This document shows, one piece after another, positions 1 through 64,000 of a DNA stretch of 64,000 nt. The position numbers and the translations under genes were made by a program. The notes below the pieces were generated by a model. That model saw only the letters and a program-made list of their open reading frames with translations. It did no database searches and had not been told where the DNA came from. Position 1 is the stretch's first letter, and every line of letters starts with the position of its first letter. Source of the stretch: a virus; IMG/VR virus record IMGVR_UViG_3300044977_000123, positions 1-64,000 of that record; one strand, written 5' to 3'.

Positions 1-86
1 CCAGGCCGCCGCCTCACGGGGGGGCGGCCCGCCCCTACCGCCCCGCCCCGCCCCCACCCTCCCAGACCCGAGGAAAGGAGCACCAG

Positions 87-266
87 ATGCTCACCGTCAT
101 CGCCGCCCTGGTCGTACTCGCCAGCCTCGCCTACGCCGGGCACCGGACCGGTCGATCCCTCGCCCGCAGCCGGGAAGCCCTCGAAGCCGACCAGGCCGCC
201 GGGGAGCGGATCGTGCGCGAGGCCGAGGCCATCACCGCGGCCGCCGCCAGGAAGGACATCCCGTGA
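87..266 (+). CDS. small membrane-anchored protein (59 aa)
   Basis: Residues 1-18 form a hydrophobic helix followed by an Arg/Glu/Ala-rich helical tail, as in single-pass inner membrane proteins with a cytoplasmic domain. AAAGGAG lies 7 bases before the ATG. The stop overlaps the GTG of the resolvase gene (GTGA), so the two are translationally coupled. The family is not recognised. The 86 bases before it are GC-rich with no gene visible. Confidence 0.7.
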   Translation: MLTVIAALVVLASLAYAGHRTGRSLARSREALEADQAAGERIVREAEAITAAAARKDIP

Positions 267-742
267 CCACACCGCTCACCATCACCGTCCACGGCATCCC
301 CGCGCCACAGGGCAGCAAGAAGTACGTCGGGCACCGCACCAGCAAGGCCACCGGGAAGTCCGCGGCCGTCCTGCTGGAGTCGTCAAAGAAGGTCGCGCCG
401 TGGCGCAGCGCCGTCGAAACTGCCGCACGACTCCTCCTCGTCGAACTCCCGGACTGGACGCCGCTCGACGGCCCGCTGTGCGCCGACATGGTGTTCACCC
501 TGCCGAAGCCGACGAGCGCCCCGAAGCGGACCCGGACGTGGCCGATGCGGTACCCGGACCTCAGCAAGCTCCTGCGGTCGACGGAGGACGCCCTCACCAC
601 GGCCGGCATCTGGGCCGACGACGCCAGGGTGGTCAAGTACGGGCAGCTCGAAAAGGTCTTCCCCGGCGAGCACCCCGACGCCCTCGACCAGCCCGGCGCC
701 GTGATCCGCGTCTGGCCGCTCGCCGAGGCGGTGGACCAGTGA
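263..742 (+). CDS. RusA-like Holliday junction resolvase
   Basis: 159 aa, close to the usual RusA length. RusA enzymes are dimeric, Mg-dependent nucleases that cut four-way junctions during recombination or replication. The N-terminal HGIPAPQGSKK and the later segment PDLSKLLRSTEDALTTAG followed by ADDAR (about residues 98-125) match the conserved RusA core (PDxDNLxK...DAL...DDxxV). The second acidic residue of the usual DxD pair is Ser here, so activity is not certain. The GTG start overlaps the upstream stop, and the stop overlaps the next GTG. It leads a rightward block ending with the ParB-like gene. Confidence 0.85.
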   Translation: MTTPLTITVHGIPAPQGSKKYVGHRTSKATGKSAAVLLESSKKVAPWRSAVETAARLLLVELPDWTPLDGPLCADMVFTLPKPTSAPKRTRTWPMRYPDLSKLLRSTEDALTTAGIWADDARVVKYGQLEKVFPGEHPDALDQPGAVIRVWPLAEAVDQ

Positions 743-1578
743 AGCCCCTGCCGCCGCACGGCACCCACGCACGCGCCATCGGCCGCCCCTCCGGCGGCAT
801 CCCGCGCTGCCCGTGCCAGCCCTGCCGGCGCGCCGAATACCTCTACGACCGGCGACGCCGCTACCTCAAGCAGACCGGCCGATCCCTCACCGTCGACCCG
901 ACCCCCACCCGCGCCCACCTGCTGGCACTCGTCGCCGAGGGCGTCACGAAGGAAGACATCGCCACCGCCGCCCCATGCTCCCGCAGCGTCATCGACACCA
1001 TCCTGACCAGGGAGCCCAAAACGATCCGCCGCACGACCGCCGACCGGATCCTCGCCGTGCGCCCCGAGCAGCAGCCCTCCTATCGAGAGCGTCGCGTCGA
1101 CGCCATTGGCAGCACGCGCCGCGTCCGGGCACTCGTCGCCATCGGCCACTCCGTGAAAACGATCCAGGTCGAGTCGGGCGTCAACCACACCGCCATGTCG
1201 GCGATCGTCGAAGGCGCCACACCCACACTCCGCCCGGAAGTTGCAGCAGCAGTCACCCGCGCCTACAAGACTCTCGTCACGATCCCCGGCACGTCGGCAC
1301 GATCCCGGAACCGGGCCGTGAAGCTCGGATGGCAGGGCCCGGCGGCGTGGGGAGCCGACATCGACGACCCGGCTGCACAGCCCGAGCCCGACGCCGCCGA
1401 ACCGAAGCCCGGGAAGGTCGAGGCAGCCGCGATCCGCGCTGCGGACGTCAAATGGCTCGCCAAGATCGGCGTCGCCGAGGACGACATCGCCGCCCGCGTC
1501 GGCATCAGCGTCAAGTACGTCCGCGGCCAACTCGGCGGCCACCGCGCGCCCGGATGGCGCGAGCAGGTAAGTGCCTGA
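739..1578 (+). CDS. protein with three helix-turn-helix-like segments
   Basis: 279 aa, GTG start overlapping the resolvase stop. After an N-terminal basic stretch with a CPCQPCRR Cys pair, three segments look like HTH units: GVTKEDIATAAPCSRSVID (about residue 60), GHSVKTIQVESGVNHTAMS (about 140) and GVAEDDIAARVGISVKYVR near the C-terminus. This repeated pattern occurs in actinophage and plasmid proteins presumed to bind DNA. The target is unknown. Confidence 0.75.
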   Translation: MKPLPPHGTHARAIGRPSGGIPRCPCQPCRRAEYLYDRRRRYLKQTGRSLTVDPTPTRAHLLALVAEGVTKEDIATAAPCSRSVIDTILTREPKTIRRTTADRILAVRPEQQPSYRERRVDAIGSTRRVRALVAIGHSVKTIQVESGVNHTAMSAIVEGATPTLRPEVAAAVTRAYKTLVTIPGTSARSRNRAVKLGWQGPAAWGADIDDPAAQPEPDAAEPKPGKVEAAAIRAADVKWLAKIGVAEDDIAARVGISVKYVRGQLGGHRAPGWREQVSA

Positions 1579-1637
1579 TGAACGGCAACCATGCGACCCG
1601 TCACACGACCCAGACCCGGCAGCGGGAGCCGGCATGA
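1578..1637 (+). CDS. 19-aa coupled mini-ORF
   Basis: ATG overlaps the preceding stop (TGATG) and its own stop overlaps the ATG of the next gene (ATGA). It bridges the two genes without a gap and probably relays ribosomes. The peptide is Thr/Arg/His-rich with no recognisable motif. It may be only a coupling device. Confidence 0.45.
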   Translation: MNGNHATRHTTQTRQREPA

Positions 1638-1837
1638 GCGACGACATGAGCCTCACGCGTCTCTACCCGCCGACGTGCCGCTGGAACACCCCCAACGGCC
1701 GGTGCGGCGCCCCGTCGAGGCCGTACGCCTGCGGGCAGCGGTGCGACGAGCACTCGCCCTGGGCGCTCGCCGGGACACCCGAGCCGCTCACCCCGACCGA
1801 GATCAAGCAACGCCAGGAAGGAGCCACCCCGCAGTGA
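1634..1837 (+). CDS. Cys-rich small protein (67 aa), probable zinc binding
   Basis: Four cysteines in the pattern C-x8-C-x8-C-x4-C, with a following His, suggest one zinc site. Starts at ATG 1634 inside the preceding stop and ends overlapping the GTG of the next gene. Function unknown. Confidence 0.65.
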   Translation: MSDDMSLTRLYPPTCRWNTPNGRCGAPSRPYACGQRCDEHSPWALAGTPEPLTPTEIKQRQEGATPQ

Positions 1838-2469
1838 CCAGCACCCCCGAGGCCGACCTCGCCAAGTTCGAGTCCCTCATCGAACCCGACCCGACCGCGT
1901 TCGCGACCGTCGGACTCGCCCTCGCCCACATCCGCGACCAGCACCTGTACCCGCAGCCCCGGTTCGCGGACTACTGCAGCACCCGCTGGGGACTGCACGG
2001 CAAACGCGGAGACCAGTTCATCGTCTCCGCCCGCGCCGTCGCCGACATGGCAGAACTCGGACTGCCCGTACCCGGCAACGAGTACGCGGCCCGGATCCTC
2101 GCCTGCGTCCCAGCCGAGATCCGCGCCACCGTCTGGATCCGCGCACTCGAACTCGGCCGCGGCCACGCCGACTCCGGGACCATCACCGCAGCCCGCACCG
2201 CCATCGAAGGCGAGATCGAAGCCGCCGAGGCCTCCCGCAACACCAACACGCCGAAGGGCGTCCGCCGTAGTCCCCAGCGCAGCCAGGCCGATGCCCTCGC
2301 CTCCGGCATCCAGGCCCTCACCGGCCTGTGCGCCGGCCTCAACGGCATCGACGAAATCGACCCTGCTGTCACGAAAGAAGAGGCCGCGCAGTGGGTGCGC
2401 GACCTCTCCGACTCGCTGCGTGTCCTGCGCAGCCTCACCACGAAACTCAAGGAGCACGCACCATGGTAG
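1834..2469 (+). CDS. hypothetical alpha-helical protein (211 aa)
   Basis: GTG start overlaps the upstream stop; AAGGAG sits 12 bases upstream. The first 130 residues include CSTRWGLHGKRGDQFIVSA, resembling the helix-rich domain often found beside phage or plasmid ParB-like proteins. The C-terminal third is a predicted coiled helix. The stop overlaps the ParB-like start, which suggests the two act together. Confidence 0.7.
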   Translation: MTSTPEADLAKFESLIEPDPTAFATVGLALAHIRDQHLYPQPRFADYCSTRWGLHGKRGDQFIVSARAVADMAELGLPVPGNEYAARILACVPAEIRATVWIRALELGRGHADSGTITAARTAIEGEIEAAEASRNTNTPKGVRRSPQRSQADALASGIQALTGLCAGLNGIDEIDPAVTKEEAAQWVRDLSDSLRVLRSLTTKLKEHAPW

Positions 2470-3278
2470 CCACCACCTCCACCGAGCAGCTCAAGACCAA
2501 GCAGACCTCGACCGTCCAGTGGCTCGCCGTGTCCGCGGTCGCCACCGATCCGCAGGTCAACACCAGGTCGCTCGACACGAACTGGGTCGACGCCCGCGTC
2601 CCCTCGTTCGACCTCGCGAAGCTCGGCGTGCCCGAAGTGTCCAAGCGCAAGGACGGCACCTACATCTGGCTCGACGGCCAGCACCGCGCCGAGTTGGTGC
2701 GCCGCGCCGGCTGGCCCAGCCAGAAGATCCAGTGCCGCGTCCACACCGGCCTCACCCTCGCCGAGGAGGCACTGCTGTTCCTCGGCCTCAACGGCGGACG
2801 GCAAGTCACGGCCCTCGCGAAGTTCCTGGCCCGGCGCACCGCCCAGGACCCGGACGCGGTCGGCATCGACGCGATCGTCCGCGCCGCCGGATGGCACATC
2901 GCGAGCGGCACGAACACCAAGTCCATCACCGCGGTCAGCGCCCTGGAGAAGGCCTACAACGCCACCGAGAAGCAGCCCGGCAAAGCCCTCGCGAAAGCCC
3001 TGCGCGTCGTCACCGAGGCCTGGGGCTACGCGCCCGAGGCCGTCAACGGCGACATCCTCCTCGGCGTGTCACTGCTCCTCGCGCAGCACGACCGCATCGA
3101 CATCGCCTCGCTGATCCACAAGCTCGCCGACTACACCGGCGGCCCCCGCGGACTCCACGGCACCGCGAAAGGCCTCAGGCCGTTCCTCGGCGGCACGACC
3201 GCCAACTGCGTCGCCGCGACGCTCGTGAAGGCCTACAACGCCAAGCGCACCACCGGGGCCCTGCCCGACTGGCGGTAG
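2463..3278 (+). CDS. ParB N-terminal-domain-like protein
   Basis: 271 aa. The N-terminal half has the order of a ParB/sulfiredoxin-like fold: a strand with LDTNWVDARVPSFDLAKLG, then WLDGQHRAELVRRAG at about residues 73-87, equivalent to the ParB DGxHR motif that in true ParB proteins contacts CTP. No clear ParB HTH or parS-like cluster is seen nearby, and there is no ParA in the window, so a role in partition is not shown. It may be a phage-type ParB-like regulator or nuclease (DUF6551-like). ATG 2463 overlaps the upstream stop. Confidence 0.75.
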   Translation: MVATTSTEQLKTKQTSTVQWLAVSAVATDPQVNTRSLDTNWVDARVPSFDLAKLGVPEVSKRKDGTYIWLDGQHRAELVRRAGWPSQKIQCRVHTGLTLAEEALLFLGLNGGRQVTALAKFLARRTAQDPDAVGIDAIVRAAGWHIASGTNTKSITAVSALEKAYNATEKQPGKALAKALRVVTEAWGYAPEAVNGDILLGVSLLLAQHDRIDIASLIHKLADYTGGPRGLHGTAKGLRPFLGGTTANCVAATLVKAYNAKRTTGALPDWR

Positions 3279-3339
3279 CCAATCGCGGGGCGGCCAGCCG
3301 GTCGCCCCGCCCACCAACAGACCACCAGGAGGGACTGAA

Positions 3340-3594
3340 ATGCGCGAACGCCCGTACCGCCAGCACGACCCGATCGCCGCCACAGCCCGCAGCCTGCCCG
3401 GCCAGTGGGTCCTCGTCGGCGACTACACCGGGCGCGGCTCCGCGATGGTCATGGCGCAGAAAATCCGCTCCGGGCAGTTCGTGGCGTACCAGCCGGGCGG
3501 GGCGTACGAGACCGAAGTACGCAGCGTCGGCGAGCTGCGGCCCGAGGTGTGGGTCATGTACGTCGGAGTGCCGGCCGAGGAGGCGGGGCTGTGA
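3340..3594 (+). CDS. hypothetical protein (84 aa)
   Basis: Good AGGAGG ribosome site 8 bases before the ATG. Beta-rich sequence (QWVLVGDYTGRGSAMVMAQK) with no known family. Last gene of the first rightward block; it faces the convergent 3600-4022 gene with only a few bases between them. Confidence 0.7.
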   Translation: MRERPYRQHDPIAATARSLPGQWVLVGDYTGRGSAMVMAQKIRSGQFVAYQPGGAYETEVRSVGELRPEVWVMYVGVPAEEAGL

Positions 3595-3599
3595 TCCGC

Positions 3600-4022
3600 T
3601 CATTCGCCGTTGCGGAACCGCGTCACCCGCTCAAGCGTCAGGCCCGACCAGGCAGCGACGTCCTCCACCGGCGTCAGCGGCGACTCGGCCCAGTCCGTCA
3701 GCGCCTGGCAGAGACTCTCCGGCACCCCAGGCGTGACCACGCCGGTCTCCCCGTCGATCCGGTCGACCGGGAACCAGCGCCTGTCCGGGTCAAGACGCCG
3801 GACCTCATCCTCCATCGCCTCCACACCACAGCCCTCGGCGAGGACCGCCCCAGTACGCCAGTCCGTGTACCGCCAGCCGTCGTTCTCCCACTCATCGGCC
3901 AGCGGGCCGCCATCGACGATCCGGTACCCCTGTGCTTCGAGTGCAGCAAGCTGACGCTCCATCGCAGCCGACCAGCCTTCGAGCACGGCGCGCACGTGGG
4001 CGCGGATCAGATCGTCGGTCAT
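3600..4022 (-). CDS. hypothetical protein (140 aa)
   Basis: Codon use is typical of the window. The N-terminus is a long helix (LEGWSAAMERQLAALEAQGY), the middle is acidic, and the C-terminal LTPVEDVAAWSGLTLERVTR looks like a degenerate HTH. It may be a small regulator. Only a weak ribosome site is visible before ATG 4022. Confidence 0.65.
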   Translation of the reverse strand: MTDDLIRAHVRAVLEGWSAAMERQLAALEAQGYRIVDGGPLADEWENDGWRYTDWRTGAVLAEGCGVEAMEDEVRRLDPDRRWFPVDRIDGETGVVTPGVPESLCQALTDWAESPLTPVEDVAAWSGLTLERVTRFRNGE

Positions 4023-4085
4023 GCCCAGACAACGAGCGGCGGCGGGGAAGGTCGCGGGGGCGCTGCGGAGAGCGGGCGGGGAGGG

Positions 4086-4550
4086 TCAGGCGGAGGCGGC
4101 GCGCTCTTCGGCGGCGATCTTGCGCTGCCTGGCTTCGTGCGCCTTGATCTCGCGAAGCATGTACATCCGCAGATCGTTGGCGACCTCCACGCCTTTCGCG
4201 GCGCACAGGGCCCGGTAGTCGGCCCAGGTTGCGTCATCGACCCGGAACACCCTGGCGGGCTTGGCTGCCTTCCGGGTCTGCGTACCACCGGGAAGGGGCA
4301 CCCTGCCCTCGCGGATGTTGTATTTCGGCAGCTCATCCCGGATTGCGGCCAGCTCCGCAGCCAGGGCGTCGATCCGCGTCTCGTGCCAGACGACGCGCTT
4401 CTCGGCGACCTCCTCCCACCACGCCTTTTCGTAGGCGTGGCCCTTCCAGCGCTCTTCAGGGTTGTACGCGACGCCGACGTACAGCAACCGCCCCTCCGCG
4501 TCGAAGAAGCGGTAGAGGGCGGTACGGCGAGTGAGGTCGATGGGCGGCAT
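4086..4550 (-). CDS. GIY-YIG-like protein with C-terminal RHH-like tail
   Basis: 154 aa with GAGGAG before ATG 4550. Residues 10-40 (ALYRFFD, LLYVGVA, NPEERWKGH) match the first strands and Arg helix of GIY-YIG nucleases, although the GIY/YIG tyrosines are partly replaced (ALY and LYVGVA). A catalytic glutamate is not obvious. Residues 115-140 (DATWADYRALCAAKGVEV) resemble a ribbon-helix-helix segment. Such proteins in Streptomyces elements are often annotated as GIY-YIG domain proteins and may be DNA-binding regulators rather than nucleases. Confidence 0.7.
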   Translation of the reverse strand: MPPIDLTRRTALYRFFDAEGRLLYVGVAYNPEERWKGHAYEKAWWEEVAEKRVVWHETRIDALAAELAAIRDELPKYNIREGRVPLPGGTQTRKAAKPARVFRVDDATWADYRALCAAKGVEVANDLRMYMLREIKAHEARQRKIAAEERAASA

Positions 4551-4562
4551 ACAGCTCCTCGG

Positions 4563-4823
4563 TCAGGCCGGGGAGTCGCCTCCCGGCTTGGGCTTCCTGC
4601 TGGTGACGGTGGGTTCGCGCAGTGGCGCGACACCCTTCTTGCGGGCAATGCGGCGGATCGTCTCGCGGCTGTAGTCGGTCATCTCGGCCACGGTCTTCGG
4701 CGCAACGCCGGCGGTCAACGCCTCGGCAACGGCATCTTCGAAGGCGTCACGGGTCGCGGCCTCGGCGAGCTTCTTTGCCTCTACGGCCTGCTCAAGGCGG
4801 GTCACGGCTTCCTCCCTGGTCAT
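4563..4823 (-). CDS. small HTH regulator (86 aa)
   Basis: A predicted helical N-terminus is followed by TVAEMTDYSRETIRRIARKK, a clear helix-turn-helix. I prefer ATG 4823 over the upstream ATG at 4859 because the longer form would begin inside the palindromic repeats at 4844-4906. Divergent from the replication initiator, so it is a candidate repressor of its own and the initiator's transcription. Confidence 0.7.
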   Translation of the reverse strand: MTREEAVTRLEQAVEAKKLAEAATRDAFEDAVAEALTAGVAPKTVAEMTDYSRETIRRIARKKGVAPLREPTVTSRKPKPGGDSPA

Positions 4824-4843
4824 GGGCGCATGGTCCCACAGGC

Positions 4844-4906
4844 ATGTGGCCACATCCACTTGCGATCAGATAGCCACAACTCATGTGGCCAAGTGTATGT
4901 TGGCTA
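4844..4906 (+). promoter_or_regulatory. operator cluster with TGTGGCCA half-sites
   Basis: A perfect palindrome ATGTGGCCACAT at 4844-4855 is followed by TAGCCACA (4871-4878), TGTGGCCA (4885-4892) and GTTGGCTA (4899-4906), the last two 14 bases apart. It lies between the HTH gene and the replication initiator, where a copy-control repressor would act. No confident -10/-35 was found. Confidence 0.55.
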
Positions 4907-5087
4907 CTGGGTCGAGCGCCAGCCCGCATCTGCGCAAGGACGGCCGCTCCGACGCCCTGGTTCCGTGCGCCCTCGGAGCCCTCGCCCGTGGAGCTGTGAT
5001 GCCTGATCTCCCGCGATTACTCCCGCCCGCAAGGGCCTCCCCTCTCTTGTCCACCACCCCGCTGTCGCACCGTTCGAGAAGAGTTCA

Positions 5088-6077
5088 GTGAGCACAGATC
5101 AGCAGGAGGCGCGCGTCGCCACCGGGAGCGTCCCGCACGCCTTCCGGATGGCCGTGGCCTGGCACTGGGCAAAGGAGATGCCGCGGTCTCTGCGCGGCGG
5201 GTTCCTCACCCTGCTGTACGCCCTGGCGGCCCTGGCCGACTCAACCGGCCGGCTGCGGTTCGCCCGCGACGGCAAGCCCATCCGGATCAGCGACATCGCC
5301 GAGGCGTCCGGCTGCGATGAGAAGGACTGCCGCCGGTACCTGCTGGCCGCCGAAGCAGCCGGCGTCGTCCTTGTTGAAGGCGAACGGCGGCGCGGCAGGA
5401 CGACGCTCTACATCATCCTCGTCACGCCTGTGCCCGACTGGGGCGCGTCCGTCGCATCGCTCGACAGCACCCGCCGCAAGCCCCGGACACCTCCCCCGTG
5501 GGTCGCGGAGAAGAGGACGGAGAACGGGGGACTCACCCCGGAACTTTCGGGCGACGAGTTCCGGGGACTCACCCCGGAACTTTGGGACCAGTCCGAGAAA
5601 GAAGTTCCGGGGACTCACCCCCGACCGAGTTCCGGGGACTCACCCCGGAATGGTTCGGGGGACTCACCCCGGAACAACCCAGGAAGTACCCAAGAGCTAC
5701 CCCACGAGACGGCTGAGGTTGTCACCCAACCTCAGGAGGTAGCGGCCCCCGCAGTCGACAAGACCGATCCCGATGGCGAAGACAAGCCAGACGCCATCCC
5801 GGACGGCTTCGTGCGCTGCACGAAATGCCACGAGCGCATGGTCCCCCGCCGAGGCCAAGCCGCCCACGTCCACGCCCACTGCGATCCCCAGTCCCCCAAG
5901 AACCGGAAGGCCAAGACATGGACCAGCACGACGACAACGACGAACTCATCAGCCAACTCGGAGACGGACTCCAGGACGTCCTCGACGGATACGACGAGGA
6001 CTCGGCCCCCGCAGGAGTTCCCACCGGATTCCGGGGCCTCGACGCCATCACCAACGGACTCCGCCCCGGCAGCCTGA
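5088..6077 (+). CDS. replication initiator with embedded iterons (module 1)
   Basis: 329 aa. Residues 1-125 contain a winged-HTH-like domain (IRISDIAEASGCDEKDCRRY) like initiators of lambda-O type and Rep1-like proteins of Streptomyces linear plasmids. A low-complexity linker follows, encoded by the five iterons. A Cys/His cluster (CTKCHERM, HVHAHC) comes near residue 240. The Thr/Ser-rich tail overlaps the helicase gene by 160 bases in another frame. GTG start with a weak upstream site. The role is inferred from order (initiator, iterons, DnaB-like ATPase) and the HTH, not from a full family match. Confidence 0.75.
   Translation: MSTDQQEARVATGSVPHAFRMAVAWHWAKEMPRSLRGGFLTLLYALAALADSTGRLRFARDGKPIRISDIAEASGCDEKDCRRYLLAAEAAGVVLVEGERRRGRTTLYIILVTPVPDWGASVASLDSTRRKPRTPPPWVAEKRTENGGLTPELSGDEFRGLTPELWDQSEKEVPGTHPRPSSGDSPRNGSGDSPRNNPGSTQELPHETAEVVTQPQEVAAPAVDKTDPDGEDKPDAIPDGFVRCTKCHERMVPRRGQAAHVHAHCDPQSPKNRKAKTWTSTTTTTNSSANSETDSRTSSTDTTRTRPPQEFPPDSGASTPSPTDSAPAA
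5522..5675 (+). repeat. five palindromic iterons inside the initiator gene: probable replication origin 1
   Basis: Five copies start at 5522, 5558, 5604, 5629 and 5653. The consensus arms TTCCGGGG and CCCCGGAA flank ACTCA. Copies 2, 4 and 5 are nearly perfect; copies 1 and 3 have small changes. Spacing is 36, 46, 25 and 24 bases, so the repeats are read in all three frames (GLTPEL twice, PGTHP once, SGDSPRN twice). The DNA rather than the peptide is therefore conserved, as expected for initiator binding sites. The arrangement matches phage lambda ori within O and the origins of pSLA2-like Streptomyces linear plasmids. Confidence 0.85.
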
Positions 6078-6883
6078 CCGTCATCGCCTCGCGCCCCGGC
6101 CTCGGCCGCACCACGCTCCTCAGCGACATCTGCCGCCGCAACGCCATCGCCGACAGGCGCCCGGTAGCCGTATGGACACTCGAAGAGACCCGAGGCGACT
6201 TCGCCACCCGACTCCTCGGCGCAGAAGCCCGAGTCCCCCTGCACCACATCCGCAGCGCCCGCATGGACACCGACAGCTGGGAACGGCTCGCCAAGACGCT
6301 GCCCGGCCTGATGGACGCGCCGATCTACATCGGCGACCCGGCCGCCATCACCATGCCCGAACTCGCCGAGCAGGCAACCAGGCTCGTGGAGCAGCACGGC
6401 GTCCAACTGCTGGCAGTCGACGGAATCCAGGACATCCGCCCCGAGAAGCGCAGCGACCTGCGTGAACGGGAAGTCGGCGACGTCGTCCGCGACCTCAAGA
6501 CCCTCGCCCGCCAGTTGAGCGTTCCCGTCCTCGCCACCTCGCACCTCAACCGAGGACCCGAGCAGCGGTCCGACCACCGCCCGGAGATCGACGATCTCCG
6601 CGAGTCGGGGGCGATCACCTACGCGGCCGACACGATCATCCTGCTCCACCGCCCGGACGCCTACGAACGCGATTCGCCCCGCGCCGGCGAGGCCGACCTG
6701 ATCGTCGCCCGGAACAGGCACAACCCAACCTGCGTCAGCACCGTCGCCTACCAAGCGCATTACGGGCGCTTCATCGACATGGCCGAGGACTGGCAGCGCG
6801 AGGAGCCGCAGACCCCGACCTTCGACCTCCTCCAGATGTTCGGCGAGCAGCCTCCAAGCGGCGCCGACAGGCCGAGCCAATGA
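5918..6883 (+). CDS. short DnaB-type replicative ATPase (helicase-like)
   Basis: 321 aa. It aligns with the RecA-like C-terminal domain of DnaB: GFRGLDAITNGLRPGSLTVI, P-loop ASRPGLGRTTLL (about residue 50), VWTLEE, Walker B-like LLAVDGIQDI, ATSHLNRGPE, then DDLRESGAITYAADTIILLH. The DnaB N-terminal primase-interaction domain is absent. The P-loop lysine is Arg (GRT instead of GKT) and the motif H4 Gln is His. GGAAGG precedes ATG 5918. It may be an accessory or loader-type ATPase like Rep2 of linear plasmids, or work only with host DnaB. Confidence 0.8.
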   Translation: MDQHDDNDELISQLGDGLQDVLDGYDEDSAPAGVPTGFRGLDAITNGLRPGSLTVIASRPGLGRTTLLSDICRRNAIADRRPVAVWTLEETRGDFATRLLGAEARVPLHHIRSARMDTDSWERLAKTLPGLMDAPIYIGDPAAITMPELAEQATRLVEQHGVQLLAVDGIQDIRPEKRSDLREREVGDVVRDLKTLARQLSVPVLATSHLNRGPEQRSDHRPEIDDLRESGAITYAADTIILLHRPDAYERDSPRAGEADLIVARNRHNPTCVSTVAYQAHYGRFIDMAEDWQREEPQTPTFDLLQMFGEQPPSGADRPSQ

Positions 6884-7107
6884 CCAGCGCCCGCGACGTC
6901 CGTGCCGCTGCCGGCTACGCCCCGAAGGACCGGGCGCTCCGTGTCCGCTGCACGCACTGCCACGCCCTCGAAGGCCAGCCATGCACCACCCGAGGCCGTG
7001 TCCGGAAGGACCCGCACCCGTGCCGGATCGAGCTCGCCGCAGCCACCCCGGAGCCCACCGCCGAGCCCACCGCCACCGTCCTGCCGTTCCGGCCGAGGAG
7101 CACCTGA
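6880..7107 (+). CDS. zinc-finger-like small protein (75 aa)
   Basis: Motif CTHCHALEGQPCTT followed by HPCRIE is the CxxC...C...H pattern of small DNA- or RNA-binding zinc proteins common in actinophages. ATGA overlap with the helicase gene and TGATG overlap with the HNH gene place it in the replication operon. Confidence 0.7.
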   Translation: MTSARDVRAAAGYAPKDRALRVRCTHCHALEGQPCTTRGRVRKDPHPCRIELAAATPEPTAEPTATVLPFRPRST

Positions 7108-7487
7108 TGCCCATCCGCCCGGAGAACAAGCACCGGTACCCGAAGAACTGGCCCGAGATCAGCTTCGAGATCCGGACGATCCGCGCAGCCGGCCGATGCG
7201 AGTGCCAAGGCGAATGCGGACGCGGCACCCACGAAGGGCGCTGCCCCAACCGCAACGGCCAGCCCGCCTACGGCACCGGCTCCACCGTTGTGCTCACCAC
7301 CGCGCACCTCGACCACACTCCCGAGAACTGCGACCCCGCCAACCTGCGAGCCATGTGCAACGGCTGCCACCTGCACTACGACCGCGACCACCACCGCGAG
7401 ACCGCCGCAGCAACCAGGCGGGCAGCGATCGAGGACGCCGGGCAGCTCGCGTTCGGGGCCGTCGACCCGCCGCCCGGTCCGGGCTAG
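7107..7487 (+). CDS. HNH endonuclease
   Basis: 126 aa. HLDHTPENCDPANLRAMCNG then CHLHYDRD forms the HNH/beta-beta-alpha metal core (His pair, Asn of NLR, Cys-x2-Cys). The upstream CECQGECG and CPN supply another zinc site. HNH proteins nick or cut DNA; in phages they assist packaging, in plasmids their role is less clear. Translationally coupled to the replication operon. Confidence 0.85.
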   Translation: MPIRPENKHRYPKNWPEISFEIRTIRAAGRCECQGECGRGTHEGRCPNRNGQPAYGTGSTVVLTTAHLDHTPENCDPANLRAMCNGCHLHYDRDHHRETAAATRRAAIEDAGQLAFGAVDPPPGPG

Positions 7488-7564
7488 CAACGGCCGCCGC
7501 TTTCCTAACTGACTGGCTAGTAAGAACGCCTCCCCACGACAGATGCCGCACCAAGGAGATCCAC

Positions 7565-8362
7565 ATGCACGACCACCCCGAGCCGCTGCCGCCCCTGACG
7601 CTCCCCGAGCAGCGAATGCTCCGCACCGCCCGGCTCTTCGCCGCCGAGCGACGCCTGTCCGAGCAGGGGCAGCCGATCCTCCAGTCGCGGCTCGAAGAGC
7701 TCGTGCGCCGGATGTCGAAGGTTCGCCAGCCGGCTCCGCGTCCGGTCGATGTGGAGCAGCCGCGGGTGCCGTGTGGTGCCGCCGAGCGCAGTGCTGCGAT
7801 CCGGGCCCGGCAGGCGGAGGTTCCGCCGGAGCCGAAGCCGGTTGCTGCGCCGAGGCCGAAGCCGGTTTCTCCGCCGCTGCCTCCGCTGCACGAGCGTCTG
7901 GACGACGAGTTGCGGGCGGTGGTTGCGGAGGTCGGGACGGGTGCGTCGAATCCGGTGATCGGGAAGCGGCTGGGGATTTCGGAAGATCGCGTGAAGTACG
8001 CGGTGTCGCGGGCGAAGCGGATCTTGGGCGTGAGTGACCGGAAGGTGCTGGCGGTTGCGCTGGCGGAGGTGCTGGCGCTGGGTGAGGGCGATGCGGGGGG
8101 CGAGAGCGGTGCTGTGTGGCCGCCTGCGGCGTCGAACCCGCAGAAGCGGGCGCGGGGAGCTTCGGAGCCTCAGCGGCCCGCAGAGGGCCCTTTCTGGCCG
8201 ATCGACTCCGTGCCGTCCGCCGAGGAATCCCCCGTCGCGGCCCCAGGGCACGCCCCAGACGCCCCCGCAGGGCATGGCAGCCCCACCGGTCCACCACGAC
8301 CGGCAACGGGCGGCACAGAGCCGTACAGCGCCACCGCAGCCACCGAGGCGGCCCGGTCATGA
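7565..8362 (+). CDS. protein with LuxR-like HTH and Pro-rich tails
   Basis: 265 aa, AAGGAGAT 5 bases before ATG. A central segment ASNPVIGKRLGISEDRVKYA (about residues 130-150) is a LuxR/sigma-4-like HTH. Flanking regions are Pro/Ala-rich and probably unstructured. From about 7740 to 8140 the codons end in G or T far more than in neighbouring genes, then return to C-ending, suggesting a patch of different origin. Confidence 0.65.
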   Translation: MHDHPEPLPPLTLPEQRMLRTARLFAAERRLSEQGQPILQSRLEELVRRMSKVRQPAPRPVDVEQPRVPCGAAERSAAIRARQAEVPPEPKPVAAPRPKPVSPPLPPLHERLDDELRAVVAEVGTGASNPVIGKRLGISEDRVKYAVSRAKRILGVSDRKVLAVALAEVLALGEGDAGGESGAVWPPAASNPQKRARGASEPQRPAEGPFWPIDSVPSAEESPVAAPGHAPDAPAGHGSPTGPPRPATGGTEPYSATAATEAARS

Positions 8363-8673
8363 GCGGCGTCACCGTCGGCCCGCTCGGCCGCACCGTCGCC
8401 GCAACGATCGCCCGCCGCCGACGCGCCGCCGGCATGTCGCAGGCCGCCGTCGCCCGCGCGATGACTGCTGCTGGCCGACCGATCCTGCGCTCGGCGCTGT
8501 CCGATGCGGAACTCGGCGTCCGGCGTCTCGACGTCGACGACCTGCACGCCCTCGCCCACGTCCTCGGCGTGACCGTCGCACAACTGCTGTCGCCCGCCGC
8601 GTGCGAGCACTGCCACGGCACACCCGGGCCATGGACCGCCTGCCTGGCCTGCGGAGCGGAGGGAGCACGGTGA
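8359..8673 (+). CDS. XRE-family transcriptional regulator with Zn-knuckle tail (104 aa)
   Basis: An HTH_XRE fold covers residues 12-75 (RRRRAAGMSQAAVARAM ... LDVDDLHALAHVLGVTVAQL). The C-terminus CEHCHGTPGPWTACLACG forms a CxxC...CxxC knuckle. ATGA overlap upstream and GTGA overlap downstream. It probably controls part of this operon. Confidence 0.75.
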   Translation: MSGVTVGPLGRTVAATIARRRRAAGMSQAAVARAMTAAGRPILRSALSDAELGVRRLDVDDLHALAHVLGVTVAQLLSPAACEHCHGTPGPWTACLACGAEGAR

Positions 8674-8993
8674 ACAGTCCGTTCGTGCCCAAGGGCATCC
8701 CAAGGCCGCTCGGCCCGCAGACCTGCGGCTACATGCCGACAGGCAGCCCGGAGCACTACTGCGGCAAGCCTGCGACCTGGCACGTCATGTGGGACAGCGG
8801 CCTCGACAACAGCCTGACGTGCGATGAGCACATGGCATTGACGGAGCAGCGATGGGTGTTCGACGACCGACACCCCGTCGTCGCGGACTGCACCATGCCG
8901 GGCGCGCTGTGGCTGTACGCCGGGAAGCGCTGCGAGGTCCCGGCCAGCGACGGCAAGCAGATCACTGCCGCAGCCATGGCGGTGACCCGGTGA
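8670..8993 (+). CDS. hypothetical protein (107 aa)
   Basis: Contains CGYMPTGSPEHYCGKPATWH and later LTCDEHM, a Cys/His pattern found in a widespread family of actinobacterial mobile-element proteins whose function is unknown. Coupled by GTGA overlaps on both sides. Confidence 0.6.
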   Translation: MNSPFVPKGIPRPLGPQTCGYMPTGSPEHYCGKPATWHVMWDSGLDNSLTCDEHMALTEQRWVFDDRHPVVADCTMPGALWLYAGKRCEVPASDGKQITAAAMAVTR

Positions 8994-9214
8994 CCGTCGC
9001 AGCGATCGTCATCCTCGCCGTGTGGGCGGTCGGCATCGTCGCCTTCGCCTGGACGACACCGAAGTTCGTCGACTCGCAGCCGATGGCCCGGCTGATGTTC
9101 GGCCTGCGCCCGCGGCTCGTCGGCGTGCTGCTCGCCACCGTGATCGTCATGTGGCCCGGGACACTCGGGGCGGCACTGCTGATCCGGGTGACCGAGAAGC
9201 GGAGGCAGCCGTGA
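8990..9214 (+). CDS. small membrane protein (74 aa)
   Basis: Two hydrophobic helices (residues 3-20 and about 45-65) separated by a basic loop; short basic C-terminal tail. GTG overlaps the upstream stop. Function unknown. Confidence 0.65.
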   Translation: MTVAAIVILAVWAVGIVAFAWTTPKFVDSQPMARLMFGLRPRLVGVLLATVIVMWPGTLGAALLIRVTEKRRQP

Positions 9215-9480
9215 CCGCCCCGGTGCGCATCGTCCTGGTCGGTGGCCCCAGCGACGGCGCCGAGCACACCATCGACGTGGCGTGGCTGCGGGAGGCGTGG
9301 CCGCAGTTCCAGCGCCTGCCCGAGCCCCAACTCACCCTCGGCAACCTGGACGGCCGTGGCGGGGAGCTACCGATCCAGCGCATCCCGATCGAGCAGTACG
9401 GGCTGATGCACGACGCCCACGGGCAGCCGTCGCGGGACGACATGGGCCGGCTGCGGTTCCGGTACCGGGGCGAGTGGTGA
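9211..9480 (+). CDS. hypothetical protein (89 aa)
   Basis: GTG start coupled to the previous gene. Begins with a strand VRIVLVGGPSDGAEHTI; no known domain. It closes the 7.5-9.5 kb operon and faces a convergent RHH gene. Confidence 0.6.
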   Translation: MTAPVRIVLVGGPSDGAEHTIDVAWLREAWPQFQRLPEPQLTLGNLDGRGGELPIQRIPIEQYGLMHDAHGQPSRDDMGRLRFRYRGEW

Positions 9481-9548
9481 CCGGCGTCGGAGCAGCAGAA
9501 CGAGCCGTCGGGCGCGGAGGCCGGACGGCAGTGGTGGGGCGGACTGGG

Positions 9549-9806
9549 CTACTGGGCGGCCCGCTTCTGGGCCTCGATCTTTGCGAGCGCGTCGGGCGGG
9601 ATGTAGCCGGGCGTGGACCACACGCCGGCCTCGGGTCGTGTCGGCTTCGTGGCGCCTGGTCGGTGCAGGTACCAGCGAGCGAATTCCCGGAGCACGTCGG
9701 CGCGGGTCTTGCCTTCTGTCGCGGCTGCCTCTTCGAGCGCGAACCACTCGTCATGCGGGAAGCGGACTTGCCTTGGTGGCGTGTGGGTTTCCTTGGCGGG
9801 CGTCAT
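9549..9806 (-). CDS. ribbon-helix-helix (Arc/CopG-type) regulator
   Basis: 85 aa. RQVRFPHDEWFALEEAAATE then GKTRADVLREFARWYL is the strand-helix-helix of RHH repressors, which bind short palindromes as dimers of dimers. Start ATG 9806 is preferred over the ATG at 9842 because the latter lies within the palindrome array. The five-site operator immediately upstream makes it the obvious cognate repressor. Confidence 0.8.
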   Translation of the reverse strand: MTPAKETHTPPRQVRFPHDEWFALEEAAATEGKTRADVLREFARWYLHRPGATKPTRPEAGVWSTPGYIPPDALAKIEAQKRAAQ

Positions 9807-9822
9807 GTCCGCAGGGTAGGGC

Positions 9823-9949
9823 GCGTAGCTACACAGTGGCAATGGCGCGTCGCTACACGGAGCCCGTCAAAAGATCTTGAGTGTAGCTACATGATTCTTT
9901 GTGAAACCGGTAGACGTGTAGCTACACGAGCCGTAGTGTGTAGCTACAC
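9823..9949 (+). promoter_or_regulatory. array of five GTGTAGCTACAC palindromes
   Basis: Copies at 9823-9834, 9847-9858, 9881-9892, 9916-9927 and 9938-9949; the last two are perfect 12-bp palindromes and the others differ at one to three positions. Start-to-start spacing is 24, 34, 35 and 22 bases. On the minus strand TTGACG (9867-9872) could be a -35 for the RHH gene. The array occupies almost the whole divergent gap and should control both flanking genes. Confidence 0.85.
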
Positions 9950-9992
9950 GGACGGCGCAGGGCCGGACCGGGTAGCGCAAGGGGAACCCGCC

Positions 9993-10400
9993 ATGAACGC
10001 GACGCAGCGCAAGAGCCTGGCCCGTCAAATCCAGTCCACCCTGACCCGCGTCATGGCCCTCCCCAAGGCCGCGCTCTTCCACCTCCTCAACGGTGCCGCG
10101 ATCCAGCGTCTCCTCGGCTCGGGCGACCTGATCCGCACCGGCGACTACCTCATCCAGATGGGCGGCGGCGACCTCCGCGACGGCTACCAGTCCTGGTACG
10201 GCCGCGCCGTCGTCAAGGCGTACCGGCAGGCCAACCACCGCGAGCCGCTTCGGGCCTGGGTGCAGCACCGCACCACCGGCCGCTGGATCCACGTCTACGT
10301 CTACTGCCCCGGCGACCCCGCGCTCCTTGCTGGCCTGGCCAGCTACAGCCGGACCGCGCACCTCGTTCCCGCCGGTGCCACCTTCGCGGAGGCGGCCTGA
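9993..10400 (+). CDS. hypothetical protein (135 aa)
   Basis: AAGGGGA ribosome site before ATG 9993. Basic N-terminal helix, then mixed alpha/beta sequence with YQSWYGRAVVKAYRQAN. Directly downstream of the five-palindrome operator, so probably repressed by the RHH protein. No family recognised. Confidence 0.65.
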   Translation: MNATQRKSLARQIQSTLTRVMALPKAALFHLLNGAAIQRLLGSGDLIRTGDYLIQMGGGDLRDGYQSWYGRAVVKAYRQANHREPLRAWVQHRTTGRWIHVYVYCPGDPALLAGLASYSRTAHLVPAGATFAEAA

Positions 10401-10455
10401 GGCCGACTTCACCCAGCCCACCCAACCGTGCATCACCAGCCCGACGGAGACCCTG

Positions 10456-10920
10456 ATGCCCAGCACCGACGCCACCCTCACCGACACCCTCGCCGCCACC
10501 CGGCTCACGGCACCCCTCCGCACCGCGACCGTCGCCGACGTCGTGAACCGCCTCCGCTCCAGCGGCTACCCGCTTGCTGCGGTCGACGCCCTCGGCTGGG
10601 GCATGGGCGACGCCCAGTACGGCATTGAGGCGGCAGTCGCCGTCGCCGTCAAGGCCGGCGTGGTCGAGGTCTCAAAGCTGCGTGGCAAGCCCATGGTCGC
10701 GCTCACTGCTTGGGGCCGCGACGGCTACGAGCCGCAGCCCATGTTCCGGCTCATGTACCGCACGTCGAACGGTCCCGTCGAGCGCGTCCTGCCCGCGAAC
10801 GGCATCGAGCGGATCGGCGCGGTCGTGATGCGCCTCGCCGACCGCGACAAGGCCACCGACATCGAGGTCCGCGACGAGAACGGCAGCGAGTGCACGTTCG
10901 ACTTCCGCTGCTTCACCTGA
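10456..10920 (+). CDS. hypothetical protein (154 aa)
   Basis: GGAGA precedes ATG 10456. VADVVNRLRSSGYPLAAVD and a later strand-rich half; no known family. Likely second gene of the operon controlled from 9823-9949. Confidence 0.6.
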   Translation: MPSTDATLTDTLAATRLTAPLRTATVADVVNRLRSSGYPLAAVDALGWGMGDAQYGIEAAVAVAVKAGVVEVSKLRGKPMVALTAWGRDGYEPQPMFRLMYRTSNGPVERVLPANGIERIGAVVMRLADRDKATDIEVRDENGSECTFDFRCFT

Positions 10921-10974
10921 CCACCTGACCGGGGCCGCCCCACCTCCCCCACCGGAGCGCCCCACCCCACCGAC

Positions 10975-11026
10975 TGGCGGTGCGGGTCACGCGACCCGCT
11001 ACACCGACTCGCTACCCGCACCGCCA
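10975..11026 (+). promoter_or_regulatory. alternative hairpins in leader of the 11053 gene
   Basis: A perfect 13-bp inverted repeat (TGGCGGTGCGGGT with ACCCGCACCGCCA) encloses a competing 7-bp hairpin (GCGGGTC, loop ACGC, GACCCGC at 10982-10999). Only one can form at a time. AGGAGG of the next gene follows 14 bases later. This is attenuator- or switch-like; no U-tract is present. Confidence 0.5.
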
Positions 11027-11052
11027 TCCACCGCACCGACAGGAGGCTCGCC

Positions 11053-11496
11053 GTGAACGCCACCCACCTGGAGACCAGGATCTACGTGCACTCCCACGGC
11101 GAGCCCGAACTCGTCCGCACCGAAGCCCGCCCCGGCTGGAACGCAGCCAAGCTCCAGAAAGCGCACACGGACGCAGTGATCGGCCGGCTCAACCAGCGGC
11201 GCCGCGAACAGCTCGACGCTCGCTACGCCGACATCCTCGCCCACGCCGAAGTCGCGAACTGGGGCCAGCCCGAGGGCTGGCCGGATGACCCGGAGATGCG
11301 CGAGTACCGCAAGAGCAAGCACCTGGCGCAGCAGGAGTCCTGGTACGCCGCGTGCGTGGACGCCATCGACAGCCTGCACCCGCTTAAGACCAGACCGCTA
11401 CTCCGCCCGTTCCCGAAGGTCACCTACAAGGACCGGTCGCAGGAGATCGCGGCCAAGTACGAGGGCGTCACCTTCGAACACATCGAGCAGCACTGA
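11053..11496 (+). CDS. hypothetical protein (147 aa)
   Basis: AGGAGG 6 bases before the GTG. Largely helical and charged; no known domain. Preceded by the hairpin pair at 10975-11026. Confidence 0.65.
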   Translation: MNATHLETRIYVHSHGEPELVRTEARPGWNAAKLQKAHTDAVIGRLNQRRREQLDARYADILAHAEVANWGQPEGWPDDPEMREYRKSKHLAQQESWYAACVDAIDSLHPLKTRPLLRPFPKVTYKDRSQEIAAKYEGVTFEHIEQH

Positions 11497-11559
11497 CCAC
11501 CCACCTGGCCCCGACCCCCGCCTAGCCGCCCGCCCGCACCTCACCCACCGGAGACCACC

Positions 11560-12282
11560 GTGCGCACCTACGCCACCGCCCAGCAGATCGGCACCCGCTC
11601 GCACCAGTGCGACGCCACCGCGACCAGGCACACCGCCGACGGTGGCCGCGCCTATGTCCTCCTCGACGGCATCGGTTCCGACGACGGGGTCCGCGACTGG
11701 ACCCGGGAGATCACGCAGCGCCTCGCGATCCTGACCGCCCGCACCCTGCAGCCGCATGAGGCGATTGAGCAGGTGCAGGCCGAGATCACCCGCGAGCCCG
11801 GCTGGGACGACGAGGTCCCCGGAGCATGCGCCGTCATCGCCGTCACCGGCCCTGACCAGTTGCTGCGTATCGCATGGATCGGTGACTGCCGCGCCTACCT
11901 GCTCCACCCGGACGGGCACCTGCAACGCCTGACGGCCGACCACAACCAGCGCGCCGAGTTCGAAGCCGCCGGCGCTGCTGTCCCCTACTGGGCACGGAAC
12001 ATCGTGACCCGCTGCATGGGCCACCCGAAGGGCGGCGAAGCACTGGAGCCCGAGTGGACTGCCGTCCACGACCGCACCGGCACCCGGATGCTGCTCGTGT
12101 CGGACGGCTGCTACGAGCCGATCGAGGACTCCTGCCTCGACCTCGCCGCCGACCTCGCCCTGTACGACGCGCCGGCCCGGGCCGCAGAGCACATCGTCGC
12201 CACCGCCATCGCGGCCGCCAGTGCGCACGCCGACAACGCGACCTGCCTCGTCGCGGACTTCGACTTCAACCCCGCCGCCTGA
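11560..12282 (+). CDS. PP2C-family (PPM) protein phosphatase-like
   Basis: 240 aa. PPM phosphatases remove phosphate from Ser/Thr using two metals held by aspartates. Motifs in order: LLDGIGSDDG (about residue 32, metal site), WIGDCRAYLL (about 108), LLVSDGCYEPI (about 172) and ADNATCLVADF at the C-terminus (DN metal pair). Length matches the bacterial minimal catalytic domain. No kinase partner is visible in the window. GTG start, GGAGA upstream. Confidence 0.85.
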   Translation: MRTYATAQQIGTRSHQCDATATRHTADGGRAYVLLDGIGSDDGVRDWTREITQRLAILTARTLQPHEAIEQVQAEITREPGWDDEVPGACAVIAVTGPDQLLRIAWIGDCRAYLLHPDGHLQRLTADHNQRAEFEAAGAAVPYWARNIVTRCMGHPKGGEALEPEWTAVHDRTGTRMLLVSDGCYEPIEDSCLDLAADLALYDAPARAAEHIVATAIAAASAHADNATCLVADFDFNPAA

Positions 12283-12297
12283 CTGGAGATCACCACG

Positions 12298-12501
12298 ATG
12301 CCCGATCCGCGCATCTACCCGACGGAGCTTCAGGTCGGCGACCGAATCACCTCCGACCCGCGCCGGGACTACGTCGTCTCGACGATCACCGTGGACGACT
12401 TCGGCGACGTGGTGATCAACGACGGCACGCCGGATCGGGTCCGCATCGACCGCGAGCAGACCGTGACGATCACGCCGCGACAGGCCGACGCCAGTAGCTG
12501 A
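12298..12501 (+). CDS. hypothetical protein (67 aa)
   Basis: GGAGAT precedes ATG. Short beta-barrel-like sequence (LQVGDRITSDP ... VVINDGTPDRVRI), possibly SH3/OB-like. Follows the phosphatase by 15 bases. Confidence 0.6.
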   Translation: MPDPRIYPTELQVGDRITSDPRRDYVVSTITVDDFGDVVINDGTPDRVRIDREQTVTITPRQADASS

Positions 12502-12564
12502 CCCGCTCCCGTCCCGTATCCCCTGCGGGGCGGGCCACCCGACCACCCAGCAAGGAGCAGCACC

Positions 12565-12885
12565 GTGACCGACACCAATCCGACCGAACCCGCCGTCGTC
12601 TACATCGCGATGCGCGGCACGTACCCAACCGGGGCCAGTGGCCACCTCGGCGACGTCCAGGCCCACGCCCAGCGATGCGAAGCCCAGTTCGACCGCGAGC
12701 CCCGCGAGTTCCGGTGGGACGAGACCCACGCCGGCCAGACGTGGCAGCTGATGGTGCTCAACGCCCGCACCGGGCGCTGGGGCAAGGCGCTTGTCGCGGT
12801 CCATGCCGCGCCGATCGTCGACGCCCCGTGCCCGTGCGGCGCGGAGCCGGTCCACCAGGCTGGCTGCACCGGCGGGGAGGCGTGA
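12565..12885 (+). CDS. hypothetical protein (106 aa)
   Basis: AAGGAG before GTG. Mixed alpha/beta body, then a Cys/His tail CPCGAEPVHQAGC that may hold zinc. No family recognised. Confidence 0.6.
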   Translation: MTDTNPTEPAVVYIAMRGTYPTGASGHLGDVQAHAQRCEAQFDREPREFRWDETHAGQTWQLMVLNARTGRWGKALVAVHAAPIVDAPCPCGAEPVHQAGCTGGEA

Positions 12886-12887
12886 CC

Positions 12888-13484
12888 ATGAGCGAGCCCC
12901 TGACCGACGCCCAGCTCGCCGCGATCACCGCCCTGATTGGCGACACGGAACCTGCGACCAACTCCCTCCTGGGCAGCCTCGCCGAGTCCGTTCGCGACCG
13001 GCGGCAGTGCGAGCACCCGCGCCCAGAGGACTTCTTCTGCAACAACCTGACGGCGTGGGCCGGCGAGCGCATCGCCTTCGTGCTGCGGCGCCTCGTGAAC
13101 GCCGAAGCCGAGGTCCAGCGCCTCCGCGCCGAGATCATCGGGCTTGAAGACCTCAAGCAGCGCGCGCTCGACAAGAACGAGCAGCTCCGCGCCGAGTTGG
13201 CGGAGGCACGCGAGGCCCGGCTGGAGTGGTCCCGCATCGGCGACCACCCGGAACTCGCCCACTGGGCCGACTCCCTCGTGGGCGCCGACCTGACCCCGCA
13301 CCCCGCGTTCGCCTGGTGCAGCACCACGACCGGCTACGAGATCGCGGTCCAGGTCGCCACCACCGATGAGCTCAAGGAAGCCGCGCGCACAGAACTGCTC
13401 GCCGAGCTGCAGGCCGTGTTCGACGCGACGATCTGCCGGGTCCTCGGATACCGCTCGGCCACCACCGCCATCCCGGAGGTCTAA
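12888..13484 (+). CDS. coiled-coil protein (198 aa)
   Basis: A heptad-like helix runs from about residue 60 to 110 (RLVNAEAEVQRLRAEIIGLE), followed by a compact C-terminal part. Resembles other coiled-coil hypothetical proteins of Streptomyces elements, including the 18396 gene. Function unknown. Confidence 0.6.
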   Translation: MSEPLTDAQLAAITALIGDTEPATNSLLGSLAESVRDRRQCEHPRPEDFFCNNLTAWAGERIAFVLRRLVNAEAEVQRLRAEIIGLEDLKQRALDKNEQLRAELAEAREARLEWSRIGDHPELAHWADSLVGADLTPHPAFAWCSTTTGYEIAVQVATTDELKEAARTELLAELQAVFDATICRVLGYRSATTAIPEV

Positions 13485-13486
13485 CC

Positions 13487-14182
13487 ATGCTGCCCGACCA
13501 CACTGCCACCGAGCGGACGCCGTACTGCGTGGCGCAGGGCTGTGCTGGCCTGCCGCCCCGCGAGCACCTTGAAGCGCACACCCGCGACGGGAGCACTGGC
13601 CCGGATCAGGTGGCCGAGCTGATCGACGCGTTCGAGCGGCACGTCCGCGCCCAGGACGCCACCGAGCCGATCATCGCCCGCTGGAAGAAGGGCCTGGAGC
13701 ACCACCCCGCTGGCACCACGGTGGAGTGCGTCGACGCCGACGACAACCTGCGCGGCATCTCCCTCGAACTCAGCGTCGACGACCGCGAAGCCCTGGGTCT
13801 GATGCTGGTCGACCCCGAGGGCGAGATGGACCAGGCCGACGATGGCGACGGCGAGACGATGCGCACCGCCTGGAACGAGGTCCGCGAGGCGCTGATCCAC
13901 CGTGCTGACGTGCGGACCGTGCTCGACCTGATGGACCGGCACGACCGCGCCGCGAGTCGCGCCCTGACCGCCGCTGCCTGGCATGCCTCCCCCGCCAAGG
14001 AGCAGTTCCCGCTGGCCATGCGCCTGTTCGGCGGCACGACTGTCCACTCTGCTCGACTCATCCCCGACTCGGGCACGGGCCTGTACGCCACGGCCTGCGG
14101 GGAGACGGGCAAGCCCGGCAGCGGCGCAGGCGTCGTTGACTGCGCGGCCTGCATCGCTCAGACCGCATCGAAGGAGAGCTGA
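13487..14182 (+). CDS. hypothetical protein (231 aa)
   Basis: ATG 13487, two bases after the upstream stop. The N-terminal half is helical; a C-terminal CGETGKPGSGAGVVDCAACI looks like a metal site. No known family. Confidence 0.6.
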   Translation: MLPDHTATERTPYCVAQGCAGLPPREHLEAHTRDGSTGPDQVAELIDAFERHVRAQDATEPIIARWKKGLEHHPAGTTVECVDADDNLRGISLELSVDDREALGLMLVDPEGEMDQADDGDGETMRTAWNEVREALIHRADVRTVLDLMDRHDRAASRALTAAAWHASPAKEQFPLAMRLFGGTTVHSARLIPDSGTGLYATACGETGKPGSGAGVVDCAACIAQTASKES

Positions 14183-14183
14183 C

Positions 14184-14618
14184 ATGTCCGACACCCCGTT
14201 CCGCATCGTCGTCACGCCGCGCGGCAGTGATCACTTCCACACCGCTGACGACGAGCACGATGCCCGCATCCTGCTGGACATCGTGCAGGCCGCCGTGCGC
14301 GTTCAGTACGGCGAAGGCGCGGACGTCCGCCAGATCCGGCACATGGCACCGCCGTCCCGCTTCCACGCCACCCCGGCGGAGATCGACGCGTTCCTGCGGT
14401 TCCACTTCGCCGAGGACATGCTGCTCCGCTACCAGCAGGCCATCGGGAACCGCTCTGCGAGCGAAGCGGCCCGGGACATTCGGACGGAGTCCCACTCGCC
14501 GCTCGCCGGCACCAAGTTCACCGAAGGCATGACCTTCGCCGCCGACCACATCGACCCGCTTCGGGGTGGCGGGCACTACCCGTCCGAGCTGATCAACCTC
14601 ACACCGAAGGAGAACTGA
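14184..14618 (+). CDS. hypothetical protein (144 aa)
   Basis: AAGGAGA 8 bases before ATG. Soluble, acidic, no Cys cluster. Part of a gap-free operon from about 12.6 to 24.9 kb. Confidence 0.6.
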   Translation: MSDTPFRIVVTPRGSDHFHTADDEHDARILLDIVQAAVRVQYGEGADVRQIRHMAPPSRFHATPAEIDAFLRFHFAEDMLLRYQQAIGNRSASEAARDIRTESHSPLAGTKFTEGMTFAADHIDPLRGGGHYPSELINLTPKEN

Positions 14619-14619
14619 C

Positions 14620-14979
14620 ATGCAGATCCGAATCACTGACGGCGAGGGCCAGCCGACCGAGCTGATCGCGTTCGCCGAGTCCGACCCCAAAGCCCCCGCC
14701 TACCTGTACACCGACGTGGACGCGGACCGGCTCGTCGTGTTCACGGCCGTCATTCCCGACCTGGGTCCCGGCATCAACGTCAAGACCGACCAGTTCGGGG
14801 CATCGTTTCCGCTCGCGGACGTGGCTGCCCTGGTGGATGGCATCTGGTCGGCGGCGCAGCAGGCCGCGCACGAGCAGGGGGTCGTGCCGTGCCCGCATCC
14901 TCGCTGCGGGCCGTGCTCGTTCGACCGCGCTATTCCGCCAAGTGGGAACGCCGACGAGCTGGAAGGCGGTGCCCGGTGA
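14620..14979 (+). CDS. hypothetical protein (119 aa)
   Basis: AAGGAG precedes the ATG. Beta-rich N-terminal domain, then a helix and a CPHPRCGPC knuckle near residue 92. Its stop overlaps the next GTG. Confidence 0.6.
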   Translation: MQIRITDGEGQPTELIAFAESDPKAPAYLYTDVDADRLVVFTAVIPDLGPGINVKTDQFGASFPLADVAALVDGIWSAAQQAAHEQGVVPCPHPRCGPCSFDRAIPPSGNADELEGGAR

Positions 14980-15191
14980 GTGCCCGGGATGATCTGCGCG
15001 TCCCGTTCGGTCTCGCCGTCGCGATGGCCGGGCAGCCGGTGTCGCTGGTCGATGAGTGCCTGGACGAGTACGAGGCGGCGCACCGCGCCGAGGTGCTGCG
15101 CGAGGCCGCCGCGACGATCCGCCACCACCACGGCGGCAACCACTCCTACGCCGACCTGCTCGACACCATGGCCGACGGGAGCGCGACGTGA
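14976..15191 (+). CDS. hypothetical protein (71 aa)
   Basis: GTGA overlaps at both ends. Short, helical, with HHHGGNH near the C-terminus that could bind metal. Unknown family. Confidence 0.55.
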   Translation: MSARDDLRVPFGLAVAMAGQPVSLVDECLDEYEAAHRAEVLREAAATIRHHHGGNHSYADLLDTMADGSAT

Positions 15192-15457
15192 CCGCCGACC
15201 GTCCCGCCATCGGTTCCCGCCGCACCACCTGGCCCGCCGCCCTCCCGCTCCAGCAAGCCGCCGACACCCTGCGCGCGGGCGGCACCGACGTTCCCGATCG
15301 TCTCGTCAAACCCCTGGCGGACCTGCTGGAGGAGTACGCCAACGCCATGCCCTGGCTCGCGCCATACGGCGAGAACGAAGGCGGATACGGCCAGTGGGTC
15401 ACCGTCATGCGCGTCGCCGCCATCGTCAACGGCATCACTGACGGGAGTACGACGTGA
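15188..15457 (+). CDS. hypothetical protein (89 aa)
   Basis: LQQAADTLRAGGTDVPDRLV then LADLLEEYAN resembles a common actinobacterial small-protein family of unknown role. GTG start coupled to the previous gene and stop coupled to the next. Confidence 0.55.
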   Translation: MTADRPAIGSRRTTWPAALPLQQAADTLRAGGTDVPDRLVKPLADLLEEYANAMPWLAPYGENEGGYGQWVTVMRVAAIVNGITDGSTT

Positions 15458-15675
15458 CCGTCCGCGTCATGCGCCGCGAGAACTATCCGCTCGCCGCCAA
15501 ACTCCGCAACGGCCGAGTCGTCCACCTTGCCCGCACTCTCCCTGACTCGGATCAGCTCCGGACCGCCTGCGGGAAGACCGGCCTGCCGCAGCCGCCATGG
15601 CCCAGCAGCAGCCGGGCCGATTGCACAGCCTGCCTGAACCAGCCCTGGTCGCAGGACCAGCGAACCCGCCCGTAG
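15454..15675 (+). CDS. Cys-containing small protein (73 aa)
   Basis: KLRNGRVVHLARTLPDSDQL, then TACGKTG and DCTACLNQ, a pattern (H...C...CxxC) repeated in many actinophage mini-proteins and probably zinc-binding. GTG start coupled to the previous gene. Confidence 0.6.
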   Translation: MTVRVMRRENYPLAAKLRNGRVVHLARTLPDSDQLRTACGKTGLPQPPWPSSSRADCTACLNQPWSQDQRTRP

Positions 15676-15725
15676 TTCGCCTGCCGCGCCGGATCCGCCG
15701 GCGCGGCCAACCCGAAGGAGCAGCC

Positions 15726-15947
15726 ATGCAGGCCGAAGCCCGCATCCGAACTGTCAGGCACCACGAACTGATCCTGCCGCTCGGCGCGCACCACACCGAG
15801 GTCAGCCGCGCCATCTCCGTTGCCGTTGAGGGCTGGGAGCGCGGACGCGGCCAGCGGCTCGGCGATGTCACCGTCACCGCCGACGACACCCACCTGATCA
15901 TCAGCTACCAGTCGCTGGTCGACGAGAACGAGGAGACCGTGCGATGA
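15726..15947 (+). CDS. hypothetical protein (73 aa)
   Basis: AAGGAG ribosome site. Beta-rich short sequence, no known domain. Stop overlaps the next ATG. Confidence 0.6.
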   Translation: MQAEARIRTVRHHELILPLGAHHTEVSRAISVAVEGWERGRGQRLGDVTVTADDTHLIISYQSLVDENEETVR

Positions 15948-16129
15948 CCAAGGGCGAGTACGAGGAGCGCATGCGCCGCCTCAAGGACAACGCCGAGGAC
16001 GCCCGCAAGGCATACGTGCGGGCGAAGTCCCACTACGACGGCATCTGCGAGGAGATGCGGAACCTGCGCATCACCTACCGGGAGCAGCAGACCACCGAGC
16101 CGCTGCCTGCCGCCGAGGGTGGCGAGTGA
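15944..16129 (+). CDS. short coiled-coil protein (61 aa)
   Basis: Almost entirely one charged helix (YEERMRRLKDNAEDARKAYV), suggesting a small dimeric coiled coil. Function unknown. Confidence 0.55.
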   Translation: MTKGEYEERMRRLKDNAEDARKAYVRAKSHYDGICEEMRNLRITYREQQTTEPLPAAEGGE

Positions 16130-16401
16130 TGGCCGCCGTCCCGGTCGCGATCCGTGTCACCCGCTACGCCTGCCCAGTCTGTCGTCGCACCCACAGCAAG
16201 CGCGCCGGCTGTGTCGCGCACATCGCCCGCTGCTGGCGGAACCCCGACGCACACGCCTGCAAGACCTGCAGCCACTACGTGCCGTCGGAGGCTGGCCCGT
16301 ATCCGGAGCATCCCGGGTGGGACGAGCAGTGCGGGCTCGACATCGACCTGACCGGCGGCATCAAGGTCGGCTGCCCGGCCTGGAGGTCAGCCGATGCCTG
16401 A
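16129..16401 (+). CDS. Cys/His-rich zinc protein (90 aa)
   Basis: YACPVCRRTHSKRAGCVAHI looks like a C2H2-type finger; CKTCSHYV and later Cys residues add a second site. TGATG overlap with the upstream gene; a GTG three bases earlier is an alternative start. Confidence 0.65.
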   Translation: MAAVPVAIRVTRYACPVCRRTHSKRAGCVAHIARCWRNPDAHACKTCSHYVPSEAGPYPEHPGWDEQCGLDIDLTGGIKVGCPAWRSADA

Positions 16402-16702
16402 CCTGCCTGAGCCCACCGCTCCGGATCGCTGCCCGGCCTGCTGGTGCGCCGCTTGTGCCGGTCTGCTGTCGGAGCACGGCGTGGACGGCTGCCACTGCGA
16501 GGACTGCCTGCTGTCCCCCGACGTCGCATGCAGCCTCGCCGAGTTCCACCCTCCGCAGCGGATCGGGTACCTCGCCGCCCAGTTGGGGCCGCTGCTGTCG
16601 GTACACCTCGGCCTCAAGCACCAGCAGCGGTGTCTCTTCGCTGCTCACGCCACCCATCACGCCCTGCTCGACTACGACCACCCGAAGGAGCAACATGCCT
16701 GA
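16394..16702 (+). CDS. Cys-rich hypothetical protein (102 aa)
   Basis: CPACWCAACAGL and CHCEDCLLSPDVAC give eight or more cysteines in the first half, probably two zinc sites. Overlaps the upstream gene by 8 bases and the downstream one by 8. Confidence 0.6.
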   Translation: MPDLPEPTAPDRCPACWCAACAGLLSEHGVDGCHCEDCLLSPDVACSLAEFHPPQRIGYLAAQLGPLLSVHLGLKHQQRCLFAAHATHHALLDYDHPKEQHA

Positions 16703-16892
16703 TCAGCTTCCCACCGACGAGCAGGTCCTGACCCTCTCCGCCCGGGGCTACAGCGCCCACGACATCGCCCACCACCTCGGCGTCGACGACCGCGCGGTCC
16801 AGAACGCGGTCGCCCGAATCCGCCGGCGACTCGGGGCCCGCAGCCTCGACCACGCCGTGCAGATCCACCAGACCCGCAAGGAGCAGCAGTGA
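16695..16892 (+). CDS. small LuxR/GerE-type HTH protein (65 aa)
   Basis: LTLSARGYSAHDIAHHLGVD followed by RAVQNAVARIRRRLG is a complete LuxR HTH with no other domain. Such stand-alone HTH proteins act as small regulators; target unknown. AAGGAG precedes ATG. Confidence 0.75.
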   Translation: MPDQLPTDEQVLTLSARGYSAHDIAHHLGVDDRAVQNAVARIRRRLGARSLDHAVQIHQTRKEQQ

Positions 16893-17275
16893 TGAACCCC
16901 AGGCTCATTCTCGGCGCCCTCGACGAGGCACTTCGCCACGTCTCGCCCGGCGAGGACACCTACACCACCCACGGAGCGGCAGACGCCCGGGACGTCGCCC
17001 GGTCCCGATCGGAGGACTGCCACCCGCAAGGACAGCGGGGCCCGCAACATCTCACCGCCATCGACCAGGAGCTGCGGCACTGGATCGCGGGCGGCCCAAC
17101 GATGCTGGACCGCGGCGGCGAGTTCGAGCGCGCCTACGAGCGCGTCCAGCAGCAGGTCGAGCGGATTCTCGACGGTGATCTGGCCACGGTCACCCGACTG
17201 CTGGAGCAGGCGCACCGGCGCGCGCAGGCGCTGCTGGCCGAGGTGCGGGGCGGAAGCGAGGCCCCCGATGCCTGA
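16892..17275 (+). CDS. hypothetical helical protein (127 aa)
   Basis: TGATG overlap upstream. The C-terminal half is a long helix (RAYERVQQQVERILDGDLAT). No family recognised. Confidence 0.55.
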   Translation: MNPRLILGALDEALRHVSPGEDTYTTHGAADARDVARSRSEDCHPQGQRGPQHLTAIDQELRHWIAGGPTMLDRGGEFERAYERVQQQVERILDGDLATVTRLLEQAHRRAQALLAEVRGGSEAPDA

Positions 17276-17609
17276 CCTCACGCCCGCCGACGAACTCCGC
17301 GCCGCCGCCGAGCGTCTCCGCGTCGCCCTCGCCCCTGCACCCCCCTGCCAGCACCCCGACTGCGGCCACCCCGAGGGCTGGCACAAGGAGGACAGCGACG
17401 GCCAGACCGTGTGCACCAGCTGCGACTACGACGCGCACGACTACATCAACCCCGGACTGGAGATCCCGGACGGTGTCGGGGAGCCGCTCGCGACCGTGTT
17501 CGACAAGTGGGCCCGGCTCGCCGACCTCGACCCCGATCTGCTCAACCGCGTCGGCGGCGACGAGACCCTCGCGACCGCCCGCGCGATTCTCGCCGGAGGA
17601 CAGCCATGA
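17268..17609 (+). CDS. hypothetical protein (113 aa)
   Basis: The helix DELRAAAERLRVAL is followed by a CQHPDCGHPEGWH...CTSCDYDAH zinc-like cluster and a C-terminal LLNRVGGDETLATARAIL. The N- and C-terminal motifs are typical of a family common in Streptomyces chromosomes and mobile elements; role unknown. Confidence 0.65.
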   Translation: MPDLTPADELRAAAERLRVALAPAPPCQHPDCGHPEGWHKEDSDGQTVCTSCDYDAHDYINPGLEIPDGVGEPLATVFDKWARLADLDPDLLNRVGGDETLATARAILAGGQP

Positions 17610-18046
17610 GCGAGTTGCCCCGCAATCTTCCCGCTGGCTACGGGACCGGCCGCTGCAGCTGCGACGAGAAGCCGGACGACAGGTGCTGCAAGCTGGGACA
17701 CCCCGGCGTTGTCCCGATCGAGATGATGCTGCCCAAGGCGATCGTCCGCCCGACCCGCTACACCGTCACCTGCGTCCCGCGCGACGCCGCCCCCGACGCG
17801 CACGTGTGGGCGCTGTACGTCGAGGAGCAGCGCGACGGGTCGTGGGTCGTCAGCAACGGTCACGAGTGGCTGGACGCCGACCACATGTGGCACATCGCCT
17901 GCAGTTCGAACGCCAAGGCGTGCAGCTTCGACGAGCAGACCGCGCTGCGCCTGGCCCGCGAGCATACGCCGAGGGTCGTCGTCGGACATCGCACCGTCGC
18001 CCAGGCGCTTGCGCTTGCCGCCGAATGGAAGAGGAACGGATCATGA
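17606..18046 (+). CDS. hypothetical protein, tandem paralogue A (146 aa)
   Basis: Residues from about 50 on (RPTRYTVTCVPRD ... LRLAREHTP ... GHRTVAQAL ... NGS) align with the next gene. It has an extra Cys-rich N-terminus (CSCDEKPDDRCCKLGHPG). ATGA overlap with both neighbours. Function unknown. Confidence 0.6.
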   Translation: MSELPRNLPAGYGTGRCSCDEKPDDRCCKLGHPGVVPIEMMLPKAIVRPTRYTVTCVPRDAAPDAHVWALYVEEQRDGSWVVSNGHEWLDADHMWHIACSSNAKACSFDEQTALRLAREHTPRVVVGHRTVAQALALAAEWKRNGS

Positions 18047-18399
18047 CCGACCTGCCCGAGGCCACTGCTCGCCCGTCGTCGTACACCGTCTCGATCCTGC
18101 CCGAGCGGAACATCGACACGCACCTGTTCGAAATCCGCGTCGAGGAACGCGGCCAGATCGACGGCACGACCCGCTGGGCTGTCGTCCGCATGGGCTACTG
18201 CCTGAACCGGCGTGGCCGCTGGGACTACGAGATGTTGCCGTCGAGCCGCACGGACCGGTGGATCGCCGGGCACCGGTTCGACCTGGAGACGGCGCTGCGG
18301 CTGGCGAAGAAGGCCGCACCGCTGATCACCGTCAACGGCTTCACCGTGGCCGACGTGCTCGCCCAGATCGAAGCCCGCAGCAAGGAGAACGGATCATGA
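18043..18399 (+). CDS. hypothetical protein, tandem paralogue B (118 aa)
   Basis: RPSSYTVSILPER ... LETALRLAKKAAP ... GFTVADVL ... ENGS matches the preceding gene. Both genes end with nearly identical DNA (GAACGGATCATGACCGACC), a direct repeat that spans the stop and the next start, as expected after unequal crossing-over. Confidence 0.6.
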   Translation: MTDLPEATARPSSYTVSILPERNIDTHLFEIRVEERGQIDGTTRWAVVRMGYCLNRRGRWDYEMLPSSRTDRWIAGHRFDLETALRLAKKAAPLITVNGFTVADVLAQIEARSKENGS

Positions 18400-19187
18400 C
18401 CGACCGCAGCGTCCGAGCCGACCAGCTCGCCCACGACCGCCGCACCAACCCGCAGACCGACGACGACCTGCGCAGCCGCATCGCCGAAGCGCTGATGCGC
18501 TGGGCCGAGCGCAACAACAGTCCCCGCTACGCGCCGATCCGGCGACCCGAGACCGTCACGCGGAACGCGTACGACAGGGCCGACGCCGTGCTCGCCGCGG
18601 TCCAGCCGGAGCTGGACCGGCTCACCGCCGAGCGCGACCAGGCGCACCGCGACTGCCAAAGCTACGCCGACCTCGCCAGCGGAGCCGAGCGCACCCGCCA
18701 GTTCCACAAGGACGACGCCGACCGGTACGAGGAGCAGCTACGGCAGGAGCGGGACCGCTACCGGGCGGCGTGGCAGTCCGCGCGGTTCCGCGCCGAGGCG
18801 CACAGCGAAGGCAGCCAGCGGCACATCGAGGCTCGCGACGACTGGAAGGGCTGGATGCACGAGCAAGCCCACCGCGCCGAGCAGGCCGAGGCTGCGATCG
18901 CCCGCGTCCGCCGCTACTGCGAGCTGACTGCCGACTCCTGCCGCGTGCAGGCCCGCGAGATGGCCATCGACGTGCTTCAGATCATCGACGGCAAGAATCC
19001 GCACGAGGTGCTGATCGACCGCACCTCGGTCGGCTCGCCCGACGTCCGGCTGATAGCGGCACGGACGCCGCCCGAGGACGTCGAGCGGATCCTGCGGCGG
19101 GCGCGAGGACTGGACGACGACGATCGGCCGAACCCGCCGTATGACCTGCCCGACGGCTTCCGGTCCGGCGCCGGAGGTGAGCAATGA
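18396..19187 (+). CDS. long coiled-coil protein (263 aa)
   Basis: Residues about 65-200 form a charged coiled coil (LDRLTAERDQAHRDCQSYAD ... RYEEQLRQERDRYRAAW). The C-terminal 60 residues are acidic and Pro-rich. Structural or scaffold role possible; no family assigned. Confidence 0.6.
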   Translation: MTDRSVRADQLAHDRRTNPQTDDDLRSRIAEALMRWAERNNSPRYAPIRRPETVTRNAYDRADAVLAAVQPELDRLTAERDQAHRDCQSYADLASGAERTRQFHKDDADRYEEQLRQERDRYRAAWQSARFRAEAHSEGSQRHIEARDDWKGWMHEQAHRAEQAEAAIARVRRYCELTADSCRVQAREMAIDVLQIIDGKNPHEVLIDRTSVGSPDVRLIAARTPPEDVERILRRARGLDDDDRPNPPYDLPDGFRSGAGGEQ

Positions 19188-19555
19188 TCCGCCGCACCTA
19201 CGCCTGCCCCGGCGAGACAAGGCCGCCGACGTGCCGCTGTGCCTGCTACGGCTGCCGGCACCACTGCTCCGCCCACAACCCGCCCGTTCTGCACGACTGG
19301 AGGACCATCATGGACCGCACGTTCTGGCGCCGCGTCAGCGACGTCCTGCACCACCGCTACCCCCGCCCCGGGCCGGTCCACATGCCCCGCCACGGCGACG
19401 CCGTCGACCTGTGGCTCAAGGCGAAGCGGGACGAGTACAGCGAGGCCGTCGACACGCAGTGGGACACCATCGACGACCTCCTCACCGCCTACCGGCTCCA
19501 CGCCGCGCTGAGGACGCCGCTGGACCAGGCGGTCAGCGCAGGCGGCGAGCCGTGA
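19184..19555 (+). CDS. hypothetical protein (123 aa)
   Basis: N-terminal CRCACYGCRHHCSAH cluster suggests a zinc site; the rest is helical. An internal ATG (MDRTFW) is an alternative start that would remove the Cys cluster. ATGA overlap favours the long form. Confidence 0.55.
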   Translation: MIRRTYACPGETRPPTCRCACYGCRHHCSAHNPPVLHDWRTIMDRTFWRRVSDVLHHRYPRPGPVHMPRHGDAVDLWLKAKRDEYSEAVDTQWDTIDDLLTAYRLHAALRTPLDQAVSAGGEP

Positions 19556-19761
19556 CCGCGATCACCCCTCAGGCATGCCCGGCCTGCGGACACCACACCA
19601 GCAGCTGCATCTGGGGCCGCTGCACCACATTCGTGCCCGGACCGCCCGGCGGCCCACTCGCCGAGTACTGCGGCTGCGAGTGCTACCAGGCCATCACCGG
19701 GCGCACCTTGAACAGCGAGATCGCCGAGAGCCTGCGTACCTACCTCGACAAGGAGACCTGA
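19552..19761 (+). CDS. Cys-rich small protein (69 aa)
   Basis: CPACGHHTSSCIWGRC and CGCECY form a compact metal-binding region; GTG start overlaps the previous stop. Unknown role. Confidence 0.6.
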   Translation: MTAITPQACPACGHHTSSCIWGRCTTFVPGPPGGPLAEYCGCECYQAITGRTLNSEIAESLRTYLDKET

Positions 19762-19763
19762 CC

Positions 19764-19946
19764 ATGTCCATCCACTTCCCGCCGACCGCCGAAGAGATCG
19801 CCGCCCTGCCCCCTGCCGACGCCTCCCAGGCCCACGAGTTGTACGACGCTGCCGAGCACGCCCAGGGCGACGAGCAGGCCGCGCTCACCGCGCTCGCCGA
19901 GCACTGCATCCACTGCGGCCAGCCACTGCCCGGGGGCGTCGAGTGA
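19764..19946 (+). CDS. hypothetical protein (60 aa)
   Basis: AAGGAG ribosome site. Acidic helical body ending in CIHCGQPLPGG, a single CxxC knuckle. Stop coupled to the YspA-like gene. Confidence 0.55.
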   Translation: MSIHFPPTAEEIAALPPADASQAHELYDAAEHAQGDEQAALTALAEHCIHCGQPLPGGVE

Positions 19947-20440
19947 CCGGCCGCGCCTGGGTTGTGGTGACCGGTAGCCGCGACTTCAGCGACTACCGGT
20001 CCCTGGCGACGGTCTTGAACGAGACGTGGCACGACGCCACACAGGACGGCTACAGCGGCCTCACGCTCATCCACGGGGCAGCGAAGGGTGCGGACAGTCT
20101 GGCCGAGCAGTGGTGGGAACGCCACAAGCACCACGGAGTGCAGCAGCGCAAGCACCCCGCCCGGTGGACCGACCCGTGCCGCAGCGAATGCACCCCCGGC
20201 CACCGGCGCACCCGCCGCGACGGCAGCACCTTCTGCCCCGCCCAAGGCAACTACCGCAACCAGCTGCTCGTTGACTGCGCAGCACCCCACCTGCCCGGCG
20301 TCCTCCTGCTGGCGTGCTTTAGCAGGCCGGAATCCAGGGGCACCCGCGATTGCCTCGACCGCGGCATTGCAGCAGGCATTCCGTACCGGCTGATCGGCAA
20401 CCCACCCACCCTCAAGGAGCCATTCCTGTGCTTGATCTGA
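19943..20440 (+). CDS. YspA/SLOG-family (DUF2493-like) protein
   Basis: 165 aa. VVVTGSRDFSDYRSLATVL and LIHGAAKGADSLAEQWW are the two signature loops of the Rossmann-like SLOG/YspA fold, which binds nucleotides or related ligands. The C-terminal CFSRPESRGTRDC fits the family. An inserted Cys/His segment (CRSECTPGHRRTRRDG) is unusual. Family members appear in phages and in some defence or stress systems; ligand unknown. Confidence 0.8.
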   Translation: MTGRAWVVVTGSRDFSDYRSLATVLNETWHDATQDGYSGLTLIHGAAKGADSLAEQWWERHKHHGVQQRKHPARWTDPCRSECTPGHRRTRRDGSTFCPAQGNYRNQLLVDCAAPHLPGVLLLACFSRPESRGTRDCLDRGIAAGIPYRLIGNPPTLKEPFLCLI

Positions 20441-20691
20441 TCCATGCTCCGTGGTCGCCCGTGCAGGTCGCTGCCCTCAACCGGGTCCAGCGCTCGGGCC
20501 GGATGCACCCCTTCACGTGCGGCGCCCCCCATGCACTGCACCAGACGCTGATCGCCGAGACGGACGGCTGGCACTGCCCGGACGAGGCGTGCGACTACCA
20601 GCAGGACTGGGCGCACGGCTTCATGGCCGACCCGGACGCGGTTGCGGCGCTGATCGAGTCGGATCCGCTGCGGCGGCTGGGCGCATCATGA
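20428..20691 (+). CDS. conserved Cys/His small protein (87 aa)
   Basis: WSPVQVAALNRVQRSGRMHP then CGAPHALH and CPDEACDYQQDWAH is a distinctive arrangement recurrent in actinobacterial mobile elements, probably a zinc ribbon. AAGGAG precedes GTG 20428; overlaps the upstream gene by 13 bases. Confidence 0.7.
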   Translation: MLDLIHAPWSPVQVAALNRVQRSGRMHPFTCGAPHALHQTLIAETDGWHCPDEACDYQQDWAHGFMADPDAVAALIESDPLRRLGAS

Positions 20692-20894
20692 TCGAGACCC
20701 TGTTCATGGTCGCCTGCTCGGGTCCGTGCAGGCGGTACCTGGCCTGCGAATTGGGCGACTGGGTTGCCGTACCCGACTACATGCGGGACGTCTTCGACAG
20801 CCGGGCCGAGGCCGAGCAGGCAGCCCGGGATGCCGGCTGGTGGCCGGAACCCGGGCAGCCGATCGCCTGTCCGCAATGCCGGGCGGCGACATGA
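20688..20894 (+). CDS. small Cys-rich protein (68 aa)
   Basis: CSGPCRRYLAC at the N-terminus and CPQCRA at the C-terminus bracket a helix (SRAEAEQAARDAGW); a treble-clef-like zinc protein is plausible. ATGA overlaps. Confidence 0.6.
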   Translation: MIETLFMVACSGPCRRYLACELGDWVAVPDYMRDVFDSRAEAEQAARDAGWWPEPGQPIACPQCRAAT

Positions 20895-21121
20895 CCGCCC
20901 AGCGCGCCGACGACCAGGTCATGTGCCTGTCCTGCTACAAGCCGACCCCGTTCGCGGAGCTGGCCCTCAACGCCTGGGGTGTGCCGATGCAGCGCTGTGT
21001 GCGCTGCGCCGCACTGGCCTCGGGCTCGGACTGCGAGCCAGCGTGGGCGGAGCGCCCTCGACGCGTCCGGCCGAACATCACCCACCTGCCCGACATAGCG
21101 ACCTTCGAGGAGCAGCCTTGA
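20891..21121 (+). CDS. small zinc-finger-like protein (76 aa)
   Basis: CLSCYKPTPFAEL and CVRCAALASGSDC form a CxxC...CxxC unit. Ends in a stop that overlaps the next TTG start. Confidence 0.6.
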   Translation: MTAQRADDQVMCLSCYKPTPFAELALNAWGVPMQRCVRCAALASGSDCEPAWAERPRRVRPNITHLPDIATFEEQP

Positions 21122-21432
21122 CCACCACCCCATCTGACCAGTCCGTCGCCGAGACCCGCGCGATGGCGCTGGCCATGTTCCCCGACATCCCGTGCTTCTT
21201 CGAGCTGATGGACCCGTCGTGCCCGAAGGCCGCCCTGTGGGTCGTCTACTTCGCGCACGAGGAAGCGACGGACTGCACGCACGACATGGCGTGGCCGGTG
21301 TGCGACGAGCACAAGGCTGCCGTGCAGCGTATGGCCAGCGCGTTCTGGCGGATGTGGCTGCAGGCCCCGCCGGTGCCGTGCGACAAGTGCGGGACACCGA
21401 TCCGGCTCGACAGGGTCGAGGCGATCCGATGA
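21118..21432 (+). CDS. hypothetical protein (104 aa), TTG start
   Basis: The only start consistent with coupling is TTG 21118, overlapping the previous stop. Contains CFFELMDPSCP, CTHDMAWPVCDEH and CDKCGTP, three Cys/His groups. Unknown function. Confidence 0.6.
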   Translation: MTTTPSDQSVAETRAMALAMFPDIPCFFELMDPSCPKAALWVVYFAHEEATDCTHDMAWPVCDEHKAAVQRMASAFWRMWLQAPPVPCDKCGTPIRLDRVEAIR

Positions 21433-21905
21433 CCACCACCCTGCCGCCGTTCTCGGGCAGCCGCCCCACCTGTCCGAAGTGCGGGCACCACGAGGCCCGC
21501 ACGACCTGGCGCCCCGAGGATCAGCTGTGCTCCTGCCGGACGCCGACCGGCATCGGCGAGCGTCTGTGTCGCGAGTGCTGGCGTTGCAGCTACCACTGGA
21601 ACGAGGCCCTCGCTGTCCACGCCGACACCACCCCGGAGGCTGAGCGTCTGCCGCTGGGTCAGCAGTTCGACATCCGCACGGCCTACGGGATGCAGGCGTC
21701 GAGTGTGCTCGTCACTCACCCCGCGTCCGGGCTGCACAAGGTGCTTCGCTGCGGCAACCCGGCAGCCGCCGATGCGGCCACGGTTCCGCTGTACATGTTC
21801 CAGGCGCTGCTCGACGATGTCGACGCTTGGGGGCGGCAGCCCATCGGGGCGAGTTGTGCGCCGGCCGCCGAGGAAACTGAACCGAACAACCTGGAGCAGC
21901 CGTGA
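21429..21905 (+). CDS. hypothetical protein (158 aa)
   Basis: N-terminal zinc-ribbon CPKCGHHEART then CSC...CRECWRCSYHW, followed by an acidic alpha/beta part. Typical of actinophage Cys-rich proteins. ATGA overlap. Confidence 0.6.
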   Translation: MTTTLPPFSGSRPTCPKCGHHEARTTWRPEDQLCSCRTPTGIGERLCRECWRCSYHWNEALAVHADTTPEAERLPLGQQFDIRTAYGMQASSVLVTHPASGLHKVLRCGNPAAADAATVPLYMFQALLDDVDAWGRQPIGASCAPAAEETEPNNLEQP

Positions 21906-22750
21906 CCGACCTTCAACCCGCCTGGGACGCCGCGATAGCCGCCTGCCTGAAGGGCCACGCCGACTGCTCGTACGGTGGCATGACCCCGTCCGGCGGCTAC
22001 TGGCTCGCCGCCGAGGGCTGCACCGAGAACCACTGCGAGCGCTGCGCCTGGTGCGGCGCCGAAGCGGTGACCGGGTTCGCTGGCTGGGGCGATGACGGCT
22101 CGTCGATCTGGGGTGTCCCGGCCTGCCAGCCGTGCGCCGACCGGTGGGTGGCCGAGCACCCGGAGTGGAAGCGCCGCGACCTGGACGACGCACCCGTCCA
22201 GTCGTTGGCCGAGGCTCTTGCCGACGCCAAGGCGGAGAAGGAGCGGATGCTGGCCGAGATGGATCCGATGGTCCGGGAGCTCTGTCTCGATGCGGACCGC
22301 AGGATGGAGAACCTGCTGTTGTGGGGCAATTCCGACGGGCCACCGCCGGATGCCAAGCCGGGGAAGATGTTCGGCGGACTCATGGAGGCGCTCGGCCTGG
22401 ATGGGGACGAGAACATCGGTGGGACGAACACGGGTCTTCGCCGCCAGGACCTCGACGTGGCCATGGCGGCGCTCTTCCCCGAGCCCCCCGAGCAGCGGGT
22501 GGCGCGGATCCTGACCGACGCCGGCTGGACCGATGCCGCACTCGCAGGCGGGAAGAGTGAGCCGAAGTGGGCGACGGACGCGTGCCCGTCGGACTGCCCG
22601 CACACCAGCGTCGAGCATTGGCACCACTACTTCTGCGACGCCCCGTACGTCGCTGGTCCGGACGGCATCCTGGAGCCACCTGACTTCACCGGCGTTGCCG
22701 TCAAGCTGGTGCCGAGAGTGCCGCCCATCAGGAAGCGGAGCAAGAAGTGA
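21902..22750 (+). CDS. hypothetical protein (282 aa)
   Basis: Three parts: Cys-rich 20-75 (CERCAWCGAEAVTGF, CQPCADRW), a long helix 95-150 (LAEALADAKAEKERMLAEM) and a C-terminal CPSDCPHTSVEHWHHYFC group. No known family; may bind nucleic acid through zinc. Confidence 0.6.
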   Translation: MTDLQPAWDAAIAACLKGHADCSYGGMTPSGGYWLAAEGCTENHCERCAWCGAEAVTGFAGWGDDGSSIWGVPACQPCADRWVAEHPEWKRRDLDDAPVQSLAEALADAKAEKERMLAEMDPMVRELCLDADRRMENLLLWGNSDGPPPDAKPGKMFGGLMEALGLDGDENIGGTNTGLRRQDLDVAMAALFPEPPEQRVARILTDAGWTDAALAGGKSEPKWATDACPSDCPHTSVEHWHHYFCDAPYVAGPDGILEPPDFTGVAVKLVPRVPPIRKRSKK

Positions 22751-22983
22751 TCGACGACATGAGCGCGTGGCCTCATCGTGATTTCCCGCTGTCTCTGATG
22801 TTCTGCACGCTGGAGGTCGGCACGACGATCCTGCTGCGTGCTGGCGTTGATGAGCGGCTGCTGCGGGTGATCGAGGAGCTGCGGCCGGGCAGTTGGCGGG
22901 TCCGGCCAACAACCAGCGCACGGCCCCTGAACGCCGAGTACCGGCGGAGGCAGCGGACGCGGGCGAAGCGGAGGCGACGGTGA
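22747..22983 (+). CDS. small basic protein (78 aa)
   Basis: The C-terminal 20 residues are strongly basic (EYRRRQRTRAKRRRR), suggesting nucleic-acid binding. GTGA overlap upstream, GTGA downstream. Confidence 0.55.
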   Translation: MIDDMSAWPHRDFPLSLMFCTLEVGTTILLRAGVDERLLRVIEELRPGSWRVRPTTSARPLNAEYRRRQRTRAKRRRR

Positions 22984-23156
22984 ACATCGTGATCGGGTTG
23001 GCGCTGCTCGTCTACGCCGTCCTGCTCGCCACCTGGGTGGTCCGCGAGCACCGCCGGATGCTCCGGCGCGAGCGGGCATTCACCGAGGCGTGCCGGGCTG
23101 AGGAGCAGGCGAAGACGGCGGCGTTGATCGAGGAGATGATGGAGCGGCATGGCTGA
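22980..23156 (+). CDS. single-pass membrane peptide (58 aa)
   Basis: Residues 2-20 are a hydrophobic helix; the rest is a charged helix (RRMLRRERAFTEACRAEEQ). Similar in plan to the 87-266 protein. Confidence 0.6.
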   Translation: MNIVIGLALLVYAVLLATWVVREHRRMLRRERAFTEACRAEEQAKTAALIEEMMERHG

Positions 23157-23391
23157 CGACGAGTTCCGCAGCAAGGTGATCGAGAGCCTCGCCGGGGTGT
23201 GGCTGGAGTTGGAGATCGAGGAGCAGGTGTACTGCTATCAGATCCACGGGGAGGCCATCTTCCACCCTGCGACGCACACGATCCGGCGGCGCACGAAGGC
23301 CCGGATCGTCGGGCCAACGGTCGTCGAGGACGAGGAGAACCTGTGGCCGGCGCCTGCCCCTGCGGCCACGGCCCGGATCTTGCCTGCCTGA
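23149..23391 (+). CDS. hypothetical protein (80 aa)
   Basis: Acidic, beta-rich, no motif recognised. Overlaps the upstream gene by 8 bases and the downstream Cys-rich gene by 49. Confidence 0.5.
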   Translation: MADDEFRSKVIESLAGVWLELEIEEQVYCYQIHGEAIFHPATHTIRRRTKARIVGPTVVEDEENLWPAPAPAATARILPA

Positions 23392-23516
23392 ACGGCCGCA
23401 TCTACGGCCCGTACGGCACCGAGTCGTGCTTCGGGCCATGTGCCGACACCTACGGCTACTGCAAGAGCCTGGACGGCTGCTGCGACCCCGAGAACCAGGA
23501 GGACAACGATGCCTGA
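23343..23516 (+). CDS. Cys-rich mini-protein (57 aa)
   Basis: Nine cysteines (CPCGHGPDLAC, CFGPCADTYGYC, CC). GTG start lies inside the preceding gene in another frame. Cys spacing and overlap with the following ATG support it as real. Confidence 0.55.
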   Translation: MAGACPCGHGPDLACLNGRIYGPYGTESCFGPCADTYGYCKSLDGCCDPENQEDNDA

Positions 23517-23802
23517 TCGCGCCCCGCTCGACGACCCGGCCTACACGCCGGAGCATCCGCCCGTCGACGGGATCATCCCCGCCGTGGTGGCCCGGTGGGG
23601 TGCGGTGTCGCAGCGGCGCTGGTTCCGCCGGTACTGGGCGGAGTTGGCGCAGCAACAGGGGCAGGACCTGCGGCAGTTCTTCATCGAGTCCGAGCATCAT
23701 CGGGGGCCGTGCTGCCTGTCCTGCGCAGACGAGTGGGATGCGGGGACGGGCGTGATCATGGACGGCTGGTGCTGCTGCCGCGACGAGAGGGCCAAGGCGT
23801 GA
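23509..23802 (+). CDS. hypothetical protein (97 aa)
   Basis: AGGAGGA before ATG. Helical N-terminal part (WFRRYWAELAQQQGQDLRQF), then CCLSCADEWDAGTG and CCCRDE. Unknown. Confidence 0.55.
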   Translation: MPDRAPLDDPAYTPEHPPVDGIIPAVVARWGAVSQRRWFRRYWAELAQQQGQDLRQFFIESEHHRGPCCLSCADEWDAGTGVIMDGWCCCRDERAKA

Positions 23803-23966
23803 CGGAGCATGAGGCCCTGCGCGGCCCGACCCGAGGCCAGTTCAAGGTCTGCTACTGCACCGCCCCGTGCTGCCGCCGGGTGGTGGACGGCCGCTCGGTG
23901 TGCATCTGCGCCGGCTGCCGGGCCGTGCCGGAATGCGCGGGGAACCAGGCGGTGAGCGATGGTTGA
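23799..23966 (+). CDS. Cys-rich mini-protein, paralogue 1 (55 aa)
   Basis: VCYCTAPCCRR ... CICAGCRAVPECAGN: eight cysteines with the same spacing as the minus-strand gene at 29828-29983. Both genes are GTG-started and flanked by four-base overlaps. Confidence 0.6.
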   Translation: MTEHEALRGPTRGQFKVCYCTAPCCRRVVDGRSVCICAGCRAVPECAGNQAVSDG

Positions 23967-24189
23967 CCTCGGCCCGCTCGCCCCGTGGCCCCCGATGTTC
24001 CCGTGGCCACCCGCCGGCGACTGGGTCCGGATCACCTCCGTGCTGGACTGGGTCACGGGCGAGTTCGTGCCGCTGCCCGGCGAGATCCACCGCGATGACC
24101 TCGACTGGCTGTGCCGATCCTGGCAGCCGGTGCTGGAGATCGAACGACTCGTACGGGCTGCGGCCCGGGGAGGGGCGGGATCAAGGTGA
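23959..24189 (+). CDS. hypothetical protein (76 aa)
   Basis: Trp/Pro-rich N-terminus (APWPPMFPWPPAGDWVR). No family recognised. Overlaps both neighbours. Confidence 0.5.
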   Translation: MVDLGPLAPWPPMFPWPPAGDWVRITSVLDWVTGEFVPLPGEIHRDDLDWLCRSWQPVLEIERLVRAAARGGAGSR

Positions 24190-24887
24190 TGCGCTTCTTG
24201 GCCCTGTGTCCGTGGCTGGTCGCCCTGTCGACGCTCGGGGCGGTGATCGGTGTTGTCGTCGGCCAGCTGGCGGTGACGATGACGTGCGGGTTCATGCTCC
24301 TGGTCGTGGTCAACGCCGGTTTGATCGTGGCGGACTTGACTCTTGCCCGACTGGACAGCGAAGAGGCCGTCGCGCCACCGGAGCGGACGGCCCGCTTCCC
24401 CAACGGCGAAGGCTGCCCGCCCGGGACGTGTCCGGTCTGCGGCCAGCACGACCCGGACCGACTGGAACGCTGCTGGGGGCATCTCGACGCGCACCCGTCG
24501 TGCGCGGAGTGGGTGCGCGAGCTGCCGCAGCTCACCAGGGAGCAGTGGCGGGAGCAGATCCACCACTTCCCCAGCCGGAGCGCCGAGGCGCTCCCGACGA
24601 TGGCGGGCATCCGGCCGTCCGAGATGCGCGAGATCCTGCAGGAGATGGGCAACCCGACGCCCCATCCGACCGAGCAGGAGATCGACCGGTACATCAGCCG
24701 CAAAGCCCACCAGCAGCGACGTATGGCCGAGCAGGCCGCCTGTCCCCACCGGGACATCCGCGCCCTGAACGACCAGACGGACGTGTGCGGGGACTGCTTC
24801 GCGATCCAACGCCCGATCCCCGAGTCGCTGATCCAGAAGCCCACACCTCCGCCCGATCCTGGCCCGGCGAGTCCCCGGGCGAAGTGA
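24189..24887 (+). CDS. membrane protein with Cys/His cytoplasmic domain (232 aa)
   Basis: Two hydrophobic helices within residues 1-55, then CPVCGQHDPDRLERCWGHLD and a C-terminal CPHRDIRALNDQTDVCGDC finger. TGATG overlap upstream. Last gene of the 12.6-24.9 kb rightward operon and followed by a strong hairpin. Confidence 0.6.
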   Translation: MRFLALCPWLVALSTLGAVIGVVVGQLAVTMTCGFMLLVVVNAGLIVADLTLARLDSEEAVAPPERTARFPNGEGCPPGTCPVCGQHDPDRLERCWGHLDAHPSCAEWVRELPQLTREQWREQIHHFPSRSAEALPTMAGIRPSEMREILQEMGNPTPHPTEQEIDRYISRKAHQQRRMAEQAACPHRDIRALNDQTDVCGDCFAIQRPIPESLIQKPTPPPDPGPASPRAK

Positions 24888-24923
24888 GCGGCGGCCGTCC
24901 CCGCATGTCGGGACGGCCGCCGC
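24888..24923 (+). terminator. strong hairpin, probable bidirectional terminator
   Basis: 13-bp perfect stem (24888-24900 with 24911-24923), 10-base loop, begins one base after the last stop of the rightward operon. No U-tract, as is common in high-GC actinobacteria. It separates the rightward operon from the leftward array; 24924-25084 shows no gene. Confidence 0.7.
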
Positions 24924-25084
24924 TGTCGCGCAGGTACCGGGGTCGACTGCCTGTCGGCCGGGGTGCGCACCAACGACGCTACGGCGCGGCACTGACAGGC
25001 GGTCGGGAACGGGGACTCTGCGGACGGTGCGTCGGCGGATCTGCTAGGCGGCGTCCCAGATCGTGTCGCGTTCGAGCATCGTCG

Positions 25085-25252
25085 TCAGCGGTGCCTACCG
25101 GGGCGCGGCGACGGCTGCCCCTGCGGCTGCGGGAACTTCGACTGCTGGGCGGCGCGGCGGCGGGCGGCTCGCGCGGCCAGGGTGATGAGCAGCGCCGGGA
25201 TGCCGACGATGACCAGCAGGATCAGCAGTTCAAGGATCCGGTTCTCGACCAC
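25085..25252 (-). CDS. single-pass membrane protein (55 aa)
   Basis: VENRILELLILLVIVGIPAL is a membrane helix followed by a basic tail (RAARRRAAQQ). I chose GTG 25252 because GGGGGC lies 7 bases upstream; the longer GTG form (25297) would run through TATCGT, a plausible -10. Confidence 0.55.
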   Translation of the reverse strand: MVENRILELLILLVIVGIPALLITLAARAARRRAAQQSKFPQPQGQPSPRPGRHR

Positions 25253-25345
25253 GTCGACGCCCCCAAAGATTCCAGCGAGAGGCAGACGATAGCGCACCCG
25301 CCCGGCCCGGCGATACGCAGTTCAGCTGCGGGGGTAACCGCATGG

Positions 25346-25723
25346 CTATCGCCGCGGTCGCGCCGCGGGCATCAGCATGAGCTGCCGTTCGACGACCTCG
25401 ACCTGCGCCGCGAGGGCCTTGAGGCGGGCGGCTTCGGCGCCGTGGGCGTCGAGCAGAGCCTTGTACGCGTCGGCGGGCAGGAGGTCGGCGAGGACGCGGG
25501 TCGCGTCGCGGTAGGACTCGCGGAGGCTGTCGAGCTGGCGGCGGAGGGTGGCGGTGGCGCAGAGCGCGAGGACCCACGGCTCGTCGGCGAGGACGTTGTG
25601 ACGCCAGCGGTCGGCGGGGACGGTGTCCGCGAGCCACGCTGCGACGTGCGTGTGCCAGCCGGGTGTGGTGGGTGGCGGGACGGCGGCGGGCCAGTGGGGC
25701 GGAGTGCGGAATCGCTCGGACAT
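25346..25723 (-). CDS. hypothetical helical protein (125 aa), possibly leaderless
   Basis: Helices rich in Ala/Leu, C-terminal coiled segment (AARLKALAAQVEVVERQLML). CATAAT, a near-perfect -10, ends 7 bases before ATG 25723, so transcription would start at the ATG and the message would lack a leader, a common actinobacterial arrangement. No ribosome site is present. Confidence 0.6.
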   Translation of the reverse strand: MSERFRTPPHWPAAVPPPTTPGWHTHVAAWLADTVPADRWRHNVLADEPWVLALCATATLRRQLDSLRESYRDATRVLADLLPADAYKALLDAHGAEAARLKALAAQVEVVERQLMLMPAARPRR

Positions 25724-25762
25724 ATGTTCGATTATGCGTTCGAGGGGACGCAAAAGGCCAGC

Positions 25763-26140
25763 TCAGGCCTGTCCCCACTGGGGGATCACGATGCCGTCGT
25801 TCTGGCAGTACATCCGCAAAGCATCCACCGCCGTCCGATAGCCCGCCTCGAACTGCGTCATCTGACCGACCAATTCGCTGGGAGTATCGCCGTTCGGCGA
25901 GTAGTCAAGCTCGCTGGTCAGGGTTTCGGCATCCTCGCCGAGTTGCGTGTCGAGCCGTACAGCAGTATCCGGATCCGCGTTGAAGTTCTCGTTTGCCTTG
26001 ATCCACTGCAGTACGAGGCCACAGAACGCCGCCTGCTGCTTGTCCAGCTCCGCCTGACTCGGCCCTGAGGGTGCCGATGAACAGCCAGCAGTGGCCAGGA
26101 CGACGGTCGTGAGGAGTGAAACGATGATGGCCTTAAGCAT
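25763..26140 (-). CDS. secreted lipoprotein (125 aa)
   Basis: Signal peptide MLKAIIVSLLTTVVLATAGC with lipobox ATAGC: lipidated Cys at residue 20. The mature part is acidic with QQAAFCGLVLQW and RMYCQN, possibly a disulfide. GGGGGGAT precedes ATG 26140; longer ORF starts are rejected. Function unknown; its design resembles the 55758 protein (helical, conserved Cys). Confidence 0.7.
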   Translation of the reverse strand: MLKAIIVSLLTTVVLATAGCSSAPSGPSQAELDKQQAAFCGLVLQWIKANENFNADPDTAVRLDTQLGEDAETLTSELDYSPNGDTPSELVGQMTQFEAGYRTAVDALRMYCQNDGIVIPQWGQA

Positions 26141-26550
26141 GATCCCCCCGGGTTGACCTGCGCGGAGCCTAGCGGAGAGCCCCCCGGGCCTGTCCACGCC
26201 CAGGACGCGCTCAGCGAAGCGGGCGGCCAAGCCGGCTACCACCCCGGCCATACCGCCCGCACTGCGTGGAACCCTCCACGAACAACAACAGCAGCCCGGC
26301 CAGCATCCCACCGGGCCGGATAGAAGCCGCCCCAAAATCAGGGGAAGCCGCAGATTGCTCCCCACCGCTCACGACCCGCTGCTCCCCGCGATCGTCGTCA
26401 CCGGCCGGCTGACCGGCGCAACGAGCTCGGCATCGGCGGCGTCCAGGTCGCCCGGCGCTGCGCCGGGCCCTCCACCCGCCCGGCAGCTGCCAGGATGCAC
26501 ACCGCGCCCAGCAGGAGCACGCTCGGAAGAAACGCCTGCAGGAGGCCGCC
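26141..26550. other. gap without a confident gene
   Basis: Divergent region between the lipoprotein and the small hydrophobic protein. Two very short minus-strand reading frames with hydrophobic starts (about 26211-26372 and 26398-26520) exist but codon bias and ribosome sites do not support them. TTGACC near 26153 could be a promoter element. Confidence 0.4.
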
Positions 26551-26739
26551 ATGCTCGTCGTCCTCGCGATCCTGATCGTGGTCGCTATCGCGTTCGGAGT
26601 CCTCGGCGTGATCATCAAAGGCCTGTTCTGGCTCTTCGTGGTCGGCGTCGTACTCCTCGCGATCTCCCTCGTCATCGCCGGAATCAAAATCGGCAGCCAC
26701 CACAGGTCACGCAACAAGACCCCCGGGCCGTCCGTCTGA
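26551..26739 (+). CDS. small hydrophobic membrane protein (62 aa)
   Basis: Two membrane helices fill residues 1-48; the tail is basic. AGGAGG precedes ATG. Isolated plus-strand gene within a leftward region. Related hydrophobic proteins are common in Streptomyces; role unknown. Confidence 0.6.
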   Translation: MLVVLAILIVVAIAFGVLGVIIKGLFWLFVVGVVLLAISLVIAGIKIGSHHRSRNKTPGPSV

Positions 26740-26741
26740 CT

Positions 26742-27041
26742 TCACGGCCGGAGCATCCGTTGCGGCCCCGGCAACACCGCCTGCGCCTCCAGCTCCGCGA
26801 CCCGGGCCGCGAGCCGGTCCCGCTCAGCCCTCGCCGCAGTCAGTGCCGCCACCCACTCGATCAGCTCGTGCGACTCCAGATGCTCGCGGACAATGATCTC
26901 CTCGGCGGTGTACTGGCGCATGAGGCCAGCGCGGACGATTTCCTCGGCGGTGCCGCCGGGTACGGCACTGAAGTCGGGCACGCCCTGGTCGTGGGTCCAG
27001 CCGCAAGCCAGCGGGCACAGGTACCGCATTGTCGGGGTCAC
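26742..27041 (-). CDS. hypothetical protein with Cys motif and coiled coil (99 aa)
   Basis: YLCPLACGWTHD at the N-terminus, TAEEIVRAGLMRQYTAEEII in the middle, and a coiled C-terminus (ERDRLAARVAELEAQ). GTG 27041 overlaps the upstream stop. Confidence 0.55.
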   Translation of the reverse strand: MTPTMRYLCPLACGWTHDQGVPDFSAVPGGTAEEIVRAGLMRQYTAEEIIVREHLESHELIEWVAALTAARAERDRLAARVAELEAQAVLPGPQRMLRP

Positions 27042-27256
27042 TGCTGCTCCCCTCGGTCTCGCCTGTCGCCGAGCGCAACCACGACCCGGCCGCCCATCCA
27101 CGTCCCCGCTGCAGCCAGCACGCCGAACGCCCCAAGGAACGCCCCGACGCTGTGGCAGTCGGGCAGCCACGTCGCCAGCCCGGCCAGCACCAGCGACAGA
27201 GAGGTCACCACGCCGGCGTACAGCACGATCAGCGGCATCAGCGGATCCCGGATCAC
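27038..27256 (-). CDS. small membrane protein (72 aa)
   Basis: Two hydrophobic helices (residues 8-28 and 36-62) with a short basic tail. GTGA overlaps at both ends. Confidence 0.6.
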   Translation of the reverse strand: MIRDPLMPLIVLYAGVVTSLSLVLAGLATWLPDCHSVGAFLGAFGVLAAAGTWMGGRVVVALGDRRDRGEQQ

Positions 27257-27966
27257 CGCTGCTCCTCGCCCGTTGCGGCCCCGGCAACGCTGGCCGGCGC
27301 GTGGTGCAGGTGCACGTGGGCGGCGTAGTCGTGCCGTGCCATATCCGGGCTCTTGAAGCCACCGCTGCCCCAGCGGGTGCTCGGGTGGACATCGGAGGCA
27401 CAGCGCCAGGCGTAGGTCCGAGGCAGCGGCTCCACGTAGACCGGCGACTCAGCGACGACCGGCGCCGCCTGCCCGTCGGCCTTGGCCTGGTGCTGCGGAT
27501 CCTGGCAGTCCATCGTGGTCCACTTCTCCTTCTTCCGGCAGCTCTTGAAGAACTCGCCGGCCCACGCCTCCCGCTCCAGTCCGCGCGCAGCGAGCAGCTC
27601 ATCGAGCTCGGGCCCGGCGGCGAGAACAGCCCGCCCGGTCTGGCAGGCCCGGGAGACGTACGGGGCGAGCGGCAGCACCGCGAGGATGTCGGCGGGGACC
27701 TGCGTGACCGGCGAGCTGTAGAACCCACCGTCGGGGTCCACGGCCCGCATCGCTGCCCGGGCGAGCGGCAGCCAGCCGTCCTCCCGCCGATGCCCGAACA
27801 CCTTGCCGCGCGCGAGGATCGGCCCCGGGCCCATGCCAACGCGCAGCAGCACCTCGTAGTCGGACACCGGCGCCAGACCCGACAGATTCGCGATGTCGAA
27901 GCGGGCGATCGGACGAACCTGGCCCTGGTCGCCGCCGGGCCACTCCTCGATGCGGATCACGAGCAT
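27253..27966 (-). CDS. hypothetical protein (237 aa)
   Basis: N-terminal beta-rich part (LVIRIEEWPGGDQGQVRPIA), then a helical segment with CRKKEKW and a His-rich end (HDYAAHVHLHHAP). ATG 27966 sits within the end of the upstream gene. Family not known. Confidence 0.55.
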   Translation of the reverse strand: MLVIRIEEWPGGDQGQVRPIARFDIANLSGLAPVSDYEVLLRVGMGPGPILARGKVFGHRREDGWLPLARAAMRAVDPDGGFYSSPVTQVPADILAVLPLAPYVSRACQTGRAVLAAGPELDELLAARGLEREAWAGEFFKSCRKKEKWTTMDCQDPQHQAKADGQAAPVVAESPVYVEPLPRTYAWRCASDVHPSTRWGSGGFKSPDMARHDYAAHVHLHHAPASVAGAATGEEQR

Positions 27967-28640
27967 GCGGGGGTCTCCTCGGTGCAGCAGTCGGGGCACG
28001 GCTTGCCTTTCGGCTCGCCGTAGATCGGGTCGAGGCCCTGCGAGAAGTCTGGGATCTTCCCGCGACCGTGGCAGCGCGGGCACAGTGGTGGTGGCGGGTC
28101 GAGGGCATCGGCGAGACGCTGGCGAACCCACCCGGGGAGGGCGTCGAGTGCAGCAACCTCCCGGACCCGCACCAGCTGCTCCTCGGCGGTGTCCGCGACC
28201 GGGATCCCGACGCGCCGGCACTCAGCCCGGATCGAGGCAGCCGCAGCGGTCGCGTCATCGCGGGACATCAGCGGATGCCCGACGACCGCTCGGACCAGTT
28301 CCCGGAACGCGTTGCCGTCGACATGCGGATCCCAGGCGGCGAACGTGATCCGGCCGAGCTGGTGGTGCAGCGGCGTCGCTTCCGCCGTCCAGTCGGTCAT
28401 GGCCCGGTTGAGCATCTCGCCGATGCTCTCCAACTCGGCCTCGGCCTTCTCGGCTCGCTCGTCGGCTGTCCGGCAGGCGTCGAGCATCCGTGAGCACGAC
28501 AGGCAGTTGGTCTCCCAGGTGATCGCGTTGCGATATTCCAGCAGCTCCGCGAGGACCGCCCGCAGATCGTCGGCGGCATCCGGAAGCCACGTCGGGGCAT
28601 CCAGCCATGCGCGGACGCGGAGGGCGGGATCGTCGGTCAT
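27957..28640 (-). CDS. hypothetical protein with DnaJ-like zinc knuckles (227 aa)
   Basis: The N-terminal helix bundle contains CLSCSRMLDAC. The C-terminal CPRCHGRGKI and CPDCC resemble the CxxCxGxG repeats of DnaJ zinc fingers. ATGA overlap upstream. Confidence 0.6.
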   Translation of the reverse strand: MTDDPALRVRAWLDAPTWLPDAADDLRAVLAELLEYRNAITWETNCLSCSRMLDACRTADERAEKAEAELESIGEMLNRAMTDWTAEATPLHHQLGRITFAAWDPHVDGNAFRELVRAVVGHPLMSRDDATAAAASIRAECRRVGIPVADTAEEQLVRVREVAALDALPGWVRQRLADALDPPPPLCPRCHGRGKIPDFSQGLDPIYGEPKGKPCPDCCTEETPACS

Positions 28641-29092
28641 CACAGCTCCAGGGTGATCGTGAGGGTGCGTTTCGACGCCGTGAGGTACATCTGCCGCTCG
28701 CTCGGCCAAGACGACTCCGGCGCGACCGTACTGACCTTGACCTCGGCGAACTGGACGTTCGACATCTCCACCGTCTGGATCACGCCGCCGGGCTGCGTCA
28801 GCGTCATCTCGGCATGGTGGGTAACGGTGGAGTGGTTGAGGAGGATGCTCTGCACCGGGCCCGTCTCGACCGGGCCCATGTCCAGTCCGGTGAGCAGGTT
28901 GTCGCCACCACGGGCGGCCAGGGCGACGCGGAGGAGTTGGACGTGCTGCTGGAGGGCGAACTCCCGCCGCGAGGCATCCCCCAGTACCTCGGTTGCGAAC
29001 CCGCCCACGATCGCCTCGGCCGTCTCCGGGTAGTCCGGGTGCTGCTCGCACCAGGATCGGACGATGCTGAACAGGGTGCTGCGGGCGGTCAC
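28640..29092 (-). CDS. hypothetical protein (150 aa)
   Basis: Helical N-terminal 60 residues (FSIVRSWCEQHPDYPETAEA) then a beta-rich C-terminal half. GTG start coupled to the upstream gene. Confidence 0.55.
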   Translation of the reverse strand: MTARSTLFSIVRSWCEQHPDYPETAEAIVGGFATEVLGDASRREFALQQHVQLLRVALAARGGDNLLTGLDMGPVETGPVQSILLNHSTVTHHAEMTLTQPGGVIQTVEMSNVQFAEVKVSTVAPESSWPSERQMYLTASKRTLTITLEL

Positions 29093-29430
29093 TCGGTCAC
29101 GTCCCCATCGGGCCCGAGCCCACCGACGCTGAACATGCCGTCCGCTGCGAACACGGCCTTGATGTCGGCAAGCGTCATGCCCTCGAACGGCAGCACGCAG
29201 TCCGGGCAACAATGAGCCTCGGCCGGGAGCGGCTTGCCGCAGTAGCAGCAGGGGTCGCCGGGCTTCTGGGGGGCGTGACCGCAGGGGCTGTCGTGATCCG
29301 GATGTCCGGGGATGTCGCACCGACCGGCTTGTGTGTCGGCGCACCAGCGGCACAGCTTCGTGCCGTCCGGGTCGTGCCAGTGCGCCTGATAGGTGTCGGT
29401 GCAGCGGGGACAGGTGAAGGTGTCGCTCAC
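29089..29430 (-). CDS. multi-zinc-ribbon protein (113 aa)
   Basis: Four CxxC groups: CPRCTDTY, CRWCADTQ, CCYCGKPL, CCPDCVL, each ready for zinc. Looks like a rubredoxin/zinc-ribbon array. GTGA overlaps. Confidence 0.65.
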   Translation of the reverse strand: MSDTFTCPRCTDTYQAHWHDPDGTKLCRWCADTQAGRCDIPGHPDHDSPCGHAPQKPGDPCCYCGKPLPAEAHCCPDCVLPFEGMTLADIKAVFAADGMFSVGGLGPDGDVTE

Positions 29431-29831
29431 GGGTTTCCGTCCTTCTCGATCAATCTGGCCGCGAACCGCAGCTGCTCCACGCTCAACGTCACACCGTCGG
29501 GGCCGCGCACCGGGAAGCCGATGTCGGCATACTGGAGCAGCCGTGCAACGGCCTCCCCGTGGTCCTTCTCGTCCCGGTCGACGGTCATCAGGTACAGCCG
29601 CAGATCCGGGCCGACCGTGATCGAGTGCGACAGGTTGGCGTCCGACCATTCGAGGTTCACGCCACCCGCTTCGGTCGGGTAGATCCGGACGGGTTCCTGC
29701 TGCTGCGGCAGGGCGTCGGCGATGATCCCGGCGCGGAGCAGGGCCTGCGGACTCGGAGCCTCGCCGATGCCGTCCAGCCAACCGGGCTTGAGGCGGCCCA
29801 GCTCGCCTATGCGATCCCAGATGCGGGTCAC
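29427..29831 (-). CDS. hypothetical protein (134 aa)
   Basis: GTG 29831 overlaps the stop of the Cys-rich mini-gene. Alpha/beta sequence with DLRLYLMTVDRDEKDHGEAV; no known domain. Confidence 0.55.
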   Translation of the reverse strand: MTRIWDRIGELGRLKPGWLDGIGEAPSPQALLRAGIIADALPQQQEPVRIYPTEAGGVNLEWSDANLSHSITVGPDLRLYLMTVDRDEKDHGEAVARLLQYADIGFPVRGPDGVTLSVEQLRFAARLIEKDGNP

Positions 29832-29983
29832 TTCAGTCCCTCGTTTCCTCGACAGCCGGGCAGTGCCCGGCATCCCTCGCACACGCATTGCCCGTCGCGG
29901 CGGCAGCACAACTCGGTGCAGTAGCAGACCCTGAAGCCACGGGCCGGGCCGCAGTGGGCGGCGTGGAAGCCGGCCGGGGTCAC
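29828..29983 (-). CDS. Cys-rich mini-protein, paralogue 2 (51 aa)
   Basis: Read from GTG 29983: FRVCYCTELCCRRDGQCVC, EGCRALPGC. It has the same Cys layout as the plus-strand gene at 23799-23966. Its GTG overlaps the upstream stop and its TGA overlaps the next GTG, fitting the operon exactly. Confidence 0.7.
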   Translation of the reverse strand: MTPAGFHAAHCGPARGFRVCYCTELCCRRDGQCVCEGCRALPGCRGNEGLK

Positions 29984-30456
29984 CATCGGTCGACCGATGC
30001 GTTGCCGATCCGCAGGTACTCGTCGCAGGCCCCGGCCCAGCGGTCCCGCCCCTCATCCTGGTCGCTGAAGAGCCGCCATTCGCCGTACGGGCACTCGTAG
30101 AAGCTGTCCGGGCCGTCCGTGGCGAGCTTGGCTATCTCCACCGCGTCGTCAACGTCGCAGGCCTGCTTGACGACGTTGAGCATGTCCCACGGCTGGAAGC
30201 TTCGGCGCGCACCGAAGACCTCCTGCTGGTGGCCGCCGCTGACCCAGTCCCGGCCCTCGTACACGTCGGGCGTACTCACGACGGGGATGATCTCCCCGCG
30301 CCGGAACGGCCACTCGGGCGGCTCGGTCGGGCCCGGCGTCCACGTGCCGGTGATCACCACGAAGCTGATCCGGTCGAGCGGCACGGTCTGCTGCCCATTC
30401 AGCAGCCACAGCAGTTCCTCGGCCTTGGTGTCGCGGCCGGTCACGTAGTCGAACAC
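29980..30456 (-). CDS. hypothetical protein (158 aa)
   Basis: GAGGGAT before GTG 30456. Alpha/beta, with ISFVVITGTWTPGPTEPPEW and a C-terminal DEYLRIGNASVDRW. No family. Confidence 0.6.
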   Translation of the reverse strand: MFDYVTGRDTKAEELLWLLNGQQTVPLDRISFVVITGTWTPGPTEPPEWPFRRGEIIPVVSTPDVYEGRDWVSGGHQQEVFGARRSFQPWDMLNVVKQACDVDDAVEIAKLATDGPDSFYECPYGEWRLFSDQDEGRDRWAGACDEYLRIGNASVDRW

Positions 30457-30602
30457 TTCGATCCCTCTTTCCCGATCAGGTGCTCGCCGAATTCCAGATG
30501 CGCCCCAACGACCGTCGTCCAGCGCCGGGATGTCCAGCCGCAGTAGCACGACGCCCAGCAGCCATGACGGCCAGTGCGATACAGAGTCGGGTAGTGAGTC
30601 AC
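30441..30602 (-). CDS. short zinc-like protein (53 aa)
   Basis: YRTGRHGCWASCYCGWTSRR is a motif seen in several actinophage mini-proteins. GTG overlaps the upstream stop; overlaps the next gene by 16 bases. Confidence 0.6.
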   Translation of the reverse strand: MTHYPTLYRTGRHGCWASCYCGWTSRRWTTVVGAHLEFGEHLIGKEGSKCSTT

Positions 30603-31060
30603 GGCCGACTCTCCGGCGTCCAGCAGTCGTCGCGGATCGTCCCGTCCGGCCACCAGTGCGTGCGGAATGCCGACAGCACCCAGGTGCAGGTGCGGCGCTG
30701 CTGATCCCAGTCGTGGCCAGTGGGGACTTCGGCATGGGTTCGCCCGCATCCGGGGCAGAGCCACACGTCGGGAAGTTCTCGGGCCTGTTCCAAGGTGATC
30801 CATGTGGCCTCAATGTCCTCGTCGGCGAGCCAGCGCCGTGCCGCCTCTTTCGCGCGCTCTGGGGTGCGTGCCGCGAGCGCCGTCGACCAGTAGCGCTGCG
30901 CGCCGGGGTTCCGCTTCTTGTTGCGGGCGAGGTAGTACCAGCAGATGTCGCCGAGCATGAAGCCGTAGCGGTCGTCAGGAGCGGGGTCCAGCCAGTCGCC
31001 CGGGTTGAGGTAGGCGTTCTCGTCTTTGATGTACGGGCCCATCACGAACACGTCGGTCAC
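30599..31060 (-). CDS. hypothetical protein (153 aa)
   Basis: N-terminal strand MTDVFVMGPYIKDE, a central helix-rich part, and CPGCGRTHAEVPTGHDWD zinc-like loop. Unknown family. Confidence 0.55.
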   Translation of the reverse strand: MTDVFVMGPYIKDENAYLNPGDWLDPAPDDRYGFMLGDICWYYLARNKKRNPGAQRYWSTALAARTPERAKEAARRWLADEDIEATWITLEQARELPDVWLCPGCGRTHAEVPTGHDWDQQRRTCTWVLSAFRTHWWPDGTIRDDCWTPESRP

Positions 31061-31422
31061 GTCGCCTCCTGGTAGGGCGTGGCGAGCGCCGTCAGCACGG
31101 CCCGGACGCGAGTGTCACGGCCGCAGGTGCACTGGGCGTCGACCATCTGGTCACAGTCGCACCAGCCGGTCTCGTCGACCGCGTGCTCCCACCCCAGGGC
31201 CTCGTCCAGCAGGGTCCGCCGCCCAGCGACGTCGGCCAGAACACGGTGCGGGTTGAAGTGTCGCCAGAACTGGTCGGCTGCCGGACCGCCGACGCCGTAG
31301 AAGTCCGGCTCCCGGAACATGTCGCGGGCAGCCATGAGCAGGCCCTGCGCCACGCCGTGGTCACGAGCCAGCCAGTCGCGGACCTGCTTGACCAGCGCGG
31401 CAATCTCCGGCGACTCAGGCAT
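31057..31422 (-). CDS. DUF6221-like protein (121 aa)
   Basis: N-terminal helix with DHGVAQGLL, then RRTLLDEALGWEHAVDET, CDCDQMVDAQCTCG and the ending LTALATPYQEAT. This layout (helix, Cys cluster, LALPY-like end) is shared with the 55393 gene and with a family widespread in Streptomyces plasmids and phages. Function unknown. Confidence 0.65.
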   Translation of the reverse strand: MPESPEIAALVKQVRDWLARDHGVAQGLLMAARDMFREPDFYGVGGPAADQFWRHFNPHRVLADVAGRRTLLDEALGWEHAVDETGWCDCDQMVDAQCTCGRDTRVRAVLTALATPYQEAT

Positions 31423-31792
31423 GGGATTCCTCGCTTGGCGCCTCGTTGCGGAACGGTCCGTCGGCCCGCTGCACGATGATCGTCAGGAGTGGCCCAGCCT
31501 TCGGCGCCCGCTCCCCGTACGGCCACGCCGCCGAGCCGTAGCCTGCATGGCTCCAGTCCCGCTCGATGACCCGGTACTGGCCACACTCGTTCGCTCCGGG
31601 TTCGAGCCGCCACTTGGGCGTCCACAGCAGCAGCGTGTCGCCAACCGCAGGCGGCATCAGGAACGGCACGAAGCCGTCCGGCGGCGTGCTGGATGCGGCC
31701 TGGAGCGTGTCGTAGCGGAACTTGCCACCGTCGGCCGGAACACGGACGTAGAACGAGCAGATCGGCGAGAACCGCAGCAGGTCATCGATCAC
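31415..31792 (-). CDS. hypothetical protein (125 aa)
   Basis: Beta-rich; VGDTLLLWTPKWRLEP suggests a small barrel. GTG start overlaps the nucleoside-enzyme gene upstream; ends within the next start. Confidence 0.55.
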   Translation of the reverse strand: MIDDLLRFSPICSFYVRVPADGGKFRYDTLQAASSTPPDGFVPFLMPPAVGDTLLLWTPKWRLEPGANECGQYRVIERDWSHAGYGSAAWPYGERAPKAGPLLTIIVQRADGPFRNEAPSEESHA

Positions 31793-32214
31793 GATGCGCT
31801 CCGCTCCGGGTCGACTTCGGGGTGCGTGAACCGCACGGGCAGTCCGAGGTACCGCGTGTATGAGATCTCCGCCGTGGTGGACTCCCCCACGTAATCGCCG
31901 ACGACCAGCACCTCCTGCGCCATGCGGATCTTCGCGCGGTGCAGGGCGTCCAGTTCGCGCTTCGCCTCGTCCGGGTTCGCAAGCTGCGCGGCCTCCATCG
32001 CCATGTTGACGTGCGGCATCAGCACGATCCGCCCGGCCAGCGACTCGTTCGCCGCAGCCTCGGCCATCTGCGCCTGGAACCGCATCGAGCCGCAGATGCA
32101 GACGACGGTCGGCGTGCGCTTCGTCTCGGCGAGATACGCGGCGAACCGCTCGACCTCGACCTGGTCGCCGGGTTCGAGCTTGGTGCGCGGGTCGTCCCCG
32201 CAGTTCGACGGCAT
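31789..32214 (-). CDS. nucleoside 2-deoxyribosyltransferase-like protein
   Basis: 141 aa. VVCICGSMRFQAQMAEAA, GRIVLMPHV, LDALHRAKI, EVLVVGDYVGESTTAEISY and LGLPVRF follow the order of NDT/SLOG-fold proteins, which exchange or hydrolyse bases of (deoxy)nucleosides. The usual catalytic Glu may be that of GEST. Phage homologues are thought to adjust nucleotide pools; substrate unknown. Confidence 0.8.
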   Translation of the reverse strand: MPSNCGDDPRTKLEPGDQVEVERFAAYLAETKRTPTVVCICGSMRFQAQMAEAAANESLAGRIVLMPHVNMAMEAAQLANPDEAKRELDALHRAKIRMAQEVLVVGDYVGESTTAEISYTRYLGLPVRFTHPEVDPERSAS

Positions 32215-32215
32215 G

Positions 32216-32584
32216 TCAGCTTCCCGAACTTCCGGCGGTCGTGGTCATGGAGCGCTCGACGCCGTCGAGCAGCGCGCCCACCGCGCCGGCGAGACCGTCG
32301 TCGAGCTGGGCGTTCAACTCCCCCAGCGGCAGGTTGGTGAGGTTCGGCAGCCAGCCGTCGACGGGCGCGGGCTCGGCGACGAGGGCGTAGCCGGTCCGGC
32401 GGGGCTGGCCGGCCTTCGTCGTTGCGGAGTCGTGCAGGTTGCGGGCGAGGATCCGACGGGGCTGCTTGCCGCTGTGCGCGTCGACCACCTCGGCTCCGTT
32501 CAACCCGGACGTGTAGCTGACGATCCGGATGGTGGGGCCACCGCGCGGATCGCAGGAGCGGTAGATCTGGTCCTTGGTGATCAC
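32216..32584 (-). CDS. hypothetical protein (122 aa)
   Basis: GTG 32584 coupled to the upstream stop. Begins with ITKDQIYRSCDPRGGPTIRI, a start typical of small beta-rich mobile-element proteins of unknown role. One base from the next gene. Confidence 0.6.
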   Translation of the reverse strand: MITKDQIYRSCDPRGGPTIRIVSYTSGLNGAEVVDAHSGKQPRRILARNLHDSATTKAGQPRRTGYALVAEPAPVDGWLPNLTNLPLGELNAQLDDGLAGAVGALLDGVERSMTTTAGSSGS

Positions 32585-32922
32585 GGGGTGGCCTCCGTCT
32601 CGATGGGCAGCCACTTGGTGACCGTGACCTCGCGCTGCTCCATGGCGGTCGCGGTGACGGTATCGCCGTGCCAGCCGTGATCGTCGGTTCCGTCGCCACC
32701 GCCGACCTCGAAGTCGCCCATGTCGAGCGGGGCCTCGTACTCGACCGCCCAGGTGTCGCCGTCGTCGTCACTGAAGACCACGCGGCGCTTCTGGGAGTAC
32801 TTCAGGACGGTGATGTGCTCGTCGGCGAAGATGCCGTCCGTCCAGTCGCCCTCGTCGGGGCTGTCCGGGGGCACACCGAGGCCTTCGAGCTCGGCAACGG
32901 TGAACGTGCGGGTGATCGGCAT
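32581..32922 (-). CDS. acidic hypothetical protein (113 aa)
   Basis: Highly acidic middle (EVGGGDGTDDHGWHGD). AAGGACC upstream of ATG 32922. No family recognised. Confidence 0.55.
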   Translation of the reverse strand: MPITRTFTVAELEGLGVPPDSPDEGDWTDGIFADEHITVLKYSQKRRVVFSDDDGDTWAVEYEAPLDMGDFEVGGGDGTDDHGWHGDTVTATAMEQREVTVTKWLPIETEATP

Positions 32923-32955
32923 GAGGGTCCTTCAGGTGAGGGTTGACGGGCTCGG

Positions 32956-33360
32956 TCAGACGTGCCGGAACGTGATGTCGGCGAGCTCGGTACGAGCCTC
33001 CGCGATCGTTGTGCGTCCGTTCGCGAGATCCCCGATGAGTCCGGCGGCGTGGTACTCGCCCTCGTCGGTGGCGTCTGTGAGACGGCTGGCGATCTCGGCG
33101 ATGAGCGCGAGGACATCGCTGTCCGCGTCGGTCTCGCCGTCCTCGTCGTCGAGGTACACGTCGTGGTCGGCGAACGCTGCAACGATCGCCGGGTCGTTCT
33201 TGAACTGCTCCAGCGACTCGTCCTCGGTGTCCCAGTCGCCGTTCTGGAGTGCACCAATGAGGTCGCCGAGGACGCGGGTCTTCATGGCATCGGGGGCGTT
33301 CAGCTCGACGAGTGCCTTGGCGACGGGGTCGAAGATGTCGCCGGCAGAGTTCCAGCCCAT
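32956..33360 (-). CDS. acidic hypothetical protein (134 aa)
   Basis: AAGGAGC before ATG 33360. Helical and acidic (VYLDDEDGETDADSDVLALI); possibly a DNA mimic by charge but nothing further supports this. Confidence 0.6.
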   Translation of the reverse strand: MGWNSAGDIFDPVAKALVELNAPDAMKTRVLGDLIGALQNGDWDTEDESLEQFKNDPAIVAAFADHDVYLDDEDGETDADSDVLALIAEIASRLTDATDEGEYHAAGLIGDLANGRTTIAEARTELADITFRHV

Positions 33361-33427
33361 GAGGGGCTCCTTCAGGTTGAGGGTTGGCCAGGGCTGCTCG
33401 CACAGCCCCGGTGGGACAACTGCTCTG

Positions 33428-33601
33428 TCAAATTGACGAGTTGAAGCCAGCGACAGCGAGGCGCTCGTCCGGGTTCTCCGCGAGGACCCGGGCGGCCACG
33501 GAGCGCTTGGCCGAGGGGTCGGCCATCTGGGCCAGCGGCCGGCGACGCCTCGGCGGCGCAGTCTCGGCGGGCTCGGGGCGGGTCTGCAGGGTGGCGGGCA
33601 T
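33428..33601 (-). CDS. small basic protein (57 aa)
   Basis: Pro/Arg-rich N-terminus then RSVAARVLAENPDERLAVAG, a short helix. Preceded by TGGAGGC. Unknown. Confidence 0.5.
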   Translation of the reverse strand: MPATLQTRPEPAETAPPRRRRPLAQMADPSAKRSVAARVLAENPDERLAVAGFNSSI

Positions 33602-33618
33602 GATGCCTCCAGTAGTGA

Positions 33619-34449
33619 TCAGGTGTTGGCGGCGAGGAGTTCGCCGTCGAGCGTGGCCAGACGCAGCCGCGCACGCATCGGAACCGGGTCCTTCCCCGGA
33701 ATCGGCCAGTCGTCCGCACGGACCCCGTACACGGGCGGCTCCCAGGCCTCGCTGCCGTAGAAGCGGTAGACGCCCACCCAGTCCGAGTCGAAGTAGCACG
33801 GCAGCAGACCGCCCCAGTTCGGGATCGCCTTCGGCGCACGGGCGTTCGTGTCCTTCAGCTGCAGCCGGGCCTGTTCCAGTTCGGCGCGGTGCCGGGTGCA
33901 ATACCAGTGGACCTTGTGCCAGCCGGTATCGGGGAGCAGCTCGATGGCGTAGTCGCTGGCGTCACTGCCGCACACGCCGAGCCGGTTGCGGAAGTCCGGC
34001 TCCGGCGACGCGGGCTGCTCCTGCCCGGCGAGCTCGAACAGGCTCGGCATGCTGTCCGGTGCGGACGGCTCCGGATACGGCCGCAGCCGGGGGGCGGCGC
34101 AGCGCCGGTACAGCTCGCCGCCCTGGTGTCGGTGCGCGTACAGGACCGGGGACTTGTAGCACGGCGCGTCCCGGACGACGAGTTCCCGAATCCTTGGCCG
34201 GCCGATGCGGTCGACGCCGAGGACGTCCCGGGCGACCGCCCACGGGCTGACTTCGTCCTCGCGGGGCGTTGTGAGCGCGTAGGCGAGGGCGAGGAGTAGT
34301 TCCTTCGACTCGTGGTCGGCGCGCTGGTCCTGGTAGATACGGCGGGCGTAGCGGGCGAACTCGTTGCCGTCGTCGCCACCGCCGCCTTTGCGCTTCCGCT
34401 TCGGCGCGGGGATCTCACGGGCGGGCGCGAGGTGCAGGGCTGCACCCAT
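33619..34449 (-). CDS. hypothetical protein with HTH-like N-terminal domain (276 aa)
   Basis: LALAYALTTPREDEVSPWAVARDVLG suggests a replication-or-regulation type helical domain; the later half is Tyr/Trp-rich with CGSDASDYAIELLPDTG and WYCTRHRAEL (zinc-like). AGGAG fits ATG 34449 better than the ATG two codons earlier. A promoter candidate (GACAAT near 34487-34492, minus strand) precedes it. Confidence 0.6.
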   Translation of the reverse strand: MGAALHLAPAREIPAPKRKRKGGGGDDGNEFARYARRIYQDQRADHESKELLLALAYALTTPREDEVSPWAVARDVLGVDRIGRPRIRELVVRDAPCYKSPVLYAHRHQGGELYRRCAAPRLRPYPEPSAPDSMPSLFELAGQEQPASPEPDFRNRLGVCGSDASDYAIELLPDTGWHKVHWYCTRHRAELEQARLQLKDTNARAPKAIPNWGGLLPCYFDSDWVGVYRFYGSEAWEPPVYGVRADDWPIPGKDPVPMRARLRLATLDGELLAANT

Positions 34450-34559
34450 TTCCATCTCCTGGTGATATCAGGTGATTGATCCACTTATTGTCCCACTTCT
34501 GACGCGCCGCCAAGGCCGGTTTGGCGTAAGCCAGAGTGAGAGGTTCGTGCAGGTCAGCG

Positions 34560-34820
34560 CTAGTTCGTCGGCCACAGGAACACGGCCGGGACCGCATCGT
34601 CCGGGGCCAGGTCGTCCTCGCCGTACTCAGGGTCGGCAGCTACCTGCTCCTCAGTCAGGTAGTGCTCACCGGAGTAGGTGCTGTCGGCGCTGTACATCGC
34701 CGTCTCGACCTCGGCGAGCGGCGAGAAACCGTTGCCCTCGCCGTCCTCCGACAGCACAACGATCGTGTCGCCGGGCAGGTCCAGTTCCGCGAGCTCGGCG
34801 CGGAGTTCGTCCAGGGTCAT
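34560..34820 (-). CDS. acidic hypothetical protein (86 aa)
   Basis: Predicted helix LDELRAELAELDLPGDTIVV then acidic strands; GAGAGCAC upstream. No family known. Confidence 0.6.
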   Translation of the reverse strand: MTLDELRAELAELDLPGDTIVVLSEDGEGNGFSPLAEVETAMYSADSTYSGEHYLTEEQVAADPEYGEDDLAPDDAVPAVFLWPTN

Positions 34821-34853
34821 CGTGCTCTCCTTCGTAGTGGTGCCAGTTGCAGG

Positions 34854-35651
34854 TCAGCCACGACCAGCCGCGACCATCGCCGCGACCGCGATCCAGCCCT
34901 TGTGCCACGACTGATCGAGCAGGTATCCGGCGCCCGGGTCCCGCTTCAGCCAGCCCCGATGCCCAGTCACCGCAGCCAGCTGGACGACGCCGCGCGGATG
35001 CTCGTCGCGCCAGTGGCCGCCCTGCCGGTCGGCGACGTAGTGCGTGACCGCAGAGACGGCGAGAGCAGCAGCTGCTCGGCGCGGGCTCAGGTTGAGACCG
35101 AGCAGCCGGTCGGCAGCCAGGAGCGCGAGGTCCTCGCGCGGCCCGTAGTCGCAGACGATCCGGTTCGCCGGGTAGATCGCCTCAGCAAGGTAGGTCAGCT
35201 GCGGGTCGAGCCGGCTGAGGTCTGCGGCGTCGAGCCACTGCTGTGCCCAGTCCGCCTGCTCGCTGATGAACGAGCCCTTGGATGCGGCGTGCCAGCGGCC
35301 GTCGTAGTGGAACACGATGATCAGAGAGCCGTCGGCCTTGTCGAACACCTCGAACGGCTCGGCCGGGAGCGGCGGCGCGAAGTCGTGGACGCCGTGCATC
35401 GCCGTCACGAAGATCTTCGGGAACGGGAACGCCACGATCCCGCCCGTGACGTCGTCGGCTATGAGGCCCCGGCAGGCCATGGTGACCGGCGTCCAGATGT
35501 GCCCGTACTGGCAGTCCCGGGTGTACGTGAAGATCGACAGCGGCAGGTCGGGGTGGGACTTGCGGGTGACGTGGCCGGCCTCAATCGCTGCAGCCAAGTC
35601 ATCGGGCGGGAACAGGTCGGCCAAGGTCAAGCCGGTCGTCGCGGTGGTCAC
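34854..35651 (-). CDS. chimeric gene: T4 Rnl1-like RNA ligase N-terminus fused to a membrane-protein C-terminus
   Basis: 265 aa. Residues 1-183 follow T4 RNA ligase 1-type nucleotidyltransferases: motif I KADGS at residue 105 (AMP-accepting Lys), ASKGSFISEQA (about 122-132), YLAEAIYPANRIVCDYG (about 154-170). Motifs IV (EG) and V (KxK), needed for ligation, are absent. From about residue 190 the sequence changes to AAAALAVSAVTHYVADR ... GAGYLLDQSWHKGWIAVAAM, which I recognise as the C-terminal end of a Streptomyces membrane-protein family (DUF3307-like). AAGGAG precedes GTG 35651. Probably a recombination chimera; adenylation could survive but sealing is doubtful. Confidence 0.75.
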   Translation of the reverse strand: MTTATTGLTLADLFPPDDLAAAIEAGHVTRKSHPDLPLSIFTYTRDCQYGHIWTPVTMACRGLIADDVTGGIVAFPFPKIFVTAMHGVHDFAPPLPAEPFEVFDKADGSLIIVFHYDGRWHAASKGSFISEQADWAQQWLDAADLSRLDPQLTYLAEAIYPANRIVCDYGPREDLALLAADRLLGLNLSPRRAAAALAVSAVTHYVADRQGGHWRDEHPRGVVQLAAVTGHRGWLKRDPGAGYLLDQSWHKGWIAVAAMVAAGRG

Positions 35652-35790
35652 GGGGTGCTCCTTGAAGGTTGAGCAGCGCAGGATTGATCGGGACGGGCAG
35701 GGCTCATGCGCTGAGCGGATCAGAATCGGCGGATCGATGATGCAGGCGTATGAGTCATGGTGCACCCCCGGGCGGGGAGATCGGGCGGGG

Positions 35791-36444
35791 TCAGGCGGCG
35801 CGCTTGGCCGCGTTTCGGGTCCGTCGGCGCAGGTTCGCGATCGCGGACTCGCCGACGCCTTCGGTACCAGCCGTGGTGCCGGCGCGCCGGTCGCAGCCCC
35901 AGTGCACTGACGGGGTCTCGCCTTCGTGCCACAGCTCCCGGAACGAGCCCCTGGCTCGCCCGAGGAGGGACCTGTACGTCTGGTCTGCGATGTCGAGCAG
36001 GCGTGCCGCTGAGGGATAGTCGTCCACGGCGGCCAGCGCAGTGAATGCCTCCCGCTGGCGCGGGGTGAGGGCTGCGAGAATCTGCTCCAGGGCGAGCCGC
36101 TCGACGATGCCGTTCTCCGGGCTCGGTGTGGTGCGCCCGGACCAGCGCCAGTACATGGCGAACTTCAGGCCGTTGTTGGTGCCGTCCGACCGTGCTCCGT
36201 GGTGGCGCATACTGTCGCGGACGTCCTGGGCGAGGGCTTGGCGTCCGGCCTCCATCAGCTCGGTCCGCAGCGGCGCCTCGCCGGCCTCGCAGAGACGTTC
36301 GACAATGCCGTGCCATGCGGCGGCGTACAGGTCGTCGCGGTCCCCGGCCAGCCACCACGCCCGGTTGTTCGACACGACCGACCGGGCAAGCTTGTCGAGG
36401 TCGGTGAGGGTCCAGCCGTAGCGGATGCCGTCGGTGGTGGTCAT
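35791..36444 (-). CDS. sigma-70-like factor (217 aa)
   Basis: Region 2-like: AWWLAGDRDDLYAAAWHGIV (about residues 25-45). Region 4-like: LTPRQREAFTALAAVDDYPS ... RSLLGRARGSFRELW (about 125-175). A basic C-terminal tail follows. Plasmid and phage sigma-like proteins of this type may redirect host RNA polymerase. The two domains are shorter and more diverged than in ECF factors, so promoter recognition is not assured. Confidence 0.7.
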   Translation of the reverse strand: MTTTDGIRYGWTLTDLDKLARSVVSNNRAWWLAGDRDDLYAAAWHGIVERLCEAGEAPLRTELMEAGRQALAQDVRDSMRHHGARSDGTNNGLKFAMYWRWSGRTTPSPENGIVERLALEQILAALTPRQREAFTALAAVDDYPSAARLLDIADQTYRSLLGRARGSFRELWHEGETPSVHWGCDRRAGTTAGTEGVGESAIANLRRRTRNAAKRAA

Positions 36445-36457
36445 CGTGTGGCGCCTT

Positions 36458-36808
36458 TCAGGCTGCGCGGTTAGCGCGCTTCTCGGAGTGGCCGTGGGAT
36501 CGGCCACAGCGCTTGCAGGCCCCGACATGGGTGCAGTCGGGCAGCTCAGCGATCCATGGTCGGATGATCAGCGTCTTGGGGTGCATCCCGTGCTCGACCA
36601 TGTGCGCCCGCATAAAGTCGACGTCGTCGCGTTCGAACGACCCGTACTCCATGAGCGCACCCGCGATGGAGATCGCCAGCACCCGGGACTGGCCGCGGCC
36701 TTCGAACCGGGCCGCGTAGGGCAGCCACCAGTTCATGCCGGTACCGACTGCGTTGGCCTTGACCTCGTCGACGATCAGGCCGAACCGGGCGGTCGTCGTG
36801 GTGGACAT
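36458..36808 (-). CDS. hypothetical protein (116 aa)
   Basis: AAGGAGCC before ATG 36808. Alpha/beta body with LIIRPWIAELPDC and a terminal CKRCGRSHGHSEKR zinc-like knuckle. No family. Confidence 0.6.
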   Translation of the reverse strand: MSTTTTARFGLIVDEVKANAVGTGMNWWLPYAARFEGRGQSRVLAISIAGALMEYGSFERDDVDFMRAHMVEHGMHPKTLIIRPWIAELPDCTHVGACKRCGRSHGHSEKRANRAA

Positions 36809-36848
36809 GCGGGGCTCCTTCAAGAGGCTGGCAGGGATGGGGTGGTGA

Positions 36849-37466
36849 TCAGACGCGGCATGCCCAGCCCTCGGGCTCCTCGGCACTGACGCCGCCGTAG
36901 TAGTTGACGTCGAAGTAGTCGGTGGTGATGTCCGAGCCGTTGTAGTTGTAGGCGCGGTGGATGGTGCGTAGTTCGTCGGCGAGGGCCTTGAGCGCCGGGG
37001 TTGCGACGCGCCGCTCACGGCCGCAGGCGTCTGCCCCGCTGGTCCAGCCCCAGGCCTCGGGAATGTTCCGGATGATGATGTCGATGGAGCCGCCGCCGGA
37101 GTACTTCTGCGTGCGGACGGCGAACTTGATGACGGCTGGCGCGTCGGCGATCGGGTCGGCGATGGCGAGCGCGCCGGGCTCGGCAGCCTTGAGGCCGATC
37201 TTGCGGGAGAGCTTGATGTCGGCGCGCATGAGCTTCGCAATTACGGCGATGTCCCAGATGTTGCGGACGGTGTCGTACTTCGCGCCGTAGGTGCGGTGGT
37301 CGACCCAGCCGGTCGCGGTGAGCCTCTCGCCACCGGTGCGGGCCTTAATGATGAGGCGGGCGAGCATGCGGCGGCCGGCTTCGCGTTCTTCGTCACCGGT
37401 GCGGGGGTGGTCGATGAGCGCCTGGAGGAGCTGAATCTTCTTCGCAGTCTTCGTGGCGGTCATCAT
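36849..37466 (-). CDS. LPD29-like domain protein (205 aa)
   Basis: N-terminal IQLLQALIDHPRTGDEEREA resembles the DUF2786 helix. From about residue 95, KIGLKAAEPG ... IKFAVRTQKYSGGGSIDIII ... YNYNGSDITTDYFDVNYYG matches the pattern I know as LPD29, a domain of large polyvalent proteins in mobile elements. GGGGG lies 7 bases before ATG 37466; ATG 37472 is an alternative. Divergent from the RHH gene with shared operators. Confidence 0.65.
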   Translation of the reverse strand: MMTATKTAKKIQLLQALIDHPRTGDEEREAGRRMLARLIIKARTGGERLTATGWVDHRTYGAKYDTVRNIWDIAVIAKLMRADIKLSRKIGLKAAEPGALAIADPIADAPAVIKFAVRTQKYSGGGSIDIIIRNIPEAWGWTSGADACGRERRVATPALKALADELRTIHRAYNYNGSDITTDYFDVNYYGGVSAEEPEGWACRV

Positions 37467-37497
37467 GTCCATCCCCCTGCTGCTCACTGCCTGTTTA

Positions 37498-37576
37498 TGT
37501 ACTTACAGAATCCTCCCCGCGCGCACCCTTGTCAAGCCATACCCCAAGGCTGGATGCTAGATTTGTACTTACAGAA
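37498..37576 (+). promoter_or_regulatory. two direct TGTACTTACAGAA operators in a divergent promoter region
   Basis: Identical 13-mers at 37498-37510 and 37564-37576, 66 bases apart (about six helical turns). A possible -35 TTGTCA (37529-37534) lies between them. The AT-richer gap separates the LPD29-like gene from the RHH gene, so autoregulation with looping is plausible. Confidence 0.65.
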
Positions 37577-37591
37577 ACGAGGGAGGCGATC

Positions 37592-37771
37592 ATGGCCAGG
37601 CCGAAGACTGGGACAACCCCCGTCCGCAACGTCCGCGTACCCGACGGCCTTTGGCACGCCGCCCAAGAGAAGGCCGCCGCCGAGGGCAGAACGCTTACCG
37701 AGGTGATCCTCAGCGCACTCCATCGCTACGTTTCCGCGCCGGCCAAGGCGCCGGCCGATTCCGACGACTGA
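37592..37771 (+). CDS. ribbon-helix-helix regulator (59 aa)
   Basis: VRNVRVPDGLWHAAQEKAAA and RTLTEVILSALHRYV are strand, helix and helix of a CopG/Arc-type repressor, the size of a single DNA-binding unit. GGGAGG precedes ATG. Converges on dnaB. Confidence 0.8.
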   Translation: MARPKTGTTPVRNVRVPDGLWHAAQEKAAAEGRTLTEVILSALHRYVSAPAKAPADSDD

Positions 37772-37777
37772 GCCCAG

Positions 37778-39169
37778 CTATGCGGCGGCGCCCGGCGTCC
37801 AGGACGTCGCGAGGCTCCGCAGGCGGCCGAACCGACCTTGGAACGACAGCCAGATCTCCTTGCCCTGCCCGCCGTTGCGGTTCTTGCCGACGATCAGCAG
37901 CACCTTCCCCGCGGTCGGGCCGGTGTCGGAGCCGTCCGCCGCCAGTTCGCGGTGCAGCAGCACGATGACCGAGGCGTCCTGCTCGATCTGCGATGAGTCC
38001 TTGAAGTCCGTGACCAGCGGCTGCCGCCCGACGGCTCCGCGGTTGAACTGGGCGAGGGCGACCACGGGCACGTCGAACTCGTGCGCCAGGCGCTTCAGGC
38101 CGCGCGAGATCCCCGCGACCTCCTGCGTCCGGTTCCCGCCCGCGCTGCCGCCAGGGCTCGGCGAGATGAGCTGCAGGTAGTCGACCAGGACCATGCCCGG
38201 CGGTGTGCCCTGGCCGTGCATCCACCGCACCCGCGCCCGGATCTTCTCGACCGTCAGCGACGGCGAGTCGTCGAGGATGAAGTTGTGGGCGCCGCGCATC
38301 ACCGCATCGACGCGGGCGATCTTGTCCCAGTCGTCGTCGGTGACCTGTCGCCGCACCAGGTGGCTGAGTTCGACACCGGCCTCGGCGGCAGTCAGCCGGG
38401 CGAGGAGTTCCCGGCGGCCCATCTCCAGTGAAGCCACCAGAACGGGCAGGCCCTTCTTGAGTGCGATGTGCGCGGCGAGGTTCATGGCGAACAGCGACTT
38501 GCCGCCGCCCGTCCCGGCGCCGACGACCGTGAGCTCCTTGGGCTTGAACTGCACAACCTCGTTGAGGTCAGGCCACGGCGAGTCGAGGGCGCGCGGATCC
38601 TCCTTTGCGGACAGCTCGTCGATGAACGGCTCCCACTCGTCCGCGACGGACATGGTCTGCGTATCGCCGCCGGCTGCGTCGGCGAGGAGTGCTTGCAGTT
38701 CGCCGAGGGCGGCGTCGAGGACCTCTTCGGGCTCGGCTTCCTTGGCGCGGGCCATTGACGCGAGGCGCTCGCCGATCTCGGTGAGGCGGCGCAGCGTGTA
38801 CTTGCTGCGGACGATGTCGGCATACCACTGGGCGTTCGCGGCGGTCGGAACGTTGTGGACGAGGGTGTGCAGGTAGCCGGGGCCGCCGCAGCGGACGAGG
38901 TCGCCTTGCTTCTCCAGCGCCTTGGCGACGGTGATCGGGTCGGGCTGCTCGCCGCCGGGGGCACCGTGGAGGCTGAGGATCGCCTGGTGGATGAGTCCGT
39001 GGGCACCCCGGTAGTAGTGCTCGGGCTTGAGGATCTCGTCGGCGTCGCTGATGGCGCTGTCGGAGATGAGCATCGCGCCGAGGACGGCCTGCTCGGCGGC
39101 GAGATCGGTGGGGTACGTCGGCTCGGCCGGCTCGGTCTCGTCGTCGTACGGGTCTTCGTGCTGGGTCAT
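37778..39169 (-). CDS. dnaB: replicative DNA helicase DnaB (full length)
   Basis: 463 aa. N-terminal DnaB domain (AAEQAVLGAMLISDSAISDA, residues about 20-120), linker, then the RecA-like core: VVGAGTGGGKSLFAMNLAAH (Walker A with intact Lys), LVASLEMGRRELLARL, MVLVDYLQLISP (Walker B), VVALAQFNRGA (H4 with Gln), IEQDASVIVLLHR. Acts as a hexamer unwinding the replication fork. ATGA overlap with the initiator gene shows they are one operon. The core differs clearly from the short ATPase of module 1. Confidence 0.93.
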   Translation of the reverse strand: MTQHEDPYDDETEPAEPTYPTDLAAEQAVLGAMLISDSAISDADEILKPEHYYRGAHGLIHQAILSLHGAPGGEQPDPITVAKALEKQGDLVRCGGPGYLHTLVHNVPTAANAQWYADIVRSKYTLRRLTEIGERLASMARAKEAEPEEVLDAALGELQALLADAAGGDTQTMSVADEWEPFIDELSAKEDPRALDSPWPDLNEVVQFKPKELTVVGAGTGGGKSLFAMNLAAHIALKKGLPVLVASLEMGRRELLARLTAAEAGVELSHLVRRQVTDDDWDKIARVDAVMRGAHNFILDDSPSLTVEKIRARVRWMHGQGTPPGMVLVDYLQLISPSPGGSAGGNRTQEVAGISRGLKRLAHEFDVPVVALAQFNRGAVGRQPLVTDFKDSSQIEQDASVIVLLHRELAADGSDTGPTAGKVLLIVGKNRNGGQGKEIWLSFQGRFGRLRSLATSWTPGAAA

Positions 39170-40005
39170 GCGGCGTCCTGATAGTCGGGGTGGCAGTGGC
39201 AGGGCTGCGCGAGGGAGAAGCCGTTGGCGTCGGTGACGTCGCGGGTGCGGGTGTCGGGGTCGCAGTCGCGGTCGCCGCACCAGTCGGGCAGGCTGGGAGA
39301 GGCCCGTTGCCGGTCGTCGGCCTGCTTGGCGCGCCAGGTCTGAGCGAGCTCGGGCATGTCGTCGGCTGCGGCACGCCAGAACGCGGGGGTGCGGACCTTG
39401 CACTCGGCGGTGACCCAGGCGATGAACGCCGGTTCGTCGTCCAGGGGGACGACGCCTCGCACGGCTTTCTGGGCGGCAGTGAGTCGGGTGGTGGTTTTGC
39501 TCGCGTCAGCGATGGTCTCTCTCTCGGCGACTGGAGCGGCGGACTGGCCGTCGGCCGGGAGAGGAGAGGTACTTGAGGAGCAAAGAGGAGTAGGGGTCAT
39601 CTGTTGGATGAAGAATCCGGCCGATTCCTCATCTGATGGATGAAGGGTCGTGTTCGATGCTTCATCTGTTGGGTGAAGAATCTCGTCGGCCACTTCGGGA
39701 TCTTCATCTGATGGATGAAGAATCTTGGGGTCCATCACGGGGATGCGGTACCGCGCGGACCTGCCCTTGACGCCTGCCTCGACGACCTCCAGGACACCCT
39801 TGCGGATCAGCGCGCTGCGCAGGTTCGACCAAGCCGGGACGCTCAGGCGCACGCGCCGCAAGATCTCCGGGTCGTTGATCTTCGAGAAGGTGAGACGCGT
39901 CTTCTCGTTCGCGTCCCGCGCCAGGACGATCAGTCCCTTCCACTCCCCCGCCGTGAGGGTGTCCGGGGCATGGTCCATCACCTCTTCGACCAGCTTGATG
40001 CCCAT
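39166..40005 (-). CDS. replication initiator with embedded iterons (module 2)
   Basis: 279 aa. The N-terminal 100 residues form a winged-HTH-like domain (TAGEWKGLIVLARDANEKTR, WSNLRSALIRKGVLEVVEAG) as in lambda-O-type initiators. Residues about 100-145 are encoded by four iterons. The C-terminal part has a CGDRDCDPDTR metal-like motif. No ribosome site of its own: translation is coupled to the 16-codon leader (TGATG). Same gene order as module 1 (initiator, iterons, DnaB) but no clear sequence similarity in the iterons. Confidence 0.75.
   Translation of the reverse strand: MGIKLVEEVMDHAPDTLTAGEWKGLIVLARDANEKTRLTFSKINDPEILRRVRLSVPAWSNLRSALIRKGVLEVVEAGVKGRSARYRIPVMDPKILHPSDEDPEVADEILHPTDEASNTTLHPSDEESAGFFIQQMTPTPLCSSSTSPLPADGQSAAPVAERETIADASKTTTRLTAAQKAVRGVVPLDDEPAFIAWVTAECKVRTPAFWRAAADDMPELAQTWRAKQADDRQRASPSLPDWCGDRDCDPDTRTRDVTDANGFSLAQPCHCHPDYQDAA
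39597..39720 (-). repeat. four palindromic iterons inside the initiator gene: probable replication origin 2
   Basis: Plus-strand core TCATCTGATGGATGAAG with dyad arms TTCATC/GATGAA. Copies at 39597-39613, 39629-39645, 39662-39678 and 39704-39720; spacing 32, 33 and 42 bases. Three copies encode LHPSDE or LHPTDE, but the fourth is read in another frame (FIQQMT), so the DNA repeat itself is conserved. The arrangement matches ori-in-initiator designs. Confidence 0.8.
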
Positions 40006-40055
40006 CAGCGCACCACCGCCGAGCGGTGGTCGTAATGAGCGAGGCGCAGTGACAC
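40005..40055 (-). CDS. 16-aa leader peptide coupled to the initiator
   Basis: GTG 40055 has a good GGAGAG site; its TGA overlaps the initiator ATG (TGATG), while the initiator has no ribosome site. The peptide (LRLAHYDHRSAVV core) is probably unimportant; its translation should set initiator output and thus copy number. Confidence 0.6.
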   Translation of the reverse strand: MSLRLAHYDHRSAVVR

Positions 40056-40103
40056 GGACTCTCCGGCGTTCGTACGGTTCGGGTAGGCGAACTGCAGCGT
40101 CGG

Positions 40104-40331
40104 CTAGCCGTCGGCCTCGGCGAGCGGGTCGGTCATGTAGGCGTCGACGTCCCGGCGCCGGTAGCGCACCGGAGCCCGGATGCCTTTGCCGAGCTTCACG
40201 TAGGGGATGCCGACCTTCTTGTAGCGGTGGTCGGCGAGGGTCTGTGGCTTGAGCCGCGTGATCACGGAGACCTCTTTGGCCGTGAGTAGGTCCTCCGGGT
40301 CTCCGACCAGCTGCGTTGATTCTGTAATCAC
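40104..40331 (-). CDS. excisionase/MerR-like HTH protein (75 aa)
   Basis: LLTAKEVSVITRLKPQTLAD then IPYVKLGKGIRAPVRYRRRD and DVDAYM is the winged-helix of Xis/MerR-type small DNA-binding proteins. AAAGGAAG precedes GTG 40331. No integrase is in the window, so it may serve as a regulator of the replication operon rather than an excisionase. Confidence 0.75.
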   Translation of the reverse strand: MITESTQLVGDPEDLLTAKEVSVITRLKPQTLADHRYKKVGIPYVKLGKGIRAPVRYRRRDVDAYMTDPLAEADG

Positions 40332-40434
40332 GCGCTTCCTTTCAAAACGTGAGTGCTTCGATGTTAGAAGTATATACGGCAAAGTAGGCCCGTGTCGTTG
40401 GTTGCAGACCTAGATCGCGTGAGAGGCTGCCGCC

Positions 40435-40962
40435 ATGGCAGCGGACGAACCGACGAACAAGCGAAGGGCCAACCAGCTCGGCCCCACAGGGCAAGCAGTC
40501 GCCGTCAACGTCGCCAGAATCCGCGTAGCCCTCGGCCTGTCGACCTACAAGCTGTCCGAGCGGCTCACCAACCTCGGCCGGCCCATCGCAGCCTCCGCGA
40601 TCAGCAAGATCGAGGGCGGCACCCGCCGCGTCGACGCCGACGACCTCATGGCCCTCGCTGTCGCCCTCGACGTCCCGCCGTCGGCGCTCCTCCTGGAGCC
40701 AGTCAGCGAAGGCCCGCTGGTCCTACTCGACGACTACGAGGACATGGCGGCCGTGGTGTGGGACTGGGCAGAGGGCAAAGGGCCTCTTCGTCTGCCCGAG
40801 GACGACGACGGCGAATACTGGAATGCCTGGCAGTCCCGTGCCAAACCGGCGGGTCGGCGGGAATTCCGGGTGACGGCCCGGGCCGAAGCGAAGGCCACCA
40901 CTATCGCCACAGAAGTGCTGGACAGGCTCGCGAAGCACCGGTCGCGCCGCCCCGCCGAGTAG
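40435..40962 (+). CDS. XRE-family regulator (175 aa)
   Basis: HTH_XRE at residues 20-85 (VARIRVALGLSTYKLSERLT ... AASAISKIEGGTRRVDADDL) with an acidic C-terminal extension. Divergent from the Xis-like gene across an AT-rich gap containing TATATA. A likely repressor of replication module 2. Confidence 0.8.
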   Translation: MAADEPTNKRRANQLGPTGQAVAVNVARIRVALGLSTYKLSERLTNLGRPIAASAISKIEGGTRRVDADDLMALAVALDVPPSALLLEPVSEGPLVLLDDYEDMAAVVWDWAEGKGPLRLPEDDDGEYWNAWQSRAKPAGRREFRVTARAEAKATTIATEVLDRLAKHRSRRPAE

Positions 40963-40973
40963 CCCCGCCCGCG

Positions 40974-41008
40974 CCGCAGCCCCCGCCCGACCTGGACGGG
41001 GGCTGCGG
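40974..41008 (+). terminator. bidirectional hairpin terminator
   Basis: 12-bp perfect stem (40974-40985 with 40997-41008), 11-base loop, between two convergent genes. Typical actinobacterial terminator without a U-tract. Confidence 0.75.
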
Positions 41009-41016
41009 GGTGACGG

Positions 41017-42396
41017 TCAGCCGGCGATGGCCAGCTCGGTGCGTGTGCGGTGAAGGAGGTCCTGGACGGGGATCTCGGCCTTCCAGCGCCTCAGGGCGGC
41101 GGTGTAGTCCCGCACATAGTCCAGGGCGCGCGTGGACTGCACCCGCGACAGGATGTCGACGGCCCGATGCCCCATGTCCAGCCCCTCGTCGAGACGTCCG
41201 GCCTGCAGGTGCGCGGAGCCTACGATAGCGAACCGCATCCCCACCGACCGCGTGAAAACATCGGCCGACATGGTGGCCGCACGGTCGTTCCAAGCAAGCG
41301 CCTCGGCAGGCCGGTGCAGGTCGCGGAACACCTCGGTCGTGTCGGCGGACATTCGGGCATGGGTCATGTAGCTGATCCACGCGGGCTCACCGTCGGGATG
41401 CTCCTCGGCCCGATCCAGCAGCTGCTCGCACTGCGCGACCGCTTTCGCCGCCGCGCGGGCGTCGCCGGCCCGGCCATGCGCACGGGCCTCGATCAGCCGC
41501 GTGAACGCCAGTACACGCGGTGCCGCCGTCCCCTGCGCCCGCTCGTAGGCGCCCTGGGCCATGTCAACAGCCTCCGCCGCATAGCCGCGCAACAGAGTCT
41601 GCAGCGCCATCGTCGTCAGGACATAGCCGCCCAGCTCCACATTCCCGCCAGCCCGCGCCAGAGCCAGGGCCTGGATGAAATGCCGCTGGGCGACATCGTG
41701 ATGGCCGACGTCCACAGCTGACCAGGCCGCCATCCGGGACAGCTCCGCGGTCACCGCGAACAGTTCCCCGCCGATGTCGTCGCTGTACGAGCCGTGGAGC
41801 AGCGGCGCGGCTCGGCGCTGCAGGCAGTCGGTGATCGCGCTGGCCTTCCAGTTCCCGCCGCCGTACTTGGAGTCCCAGGCGCGGGCGTCGTCCGCTGCCT
41901 GCCACAGCTCGTCGAGGTCTGCGCGGCCCACGCGGGCCCCGTCGCGGCGGGCAGTGGCTGCGGCGGCCGGCGTGACGAGCCAGCGGGTGACGGGGGTGGT
42001 GAAGGCGGCGATGGCGAAGGTCTGGCCGAGGAGTTGACGGCGGTTCACGGCGCTCCAGAAGGTGCAGGCGACGCGGACGGCGTCGGCGGGGTCCCTGGAG
42101 AAACTCAACCCCATGTCGGTGCTCGCAGCGGGGAGGCTGACCATGCCGATTTCGGTGACGGTGACCGGCCGGGAGAGTCGTTCACTGAGCGCGACGGCGA
42201 TCAGCGACGGTACCGGGTGGCGCGGCACCATGCCGTAATCCGCCCAGTTGGTGACACTCGTGTACGTGTAGCGCAGGGTCAGGCCCTGCCGCCGGCCGAG
42301 GTGGTTGACCTGCTGGGCCAGCCATGTGCGGCTGGTCTTGCTGGCCTCCAGGAGGCGCTGTAGATCCTGGTTGGGTCCTCGTTGTGCTCGTGCCAT
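41017..42396 (-). CDS. transcriptional regulator with HTH and TPR-like repeats (459 aa)
   Basis: Residues 5-60 form an XRE-like HTH (LQRLLEASKTSRTWLAQQVN ... TYTSVTNWADYG). A helical C-terminal region of about 350 residues has TPR-like repeats. This architecture is common in Streptomyces regulators (NsdA-like). GGAGG precedes ATG 42396. Divergent from the sugar cassette, so it may control it. Confidence 0.75.
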   Translation of the reverse strand: MARAQRGPNQDLQRLLEASKTSRTWLAQQVNHLGRRQGLTLRYTYTSVTNWADYGMVPRHPVPSLIAVALSERLSRPVTVTEIGMVSLPAASTDMGLSFSRDPADAVRVACTFWSAVNRRQLLGQTFAIAAFTTPVTRWLVTPAAAATARRDGARVGRADLDELWQAADDARAWDSKYGGGNWKASAITDCLQRRAAPLLHGSYSDDIGGELFAVTAELSRMAAWSAVDVGHHDVAQRHFIQALALARAGGNVELGGYVLTTMALQTLLRGYAAEAVDMAQGAYERAQGTAAPRVLAFTRLIEARAHGRAGDARAAAKAVAQCEQLLDRAEEHPDGEPAWISYMTHARMSADTTEVFRDLHRPAEALAWNDRAATMSADVFTRSVGMRFAIVGSAHLQAGRLDEGLDMGHRAVDILSRVQSTRALDYVRDYTAALRRWKAEIPVQDLLHRTRTELAIAG

Positions 42397-42594
42397 TGCC
42401 GACCTCCGGGGCCGCACTTTCGGGCTACCGAGCGTAGGCCAATCCGTGGGCGCGCGTGCGGGGTCTGCGAGGAGTTTGCCCCCGTGTTTGCGTGTCCCCA
42501 GGTTACGGGTCGGCGGTTTCCTGATGGTCCGACCGGCTCCCGTACCGTGCTCCAGCCGGCCGCCTCACATCACTTCCAGAGGAGATCACGGCTG

Positions 42595-43599
42595 ATGGAA
42601 AACGTACTGGTCACGGGTGGTGCCGGGTTCATCGGCTCGCACTTCGTCAAGCAGCTGCTGCGAGCCGACGACGTCGCCACCGTGACGGTCCTCGACGCCC
42701 TCACCTACGCCGGACACATCCACAACCTCGGCGAGGCCTTCCTGTCGCCGAAGCTCGCCTTCGTCGAGGGCAACATCCTTGACCGGCCGCTCGTCGAGCA
42801 GCTCGTCGCCCGGCACGACAGCGTGGTGCACTTCGCCGCCGAGTCCCACGTCGACCGCAGCTTCTACGCGGCAGGGACGTTCCTCGCCACCAACGTGCTC
42901 GGCACCCAGGTCCTCCTGGACGCGGCCCAGCGCCACGGCGTCGAGCGCTTCGTCCACGTCTCCACCGACGAGGTCTACGGCCCGCTCCTCACCGGGTCGG
43001 CCGCCGAGGACGCCCCGCTGCGCCCCTCCGTGCCGTACGCCGCATCCAAGGCCGCCTCCGACCTGATCGCACTGTCGTACTGGCAGACCTACGGCGTGCC
43101 GGTGTGCGTCACCCGCTCGTCCAACAACTACGGGCCGAACCAGCACCCCGAGAAAATCATCCCGCTGTTCGCGACACGGCTCCTCAAAGGCGAGCCCGTC
43201 ACCCTCCACGGCCAGGGCCAGCACATCAGGAACTGGGTGCACGTCACCGACAACTGCGCCGGCATCGAACTCGTCCTGCGCGACGGCATCCCCGGCGAGG
43301 CCTACAACCTGGGCGGCGGCACCGATCTGACGAGCCGCGAACTCACCGCGCTGATCCTCGACGCCTGCGGAGCCGACTGGGACCAGGTGACCTACATCCC
43401 GGACCGGCCCGCGAACGACGTGCGCTACTCCATGGACTGGTGCAAAGCCGCCGCTCTCGGCTACAAGCCAACCCAGGACCTGCAGGAGGGGCTGGCGCAG
43501 ACCGTGGAGTGGTACCGCGCGCACCCGGACCGTTGGGCGCCCCAACTGCGCAAGCCCGGCGCACAGCTCCAGCTGTCCGCTCCGACCCCAGGAAGGTGA
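42595..43599 (+). CDS. rmlB: dTDP-glucose 4,6-dehydratase (RmlB-like)
   Basis: 334 aa, normal for RmlB. NAD-binding VTGGAGFIGSHFV at the N-terminus, FAAESHVDRS, STDEVYGPL (the Asp-Glu pair that performs dehydration), catalytic Tyr/Lys in YAASKAASD, and RSSNNYGPNQHPEKIIPLF. Converts NDP-glucose (usually dTDP) to the 4-keto-6-deoxy sugar. AGAGGAG before ATG 42595. The thymidylyltransferase RmlA is not in the window, so the host must supply dTDP-glucose. Confidence 0.92.
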   Translation: MENVLVTGGAGFIGSHFVKQLLRADDVATVTVLDALTYAGHIHNLGEAFLSPKLAFVEGNILDRPLVEQLVARHDSVVHFAAESHVDRSFYAAGTFLATNVLGTQVLLDAAQRHGVERFVHVSTDEVYGPLLTGSAAEDAPLRPSVPYAASKAASDLIALSYWQTYGVPVCVTRSSNNYGPNQHPEKIIPLFATRLLKGEPVTLHGQGQHIRNWVHVTDNCAGIELVLRDGIPGEAYNLGGGTDLTSRELTALILDACGADWDQVTYIPDRPANDVRYSMDWCKAAALGYKPTQDLQEGLAQTVEWYRAHPDRWAPQLRKPGAQLQLSAPTPGR

Positions 43600-43604
43600 C
43601 GACG

Positions 43605-44741
43605 ATGAACGCAGCAACCAGTCAGGCAGCCGTCAACGCCAAGCCCTTCATCCACGGCCCGGAGGCCGATGCGGTGGCCGCAGTGCTGGCCGAGGGCCAG
43701 TACGGGCACAGTCGGGAGACGGAACGGTTCGAGCAGGAGCTCGCCCGGTTCCTCCAGGTGCCCGACGTCGTCGCGGTGACCTCGGGCACCGACGCCCTCC
43801 ACATCGCGCTCCTCGCGGCAGGCGTCCGGCCGGGCGACGAGGTCGTCGTGCCCTCGATGACGTTCTGTGCGAGCGTGCAGGCGATCCTGATGTGCGGCGC
43901 GGTCCCGCGCTTCGCCGACGTCGACCCCGACGCCCTGTGCGTGACCTCCCGCACCGTCACCGAGGCGATCACCCCGGCCACCAGGGCGGTCATGCCCGTG
44001 CTGTACGGCGGTCGCGCCGTTGACTTGGGCGACATCGCCGACACCCTGACCGACCGGGGCATCGTGATCGTCGAGGACGCCGCGCAAGCGTTCGGCTCCC
44101 GCTGCGGCCCCGTGCGGGTCGGCGGCCGCCCGCAGGTGACGACGTGCTTCAGCTTCGGCCCGATCAAGCAGCTCACCTGCGGCCAGGGCGGCGCGATCGT
44201 GCCCCGCACCGAGCAGGAGGCGGCTACGGTCCGGAGCCTGCGCCTGCTCGGCATTGTCCAGCCCCAGGGCGAACGCCTGCGGACCACGACCTACACGGTC
44301 GAGCAGGCTGGCCTGCGGGCCCCACTGTCCGGCATCAACGCGGCGATCGGCCGCGTCCAGCTGGCCCGGTTCGCGGAGCTGGAGGCCAAGCGCAGGAACC
44401 TGTGGCGCGCCTACGCTGCCCGACTGACCGAGGTGGACGGCGTCGCCCTGGTGGACGTGGACATCGACCGCACGGTGCCGTTCAACTGCGTGGTCCGCGT
44501 CCCGGACCGCGACACCGTCTTCGGGTACATGCGCGACCGGGGCATCGGCGTCGGGGTCCACTACCCGCCGAACCACCTGCAGCCCGCATTCGCCCGCTGG
44601 CACCGGCCCCTGCCCGTGACCGAGACCATCGCCGAGGAGATCATGAGCCTGCCGTTCCACCCCGCCATGGACGAGACCGACACCCAGTCGGTGGTCTCGG
44701 CACTCGCCGACGCACTGCACCACACCGGGGCCGGCCGATGA
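43605..44741 (+). CDS. DegT/DnrJ/EryC1-family sugar aminotransferase
   Basis: 378 aa, usual length. PLP-fold type I: VVAVTSGTDALHIALLAAG, DEVVVPSMTF, VIVEDAAQAFGSR (PLP-binding Asp), and CFSFGPIKQLTCGQGG with the Schiff-base lysine. Adds an amino group to the 4-keto sugar made by the upstream enzyme (C4 or, after isomerisation, C3). Five bases after the dehydratase stop and coupled by ATGA to the formyltransferase. Confidence 0.9.
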   Translation: MNAATSQAAVNAKPFIHGPEADAVAAVLAEGQYGHSRETERFEQELARFLQVPDVVAVTSGTDALHIALLAAGVRPGDEVVVPSMTFCASVQAILMCGAVPRFADVDPDALCVTSRTVTEAITPATRAVMPVLYGGRAVDLGDIADTLTDRGIVIVEDAAQAFGSRCGPVRVGGRPQVTTCFSFGPIKQLTCGQGGAIVPRTEQEAATVRSLRLLGIVQPQGERLRTTTYTVEQAGLRAPLSGINAAIGRVQLARFAELEAKRRNLWRAYAARLTEVDGVALVDVDIDRTVPFNCVVRVPDRDTVFGYMRDRGIGVGVHYPPNHLQPAFARWHRPLPVTETIAEEIMSLPFHPAMDETDTQSVVSALADALHHTGAGR

Positions 44742-45379
44742 GACTCGCAGCCGTACTCGGCAAAGGCACCCTCGCAGCCCACGCCTGCGACGTCATCGCC
44801 GCAATGCCCGACACCGTCCTGGACACCGTGGTCCCGAGCGCAGACGAGCCCGACTGGGACATGCGCCTGTCCGACCACGTGGCCGCACGCTGGCCCGACA
44901 TCCGCATCGTGCACTCCGGGGACTGGCGCGAACTGGAGCCGGGTCGCTGCGGCTTGGTGTTCAGCGTCCTGTACGACCGGATCATCGGCCGCAGCCTCAT
45001 CGACGCCACCGAGCAGATCATCAACTGTCACCCGGGCCGACTGCCCCAGTACCGGGGCGCTCGCCCCGTGAACTGGGCGCTGCACAACGGCGAGCAGCTG
45101 CACGGCATCACGATCCACTCCATCGACCCCGGCATCGACTCCGGGCCGGTCCTCGCCGAAGCCCTGTTCTCGATCTGGCCGGACATCGACGAGGTCCAGG
45201 ATGTGTGGCAGCGGTCCATGGAGCACGGACGGCTCCTCATCTCGGACACGCTGCCCAGGCTCGACCGCATCGTGCCCCGCCCCCAGGACGGGACGCAGGC
45301 CGTAACCCACTACATGCGGGACAACGGCCTGCTCGGCGACCGCAGCGACTGGACCAGGTCCCTCTCCACCGGCCGCTGA
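44738..45379 (+). CDS. N10-formyl-THF-dependent sugar N-formyltransferase
   Basis: 213 aa. INCHPGRLPQYRGARPVNWA gives the catalytic Asn and His; GITIHSIDPGIDSGPVL supplies the catalytic Asp. This is the fold of methionyl-tRNA and sugar formyltransferases; the short length and the aminotransferase partner favour an amino-sugar substrate. The product would be a formamido-dideoxyhexose nucleotide (Qui4NFo or Qui3NFo type). Start ATG 44738 overlaps the aminotransferase stop. Confidence 0.85.
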   Translation: MRLAAVLGKGTLAAHACDVIAAMPDTVLDTVVPSADEPDWDMRLSDHVAARWPDIRIVHSGDWRELEPGRCGLVFSVLYDRIIGRSLIDATEQIINCHPGRLPQYRGARPVNWALHNGEQLHGITIHSIDPGIDSGPVLAEALFSIWPDIDEVQDVWQRSMEHGRLLISDTLPRLDRIVPRPQDGTQAVTHYMRDNGLLGDRSDWTRSLSTGR

Positions 45380-45386
45380 CTGATCC

Positions 45387-46553
45387 TCACCGGATTGCGG
45401 CGTCCAGCAGGACATCGACGAGCCGGTCCGCCGCATCGGGCCGCCCCTGCGACCGAGCCCGCTCCGCCATGACGGTGCGGCGCTCCGGCTCGGCCAGCAG
45501 CGGCGCCAGTGCAGCCCGCAGGACGTCCCCGTTCACCTCCCCGAGCAGCGCGATCGCAGCGCCTGCCCGGTGGAGGTGCTCCGCGTTGTGGGTCTGCTCG
45601 TTGCCCGCAGAGCTGGCGAGGGGAATCAGGACGGCGGCCTTGCCGAGCGCGGTCAGTTCGGCGATCGTGCCCGCACCGCTGCGCGACACCACCACATCGG
45701 CCAGCGCCAGGACATCAGGGAGCTCCGGGCCGACATAGCCCGTGAGCAGGTACCGCGACGCCAGGCCCGGCGCCAGGCTGCTTGTGCGGTCGCGCAGGCC
45801 GGCCAGGTTGCCCGGCCCGCACTGGTGGACGACATTCGCCTGTGCGAGGAGCCACGGCAGGATGCTGCTCACGAGCGTGTTGATCTGCTGCGACCCCTGG
45901 GCGCCACCAGTGACGTAGACCGTAGGCAGCGACAGGTTGAACCCGTACAGGCCCAATGCCTCGACCGCCTTGCCGGGCCGGCCGGTGAAGACCTCCGGCC
46001 GCACCGGGTTCCCCGTGACGACTGCGCTGGCGCGTACGGACTCCGTGAGCAGCGCCAGTGTCGACTCGGAGGAGACCGCGACTCTGGTGGCGACACGCGT
46101 CAGTGCCCGGTTCGCCAGACCCAGGCGGACAGTCTGCTCGTGAATGACGAGCGGCACCCGGCACATCCTTGCGGCCAGCCCGATCGGGACGGCAACGTAC
46201 CCGCCGGTGGCGAGTATGACGTCCGGCTTGAACGCGGCGACGATCGAGCGGGCCTGGGCGACACCCAGCGGCACCCGGCCCATGTCCTTGACGTTCGCTG
46301 GCGAGGCGAGCTTCAGTGGGTTGCTGGACCGTCGGATCTTGCCCGTGGCGACCGGGGCGAAGCGGATGCCCTCTGCTGCGGCGACGCGGGACTCCAGGCT
46401 GTTGGCGACGCCCACCCATAGGACGTCCACGGGCCTGCCTTCGGCGGCGAGTCGGCCTTGGAGGGCTCGTACGGCTGTGAGTGCCGGGTAGGTGTGGCCG
46501 CCGGTGCCGCCGCCGGTGACGATCAAGCGGAAGGTCCGCGAGTCAAGGTTCAC
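45387..46553 (-). CDS. MurG-like glycosyltransferase (GT28)
   Basis: 388 aa, slightly longer than host MurG. GGGTGGHTYPALTAVRAL (lipid/acceptor loop), GGAQGSQQINTLV (nucleotide domain), VSRSGAGTIAELTALGKAAV and NEQTHNAEHLHRAGAA (donor-binding motifs). MurG adds GlcNAc to lipid I; family members also glycosylate other lipid-linked acceptors. Tail to tail with the formyltransferase (7 bases apart), so it is not in the same operon but very likely uses or protects against its product. GTG start. Confidence 0.85.
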   Translation of the reverse strand: MNLDSRTFRLIVTGGGTGGHTYPALTAVRALQGRLAAEGRPVDVLWVGVANSLESRVAAAEGIRFAPVATGKIRRSSNPLKLASPANVKDMGRVPLGVAQARSIVAAFKPDVILATGGYVAVPIGLAARMCRVPLVIHEQTVRLGLANRALTRVATRVAVSSESTLALLTESVRASAVVTGNPVRPEVFTGRPGKAVEALGLYGFNLSLPTVYVTGGAQGSQQINTLVSSILPWLLAQANVVHQCGPGNLAGLRDRTSSLAPGLASRYLLTGYVGPELPDVLALADVVVSRSGAGTIAELTALGKAAVLIPLASSAGNEQTHNAEHLHRAGAAIALLGEVNGDVLRAALAPLLAEPERRTVMAERARSQGRPDAADRLVDVLLDAAIR

Positions 46554-46696
46554 GAGGACACGCTAGCGGGACGCGCGACGGCTATTCGCGATAGACGCGG
46601 ACCCGCAGGCCCGGCATGATGCGCCGCACCAACATCGACAGAGGGGGCGGAGTGAGCAAGCGCGACTCGATCTGGGACTGAGCAGCATCCGGGCGT

Positions 46697-46721
46697 CCGC
46701 CACCTGGGACTGAGGTGGCGG
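46697..46721 (+). terminator. hairpin in 46.55-46.82 kb gap
   Basis: 9-bp stem around a 7-base loop (CGCCACCT with AGGTGGCG as core). The gap 46554-46816 holds no convincing gene: a 9-codon reading frame after GAGGGGGCG (about 46653) may be a leader. CTGGGACTGAG occurs twice around the hairpin. Confidence 0.45.
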
Positions 46722-46816
46722 GCGCTTCTGCATGCCACGGTCCGCCTGGATCCGCGCGCACGTTCAGCCGGACAGTTCCTGACAGTCCCGGACGGCGGCG
46801 GGTGCATCCTGGTGCG

Positions 46817-47137
46817 ATGAGCGAGCAGCCCGACCGCGACGAGGCCACCGGCCACACCTACCGCGACAAGGTCAACGCGCCGCTGCGCCCCGAGACCATT
46901 GCGGCGCTGAACGAGCGGCTCGCCAGCGGCGACTACCCGGTGACGCTGATCGGCTGCGAGGCCGCGGGCTTCACCGCCCCGCCGGGCCGCATCGAGATCA
47001 TCTATGCCACGCGTGCGACGACGTACGCGCAGGAGGTGCTCGCCGAACTCGGCATCCACGCGCCGACCAGCGAGACTGAACTGGATGCGCTGATCGAGCG
47101 GGTGTCCCGGCTCATTCAGGACGCCGCCGAGGACTGA
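46817..47137 (+). CDS. hypothetical protein (106 aa)
   Basis: Two-domain feel: beta strands (DYPVTLIGCEAAGFTAPPG) then a C-terminal helix (ELDALIERVSRLIQ). No clear ribosome site. Family unknown. Confidence 0.6.
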   Translation: MSEQPDRDEATGHTYRDKVNAPLRPETIAALNERLASGDYPVTLIGCEAAGFTAPPGRIEIIYATRATTYAQEVLAELGIHAPTSETELDALIERVSRLIQDAAED

Positions 47138-47186
47138 GCATGGCGAAGGCCCCGACCGGGATGGCCGGGGCCTCACACATGCCCGG

Positions 47187-47851
47187 CTACAGCTTCGCCA
47201 ACGGCGACCGCTGCCCTTTCCCGAGCCCGCGCAGTTCCTCCCAGTCGACGGTCTTCCGCCGGCGCGGGATCGCGTCGACGTCCCCGCTGCGTCGTAGATC
47301 GGCACGTCGACCGCGCCCGCCTTCGACGTCCCGAACTGGACTTCCCACGAGTCCACTGCCTTGACCCAGCCCAGGCGCACCACGTGATCGAAGTCCGCGC
47401 GCCGGATGCCGAGGCGGACGGCTGCCTGCTCTGGCCCCAGAGGCGTCTCCTGCGCGACGAGCCCGGCCACGCCTTTGCGGCGGCACAGGCGCTCGACCTG
47501 CATGGGGTGGAGCAGCGTCGGACTGGAGCCGAGCCGGGTCAGCAGCCCGCGACGGACGAACCGTTCGACCGTCCACGCCTTGACAATCATCGGCCCGTTC
47601 GGCGGATTCGGAGTTCCGAGAGCCGCAGCAATCAGGCCGGCTGCGTGGTGGGTGCCGACCGGCTGCGGTAGCGCCCGCGCGATCTTCTCGGCGTTCATGG
47701 CCTCGACGGTGGCGCGCAGCCACGTCGTCTCGGAGGCGTCTGGTGGCGGGATGAGCTTCGCGTGCCGGGCCCACGTGAACTGGGCGTCGGTGACGTGCAG
47801 CAGCTTCGCTGCCTGGAACGGGTGGTACTCGGCGAGACGGCCGCGCGGCAT
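47187..47851 (-). pseudogene. frameshifted DNA-binding-like protein (about 220 aa when repaired)
   Basis: AAGGAGCAG before ATG 47851. The first 190 residues (AEYHPFQAAKLLHVTDAQFT ... AVDSWEVQFGTSKAG, VPIYDAA) read in one frame and contain two HTH-like stretches. The expected ending, AIPRRRKTVDWEELRGLGKG followed by QRSPLAKL, lies in another frame ending at 47187. One added or two removed bases near 47285-47290 (a GGGG run) would join them. It could be a true pseudogene or a sequencing error. Confidence 0.65.
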
Positions 47852-47903
47852 GGCTGCTCCTTCGGTCGGGGTGCTGCCGAAGGTGACACAAGATCTTAAA
47901 GTA

Positions 47904-47909
47904 TGTCAA
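47904..47909 (-). promoter_or_regulatory. perfect -35 hexamer TTGACA
   Basis: On the minus strand TTGACA stands in an AT-rich stretch upstream of the 47851 start. The -10 at the proper distance (TCACCT) is poor, so this is only a partial promoter call. Confidence 0.35.
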
Positions 47910-47983
47910 TACGGTTCAGATGATGATGAATTGGACACGTACACCCCTACTGCGGGCGCGCGGAAACGGGGCGAGACACAGCG

Positions 47984-48014
47984 ATGCCCGGCCCGAGACT
48001 TGCGGGCCGGGCAT
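47984..48014 (-). terminator. 12-bp stem terminator
   Basis: Perfect stem 47984-47995 with 48003-48014, 7-base loop, 14 bases after the stop of the HTH gene at 48028. Typical GC-rich terminator. Confidence 0.7.
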
Positions 48015-48027
48015 TGGAGAGGGTGGG

Positions 48028-48342
48028 CTACTCGGCGGCAGGCTCGGCGGCGGGCTTCTTGCGCGGCCTGGTGCCCCAGGCTCCGGTGTGGCCGCGCTCG
48101 ATGTCTTGGACGGTTCCAAGTGAGACGCCGAGTTGCGCGGCGATCTTCCGGTAGGACACGCCTTGTCCGCGCAGCTCCAGTACGACGTTGCGGCGCAGCT
48201 CTCGCAGACGCGGGGCCCGTTCGGCTTGATCGGCGAGCACCTGACTGATGGCGAGCGCGCGTAGATGCGGGTCCGGCATGGCTTCCAGCTCGGACAAGGC
48301 GTCAAACACCCGTCGTGCCTCCTCAGTTACGTCTCTGGTCAC
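48028..48342 (-). CDS. HTH regulator (104 aa)
   Basis: Residues 35-80 (ERAPRLRELRRNVVLELRG ... SYRKIAAQLGVSLGTVQDIE) form an HTH of sigma-4/resolvase type with a Lys/Pro/Glu tail. AAAGGGG before GTG 48342. The imperfect palindrome around 48379-48394 (GTATG...CATAC) is a candidate operator shared with the divergent transfer operon. Confidence 0.75.
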   Translation of the reverse strand: MTRDVTEEARRVFDALSELEAMPDPHLRALAISQVLADQAERAPRLRELRRNVVLELRGQGVSYRKIAAQLGVSLGTVQDIERGHTGAWGTRPRKKPAAEPAAE

Positions 48343-48432
48343 GCCCGGACCCCTTTCACGGGCGAGCCACTTCCCATGAGCGTATGGCATGGCATACAGT
48401 CAGTGGAAGGTAGCCCGCGCTACCAACGCAAA

Positions 48433-48473
48433 ATGGCCCGGGCCGGCGCTCGCAACGCCACATGGCCCGGGCC
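48433..48473 (+). repeat. two ATGGCCCGGGCC direct repeats before the transfer operon
   Basis: 12-mers at 48433-48444 and 48462-48473, each containing the palindrome GGCCCGGGCC, 29 bases start to start; a small hairpin GGTAGC/GCTACC lies just upstream. They sit in the leader of the 48514 gene and may be operators. Confidence 0.45.
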
Positions 48474-48513
48474 AGACCCACCTCTCGCCGCTAAGCCTTC
48501 GAGGAGAGTCCAA

Positions 48514-48708
48514 GTGCAGAGTACCCAGCACGTCCCCGCCAGCACAGATGCCCCGCGTGTCCCGCTGCGTCGCCGGATCCCCGGCGCGACGCTCGCCAAG
48601 CCCGGCCCGCGCCCGACGCCGCCGCAGCAGCGCCTCACCGCCCGGCCGATCCCCCGCGACCTGTGGGACGAGCACCACGCCTTCCGCGCGTTCGGCGACC
48701 CGGCATGA
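48514..48708 (+). CDS. small Pro/Arg-rich protein (64 aa)
   Basis: GAGGAGAG before GTG. Low-complexity N-terminus then RPIPRDLWDEHHAFRAFG. First gene of the rightward transfer block. Unknown family. Confidence 0.55.
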   Translation: MQSTQHVPASTDAPRVPLRRRIPGATLAKPGPRPTPPQQRLTARPIPRDLWDEHHAFRAFGDPA

Positions 48709-48902
48709 CCGAGCAGACTCTCCCGGGCCAGCTCAGCATCGACGACGCCCTCGCCCCGCCCTACGCGGTGGCCCGAGCCGAGGCAACGGACCGGAGCGAC
48801 CGGCTCAACGGCCGCATCCCGACCGCGCCCTGGCATGCGGCCAGCATGAACCGGGCGCAGGTCACCGCCGCGCTCGCCAGCAGCGAGGACGATGCGCTGT
48901 GA
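48705..48902 (+). CDS. hypothetical protein (65 aa)
   Basis: ATGA overlap upstream, GTGA downstream. LPGQLSIDDALAPPYAVARA is typical of small Streptomyces plasmid proteins of unknown role. Confidence 0.55.
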   Translation: MTEQTLPGQLSIDDALAPPYAVARAEATDRSDRLNGRIPTAPWHAASMNRAQVTAALASSEDDAL

Positions 48903-49207
48903 CCGCCGACAGCACCCACACCAACACTCGCGAGCAGGCCAACGACGAGCCGCGCGAGCGGACCGAGCCGACGGCCGACAGTGCCATCATCATCGCCGCG
49001 TTCGCCGCTGCTCTCCGCGCCTACGCCGACGCCGCGAACACCCCCGGCGTGGCCCCCGACATCCGCCTCAACGTCCAGAACCCCAGCCGATGGGACCCGT
49101 TCCCGATCGCCGACGTACTCCTCGACACCGGAGCCCTGGCGACGCTCACCGCACGCCTCGCCGTCCTCACCCGGCAAGCCGAACGCGCCCGCACGCAGCA
49201 GGCGTAA
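48899..49207 (+). CDS. hypothetical protein (102 aa)
   Basis: Acidic N-terminus, then Ala-rich helices (IIIAAFAAALRAYADAANTP). Coupled to the previous gene by GTGA. The following 117 bases have no gene. Confidence 0.5.
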   Translation: MTADSTHTNTREQANDEPRERTEPTADSAIIIAAFAAALRAYADAANTPGVAPDIRLNVQNPSRWDPFPIADVLLDTGALATLTARLAVLTRQAERARTQQA

Positions 49208-49324
49208 CCCCCAGACGACCGGGCCCGCCGCCGTTCCCCCACGGGGCGCGGGTCCGGTCACCCACCCCGGCCGGGACCGAGGGTCACACCGGTCCCGGCC
49301 GGCACCAACCAAGGAAGGACCGCC

Positions 49325-49519
49325 ATGCGCCCGTTCAAGGAGACCGCCGCCAAGGCCATCGACGCGACCGCATCCGCACTCCACAGCGTTGGCGCGACCG
49401 TCTACGGCCAGACCAGCAGCGAAGCCGCAGACGCCCTCGCCAACACGTTCCTCGCACCCATCCGAAGCCGCGTCGACACCAGCTGCGACTGCGACACCTA
49501 CGGCCGCCCCAACCATTGA
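49325..49519 (+). CDS. small hypothetical protein (64 aa)
   Basis: AAGGAAGGA before ATG. Ala-rich helix then SCDCDTYGRPNH, a Cys/Asp/His end. Unknown. Confidence 0.5.
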   Translation: MRPFKETAAKAIDATASALHSVGATVYGQTSSEAADALANTFLAPIRSRVDTSCDCDTYGRPNH

Positions 49520-49548
49520 CCCCGCGACACCAACCGGAAGTGAGTGCC

Positions 49549-49830
49549 ATGAAGCGCCTCGGCCCCACATGGACCGTCACCTGGCCCACTCGACCGTCCG
49601 GCCTGTACACGGAGATGGTCCATGCCGCCGATGCGACCGATGCGGTCCGTGTCGCCTCCGAGCATCCCTGGCCGACGGCGCCCGGCTCCACCGTCGCGTT
49701 CGACTACGCGCCGTCGGTCTGGCGCGTCCGGCGCCCGTACCGGTGGCGCTCCCGCCATGTCCAGGGGCCGATGTTTCCCGACGCGATCTTGGGCCTCGTT
49801 GCCTTCACGCCGCTGCCGGAAGGGGCCTGA
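49549..49830 (+). CDS. hypothetical protein (93 aa)
   Basis: Trp-rich beta sequence (LGPTWTVTWPTRPSGLYTEM). CCGGAAG precedes the ATG weakly. Part of the transfer operon. Confidence 0.55.
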   Translation: MKRLGPTWTVTWPTRPSGLYTEMVHAADATDAVRVASEHPWPTAPGSTVAFDYAPSVWRVRRPYRWRSRHVQGPMFPDAILGLVAFTPLPEGA

Positions 49831-49832
49831 CC

Positions 49833-50126
49833 GTGCACGCCTACCTGATCACCGCGTCGCCGACCTGGCGCCAGCGGATGCTGCGCCTCGCCGGCCGAAT
49901 CGCAGCCCGCACGCTGATCACCGCCGCGATGCTGCTCCTCGGCCTGATCGTGCTCGGGCTGCGGGCCAGCCGCGCCCTGCTCAACCTCACCGCGACCGTC
50001 GCCGCCCGAGCCGAATTCGCCGCCGCGGACTGGGCCGGGACGCTGCCGTTCGGCGCCGTCATCGGACGCGGCGTCGCCGAGGCCTTCACCGAAGAGTTCA
50101 ACGACGCCTACCAGGCCGCGGCCTGA
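49833..50126 (+). CDS. small membrane protein (97 aa)
   Basis: One strong hydrophobic helix at about residues 28-48 and a second amphipathic one. Small membrane proteins next to traB in Streptomyces plasmids (Spd proteins) help intramycelial spread; similarity here is by position and topology only. Confidence 0.6.
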   Translation: MHAYLITASPTWRQRMLRLAGRIAARTLITAAMLLLGLIVLGLRASRALLNLTATVAARAEFAAADWAGTLPFGAVIGRGVAEAFTEEFNDAYQAAA

Positions 50127-50136
50127 CCGCTAGGAG

Positions 50137-51132
50137 ATGTCCACCTTGACCGAGCAGACGCTCACCCCGGCCAGCGACGAGCTGCGGCACTTCCTGCCGT
50201 GGCTCAACGACGCCGCGCCCACGGGTGTCGCCGAGGCCCCGGCCAAGCCCGCTCTCGCGGTCGTCGCATCGCAGACACCGGAGGAACTCGCGGAACAGCA
50301 GCGCGTCGCGCTGGAGGCCAAGGAGGCCGCAGAGAAGCAGGCCGAGAAGAAGCGCCTGCGCCGCAACACCCGGATGGGCATGGGCGCCATCATCCTGATC
50401 TCCGCCGTCATCACCTACGTCGGCAGCACCAACGCCCACGACCTCCTGATCCGTCACCACACCTCGACCGTCGCCGCGTGGCTGCTCTACCCGGCCCTCG
50501 AAGCCGGCCTCGTCGTGGAGATCCAGATTGGTGGTCTCCTCGCCGAGTACAACCGCAGCGTCCGCTTCTGGGGCGCTGCGTTGCGCGTCGTCACCGCCGC
50601 CTCCGCGCTCACTCTCAGTGCTGCCGGGCCGGCCGAGCTCGGCGACTGGTTCGGGGCGATGTACCACGCCCTCGGGCCCATCGGACAGTTCTTCTTCGCC
50701 GAGTTCCTCGCCCACGCCCGGCCCGAGTTCCGGGGTGCGGCCGATGACATCGAGGAGCGGACGAGTGCCCATCCGCGACCCGTTCAGTCCGCGGCGGACC
50801 GTCACGTGAAGGCGACCCGTAAGCGGACGGCAAAGCGTCCGTCCGCGCCCGGACGAGTCGCGGACGGACGGACGAAGCGCACGGACGAGACACCCGCGAC
50901 GCCGGCCGAGCCAATCGCCGTCCCGGACGACGACGATCTCCTCGTCCGCGCCCATGCCGCGGCGGACGAGCTGGAGCGGACGGACCAACGGCTGAACCGG
51001 GACAACCTCGTCCGGGCCATTCGTGCTGGTGGCGGCACGATCCAGAACAAGGACGCCGGACGGCTCCTCGCCCAGCTACGCAACGAGCGCGGCGGACCGG
51101 ACCTCCGGTCGGTCCGCGAGAAGGGAGCCTGA
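50137..51132 (+). CDS. DUF2637-like membrane protein with C-terminal DNA-binding-like tail (331 aa)
   Basis: Charged N-terminal coil (KEAAEKQAEKKRLRRNTR), then about four membrane helices (residues 85-200, including GAIILISAVITYVGSTNAHD), a basic linker, and a C-terminal LNRDNLVRAIRAGGGTIQNK that resembles an HTH. Lies immediately before the TraB-like gene; such proteins accompany conjugation genes in actinobacterial plasmids. The last 350 bases are unusually rich in CGGACG/CGTCCG. Confidence 0.7.
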   Translation: MSTLTEQTLTPASDELRHFLPWLNDAAPTGVAEAPAKPALAVVASQTPEELAEQQRVALEAKEAAEKQAEKKRLRRNTRMGMGAIILISAVITYVGSTNAHDLLIRHHTSTVAAWLLYPALEAGLVVEIQIGGLLAEYNRSVRFWGAALRVVTAASALTLSAAGPAELGDWFGAMYHALGPIGQFFFAEFLAHARPEFRGAADDIEERTSAHPRPVQSAADRHVKATRKRTAKRPSAPGRVADGRTKRTDETPATPAEPIAVPDDDDLLVRAHAAADELERTDQRLNRDNLVRAIRAGGGTIQNKDAGRLLAQLRNERGGPDLRSVREKGA

Positions 51133-51133
51133 G

Positions 51134-53242
51134 ATGGCCGTCGACCGTATCGTCCGTCCGTCCGCAGGCGCGGACGAAGACCTGGAGGTCCCCGGCTTCC
51201 TCCAGTCCGGCCGTGCCTCGCAGGCGATCGTCGGGGAGCTCGTCCGTCCGGACCGTCCGGCGTTCGACGCGGACGACGACGACATCGCTCCGGGCCTCAT
51301 CGAGTACTACCGTCCGCGTCCGCCGGTCCTGTCGCGGGCCGCGTCGGCGACGCTGGTGGCGGCCAGGGCGACGGGTCGCGGTGTCGGCTGGTCGGCCCGG
51401 CACGGCTGGCTCGTGGCCCGCTGGTTCGGTCACGGTGCGCGAGCGACCGCCGTACTGGGTCACCGGTACGTTCGGGCGCACGACCACATCGAGGCCCTCG
51501 GCGGTATGAACGGCCCTGCGTGGCGGAAGATCCTCGACACGCGGGCACGGCGCTGGAAGTTCCTCAGCTACGGCGCCGGCGGACTGGCGGCGGCGGACCT
51601 CGCCTCGTGGTGGGCCCTTGTGCGCTACGAGCACTTCGACGTCTTCCCCGGGCTCGCCGTCGCGCCCGCCGTCGAGGCCCTCGCCGCCGCCGGCCTGCTG
51701 ACCGTCTACGGCCGCTACCGGCTCGCGGCAAGGCTCGGGCCGACGCAGGTCGTGGACCCTGCGGACCTCGCGGAGGCTGACCCCGACGACCCGTTCCCGA
51801 TCGGCCACGCAACCACCTTCGACCAGGCCGCCGAGTGCCTATCGCGCGCGTTCCACGCCGAAGGCATCGAGACCCGGGACATCAGCGTCACCACCCGCCC
51901 GGCCTGGGGCTGGGAGCTCAAAGTCCTCCTCAAGGGCTGCACCCCGGCAAAGGTCGTTGCTGCGGCCGACAACCTCGAAGCACACATGGATCTGCCCGCG
52001 GGCGGGTTCATGCCGGAGCCGCACACCGCGAACCGGTCGAGGCTGACGGTGCGCCTGGTGGAGCGGGACCCGTTCGCGGACATGCCCCGGCCTGCCGTGC
52101 ACGCCCCGCGGTCCCTGTCGGTGCATGACCTGACGATCCTGGGTCGGGCGATGGACGGCGGCGACCTCGCGCTGTCGTTCGACGGATTCTGTGCGCTGGT
52201 GATCGGCGCGATGGGCGCAGGGAAGACGCTCGGGGCGCTGCGGACGTTCGCCGAGGCGCTGACCGCGTGCCGGGACGCCGTGTGCTGGGACTTGGACCCG
52301 CTGAAGGGCGGCCTCGGCGAGTTCGGCGACCTTATGGCGCTGCGGGCCCGCGGCCCCGAGGAGTGCGACGCAGCCCTGCTCAAGGCCCTGGCGTACGTGG
52401 AGGCCCGCGCGAAGGTCATCCGGGAGATCGGCATGGGAGACCGCTGGGTCGCGACCGAGGAGCACCCGGACCTGTACGTGTTCGTCGACGAGTACCTGCA
52501 GCTGTCCCCGAAGGGCAAGCAGACCGCAATTCAGGTTCTGCGCACGGGACGCCAGTACGGCATCTACCTGGTCATCGCGGGCCAGGAGGCCACCGAGGAC
52601 GCCTTGGGTGACGCCATCGCCTCGCTCATCGCCTACCGCATCCTGATGCCCTGCCGCTTCGAGGACATCAAGATTTGCTTCGGCGTCGGCAAGGGCGCGC
52701 TGGGCTGGCGGCCGGACCGCATGGAGCCCGCGGTTGGCCAGGTCGTCAACGACGCCGGCCAGAGCTTCATCATGGGCGGCCTGTTCACCCGGGCGATCCG
52801 CTACCGGTACTTCGCCTACTCCCCCGAGCAGATCGCCTCCGCGATTCCCGGGCGCATCGAGGCCGGGATGCCGCAGATGGATGCGGACACGCTGCGCGCT
52901 GCCGGGGAGGACGTGCCGACTGGCGGCCGGGTGCCCACGCTCGCCGACCGCCTCGATGCAACGGGCACTGTCGACGGGCAGCTGCTGGCGTGCGTGCTGG
53001 ACCTGTACAGCAAGCACCGCGCCGAGTTCGTGCCGACGCGCCTGATCCTCGCGCAGCTCGACGGCGCACCCGGCTGGGACCCGGGCGCGGCCCCGGGCCG
53101 GAGCCTGGGCCTGCTGATCTCCCGTCACGCGCTGGACGCGACCTCGTCGAAGGGCCAGTGGGGCGAGGAGCGGGATGTCCGCGGCTGGACCCTGAAATGG
53201 ATCCGGGCGGCGGCCGAGGATCTGCTCCGCGACCCGCCGTAG
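51134..53242 (+). CDS. FtsK/SpoIIIE-family DNA translocase, TraB-like conjugation protein
   Basis: 702 aa. Membrane/oligomerisation part in residues 70-230; ATPase core from about 290: VIGAMGAGKTLGALRTFAEA (Walker A), CWDLDPLKGGLGEFGDL, VFVDEYLQLSPKGKQ (Walker B), LRTGRQYGIYLVIAGQEATE. The C-terminal about 90 residues (LYSKHRAEFVPTRLILAQLD ... SLGLLISRHAL) resemble a winged-helix gamma domain that reads DNA. In Streptomyces, TraB moves double-stranded plasmid DNA between mycelia as a hexameric pore. GGGAG before ATG 51134. The phased repeats at its 3' end fit its recognition site. Confidence 0.88.
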   Translation: MAVDRIVRPSAGADEDLEVPGFLQSGRASQAIVGELVRPDRPAFDADDDDIAPGLIEYYRPRPPVLSRAASATLVAARATGRGVGWSARHGWLVARWFGHGARATAVLGHRYVRAHDHIEALGGMNGPAWRKILDTRARRWKFLSYGAGGLAAADLASWWALVRYEHFDVFPGLAVAPAVEALAAAGLLTVYGRYRLAARLGPTQVVDPADLAEADPDDPFPIGHATTFDQAAECLSRAFHAEGIETRDISVTTRPAWGWELKVLLKGCTPAKVVAAADNLEAHMDLPAGGFMPEPHTANRSRLTVRLVERDPFADMPRPAVHAPRSLSVHDLTILGRAMDGGDLALSFDGFCALVIGAMGAGKTLGALRTFAEALTACRDAVCWDLDPLKGGLGEFGDLMALRARGPEECDAALLKALAYVEARAKVIREIGMGDRWVATEEHPDLYVFVDEYLQLSPKGKQTAIQVLRTGRQYGIYLVIAGQEATEDALGDAIASLIAYRILMPCRFEDIKICFGVGKGALGWRPDRMEPAVGQVVNDAGQSFIMGGLFTRAIRYRYFAYSPEQIASAIPGRIEAGMPQMDADTLRAAGEDVPTGGRVPTLADRLDATGTVDGQLLACVLDLYSKHRAEFVPTRLILAQLDGAPGWDPGAAPGRSLGLLISRHALDATSSKGQWGEERDVRGWTLKWIRAAAEDLLRDPP

Positions 53243-53372
53243 ACCCGTCTGCGACCCGCCATCGACCCGCCGACGACCCGTCGGCGTCACCGCAGGTCAG
53301 ACGGCCCAAGACGGGTCGTCGGCGGGTCCGAGACGGATCTATGGCGGGTCCAGGACGGATCACCGGCGGGTT
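53231..53372 (+). repeat. 11-bp-phased inverted arrays of 8-mers: candidate TraB-recognition (clt-like) locus
   Basis: Five forward 8-mers GACCCG(C/T)C start at 53231, 53242, 53253, 53264 and 53275. After 27 bases, six inverted copies (GACGGGTC, GGCGGGTC, GACGGATC, GGCGGGTC, GACGGATC, GGCGGGTT) start at 53310, 53321, 53332, 53343, 53354 and 53365. Every step is exactly 11 bases. The first copy overlaps the translocase stop. Established knowledge: TraB of pSVH1 binds repeats of GACCCGGA in the clt locus near traB; these repeats match 6 of 8 positions. Confidence 0.85.
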
Positions 53373-53405
53373 GGATCACCTGAAATCGATGGAGAGGAGC
53401 GGCAG

Positions 53406-54182
53406 ATGGCCGCCAAGCGCACCACCAAGAAGACTGCCGCCCGCAAGCCGGCCCGGCGCGCCCCGATTGGCCGCCGCCCCGCGAACCGGCGTGATCCGCT
53501 GCACCGCTTCGCCGCCTGGTGCGGTCGGCTGCTCGCCCACCATGCTGCCCGGCACACTGCGGCGGTCCGCTCCCGGAAGGATGCGGCGATCCTGCGGGCG
53601 ACGCATGCGGGCTGCGCGGTCTGCGGAGGCACGGGCACGATCTTCACGAAGGACAAGAAGACGGGGGCATTCAGCGGCTCCAAGCCCTGCACCGCCAAGC
53701 CCGCCACCGTGAAGGTCTCCCGGCTCAAGGTTCATACGGCTGCGCGGGTCGGCGTCGACAAGCACTCCGGGCTGATCGGCTGGACGTGCCCGTGCGGCGC
53801 GAAGGAGAAGCCCCGCCATCGCGATGCGAAGGCCGCGACGGCAGCGCTCCGTGTGCACGAGAAGCGCAAGCACAACGGCACGACCGTCGGCGGCGCCTGG
53901 TACGCGCAGTTGCCTGAGGGGACAGCGCCGGCCAAGCCGATCACCGCAGCCCCGCCCGTGACCAAGACGGCTCCTGCGGGCGGCATGACCGACGCCGAGT
54001 GGATCAAGCAGAACTCGCGGCTCAGCCCGGCCGCCGCCGACCGCAAAGGTGTCTGCTGGTGCTGCGGCGGCAACGGCGCCCTCTACTCCGCGCACGGCGG
54101 CAAGCAGACCACGACCGTCTGCGGGATGTGCCACGGCACCGGGAAGGCCGCGACTGCCAGCGCCTCGAGGGGCGGTAGCTGA
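53406..54182 (+). CDS. basic zinc-knuckle protein of the transfer region (258 aa)
   Basis: Very basic N-terminal 60 residues (KRTTKKTAARKPARRAPIGR), CAVCGGTGT and CWCCGGNGAL...CGMCHGTGK (CxxCxGxG repeats as in DnaJ), and a C2H2-like CPCGAKEKPRHRD. Probably binds nucleic acid or assists transfer. GGAGAGGAG before ATG; right after the phased repeats. Confidence 0.65.
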   Translation: MAAKRTTKKTAARKPARRAPIGRRPANRRDPLHRFAAWCGRLLAHHAARHTAAVRSRKDAAILRATHAGCAVCGGTGTIFTKDKKTGAFSGSKPCTAKPATVKVSRLKVHTAARVGVDKHSGLIGWTCPCGAKEKPRHRDAKAATAALRVHEKRKHNGTTVGGAWYAQLPEGTAPAKPITAAPPVTKTAPAGGMTDAEWIKQNSRLSPAAADRKGVCWCCGGNGALYSAHGGKQTTTVCGMCHGTGKAATASASRGGS

Positions 54183-54397
54183 TGGACTCCACGCTCTACT
54201 GCCCGCGCTGCGGAGGAACGGCCTTCGTCGACATCACCAACGAATTCACCGCACTGAAGGGGAAAGCCAATGCCGGACTCATGGAGATGGAGGTGAGCGG
54301 CCAGTGCGGGGCATGCGGAGCGCAGGCGTACAACTCCATGATCGGGCCGATCGACTCGTTCAAGATCACGACTGGTGCAGTCGGGCGGCGGCGATGA
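54182..54397 (+). CDS. zinc-ribbon protein (71 aa)
   Basis: CPRCGGTAF ... CGACGAQAY gives a four-Cys zinc ribbon with a helix between. TGATG overlap upstream, ATGA downstream. Confidence 0.65.
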   Translation: MDSTLYCPRCGGTAFVDITNEFTALKGKANAGLMEMEVSGQCGACGAQAYNSMIGPIDSFKITTGAVGRRR

Positions 54398-54807
54398 GCA
54401 GCCACGACAGTGCGCCCTACGACTGGGCCAAGGACGCCGTGCTCGCCGCAGCCCTGGCCCCGCGCAACCTGCCTGCTGTGGTCCCGCCGATTCCCGGCGT
54501 CGTCCACAATCCGGGCCAGCAGCCCTACTACGCCCACACGCCCGCCGTCGTGCACCCGTATGACCCGCTGCCGCAGCGCATGATGGGCTGCGGTGTGATG
54601 GCGTTCGGGATCCTCGCCGGCGCCGGTGTCGCTGAGGCCGGGTCCTATCTGATGTTCGCTGGCCTGTCGTTGGCGACGCACGCTGTGATCGGGATCGCGG
54701 CGACCGTGGCGTCCGGGGCGGTTGCGGTGGTGGCGTTGCGGATCTCTGGTGGGGTGCGGATCACGAACTTTCACCAGGGCGACAACTCGACCTGGTCGGG
54801 CCGGTGA
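54394..54807 (+). CDS. membrane protein of transfer region (137 aa)
   Basis: Pro-rich cytoplasmic N-terminus then two membrane helices (residues about 63-85 and 90-115). Similar small membrane proteins (SpdB type) lie after traB in Streptomyces plasmids; assignment is by context. Confidence 0.6.
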   Translation: MSSHDSAPYDWAKDAVLAAALAPRNLPAVVPPIPGVVHNPGQQPYYAHTPAVVHPYDPLPQRMMGCGVMAFGILAGAGVAEAGSYLMFAGLSLATHAVIGIAATVASGAVAVVALRISGGVRITNFHQGDNSTWSGR

Positions 54808-54914
54808 GTCCGCCCCGGCCACGCACCTGGGGTCGCAGGGTCAGCGTCTGGCTATCGCACCTGATTTGGTGGATGTGCCTACTCGGGATCCCGGTCGTCG
54901 CCGGCCGCCACTGA
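54804..54914 (+). CDS. single-pass membrane mini-protein (36 aa)
   Basis: GTG 54804 overlaps the previous stop. Sequence WLSHLIWWMCLLGIPVVAG is one membrane helix after a basic N-terminus. A typical mini-membrane protein. Confidence 0.6.
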   Translation: MSPPRPRTWGRRVSVWLSHLIWWMCLLGIPVVAGRH

Positions 54915-54999
54915 CGGCGCGCGTTCCGTCTTGTGCGCCGCCGCATCGAAACCGGGGCATCGGCCCCAACGTCTCTACATGCAACCTTCGGAGGTCATC

Positions 55000-55200
55000 A
55001 TGCCGTTCCGCTTCACCAAGTCGTTCAAGATCCTGCCGGGTGTGAGGATTCGCTTCAACGGCAAGTCGAGGAGTATCACCTTCGGCTCCGGCCGGGTGCA
55101 CGAGACGCTGTCCTCGACCGGCCGCCGCACGACGTCCGTTCGGATCGGCGACGGACTGTCCTGGCGCAAGAGCAGCAAGCGGCGCGACCGGAGAGGATGA
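55000..55200 (+). CDS. DUF4236-like protein (66 aa)
   Basis: MPFRFTKSFKILPGVRIRFN then SRSITFGSGRV closely matches the start of DUF4236 proteins. Very basic C-terminus (WRKSSKRRDRRG). Function of the family unknown. GGAGGT before ATG. Confidence 0.8.
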   Translation: MPFRFTKSFKILPGVRIRFNGKSRSITFGSGRVHETLSSTGRRTTSVRIGDGLSWRKSSKRRDRRG

Positions 55201-55207
55201 TGAACCC

Positions 55208-55396
55208 GTGACCGAGTCCCGCTTCACTGCCCCCGCCGCAGGCTGGTACGAGTTCCGCAAGGAGTACCGGGTGGTCCTGGGCGGTCCGCCGATCATCGTT
55301 GGCTGGTACCCGTGGAGCAAGGGGCCCGAGGTCGACCCGGAGGCCGAGTCGACGACTATGGCCGTACCGTTCGATAGTGAGACAGGACCACGGTGA
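55208..55396 (+). CDS. hypothetical protein (62 aa)
   Basis: Aromatic, beta-rich (AAGWYEFRKEYRVVLGG, VGWYPWSKG). Overlaps the DUF6221-like gene by four bases. Confidence 0.55.
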   Translation: MTESRFTAPAAGWYEFRKEYRVVLGGPPIIVGWYPWSKGPEVDPEAESTTMAVPFDSETGPR

Positions 55397-55761
55397 CTGA
55401 CGCCCTGGCGTCCTGGCTCCGTGCCCAGCTCGACGCCGACGAGCAGTGGGTCGACTGCCTGCCGACAGACGCCGACTACGAGCGCTGCGCCATCACCGGG
55501 TCGCTCAGCATCAACCGCATCCGGGCGCTCCGAGTCGTGACGGAGACCGCGGACGTTGCGGCCGTCCGCCGGCAGATCGGCAACCACACAGCGGACGCCA
55601 ACGACTGCTGCCGGACCTGCGCGCACTGGGTCACCGACTGGGTCGACGGCCACAAGACCCGACTCGCCTACGAAGGCGTCCGGGCACCGTGCCTGAGCCT
55701 GCGGCTGCTGGCGCTGCCATATACGGGCAGGCCCGGCTTTCGGGAAGAATGGCGGCCATGA
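55393..55761 (+). CDS. DUF6221-like protein (122 aa)
   Basis: WLRAQLDADEQWVDC at the N-terminus, RVVTETADVAAVRRQI, CCRTCAHWV and the ending LRLLALPYTGRPGFREEW are hallmarks of a family common in Streptomyces plasmids. Related to the 31057 gene. Role unknown. Confidence 0.75.
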   Translation: MTDALASWLRAQLDADEQWVDCLPTDADYERCAITGSLSINRIRALRVVTETADVAAVRRQIGNHTADANDCCRTCAHWVTDWVDGHKTRLAYEGVRAPCLSLRLLALPYTGRPGFREEWRP

Positions 55762-56315
55762 CCTCGCCTGTCCGCCGCAGTTCATCGACCCCGTCAACTG
55801 CAGCTCGCCCGTCGGGCCGGGGCCGTCTCTGGGCCGCTGGAATCGTCATCCTGGCCGTGGTCGCGCTGGTCGTCGTCGAGCACGGCAGCAGCACTCCGAA
55901 GGCGGCGGCAGTGACGCCGGCGACCTTCCCGTCCGTGTCGCCCAGGCAGGCTGTTGCCGAGTGGCTCAACGGGAACGGTCCCGCTGAGATCAGGAGCCTC
56001 AAGAGGGACTACGAAGGGTTCACGAGTGACCTCACCCTCGACTCCCTGTTCGCTGTCCAGGAGGACTGCACGCTGCTGAACCAGGAAGGCAGATCCGACC
56101 CGGAATTCGCACCAATCCCCGATGCTCAGGCCGAAGCCGACTGGACTGCTGCCCTCGCACTGTTCGACAAGGGCGGCAATGACTGCCTGGACAGTCTTAC
56201 GCGGGCTGACATCGACGAGGGCTCGACAGCCGTCACCGAACTGCAGCAGGCTGACGATGATCTGACGCAGACCATCGCGCGGATCACGGCACTCACTGGC
56301 GTGACGGTGTCCTGA
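55758..56315 (+). CDS. membrane-anchored extracytoplasmic protein (185 aa)
   Basis: Basic N-terminus, one membrane helix (LWAAGIVILAVVALVVV, residues about 24-40), then a helical exported domain with two conserved Cys (QEDCTLL, GNDCLDS). Similar in plan to the lipoprotein at 25763. Function unknown. Confidence 0.65.
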   Translation: MTSPVRRSSSTPSTAARPSGRGRLWAAGIVILAVVALVVVEHGSSTPKAAAVTPATFPSVSPRQAVAEWLNGNGPAEIRSLKRDYEGFTSDLTLDSLFAVQEDCTLLNQEGRSDPEFAPIPDAQAEADWTAALALFDKGGNDCLDSLTRADIDEGSTAVTELQQADDDLTQTIARITALTGVTVS

Positions 56316-56420
56316 GGCGCCGGCCGCCGCTCGATCGGGTGACCGCCCCGCCGAAGCACCGCGCGCCGGCCGCCCGGCCCCGTACGCTGCGGCCACCAAC
56401 CGCGCACCGAGGGAGCCACC

Positions 56421-56663
56421 ATGGCGTCGATCCGCACCTACAACGGAGAGATCCGTATCTGCACGTCCTGCGGCCAGCCCGCCTACGAAGGCGACTACGG
56501 GTGGGAGCACTTCGACGAGCAGTGGGACGGCATCCACTGCAGCCAGTTCCCGCTCGCCGACGACGTCGTGGCAATCAACTGGGACGAGGGATCGCTCGGC
56601 GACCTGAAGGCGCAGTACGTGGACACGCACCCGCAGCGGCAGGGCCAGGGCCAGCGGGCGTGA
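56421..56663 (+). CDS. small zinc-like protein (80 aa)
   Basis: ICTSCGQPAYEG, then EHFDEQWDGIHC, a CxxC...H...C pattern. GGGAG precedes ATG. The 105 bases upstream show nothing else. Confidence 0.6.
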   Translation: MASIRTYNGEIRICTSCGQPAYEGDYGWEHFDEQWDGIHCSQFPLADDVVAINWDEGSLGDLKAQYVDTHPQRQGQGQRA

Positions 56664-56795
56664 AGGTGCGGTGAATCCGCGCCCGCGTACGCCCCACCCG
56701 GCGCATGCTGGTCCTACTGCCTCACTCGCAGCGCCCCCGGCCCGGCCGACTCCACCCGTCGGTCGGGACCGCGCATGCCCGGTGCGAGGCGCATC

Positions 56796-57209
56796 ATGGT
56801 CACCGTGGCAGATCCCCAACTGAACTTCCTGCGCAAAGCCGTCCGCGACCAGTGGTGGGCAGCCAGCGCCGCCATCTACCGCGAGCCCCGCGAGCAGATC
56901 TACAGCGCCGACGGCCAGTACCGGGAAGCCGTCATGTGCGACCCGCGCGCCCGTAGCGACCTTGCCGACGCCGAAGCGAAGCGCGGCCTCACCGACCTGC
57001 TCGTCAACATCAGCCGCGACGAGACCGCAACAGCCAAAGAGCGGGCCCTCGCCGGGCGCGTCCTCAACTGGCTCGCGTCCGCCTACAGCGACCGGGCCGA
57101 ATACAAGACCGAGTGGTGGCCGACGGACGCGCCGTGCCGCCAGTGCCACGGCGAGCCGATGGCCGGGTACGCCTGCAACCAGTGCGGGGCGGGTTCGGGC
57201 GCATCATGA
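56796..57209 (+). CDS. hypothetical protein (137 aa)
   Basis: Helical body (GLTDLLVNISRDETATAKER) and C-terminal CRQCHGEPMAGYACNQCG finger. Stop overlaps the next ATG. Confidence 0.55.
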   Translation: MVTVADPQLNFLRKAVRDQWWAASAAIYREPREQIYSADGQYREAVMCDPRARSDLADAEAKRGLTDLLVNISRDETATAKERALAGRVLNWLASAYSDRAEYKTEWWPTDAPCRQCHGEPMAGYACNQCGAGSGAS

Positions 57210-57526
57210 TGAGCATGACCCCGATCGTCATCGCCCGCGCCGTCGAGACCTGCGGCGGCCTCCCCGCACAGTGGGACGCCTGGACCGCCGACGGCCAATA
57301 CCTCTATCTGCGCTACCGGCACGGCATCGGCACCGTCAACGCCGAGCCCAGTCCGGACATTGCCACCTGGACCGAGGACCACCTGGTTGCCGAGTTCGAC
57401 ACCGGCGACGGGCTCGGCGTCATCGAGCTCGCCGAGTTCTGCGAGCGGGCCGGGCTGGTCCTCGCGGACGGGTTCGAGCATGTGCCGTACGCGGATTACG
57501 TGGAGCAGGAGATGAGGCGGGCATGA
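57206..57526 (+). CDS. hypothetical protein (106 aa)
   Basis: Alpha/beta with LYLRYRHGIGTVNAEPSPD and ELAEFCERAGL. ATGA couplings at both ends. Unknown family. Confidence 0.55.
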   Translation: MMSMTPIVIARAVETCGGLPAQWDAWTADGQYLYLRYRHGIGTVNAEPSPDIATWTEDHLVAEFDTGDGLGVIELAEFCERAGLVLADGFEHVPYADYVEQEMRRA

Positions 57527-57759
57527 GTGAGCAGCCCGACCCGCACAGCCTCGGCGCCGAAACGATGCGCGCCGCCTTCGCCGAACTGGCGAACCCCCGC
57601 CGCACCCTCAGCCCTTACGACGAAGCCCTGATCGCCCACGCCCGGATGCAGCCGCCCGACGATTTCCAGCGCCTCGTCGACGAATCCGTCCTCGCCGGGG
57701 AGCACGTCCACACCTGGCGGGGTGGGGAACTGCGATGTGTGATGGGAGAGTGCGACTGA
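57523..57759 (+). CDS. hypothetical protein (78 aa)
   Basis: Helical; the ending HVHTWRGGELRCVMGECD has His and Cys suited for metal. Start overlaps previous stop. Confidence 0.55.
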   Translation: MSEQPDPHSLGAETMRAAFAELANPRRTLSPYDEALIAHARMQPPDDFQRLVDESVLAGEHVHTWRGGELRCVMGECD

Positions 57760-58070
57760 TGGGCGACGACGACCTGACCGCGAGCATCGAGGCCGCCATC
57801 GAAGCGCTGCCCACCGACCTCGTCCCGTTCGACCTCGGCTGCTCCACCGTCCTCACTCTGCCGCCGTGGCCGCCGCTCCTTGCTGGCGCCTGGTACGAGC
57901 GCGGGAAGGGCTGGGGCTGGTACGGGGCCGGTGGGGAACGCGAGCCGGTTCCTGCGGGGATCATCGCCGACGCCGGGCTGCCCACTGAGGTCGACCTGCC
58001 GGACGGGCTGAACGTCCTCTTCTTGCACGGGCGGCCGTTTCGGAACGTGATCCCGAGGAGGCAGCCGTGA
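57759..58070 (+). CDS. hypothetical protein (103 aa)
   Basis: TGATG start. Pro/Trp-rich centre (LTLPPWPPLLAGAWYERGKG), similar in flavour to the 23959 protein. Stop coupled to the next GTG. Confidence 0.55.
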   Translation: MGDDDLTASIEAAIEALPTDLVPFDLGCSTVLTLPPWPPLLAGAWYERGKGWGWYGAGGEREPVPAGIIADAGLPTEVDLPDGLNVLFLHGRPFRNVIPRRQP

Positions 58071-58537
58071 CGGACGCCGACCGTCTCATCGCCGTCCTGC
58101 GTACCGCGATCACCACGGCCGAGGCGCACCGGCGCGGGCTGGCCGAACTGTGCGACCAGCTCAAGAAGGCGGGGGTGGGAGTGATGCCGGCCTTTGCAGC
58201 ATGGGACGCCGTCAATGCCTCCGAGGCGCTCGTCAGCTCCCTGCGATACCGACTCGGCGAGGCCGAGGAAGCGCAGCGGGAAGACGAGCGGATCGACGCC
58301 AGCCTGCGGGAAACGGGACTCGACCCGGACGACTTCGAGGACGATGAGGACGAGCCGTCCAGCGCCGCAGCACTGCCCGAGTGGGCCCGCGAACCGGCAC
58401 TGCTGATGGACCCGTCGCCGCTTGCAATGCGGATGATCACGAGTGCAGACGTGTTCTCGCGGCTACCGTCGCCCAGCTGCTATCAGACATCGTTCGGTCC
58501 GGTTCACTCGCGGCCGTCGTGCCGCTGCCCGAGGTGA
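58067..58537 (+). CDS. hypothetical helical protein, possibly frameshifted (156 aa)
   Basis: Residues 1-125 look genuine: coiled helices (RLIAVLRTAITTAEAHRRGL) and an acidic tract (DPDDFEDDEDEP). The last 30 residues are low-quality Ser/Pro/Cys text that overlaps the start of the next reading frame, suggesting that this and 58381-58800 may once have been one gene. Confidence 0.5.
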   Translation: MTDADRLIAVLRTAITTAEAHRRGLAELCDQLKKAGVGVMPAFAAWDAVNASEALVSSLRYRLGEAEEAQREDERIDASLRETGLDPDDFEDDEDEPSSAAALPEWAREPALLMDPSPLAMRMITSADVFSRLPSPSCYQTSFGPVHSRPSCRCPR

Positions 58538-58800
58538 GCGACGCCGACTGGCGGCACGACGGCACCATCCCGCCGATCTGCCACGCGATCGCGGCCGCCC
58601 GGGATGCGGCCATGATGCACTCGCCGTGGGAACAGGAGCTGGAAGTGTTCCTCAACCCGGCCGACGCCAAGGCGTTCGCACCGTTCACCCGCGTCCGGGG
58701 CCTGCCGCTCAAGACGTCGCTCGGCGTCCCCGAAGGCCGAGTGTTCATCTTCGACCGGCACCGGATGCGCTACCTGCCCGACGGGGCGCTCGACTCCTGA
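58381..58800 (+). CDS. hypothetical protein without a clear start
   Basis: A good protein region begins near VLAATVAQLLSDIVRSGSLA and ends FIFDRHRMRYLPDGALD. The only in-frame starts are GTG 58381 and GTG near 58519, neither with a ribosome site. Either the start is GTG 58519 or this is the shifted 3' half of the upstream gene. Confidence 0.45.
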   Translation: MGPRTGTADGPVAACNADDHECRRVLAATVAQLLSDIVRSGSLAAVVPLPEVSDADWRHDGTIPPICHAIAAARDAAMMHSPWEQELEVFLNPADAKAFAPFTRVRGLPLKTSLGVPEGRVFIFDRHRMRYLPDGALDS

Positions 58801-58961
58801 GCTGGCTGCGCCCGCGCCATCCACCGGCCGCCGCGCCCCGGCACCTCGTACGCCTTCCCCGATGCGAGGGGCTCCAGGTCGAGTGCGGCACAGACCCGGG
58901 CGAGCAGGGACTCGGTCTCACCCCGCGTGTCCGCCTGCACCGTCACCATCGCTGCGCTCAT
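58770..58961 (-). CDS. hypothetical protein (63 aa)
   Basis: Good alpha/beta sequence VTVQADTRGETESLLARV then EVPGRGGRWMARA. Convergent overlap of 31 bases with the plus-strand gene. The start region abuts the Y RNA promoter zone. Confidence 0.5.
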   Translation of the reverse strand: MSAAMVTVQADTRGETESLLARVCAALDLEPLASGKAYEVPGRGGRWMARAQPAQESSAPSGR

Positions 58962-59040
58962 GCCCACCATCGTGACTGACCGTCACACCGTTCGCACGAG
59001 GAACGCGAGAAACCGGTCCGCAATCCGCCTGATCCTCCTG

Positions 59041-59046
59041 TACCGT
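59041..59046 (+). promoter_or_regulatory. candidate -10 (TACCGT) for the Y RNA transcript
   Basis: TACCGT ends 7 bases before the first base of the lower stem of Y RNA 1, exactly where a -10 would place the start. No good -35 is visible (weak region near 59018-59023). Confidence 0.4.
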
Positions 59047-59053
59047 GGGCGGC

Positions 59054-59187
59054 ATCCAGGTGCGAAGGCGGGTCCTACTTCCACTGTTAATGGGGATGTC
59101 GCGGGTTCGAGTCCCGTCACCGACTTCGGTCGGTGTAGCTCAGTTGGCAGAGCGCCTTGTCGGATCCACCGACCTTGACCTCTGGAT
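59054..59187 (+). ncRNA. Y RNA 1 (YrlA-like, with permuted tRNA-like module)
   Basis: Lower stem ATCCAG/CTGGAT (59054-59059 with 59182-59187). Conserved internal loop GTGCGA (59060-59065) opposite ACCTTGACCT (59172-59181), the Ro60-binding element. Upper stem 59067-59075 with 59162-59170. The tRNA-like module follows in permuted order: T-arm 59101-59117 (5-bp stem, loop TTCGAGT), acceptor 3' strand CACCGAC, UUCG tetraloop, acceptor 5' strand GTCGGTG (7 bp), TA, D-arm 59138-59153 (GCTC/GAGC, 8-base loop). A wobble-rich pseudo-anticodon stem (59091-59095 with 59155-59159) joins the two parts. Bacterial Y RNAs mimic tRNA this way. Confidence 0.88.
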
Positions 59188-59204
59188 CAACAACTTCACA
59201 TGCA

Positions 59205-59274
59205 CCTCCCGGTGCGCTGGCCAGCGGCTACTTCTTGGTGAATCACGCCGCAGGCCGACATTGATCTCGGGAGG
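59205..59274 (+). ncRNA. Y RNA 2 (minimal, no tRNA-like module)
   Basis: Lower stem CCTCCCG/CGGGAGG (59205-59211 with 59268-59274). GTGCGC (59212-59217) faces ACATTGATCT (59258-59267), the same Ro60-binding element as its neighbours. Upper stems TGGCC/GGCCG and GCGGC/GCCGC lead to an 18-base loop (59229-59246). About 70 nt in all. The effector module is absent, so it would bind Ro60 without a tRNA-like arm. Confidence 0.75.
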
Positions 59275-59284
59275 ATATGCATCG

Positions 59285-59425
59285 GGGGTGCCCGGTGCGA
59301 CAGCAACGGGTTCATCAATGGGTCGCGGGTTCGAGTCCCGCCCGGTCGGCGCAAGCTGGCCGGTAGCTCAGGCGGTAGAGCAGTTGACTACAACTCCCGT
59401 CGCTGACCTTGATCTCGGGCACCCC
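59285..59425 (+). ncRNA. Y RNA 3 (YrlA-like, with permuted tRNA-like module)
   Basis: Perfect 10-bp lower stem (59285-59294 with 59416-59425), GTGCGA (59295-59300) facing ACCTTGATCT (59406-59415), upper stem CAGCAACGGG/CCCGTCGCTG with one mismatch. The permuted tRNA-like module has a pseudo-anticodon stem TCAAT (59315-59319) with GTTGA (59383-59387), variable loop GGGTC, T-arm 59325-59341 (loop TTCGAGT), a 9-bp acceptor stem capped by GNRA loop GCAA (59351-59354), TA, and D-arm 59366-59381 (GCTC/GAGC). All expected tRNA landmarks are present except 3' CCA and a free end. Confidence 0.9.
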
Positions 59426-59437
59426 ACTGCATGTCTT

Positions 59438-59463
59438 CCCCTCCACGTGAGGGGTTTTGCTTT
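59438..59463 (+). promoter_or_regulatory. hairpin that masks the Ro60 ribosome site and resembles a terminator
   Basis: Stem CCCCTC (59438-59443) with GAGGGG (59449-59454), loop CACGT, then TTTTGCTTT. GAGGGG is also the ribosome site, 7 bases before the TTG start at 59462. The same element could end the Y RNA transcript or, when unfolded, allow Ro60 translation. Confidence 0.75.
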
Positions 59464-61162
59464 GTCCCGCTTCAACACCCGGACCGCCCGTCCGTCCGGC
59501 ATATCGCCCGTGACCACGACCGGGCAGACCGTCACCACCCACGAGGGCGGCACCGGCTTCCTCCGCGACGAGAAGAGCGAGCTGTTCCTCCTCGCGGTGG
59601 CGAACTTCGTCGGCCAGGACACCTTCTACGAGCAGGGCGGCCAGCGCGACGACCGCTACACCCAGCTCGTCCGGCAGCTCGCCGTCGCCGACCCTGAGTG
59701 GACCGCTGGACTGCTCGGCTGGCTCCGCGCCGACGGCAACATGCGCACCGCATCGCTCGTCGGCGCGGCCGAGTACGTCAAGGCCCGTCTCGACGCCGCA
59801 GGCAGCCGCGAGCGCCGCATCCACGAGCAGGGGGCCGACAAGGCCGCGACCGTATGGTCCGGCGACAGCCTCGACTACTCCGCCGCCGCGAACCGTCGCG
59901 TCATCGCCTCCGTCCTGCAGCGCCCGGACGAGCCCGGCGAGCTGCTGGCCTACTGGACGTCCCGCTACGGCCGGAACCTCCCGAAGCCCGTGAAGCGCGG
60001 TGTCGCCGACGCTGTCCAGCGGCTGTACAACGAGAGGAGCCTCCTCAAGTACGACACCGACTCGAAGGGCTACCGGTTCGGCGACGTCCTCGAGCTCGTC
60101 CACGCCTCGCCCGCAAAGCCCTACCAGCACGACCTGTTCAAGCACGCCATCGACCGGCGCCATAAGCGCGACAACCCGATCCCCGACGGGCTGCGGATCG
60201 TTCGCAGCCGCGAGGAGCTCTTCAGCCTGCCCGTCAAGGCCCGGCGCGCCGTACTGGAGTCGGCGCAGGGCATGGAGCGGCTCGCGGACGCTGGTGTCAA
60301 CTGGGAGGCACTGGCGGGCTGGCTCCAGGGCCCGATGGACCAGGAGGCGTGGAAGGCAGTCATCCCGTCCATGGGCTACATGGCGCTCCTGCGGAACCTG
60401 AGGAACTTCGACCAGGCCGGCGTGTCCGACAGCGTCGCGCAGCAGGTCGCAGCGAAGCTCGCCGACCCGGAGCAGGTCGCCCGCTCCCGGCAACTGCCGA
60501 TGCGGTTCTACTCGGCGTACCGGGCTGCGCCGTCGCTGCGCTGGTCATGGGCGCTGGAGCAGGCGCTCGGGCATTCGCTCGCGAACATCAACCGGCTGCC
60601 CGGCCGGACCCTGGTCCTGGTCGACACGTCCGGGTCGATGCACGCCGGGTTCAGCAAGGACGGCACGGTGATGCGCTGGGACGCGGCGGTCGTGTTCGGG
60701 ATCGCCCTCGGGTACCGGTGCGCGCAGGCCGATGTGGTGTCGTTCTCCGACGCCGGCTACGGCTACGGCTGGAATTCGCGCGGCAACAGCGACGCGAGCC
60801 GACCGTTCGCGCTCACGCCCGGAGGCTCGGTCCTCGCGGAGGTCAAGCGCTGGAACGACGACGGCTACTTCATCGGCGGCGGCACCGACACTGCTGGCGC
60901 GGTCCAGCGGCACTTCGCCGGGCACGACCGGGTCGTGATCCTCACCGATGAGCAGGCCAACAGCAACGGCTCCGTCGACCGGGCGGTCCCGGCGAACGTG
61001 CCGATGTACACCTGGAACCTCGCGGGTTACCGGGCTGGCCACGCGCCGTCCGGGAGTCGCAACCGGCACACGTTCGGCGGGCTCACCGATGCGGCCTTCC
61101 GCATGGTGCCGCTGCTGGAGGCTGGGGCGAACGCCACCTGGCCCTGGCTCCAGTCCGCCTGA
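59462..61162 (+). CDS. rsr: Ro60/TROVE-domain RNA-binding protein (Rsr-like)
   Basis: 566 aa from TTG 59462, giving the N-terminus SRFNTRTARPSGISPVTTTG usual in actinobacterial Ro60. A TROVE HEAT-repeat ring follows (about 25-360; ELFLLAVANFVGQDTFYEQ, DRRHKRDNPIPDGLRIV), then a von Willebrand A domain with MIDAS motif DTSGSMH near residue 387. Ro60 binds Y RNAs on its outer face and misfolded RNA in its ring; in bacteria it works with nucleases such as PNPase. The longer ORF from 59045 is rejected because it runs through the Y RNAs. No rtcB is nearby. Confidence 0.95.
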   Translation: MSRFNTRTARPSGISPVTTTGQTVTTHEGGTGFLRDEKSELFLLAVANFVGQDTFYEQGGQRDDRYTQLVRQLAVADPEWTAGLLGWLRADGNMRTASLVGAAEYVKARLDAAGSRERRIHEQGADKAATVWSGDSLDYSAAANRRVIASVLQRPDEPGELLAYWTSRYGRNLPKPVKRGVADAVQRLYNERSLLKYDTDSKGYRFGDVLELVHASPAKPYQHDLFKHAIDRRHKRDNPIPDGLRIVRSREELFSLPVKARRAVLESAQGMERLADAGVNWEALAGWLQGPMDQEAWKAVIPSMGYMALLRNLRNFDQAGVSDSVAQQVAAKLADPEQVARSRQLPMRFYSAYRAAPSLRWSWALEQALGHSLANINRLPGRTLVLVDTSGSMHAGFSKDGTVMRWDAAVVFGIALGYRCAQADVVSFSDAGYGYGWNSRGNSDASRPFALTPGGSVLAEVKRWNDDGYFIGGGTDTAGAVQRHFAGHDRVVILTDEQANSNGSVDRAVPANVPMYTWNLAGYRAGHAPSGSRNRHTFGGLTDAAFRMVPLLEAGANATWPWLQSA

Positions 61163-61169
61163 CTTGCCA

Positions 61170-61198
61170 CCAGGATGTGCCTGCGAGGTGCATCCTGG
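61170..61198 (+). terminator. hairpin after the Ro60 gene
   Basis: CCAGGATG (61170-61177) pairs with CATCCTGG (61191-61198), 13-base loop, 7 bases after the stop. Probable terminator without a U-tract. The remaining gap to 61339 shows no gene. Confidence 0.5.
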
Positions 61199-61339
61199 AT
61201 TCACTCGGCCCTCAGTAGCCTCCCCCGACTGCTGGGGGTCGAGGTGCGTTCGGGTGCAGGTGGGACCGCATTCGGGCGATCAAGAGCGCATACTGGCAGC
61301 AGCCACTGCCCTCACTCCTGCCACATGGGGAGCTGCGCC

Positions 61340-62047
61340 ATGCCCGTGCTCAACGTCTGCCCCGGAAGCCACAACAACGCGTGGAGGAAGGCCGAAGCCG
61401 CCGGCGAACCCCACGACCTCACCCCCACCTGGGGAACACCCTTGCACTGCTTGACGTGCATGGGCCGCGCCTACCACCAGCTCTGCGAACTCCCCGAACT
61501 CCTCGCCGCCGTCTGGCTGGAGGCCATCAACGGCACCCGCGCCGGCGACAAGGTCGGGACGATCGGCCGCGCACCCGAAGCCACGTGGCCCGGCCAGTCC
61601 GCGAGGCTGATGACGGACCTCATCGTGGGCGGCCTCGTCGAGCTCGAAGACGACCTGCGGGACCTTCGGCACCTCAATGTGCGCCCCGACCGTGGACGCG
61701 AGGGCCAGACCGTGTCCGGTGCAGTGACGTTTCTCCTCACGCACCTCGACTGGGCCCTCACCCACCACCCCGCCGCGACCGAGACCCACGACCGGGACTC
61801 CGCGAACCCGGCCAGCCAGATCAGCTACTGGAACCGGGCGGCGACCCGGTTCACCCGGCGCGACCAGCTCCGCGTGCAGATGGCCGCACCGTGCCCGAAG
61901 TGCGCACTCCGATCGCTGGCCCACGTCGACGGCGAGGACTACATCTCGTGCGGCAACCCGCTCTGCGAGAACCTGATGACCGAGTCCGAGTACGAGGACT
62001 GGTCGCAGCAGGTCGCCAAGGAGGAACACATCAAGCTCGTGGCTTGA
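61340..62047 (+). CDS. hypothetical zinc-ribbon protein (235 aa)
   Basis: N-terminal CPGSHNNAWRKAE and CLTCMGRAY, a helical middle (LMTDLIVGGLVELEDDLRD), and a C-terminal CPKCALRSL ... CGNPLCENLMTESEYEDW zinc ribbon. The whole layout recurs in Streptomyces phage and plasmid proteins of unknown function, often before a small MerR-like gene as here. Confidence 0.7.
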   Translation: MPVLNVCPGSHNNAWRKAEAAGEPHDLTPTWGTPLHCLTCMGRAYHQLCELPELLAAVWLEAINGTRAGDKVGTIGRAPEATWPGQSARLMTDLIVGGLVELEDDLRDLRHLNVRPDRGREGQTVSGAVTFLLTHLDWALTHHPAATETHDRDSANPASQISYWNRAATRFTRRDQLRVQMAAPCPKCALRSLAHVDGEDYISCGNPLCENLMTESEYEDWSQQVAKEEHIKLVA

Positions 62048-62100
62048 CGAAACGATCTAGGGGTGGAACGCTTTCAACCGCGACCCCATGCCCTGAATCA

Positions 62101-62121
62101 GGCCCCGTCATTTGCGGGGCC
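62101..62121 (+). terminator. hairpin terminator (7-bp stem)
   Basis: GGCCCCG pairs with CGGGGCC around TCATTTG, followed by TTCGTC. Lies between the zinc-ribbon gene and the MerR-like gene; some read-through is likely. Confidence 0.55.
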
Positions 62122-62148
62122 TTCGTCATGTCCAGGGGGTGGCATCCC

Positions 62149-62361
62149 ATGGTCATCCTCGAAGGCGACCTCACGGCGATCACCTGGACGACAAGGCAGG
62201 CGGCCGAAGCCGCAGGCGTCGACCAGGCGCGGATCCGCAAGTGGGCGTTCCGTGGCAAGCTCGCGCCCGTCAACCCCCACGCCGTTCACCCGCGCTACCG
62301 GGCCCTGGACGTTCTGCGGGTCGAAGCCGAGATGAGCGGGCGTATCCCGGTCGCCGCCTGA
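62149..62361 (+). CDS. MerR-like HTH protein (70 aa)
   Basis: AITWTTRQAAEAAGVDQARI then RKWAFRGKLAPV and HPRYRALDVLRVE is a MerR/Xis-like winged helix that recognises DNA. GGGGGTGG 8 bases before ATG 62149; ATG 62128 is an alternative. Confidence 0.7.
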   Translation: MVILEGDLTAITWTTRQAAEAAGVDQARIRKWAFRGKLAPVNPHAVHPRYRALDVLRVEAEMSGRIPVAA

Positions 62362-62444
62362 CCCCTACTCTCCCTGCTGCTGCGCTATGCGCCGGCGGGG
62401 CCCGGACCCGTGTCGAGGGTCGCGGGAAGCTCGCGGTCCTGATC

Positions 62445-62548
62445 GGCCCCCCAGTCGGGGCCGCGAGTCCAAGCGTGACCGTGCGTCCCGCCGCTGTTGC
62501 CGGTCTTGGGAAGAGTGGACGCAAGGCACCCGGGGCGACTCGGGTGCC
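62445..62548 (+). terminator. two hairpins in the 62.36-62.57 kb gap
   Basis: GGCCCC/GGGGCC (62445-62462, 6-base loop) and GGCACCCG/CGGGTGCC (62525-62548, 8-base loop). The second ends 21 bases before GTG 62570 and may act as a leader structure. No gene fits this 208-base gap. Confidence 0.45.
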
Positions 62549-62569
62549 ACCACGACGAAGGCGGTGACC

Positions 62570-62755
62570 GTGCGTTTCCTTCATCGTGCCCGCCAGGAGT
62601 TCTGGTGGTTCGCCGAGCAGCACGCTGGTCGCTTGTGGCTCCGGGTTTGCCCTGATGGCGTGTCGTGCTGGCTGGACTGGCTGCCCTCGTTCTGCCTGAG
62701 CCGACGGTATGCGGCAGAGCGGGCGCTCAACCCGGAGCTGTTCGAGGGGCGGTGA
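62570..62755 (+). CDS. hypothetical protein (61 aa)
   Basis: GAAGG at correct distance from GTG 62570. Trp-rich: RFLHRARQEFWWFAEQHAGR. May be membrane-peripheral; unknown. Confidence 0.5.
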   Translation: MRFLHRARQEFWWFAEQHAGRLWLRVCPDGVSCWLDWLPSFCLSRRYAAERALNPELFEGR

Positions 62756-62757
62756 CC

Positions 62758-62919
62758 ATGCCTGTCACCCGCGTCCTGGTCTGGTGCGACTGCGACCACC
62801 CACTGGATGAGCACCGCTCGAACAGCGGTCCGTGCATGGGTGTCGACGCCTACGGCTATCCGTGCGAGTGCAGGTCGTTCGAGCCGATCACCAACGACAG
62901 TCCGGAGCCCGCAGCTTGA
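62758..62919 (+). CDS. Cys-rich mini-protein (53 aa)
   Basis: WCDCDHPLDEHRSNSGPCMG and YPCECRSF give five Cys plus His. Resembles other zinc mini-proteins of the window. Stop overlaps the next TTG. Confidence 0.6.
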   Translation: MPVTRVLVWCDCDHPLDEHRSNSGPCMGVDAYGYPCECRSFEPITNDSPEPAA

Positions 62920-63113
62920 CCGACGACGACCCGATGCGCGCCCTCGTCAGCCCGTTTGTCCACCCCGACGACTTCGATCCGATCTTCGGCCGGTGCTCCC
63001 GCTGCGGTGGCGACGCCATCTTGATCGAGACCGGCTGGCATCACGACGGCAAAGGCTGCGACCCGCGCAAAGCCGAGGCCGCGCAGTTCATCCCCGACGC
63101 ACCGGAGGGCTGA
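62916..63113 (+). CDS. zinc-like small protein (65 aa), TTG start
   Basis: CSRCGGDAILIETGWHHDGK then C forms a zinc-ribbon half. TTG 62916 is coupled to the upstream stop; an in-frame ATG at 62934 is the alternative. Confidence 0.55.
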   Translation: MTDDDPMRALVSPFVHPDDFDPIFGRCSRCGGDAILIETGWHHDGKGCDPRKAEAAQFIPDAPEG

Positions 63114-63118
63114 TTGCC

Positions 63119-63319
63119 ATGGCCGAGCTGAAGTCGATCAGCGTCCGCTGCCCGGCCTGTGGCGTACAGGTCGAGCTTCCCGCGCGCCTGTGCCTTTCGT
63201 CGAACCACGCGGACCCGGTGGCTGACCTGACCGTCGACCTGGATCCGGTCCGCGCCCACGCAGCCGAGCACGCCGAGGTGCTGCCCGCAGCCCTCGCGCA
63301 CTTCGGCGTCCCCTGGTAG
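63119..63319 (+). CDS. hypothetical protein (66 aa)
   Basis: ISVRCPACGVQVELPARLCL, one CxxC plus Cys, then an acidic helix. Related in shape to immunoprotein-like zinc ribbons; role unknown. Confidence 0.55.
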   Translation: MAELKSISVRCPACGVQVELPARLCLSSNHADPVADLTVDLDPVRAHAAEHAEVLPAALAHFGVPW

Positions 63320-63341
63320 CCCTCACCCTCGAAGGACCCGC

Positions 63342-63662
63342 ATGTCCGAGCACAAGCACGCCCACCCGCACGTGACTCCGACGCAGCCCGTGCCGACGGT
63401 GGGCCGTGTCGTCCACTACGTCAGCCATGGCAGCCCGGTACTTCCGGACGGCTCGCAGATGTACCGGCCCGAGTGCCGGGCCGCGATCGTCACCGAGGTC
63501 GGCGACTGGCCCGAGGGCATCAGCGAGGCCGACCGCAGCAACATCGCCGTCCCGGTCGGTCTGTGCGTGCTCAACCCGACCGGCCAGTTCTTCCTGCAGG
63601 GCGCGATGCAGAGCGAGATCGGCCACGAAGGTGGCAGCTGGCACTGGCCCGAGAGGGTCTGA
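63342..63662 (+). CDS. hypothetical beta-rich protein (106 aa)
   Basis: GRVVHYVSHGSPVLPDGSQM, CRAAIVTEVGDW, VGLCVLNPTGQFF and GSWHWPERV are a combination found in many actinophage proteins of unknown function. GAAGGACC before ATG. Confidence 0.7.
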   Translation: MSEHKHAHPHVTPTQPVPTVGRVVHYVSHGSPVLPDGSQMYRPECRAAIVTEVGDWPEGISEADRSNIAVPVGLCVLNPTGQFFLQGAMQSEIGHEGGSWHWPERV

Positions 63663-63710
63663 CGCCTCAACCCAACTTCCCGCTGCGCCCTGCGCATCCG
63701 GGTCTTCAGC

Positions 63711-63775
63711 GTGCGCGCGGTCCCTGGTTGGGGAACTGCGGCGACCGCGCGCACCCAGTTCCCCCGCAGTTCCCC
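63711..63775 (+). promoter_or_regulatory. interleaved hairpins (possible pseudoknot) in leader of last gene
   Basis: Arm A 63711-63722 (GTGCGCGCGGTC) pairs with 63743-63754. Arm B 63730-63740 (GGG GAACTGCG with leading G) lies inside A's loop and pairs with 63765-63775; a second partner for B (CAGTTCCCC) is at 63756-63764. The order A5-B5-A3-B3 makes a pseudoknot or mutually exclusive stems. The ribosome site GAGGAG begins right after the last base (63776). Confidence 0.55.
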
Positions 63776-63787
63776 GAGGAGAAGATC

Positions 63788-64000
63788 ATGCCCACCCGCT
63801 CCCAGCGCCGCGCCGATTCCCGCGACGAGGCCCGCGCCAACCCGATCCCGCCCCGGCCGCGCAGCCACGGTGACGTCGGCCTCGCCGTCCACGCCCCGCG
63901 CCGCATGCCCGTCCGACCGCCGTCCGAGCGGTCCGGGCAGACGCGGCGCAACACCAAGCGGACGGCCCGCGCCGAGTACTGGCGGACCGTCATTGTGCAG
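63788..64000 (+). CDS. basic hypothetical protein, partial at window end
   Basis: ATG 63788 after GAGGAG; open to the edge (71 codons). Arg/Pro-rich (RSQRRADSRDEARANPIPP) with RTARAEYWRTVIVQ at the edge. Likely DNA- or RNA-binding; the rest lies outside. Confidence 0.5.
   Translation, partial: MPTRSQRRADSRDEARANPIPPRPRSHGDVGLAVHAPRRMPVRPPSERSGQTRRNTKRTARAEYWRTVIVQ

Follow-up and report, generated by a model that had tools for sequence, protein, structure and literature searches.

A two-armed, helically phased octamer array behind the traB gene of a tailed phage is a candidate clt locus

Introduction

Conjugation driven by TraB is already known, as are clt loci and one plasmid-phage that carries tra genes (pZL12). 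The clt of the Streptomyces theta plasmid pWTY27 comprises 16 bp of the traA 3' end together with the 159 bp behind it, is needed for transfer, and is bound and footprinted by TraA, an FtsK-like Tra protein with two membrane segments (PMC3583192). For pSVH1, the TraB recognition sequence is given as GACCCGGA (Vogelmann 2011, as quoted in PMC5133688), an 8-bp site that, by that account, is read by the C-terminal winged helix of TraB. The plasmid-phages pZL12/pSLE1 (Zhong 2010), as summarized in PMC4487206 and PMC3583192, combine phage genes and a tra function in one Streptomyces element. The KOPS motifs of FtsK and the SRS motifs of SpoIIIE are likewise 8 bp long and recognised by an FtsK-type motor through its winged-helix domains, but they are dispersed and strand-biased along the chromosome, whereas the octamers described here form one cluster.

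These octamers lie in a stretch of 64,000 nucleotides (the window), positions 1 to 64,000 of the 123,222-bp IMG/VR virus record IMGVR_UViG_3300044977_000123, at the 3' end of a gene for a TraB/FtsK-type DNA translocase (51134-53242, plus strand). We propose that the array is probably the clt of a TraB conjugation module in a temperate actinobacterial phage, and from sequence comparison we infer binding by TraB, hexamer loading and DNA transfer.

Results

A two-armed array at the 3' end of traB

The sequence places the left arm of the array at 53231-53282 on the plus strand, where five direct octamers, every one an exact GACCCGYC, start at 53231, 53242, 53253, 53264 and 53275. The right arm (53310-53372, minus strand) holds six inverted GAYCCGYC-type octamers starting at 53310, 53321, 53332, 53343, 53354 and 53365, which read in order on the minus strand GACCCGTC, GACCCGCC, GATCCGTC, GACCCGCC, GATCCGTC and AACCCGCC. 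The start-to-start distance is 11 throughout either arm, and a centre of 27 bases (53283-53309) separates the two. This confirms the layout given in a preliminary description of the locus, with the refinement that only three of the six inverted copies are exact and the other three carry one change. An additional degenerate inverted copy, GACGGCCC (GGGCCGTC on the minus strand), occupies 53300-53307, 10 bp from the next inverted copy. The first left-arm repeat lies inside traB, the second begins on the last base of its stop codon (53240-53242), and the remaining repeats fall within the 163-bp gap separating traB from the next ORF.

The motif search across the replicon that the preliminary description had called for found the array to be unique. 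The two-copy pattern GACCCGYCNNNGACCCGYC, with at most one mismatch, has 8 matches in the window, all in the array (0.11 expected from shuffles), and a related, slightly looser two-copy pattern has no match outside the array in the whole 123,222-bp record. Taken singly, octamers are about as frequent in the window as expected (20 seen against 19.1), so the signal is the array itself, whose autocorrelation reaches 33/44 at lag 11 (z 6.9) and 34/44 at lag 22 (z 7.6). A guide motif of the KOPS/SRS type was considered and rejected, since the record has 13 copies on one strand and 12 on the other, 25 in all, of which 8 lie in the array, and single octamers show no enrichment in the window.

Folded as RNA, the strand reaches -63.5 kcal/mol (z -9.4), as might be expected if the arms formed a long stem in the traB transcript, acting as an RNA element or terminator hairpin. 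We consider this very unlikely: there is no T-run, terminator match or Rfam family, and the octamers pair but the mirrored spacers differ in three of four cases, as expected for protein sites. Mirrored octamers agree at 6-8 of 8 positions. Over the eleven copies, information content is 1.0-2.0 bits at octamer positions, compared with about 0.2 bits at the three spacer positions. Conserved octamers with spacers that are not conserved are more in keeping with protein sites than with an RNA stem. The repeats, being iteron-like and in a phage, could also mark a replication or packaging site (iterons or pac), to which we attach the least credence of all. GC content is high in this region (0.72), which lacks an AT-rich segment; the terminase gene is about 20 kb off (L025:8914-10512); and where the same design occurs on plasmids or in other phage types, it goes with traB rather than with rep or terminase.

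Set beside known clt loci, the array shares with Streptomyces TraB systems an FtsK/SpoIIIE-type Tra motor encoded next to a locus-unique cluster of short (7-9 bp) repeats. Like the pWTY27 clt (PMC3583192), which spans about 175 bp, it starts in the last tra codons and contains short repeats and inverted repeats, a likeness taken from the published description rather than from the pWTY27 sequence; unlike here, the pWTY27 repeats are TGACACC and CCCGCCC and the experimentally tested locus is on a plasmid. With the pSVH1 sites as quoted, the octamers share their length and first six bases (GACCCG), but their last two bases are YC instead of GA, and the facing arms in 11-bp phase and the GCAGGTCA core between them set the present locus apart from that recognition sequence.

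The translocase and its neighbours

The traB product matches phrog_12531 (FtsK/SpoIIIE-like, E 6e-90) and its alignment shows a Walker A motif, GAMGAGKT, and a Walker B motif, VDE. The ORF opens at GTG 51023, and the ATG at 51134, right after the upstream stop codon, is the likelier start. The AlphaFold2 model of the protein has matches to 6t8b (FtsK motor, E 8e-14) and 6o1w (TcpA, the coupling protein of pCW3 conjugation, E 5e-13), and by this predicted structure TraB carries an FtsK/TcpA-like motor fold. Tra motors of Streptomyces TraB/clt systems have N-terminal membrane segments; the model here has long helices around residues 135-207, at low confidence. The C-terminal domain (52850-53239, plus strand) is predicted in a low-confidence model to be a winged helix-turn-helix and presumably binds the repeats; modelled in isolation (low confidence, pLDDT 47.7) it has the order helix-strand-helix-helix-strand-strand-helix. 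This domain is conserved among the homologues with matching arrays.

Upstream of traB lies a gene for a putative membrane protein (50137-51132, plus strand; phrog_25954, E 1.3e-5). It occupies the position of the DUF2637 gene in plasmid relatives, and its product has no Pfam hit and only non-significant blastp matches to DUF2637 proteins. The downstream gene (53406-54182, plus strand) encodes a protein with a basic N-terminus and a CxxCxGxG zinc motif. Beside traB, neither an Spd gene nor a relaxase gene was recognised. About 6 kb behind traB, at 59165-61162, a TROVE/Ro-like RNA-binding protein is encoded; in BE-cluster phages, ftsK and a Ro-like gene also lie within a few kb of each other.

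The array fills the only gap ahead of the downstream gene, and repeated, phased octamers could be bound by a cooperative regulator, so that we weighed an operator array at which a repressor, such as a KorSA-like regulator of the GntR type, would control this gene or traB. It is improbable in our view. The array lies behind traB regardless of which gene comes downstream, its many copies in inverted arms exceed the needs of an operator, and no promoter was found in a scan for sigma-70-like sequences, which do not span all actinobacterial promoters.

The main rival to a clt is a role in segregation, in which TraB or an unseen adaptor would use the array as a centromere-like or septum-clearing site to bring an extrachromosomal prophage into spores or compartments, rather than to pass DNA from cell to cell. 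The parC site of R1 has two sets of 11-bp repeats, and a single locus with phased repeats in two arms somewhat resembles it. Septum clearing is also done by FtsK-type motors, and a weak ParB-like protein is encoded at 2328-3275. That gene is 50 kb from the array, however, which is itself flanked by the genes for TraB and the zinc-motif protein, and no ParA/ParR-type, ParM/ParR or ParA/ParB genes were recognised among the array neighbours scanned. The relatives, moreover, are plasmids with GntR/DUF2637/TraB transfer operons, and we regard segregation as unlikely.

Phage context and the closest relatives

The phage nature of the element was one of two points absent from the preliminary description. 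The record encodes a terminase, portal, head protease, tape measure, tail fibre and Ku, and also a large serine integrase, an antirepressor, an Erf-like protein and DnaB-like helicases; with terminase, portal, head protease and tape measure present, it is a tailed phage (Caudoviricetes). An actinomycete ICE (AICE), an element of about 10-40 kb with integrase, RCR/RepAM/Prim-Pol and TraB but no virion genes, was rejected for a record of 123 kb with virion genes and DnaB. Relatives of the portal occur in many viral contigs and, distantly, in Arthrobacter and other phages.

The record has further features of its own. It carries two DnaB-like helicase genes (window 5825-6883 and 37778-39403) and two different RNA ligases (window 34857-35765 and L027:15408-16508). 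An NAD-dependent sugar epimerase/dehydratase and a family-28 glycosyltransferase (window 42382-43599 and 45390-46553) possibly change a surface glycan. The sole tRNA in the window, a tRNA-SeC (tca) called by ARAGORN at 39629-39719, may be a false call.

The four nearest TraB homologues (L121-L124) are 41-44% identical, with alignments that reach near the C-terminus. Their loci have arrays of CCCGTC-type repeats at an 11-bp phase; the pattern is most distinct in L121 and L124, and L122 and L123 are partly degenerate. A GCAGGT lies 52 bases behind the start of the stop codon (62 in L122). The downstream gene stays behind traB and the array in the closest relatives, with tblastn identities of 59% (L122/L140), 52% (L121), 55% (L124) and 47% (L123). 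The chromosomal prophage around L121 encodes terminase, portal, protease, capsid and tape measure, and L122 adjoins terminase and portal genes. Of these four homologues, two at least are in Streptomyces prophages with matching arrays. A portal search in 12 TraB-bearing Streptomyces genomes did not recover the portal family of the window phage itself; the phages there use other portals.

Arrays of a different repeat group, CGTGACG, also occur in phage genomes, one of which (G001) encodes terminase, portal, capsid and tape measure. Contig G005, which has the portal family of the window phage, carries genes of the DUF2637-like and TraB-like kinds; its GGACAGGG repeats come without the GCAGGTCA core, and their autocorrelation is not significant. 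A phage with a related portal (57%), on a 127-kb viral contig (G006, L099), encodes a divergent FtsK-like protein with an AbiEi_4/MarR-type C-terminal winged helix and has no visible array. NZ_CP108705, which looks pZL12/pSLE1-like by gene content, encodes a candidate Tra about 25% similar, with no array behind it and a different portal family.

Helical phasing and a conserved core across the TraB clade

The clade of this TraB has members on Streptomyces plasmids, in BE-cluster phages and in Streptomyces genomes (24 of 296 sampled). A single-sequence TraB query of viral contigs gave no relative, while queries with small alignments did; an exact three-octamer pattern scan of viral contigs had no match. 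In many plasmid relatives, GntR, DUF2637-type and small genes precede traB, and most plasmid-type and prophage loci have groups of direct and inverted repeats behind the traB stop. The repeat sequence is lineage-specific: CTCTAC (pFP1), TGATCGGC, GATCCGTC (L021), CGTGACG, CCGGAAC, CTGCTC/TGAGCA, CCTGCC and others. In 25 representative loci, the commonest 6-mer averages 6.5 copies (shuffles, 2.8). Measured from each copy to the next, its 104 spacings (31 at exactly 11 bp, 13 at 12, then 21, 22 and 31-33) cluster on multiples of 10.3-10.5 bp with a circular mean length R of 0.75, a figure that covers array-bearing loci rather than every relative, the 25 having been picked with repeat-bearing flanks in mind. 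The test statistic R*sqrt(n) reaches 7.67, whereas the highest value among 200 shuffles is 2.33, and removing the repeat type of the window leaves R at 0.72. Within array-bearing loci, then, the spacing data indicate that helical phasing is a property of the clade.

Comparison with these relatives supports the earlier proposal of a TraB docking locus (clt) at the traB 3' end with pSVH1-like octamers on one helical face. The 11-bp spacing and symmetry, once thought distinctive, turn out to recur across the clade with unrelated repeat sequences. On the Streptomyces olivoreticuli ZZ-21 plasmid (L021), for instance, five direct GATCCGTC-type and four inverted copies in 11-bp phase are followed by TGACCTGC, although the L021 TraB is only 32% identical and, unlike here, the element is a plasmid. 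The pFP1-type plasmids (L005, L006, L015, L016) likewise have the order DUF2637, TraB, inverted CTCTAC/GTAGAG array and next gene, and carry a GCAGGTCA/TGACCTGC pair; they differ in their 12-bp spacing, their repeat, a TraB with an N-terminal FtsK_gamma domain, and in being plasmids. The placement of that domain in pFP1 TraB (L006:4804-7524; residues 58-111, E 2.7e-17), besides the protein's own C-terminal domain, is unusual.

Several TraB relatives (L018, L019, L043, L045, L046, L048, L051, L055) have no clear array. The FtsK homologues of BE-cluster phages have neither array nor core behind the gene, so a phage FtsK need not be conjugative. In BE-cluster phages and Lentzea relatives (L003, L004, L043, L045, L049), which have no array, a small membrane-protein-like ORF lies directly behind the ftsK stop.

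The second point absent from the preliminary description is a clade-conserved sequence in what it called the centre. In an unbiased count of 8-mers in the 180 bp behind the traB stop, GCAGGTCA is the commonest: it occurs in 11 of 21 dereplicated loci, and no shuffle exceeds 6. The window has one copy between the arms (53292-53299, plus strand), inside the 27-bp centre. In L041, L042, L047, L006, L023, L056 and L135, GCAGGTCA and TGACCTGC form an inverted pair that brackets the array, 96 or 106 bp apart, two distances that differ by about one helical turn. Record-wide the 8-mer is not rare (16 copies, 4.5 expected), so its weight comes from its position across loci. A copy in the portal-sharing contig G007 falls in tail-type genes and was set aside as a chance occurrence. 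In the literature searched, no paper was found that ties GCAGGTCA to Streptomyces transfer. Another string, CCCGAAAG, is shared by the unrelated lineages L023, L041, L006 and L056 just past their arrays, about 160-190 bp behind traB.

Discussion

If the array is a clt, the product of 51134-53242 would be a membrane-anchored FtsK-like motor that binds the octamers through C-terminal winged-helix domains. Spaced at 11 bp, all sites of an arm would lie on nearly one helical face, so that several TraB subunits could dock side by side and a hexamer be loaded. The two facing arms around the conserved GCAGGTCA may nucleate a motor on each side, or else one symmetric complex. TraB would then drive the double-stranded DNA of the phage through septa or across the hyphal wall, and so into an adjacent compartment or cell. 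The suggestion that the array sets the direction of transfer fares less well: because the arms are symmetric, repeat orientation alone is unlikely to give a direction signal.

More tentatively, and with some doubt, we suggest that some temperate actinobacterial phages may be 'conjugative phages'. In addition to producing virions, these would move their double-stranded genome directly between hyphal compartments or cells by means of a TraB motor, which would be loaded at a helically phased clt that has two arms and a conserved GCAGGTCA centre. Such direct movement would let a prophage spread through the mycelium without lysis. Two things seem new within the literature searched: a TraB-plus-clt module recurs in temperate phages that have virion genes, and arrays across the clade follow a rule of two arms in helical phase, often with GCAGGTCA.

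The comparison yields a rule for locating clt loci, namely phased octamers behind traB, often with GCAGGTCA, and the pairs of TraB C-terminal domains and repeats are a ready set for solving the recognition code. If the proposal is true, phages and conjugative plasmids of filamentous actinobacteria would use one double-stranded DNA transfer machine, and viral spread through the mycelium need not go via virions.
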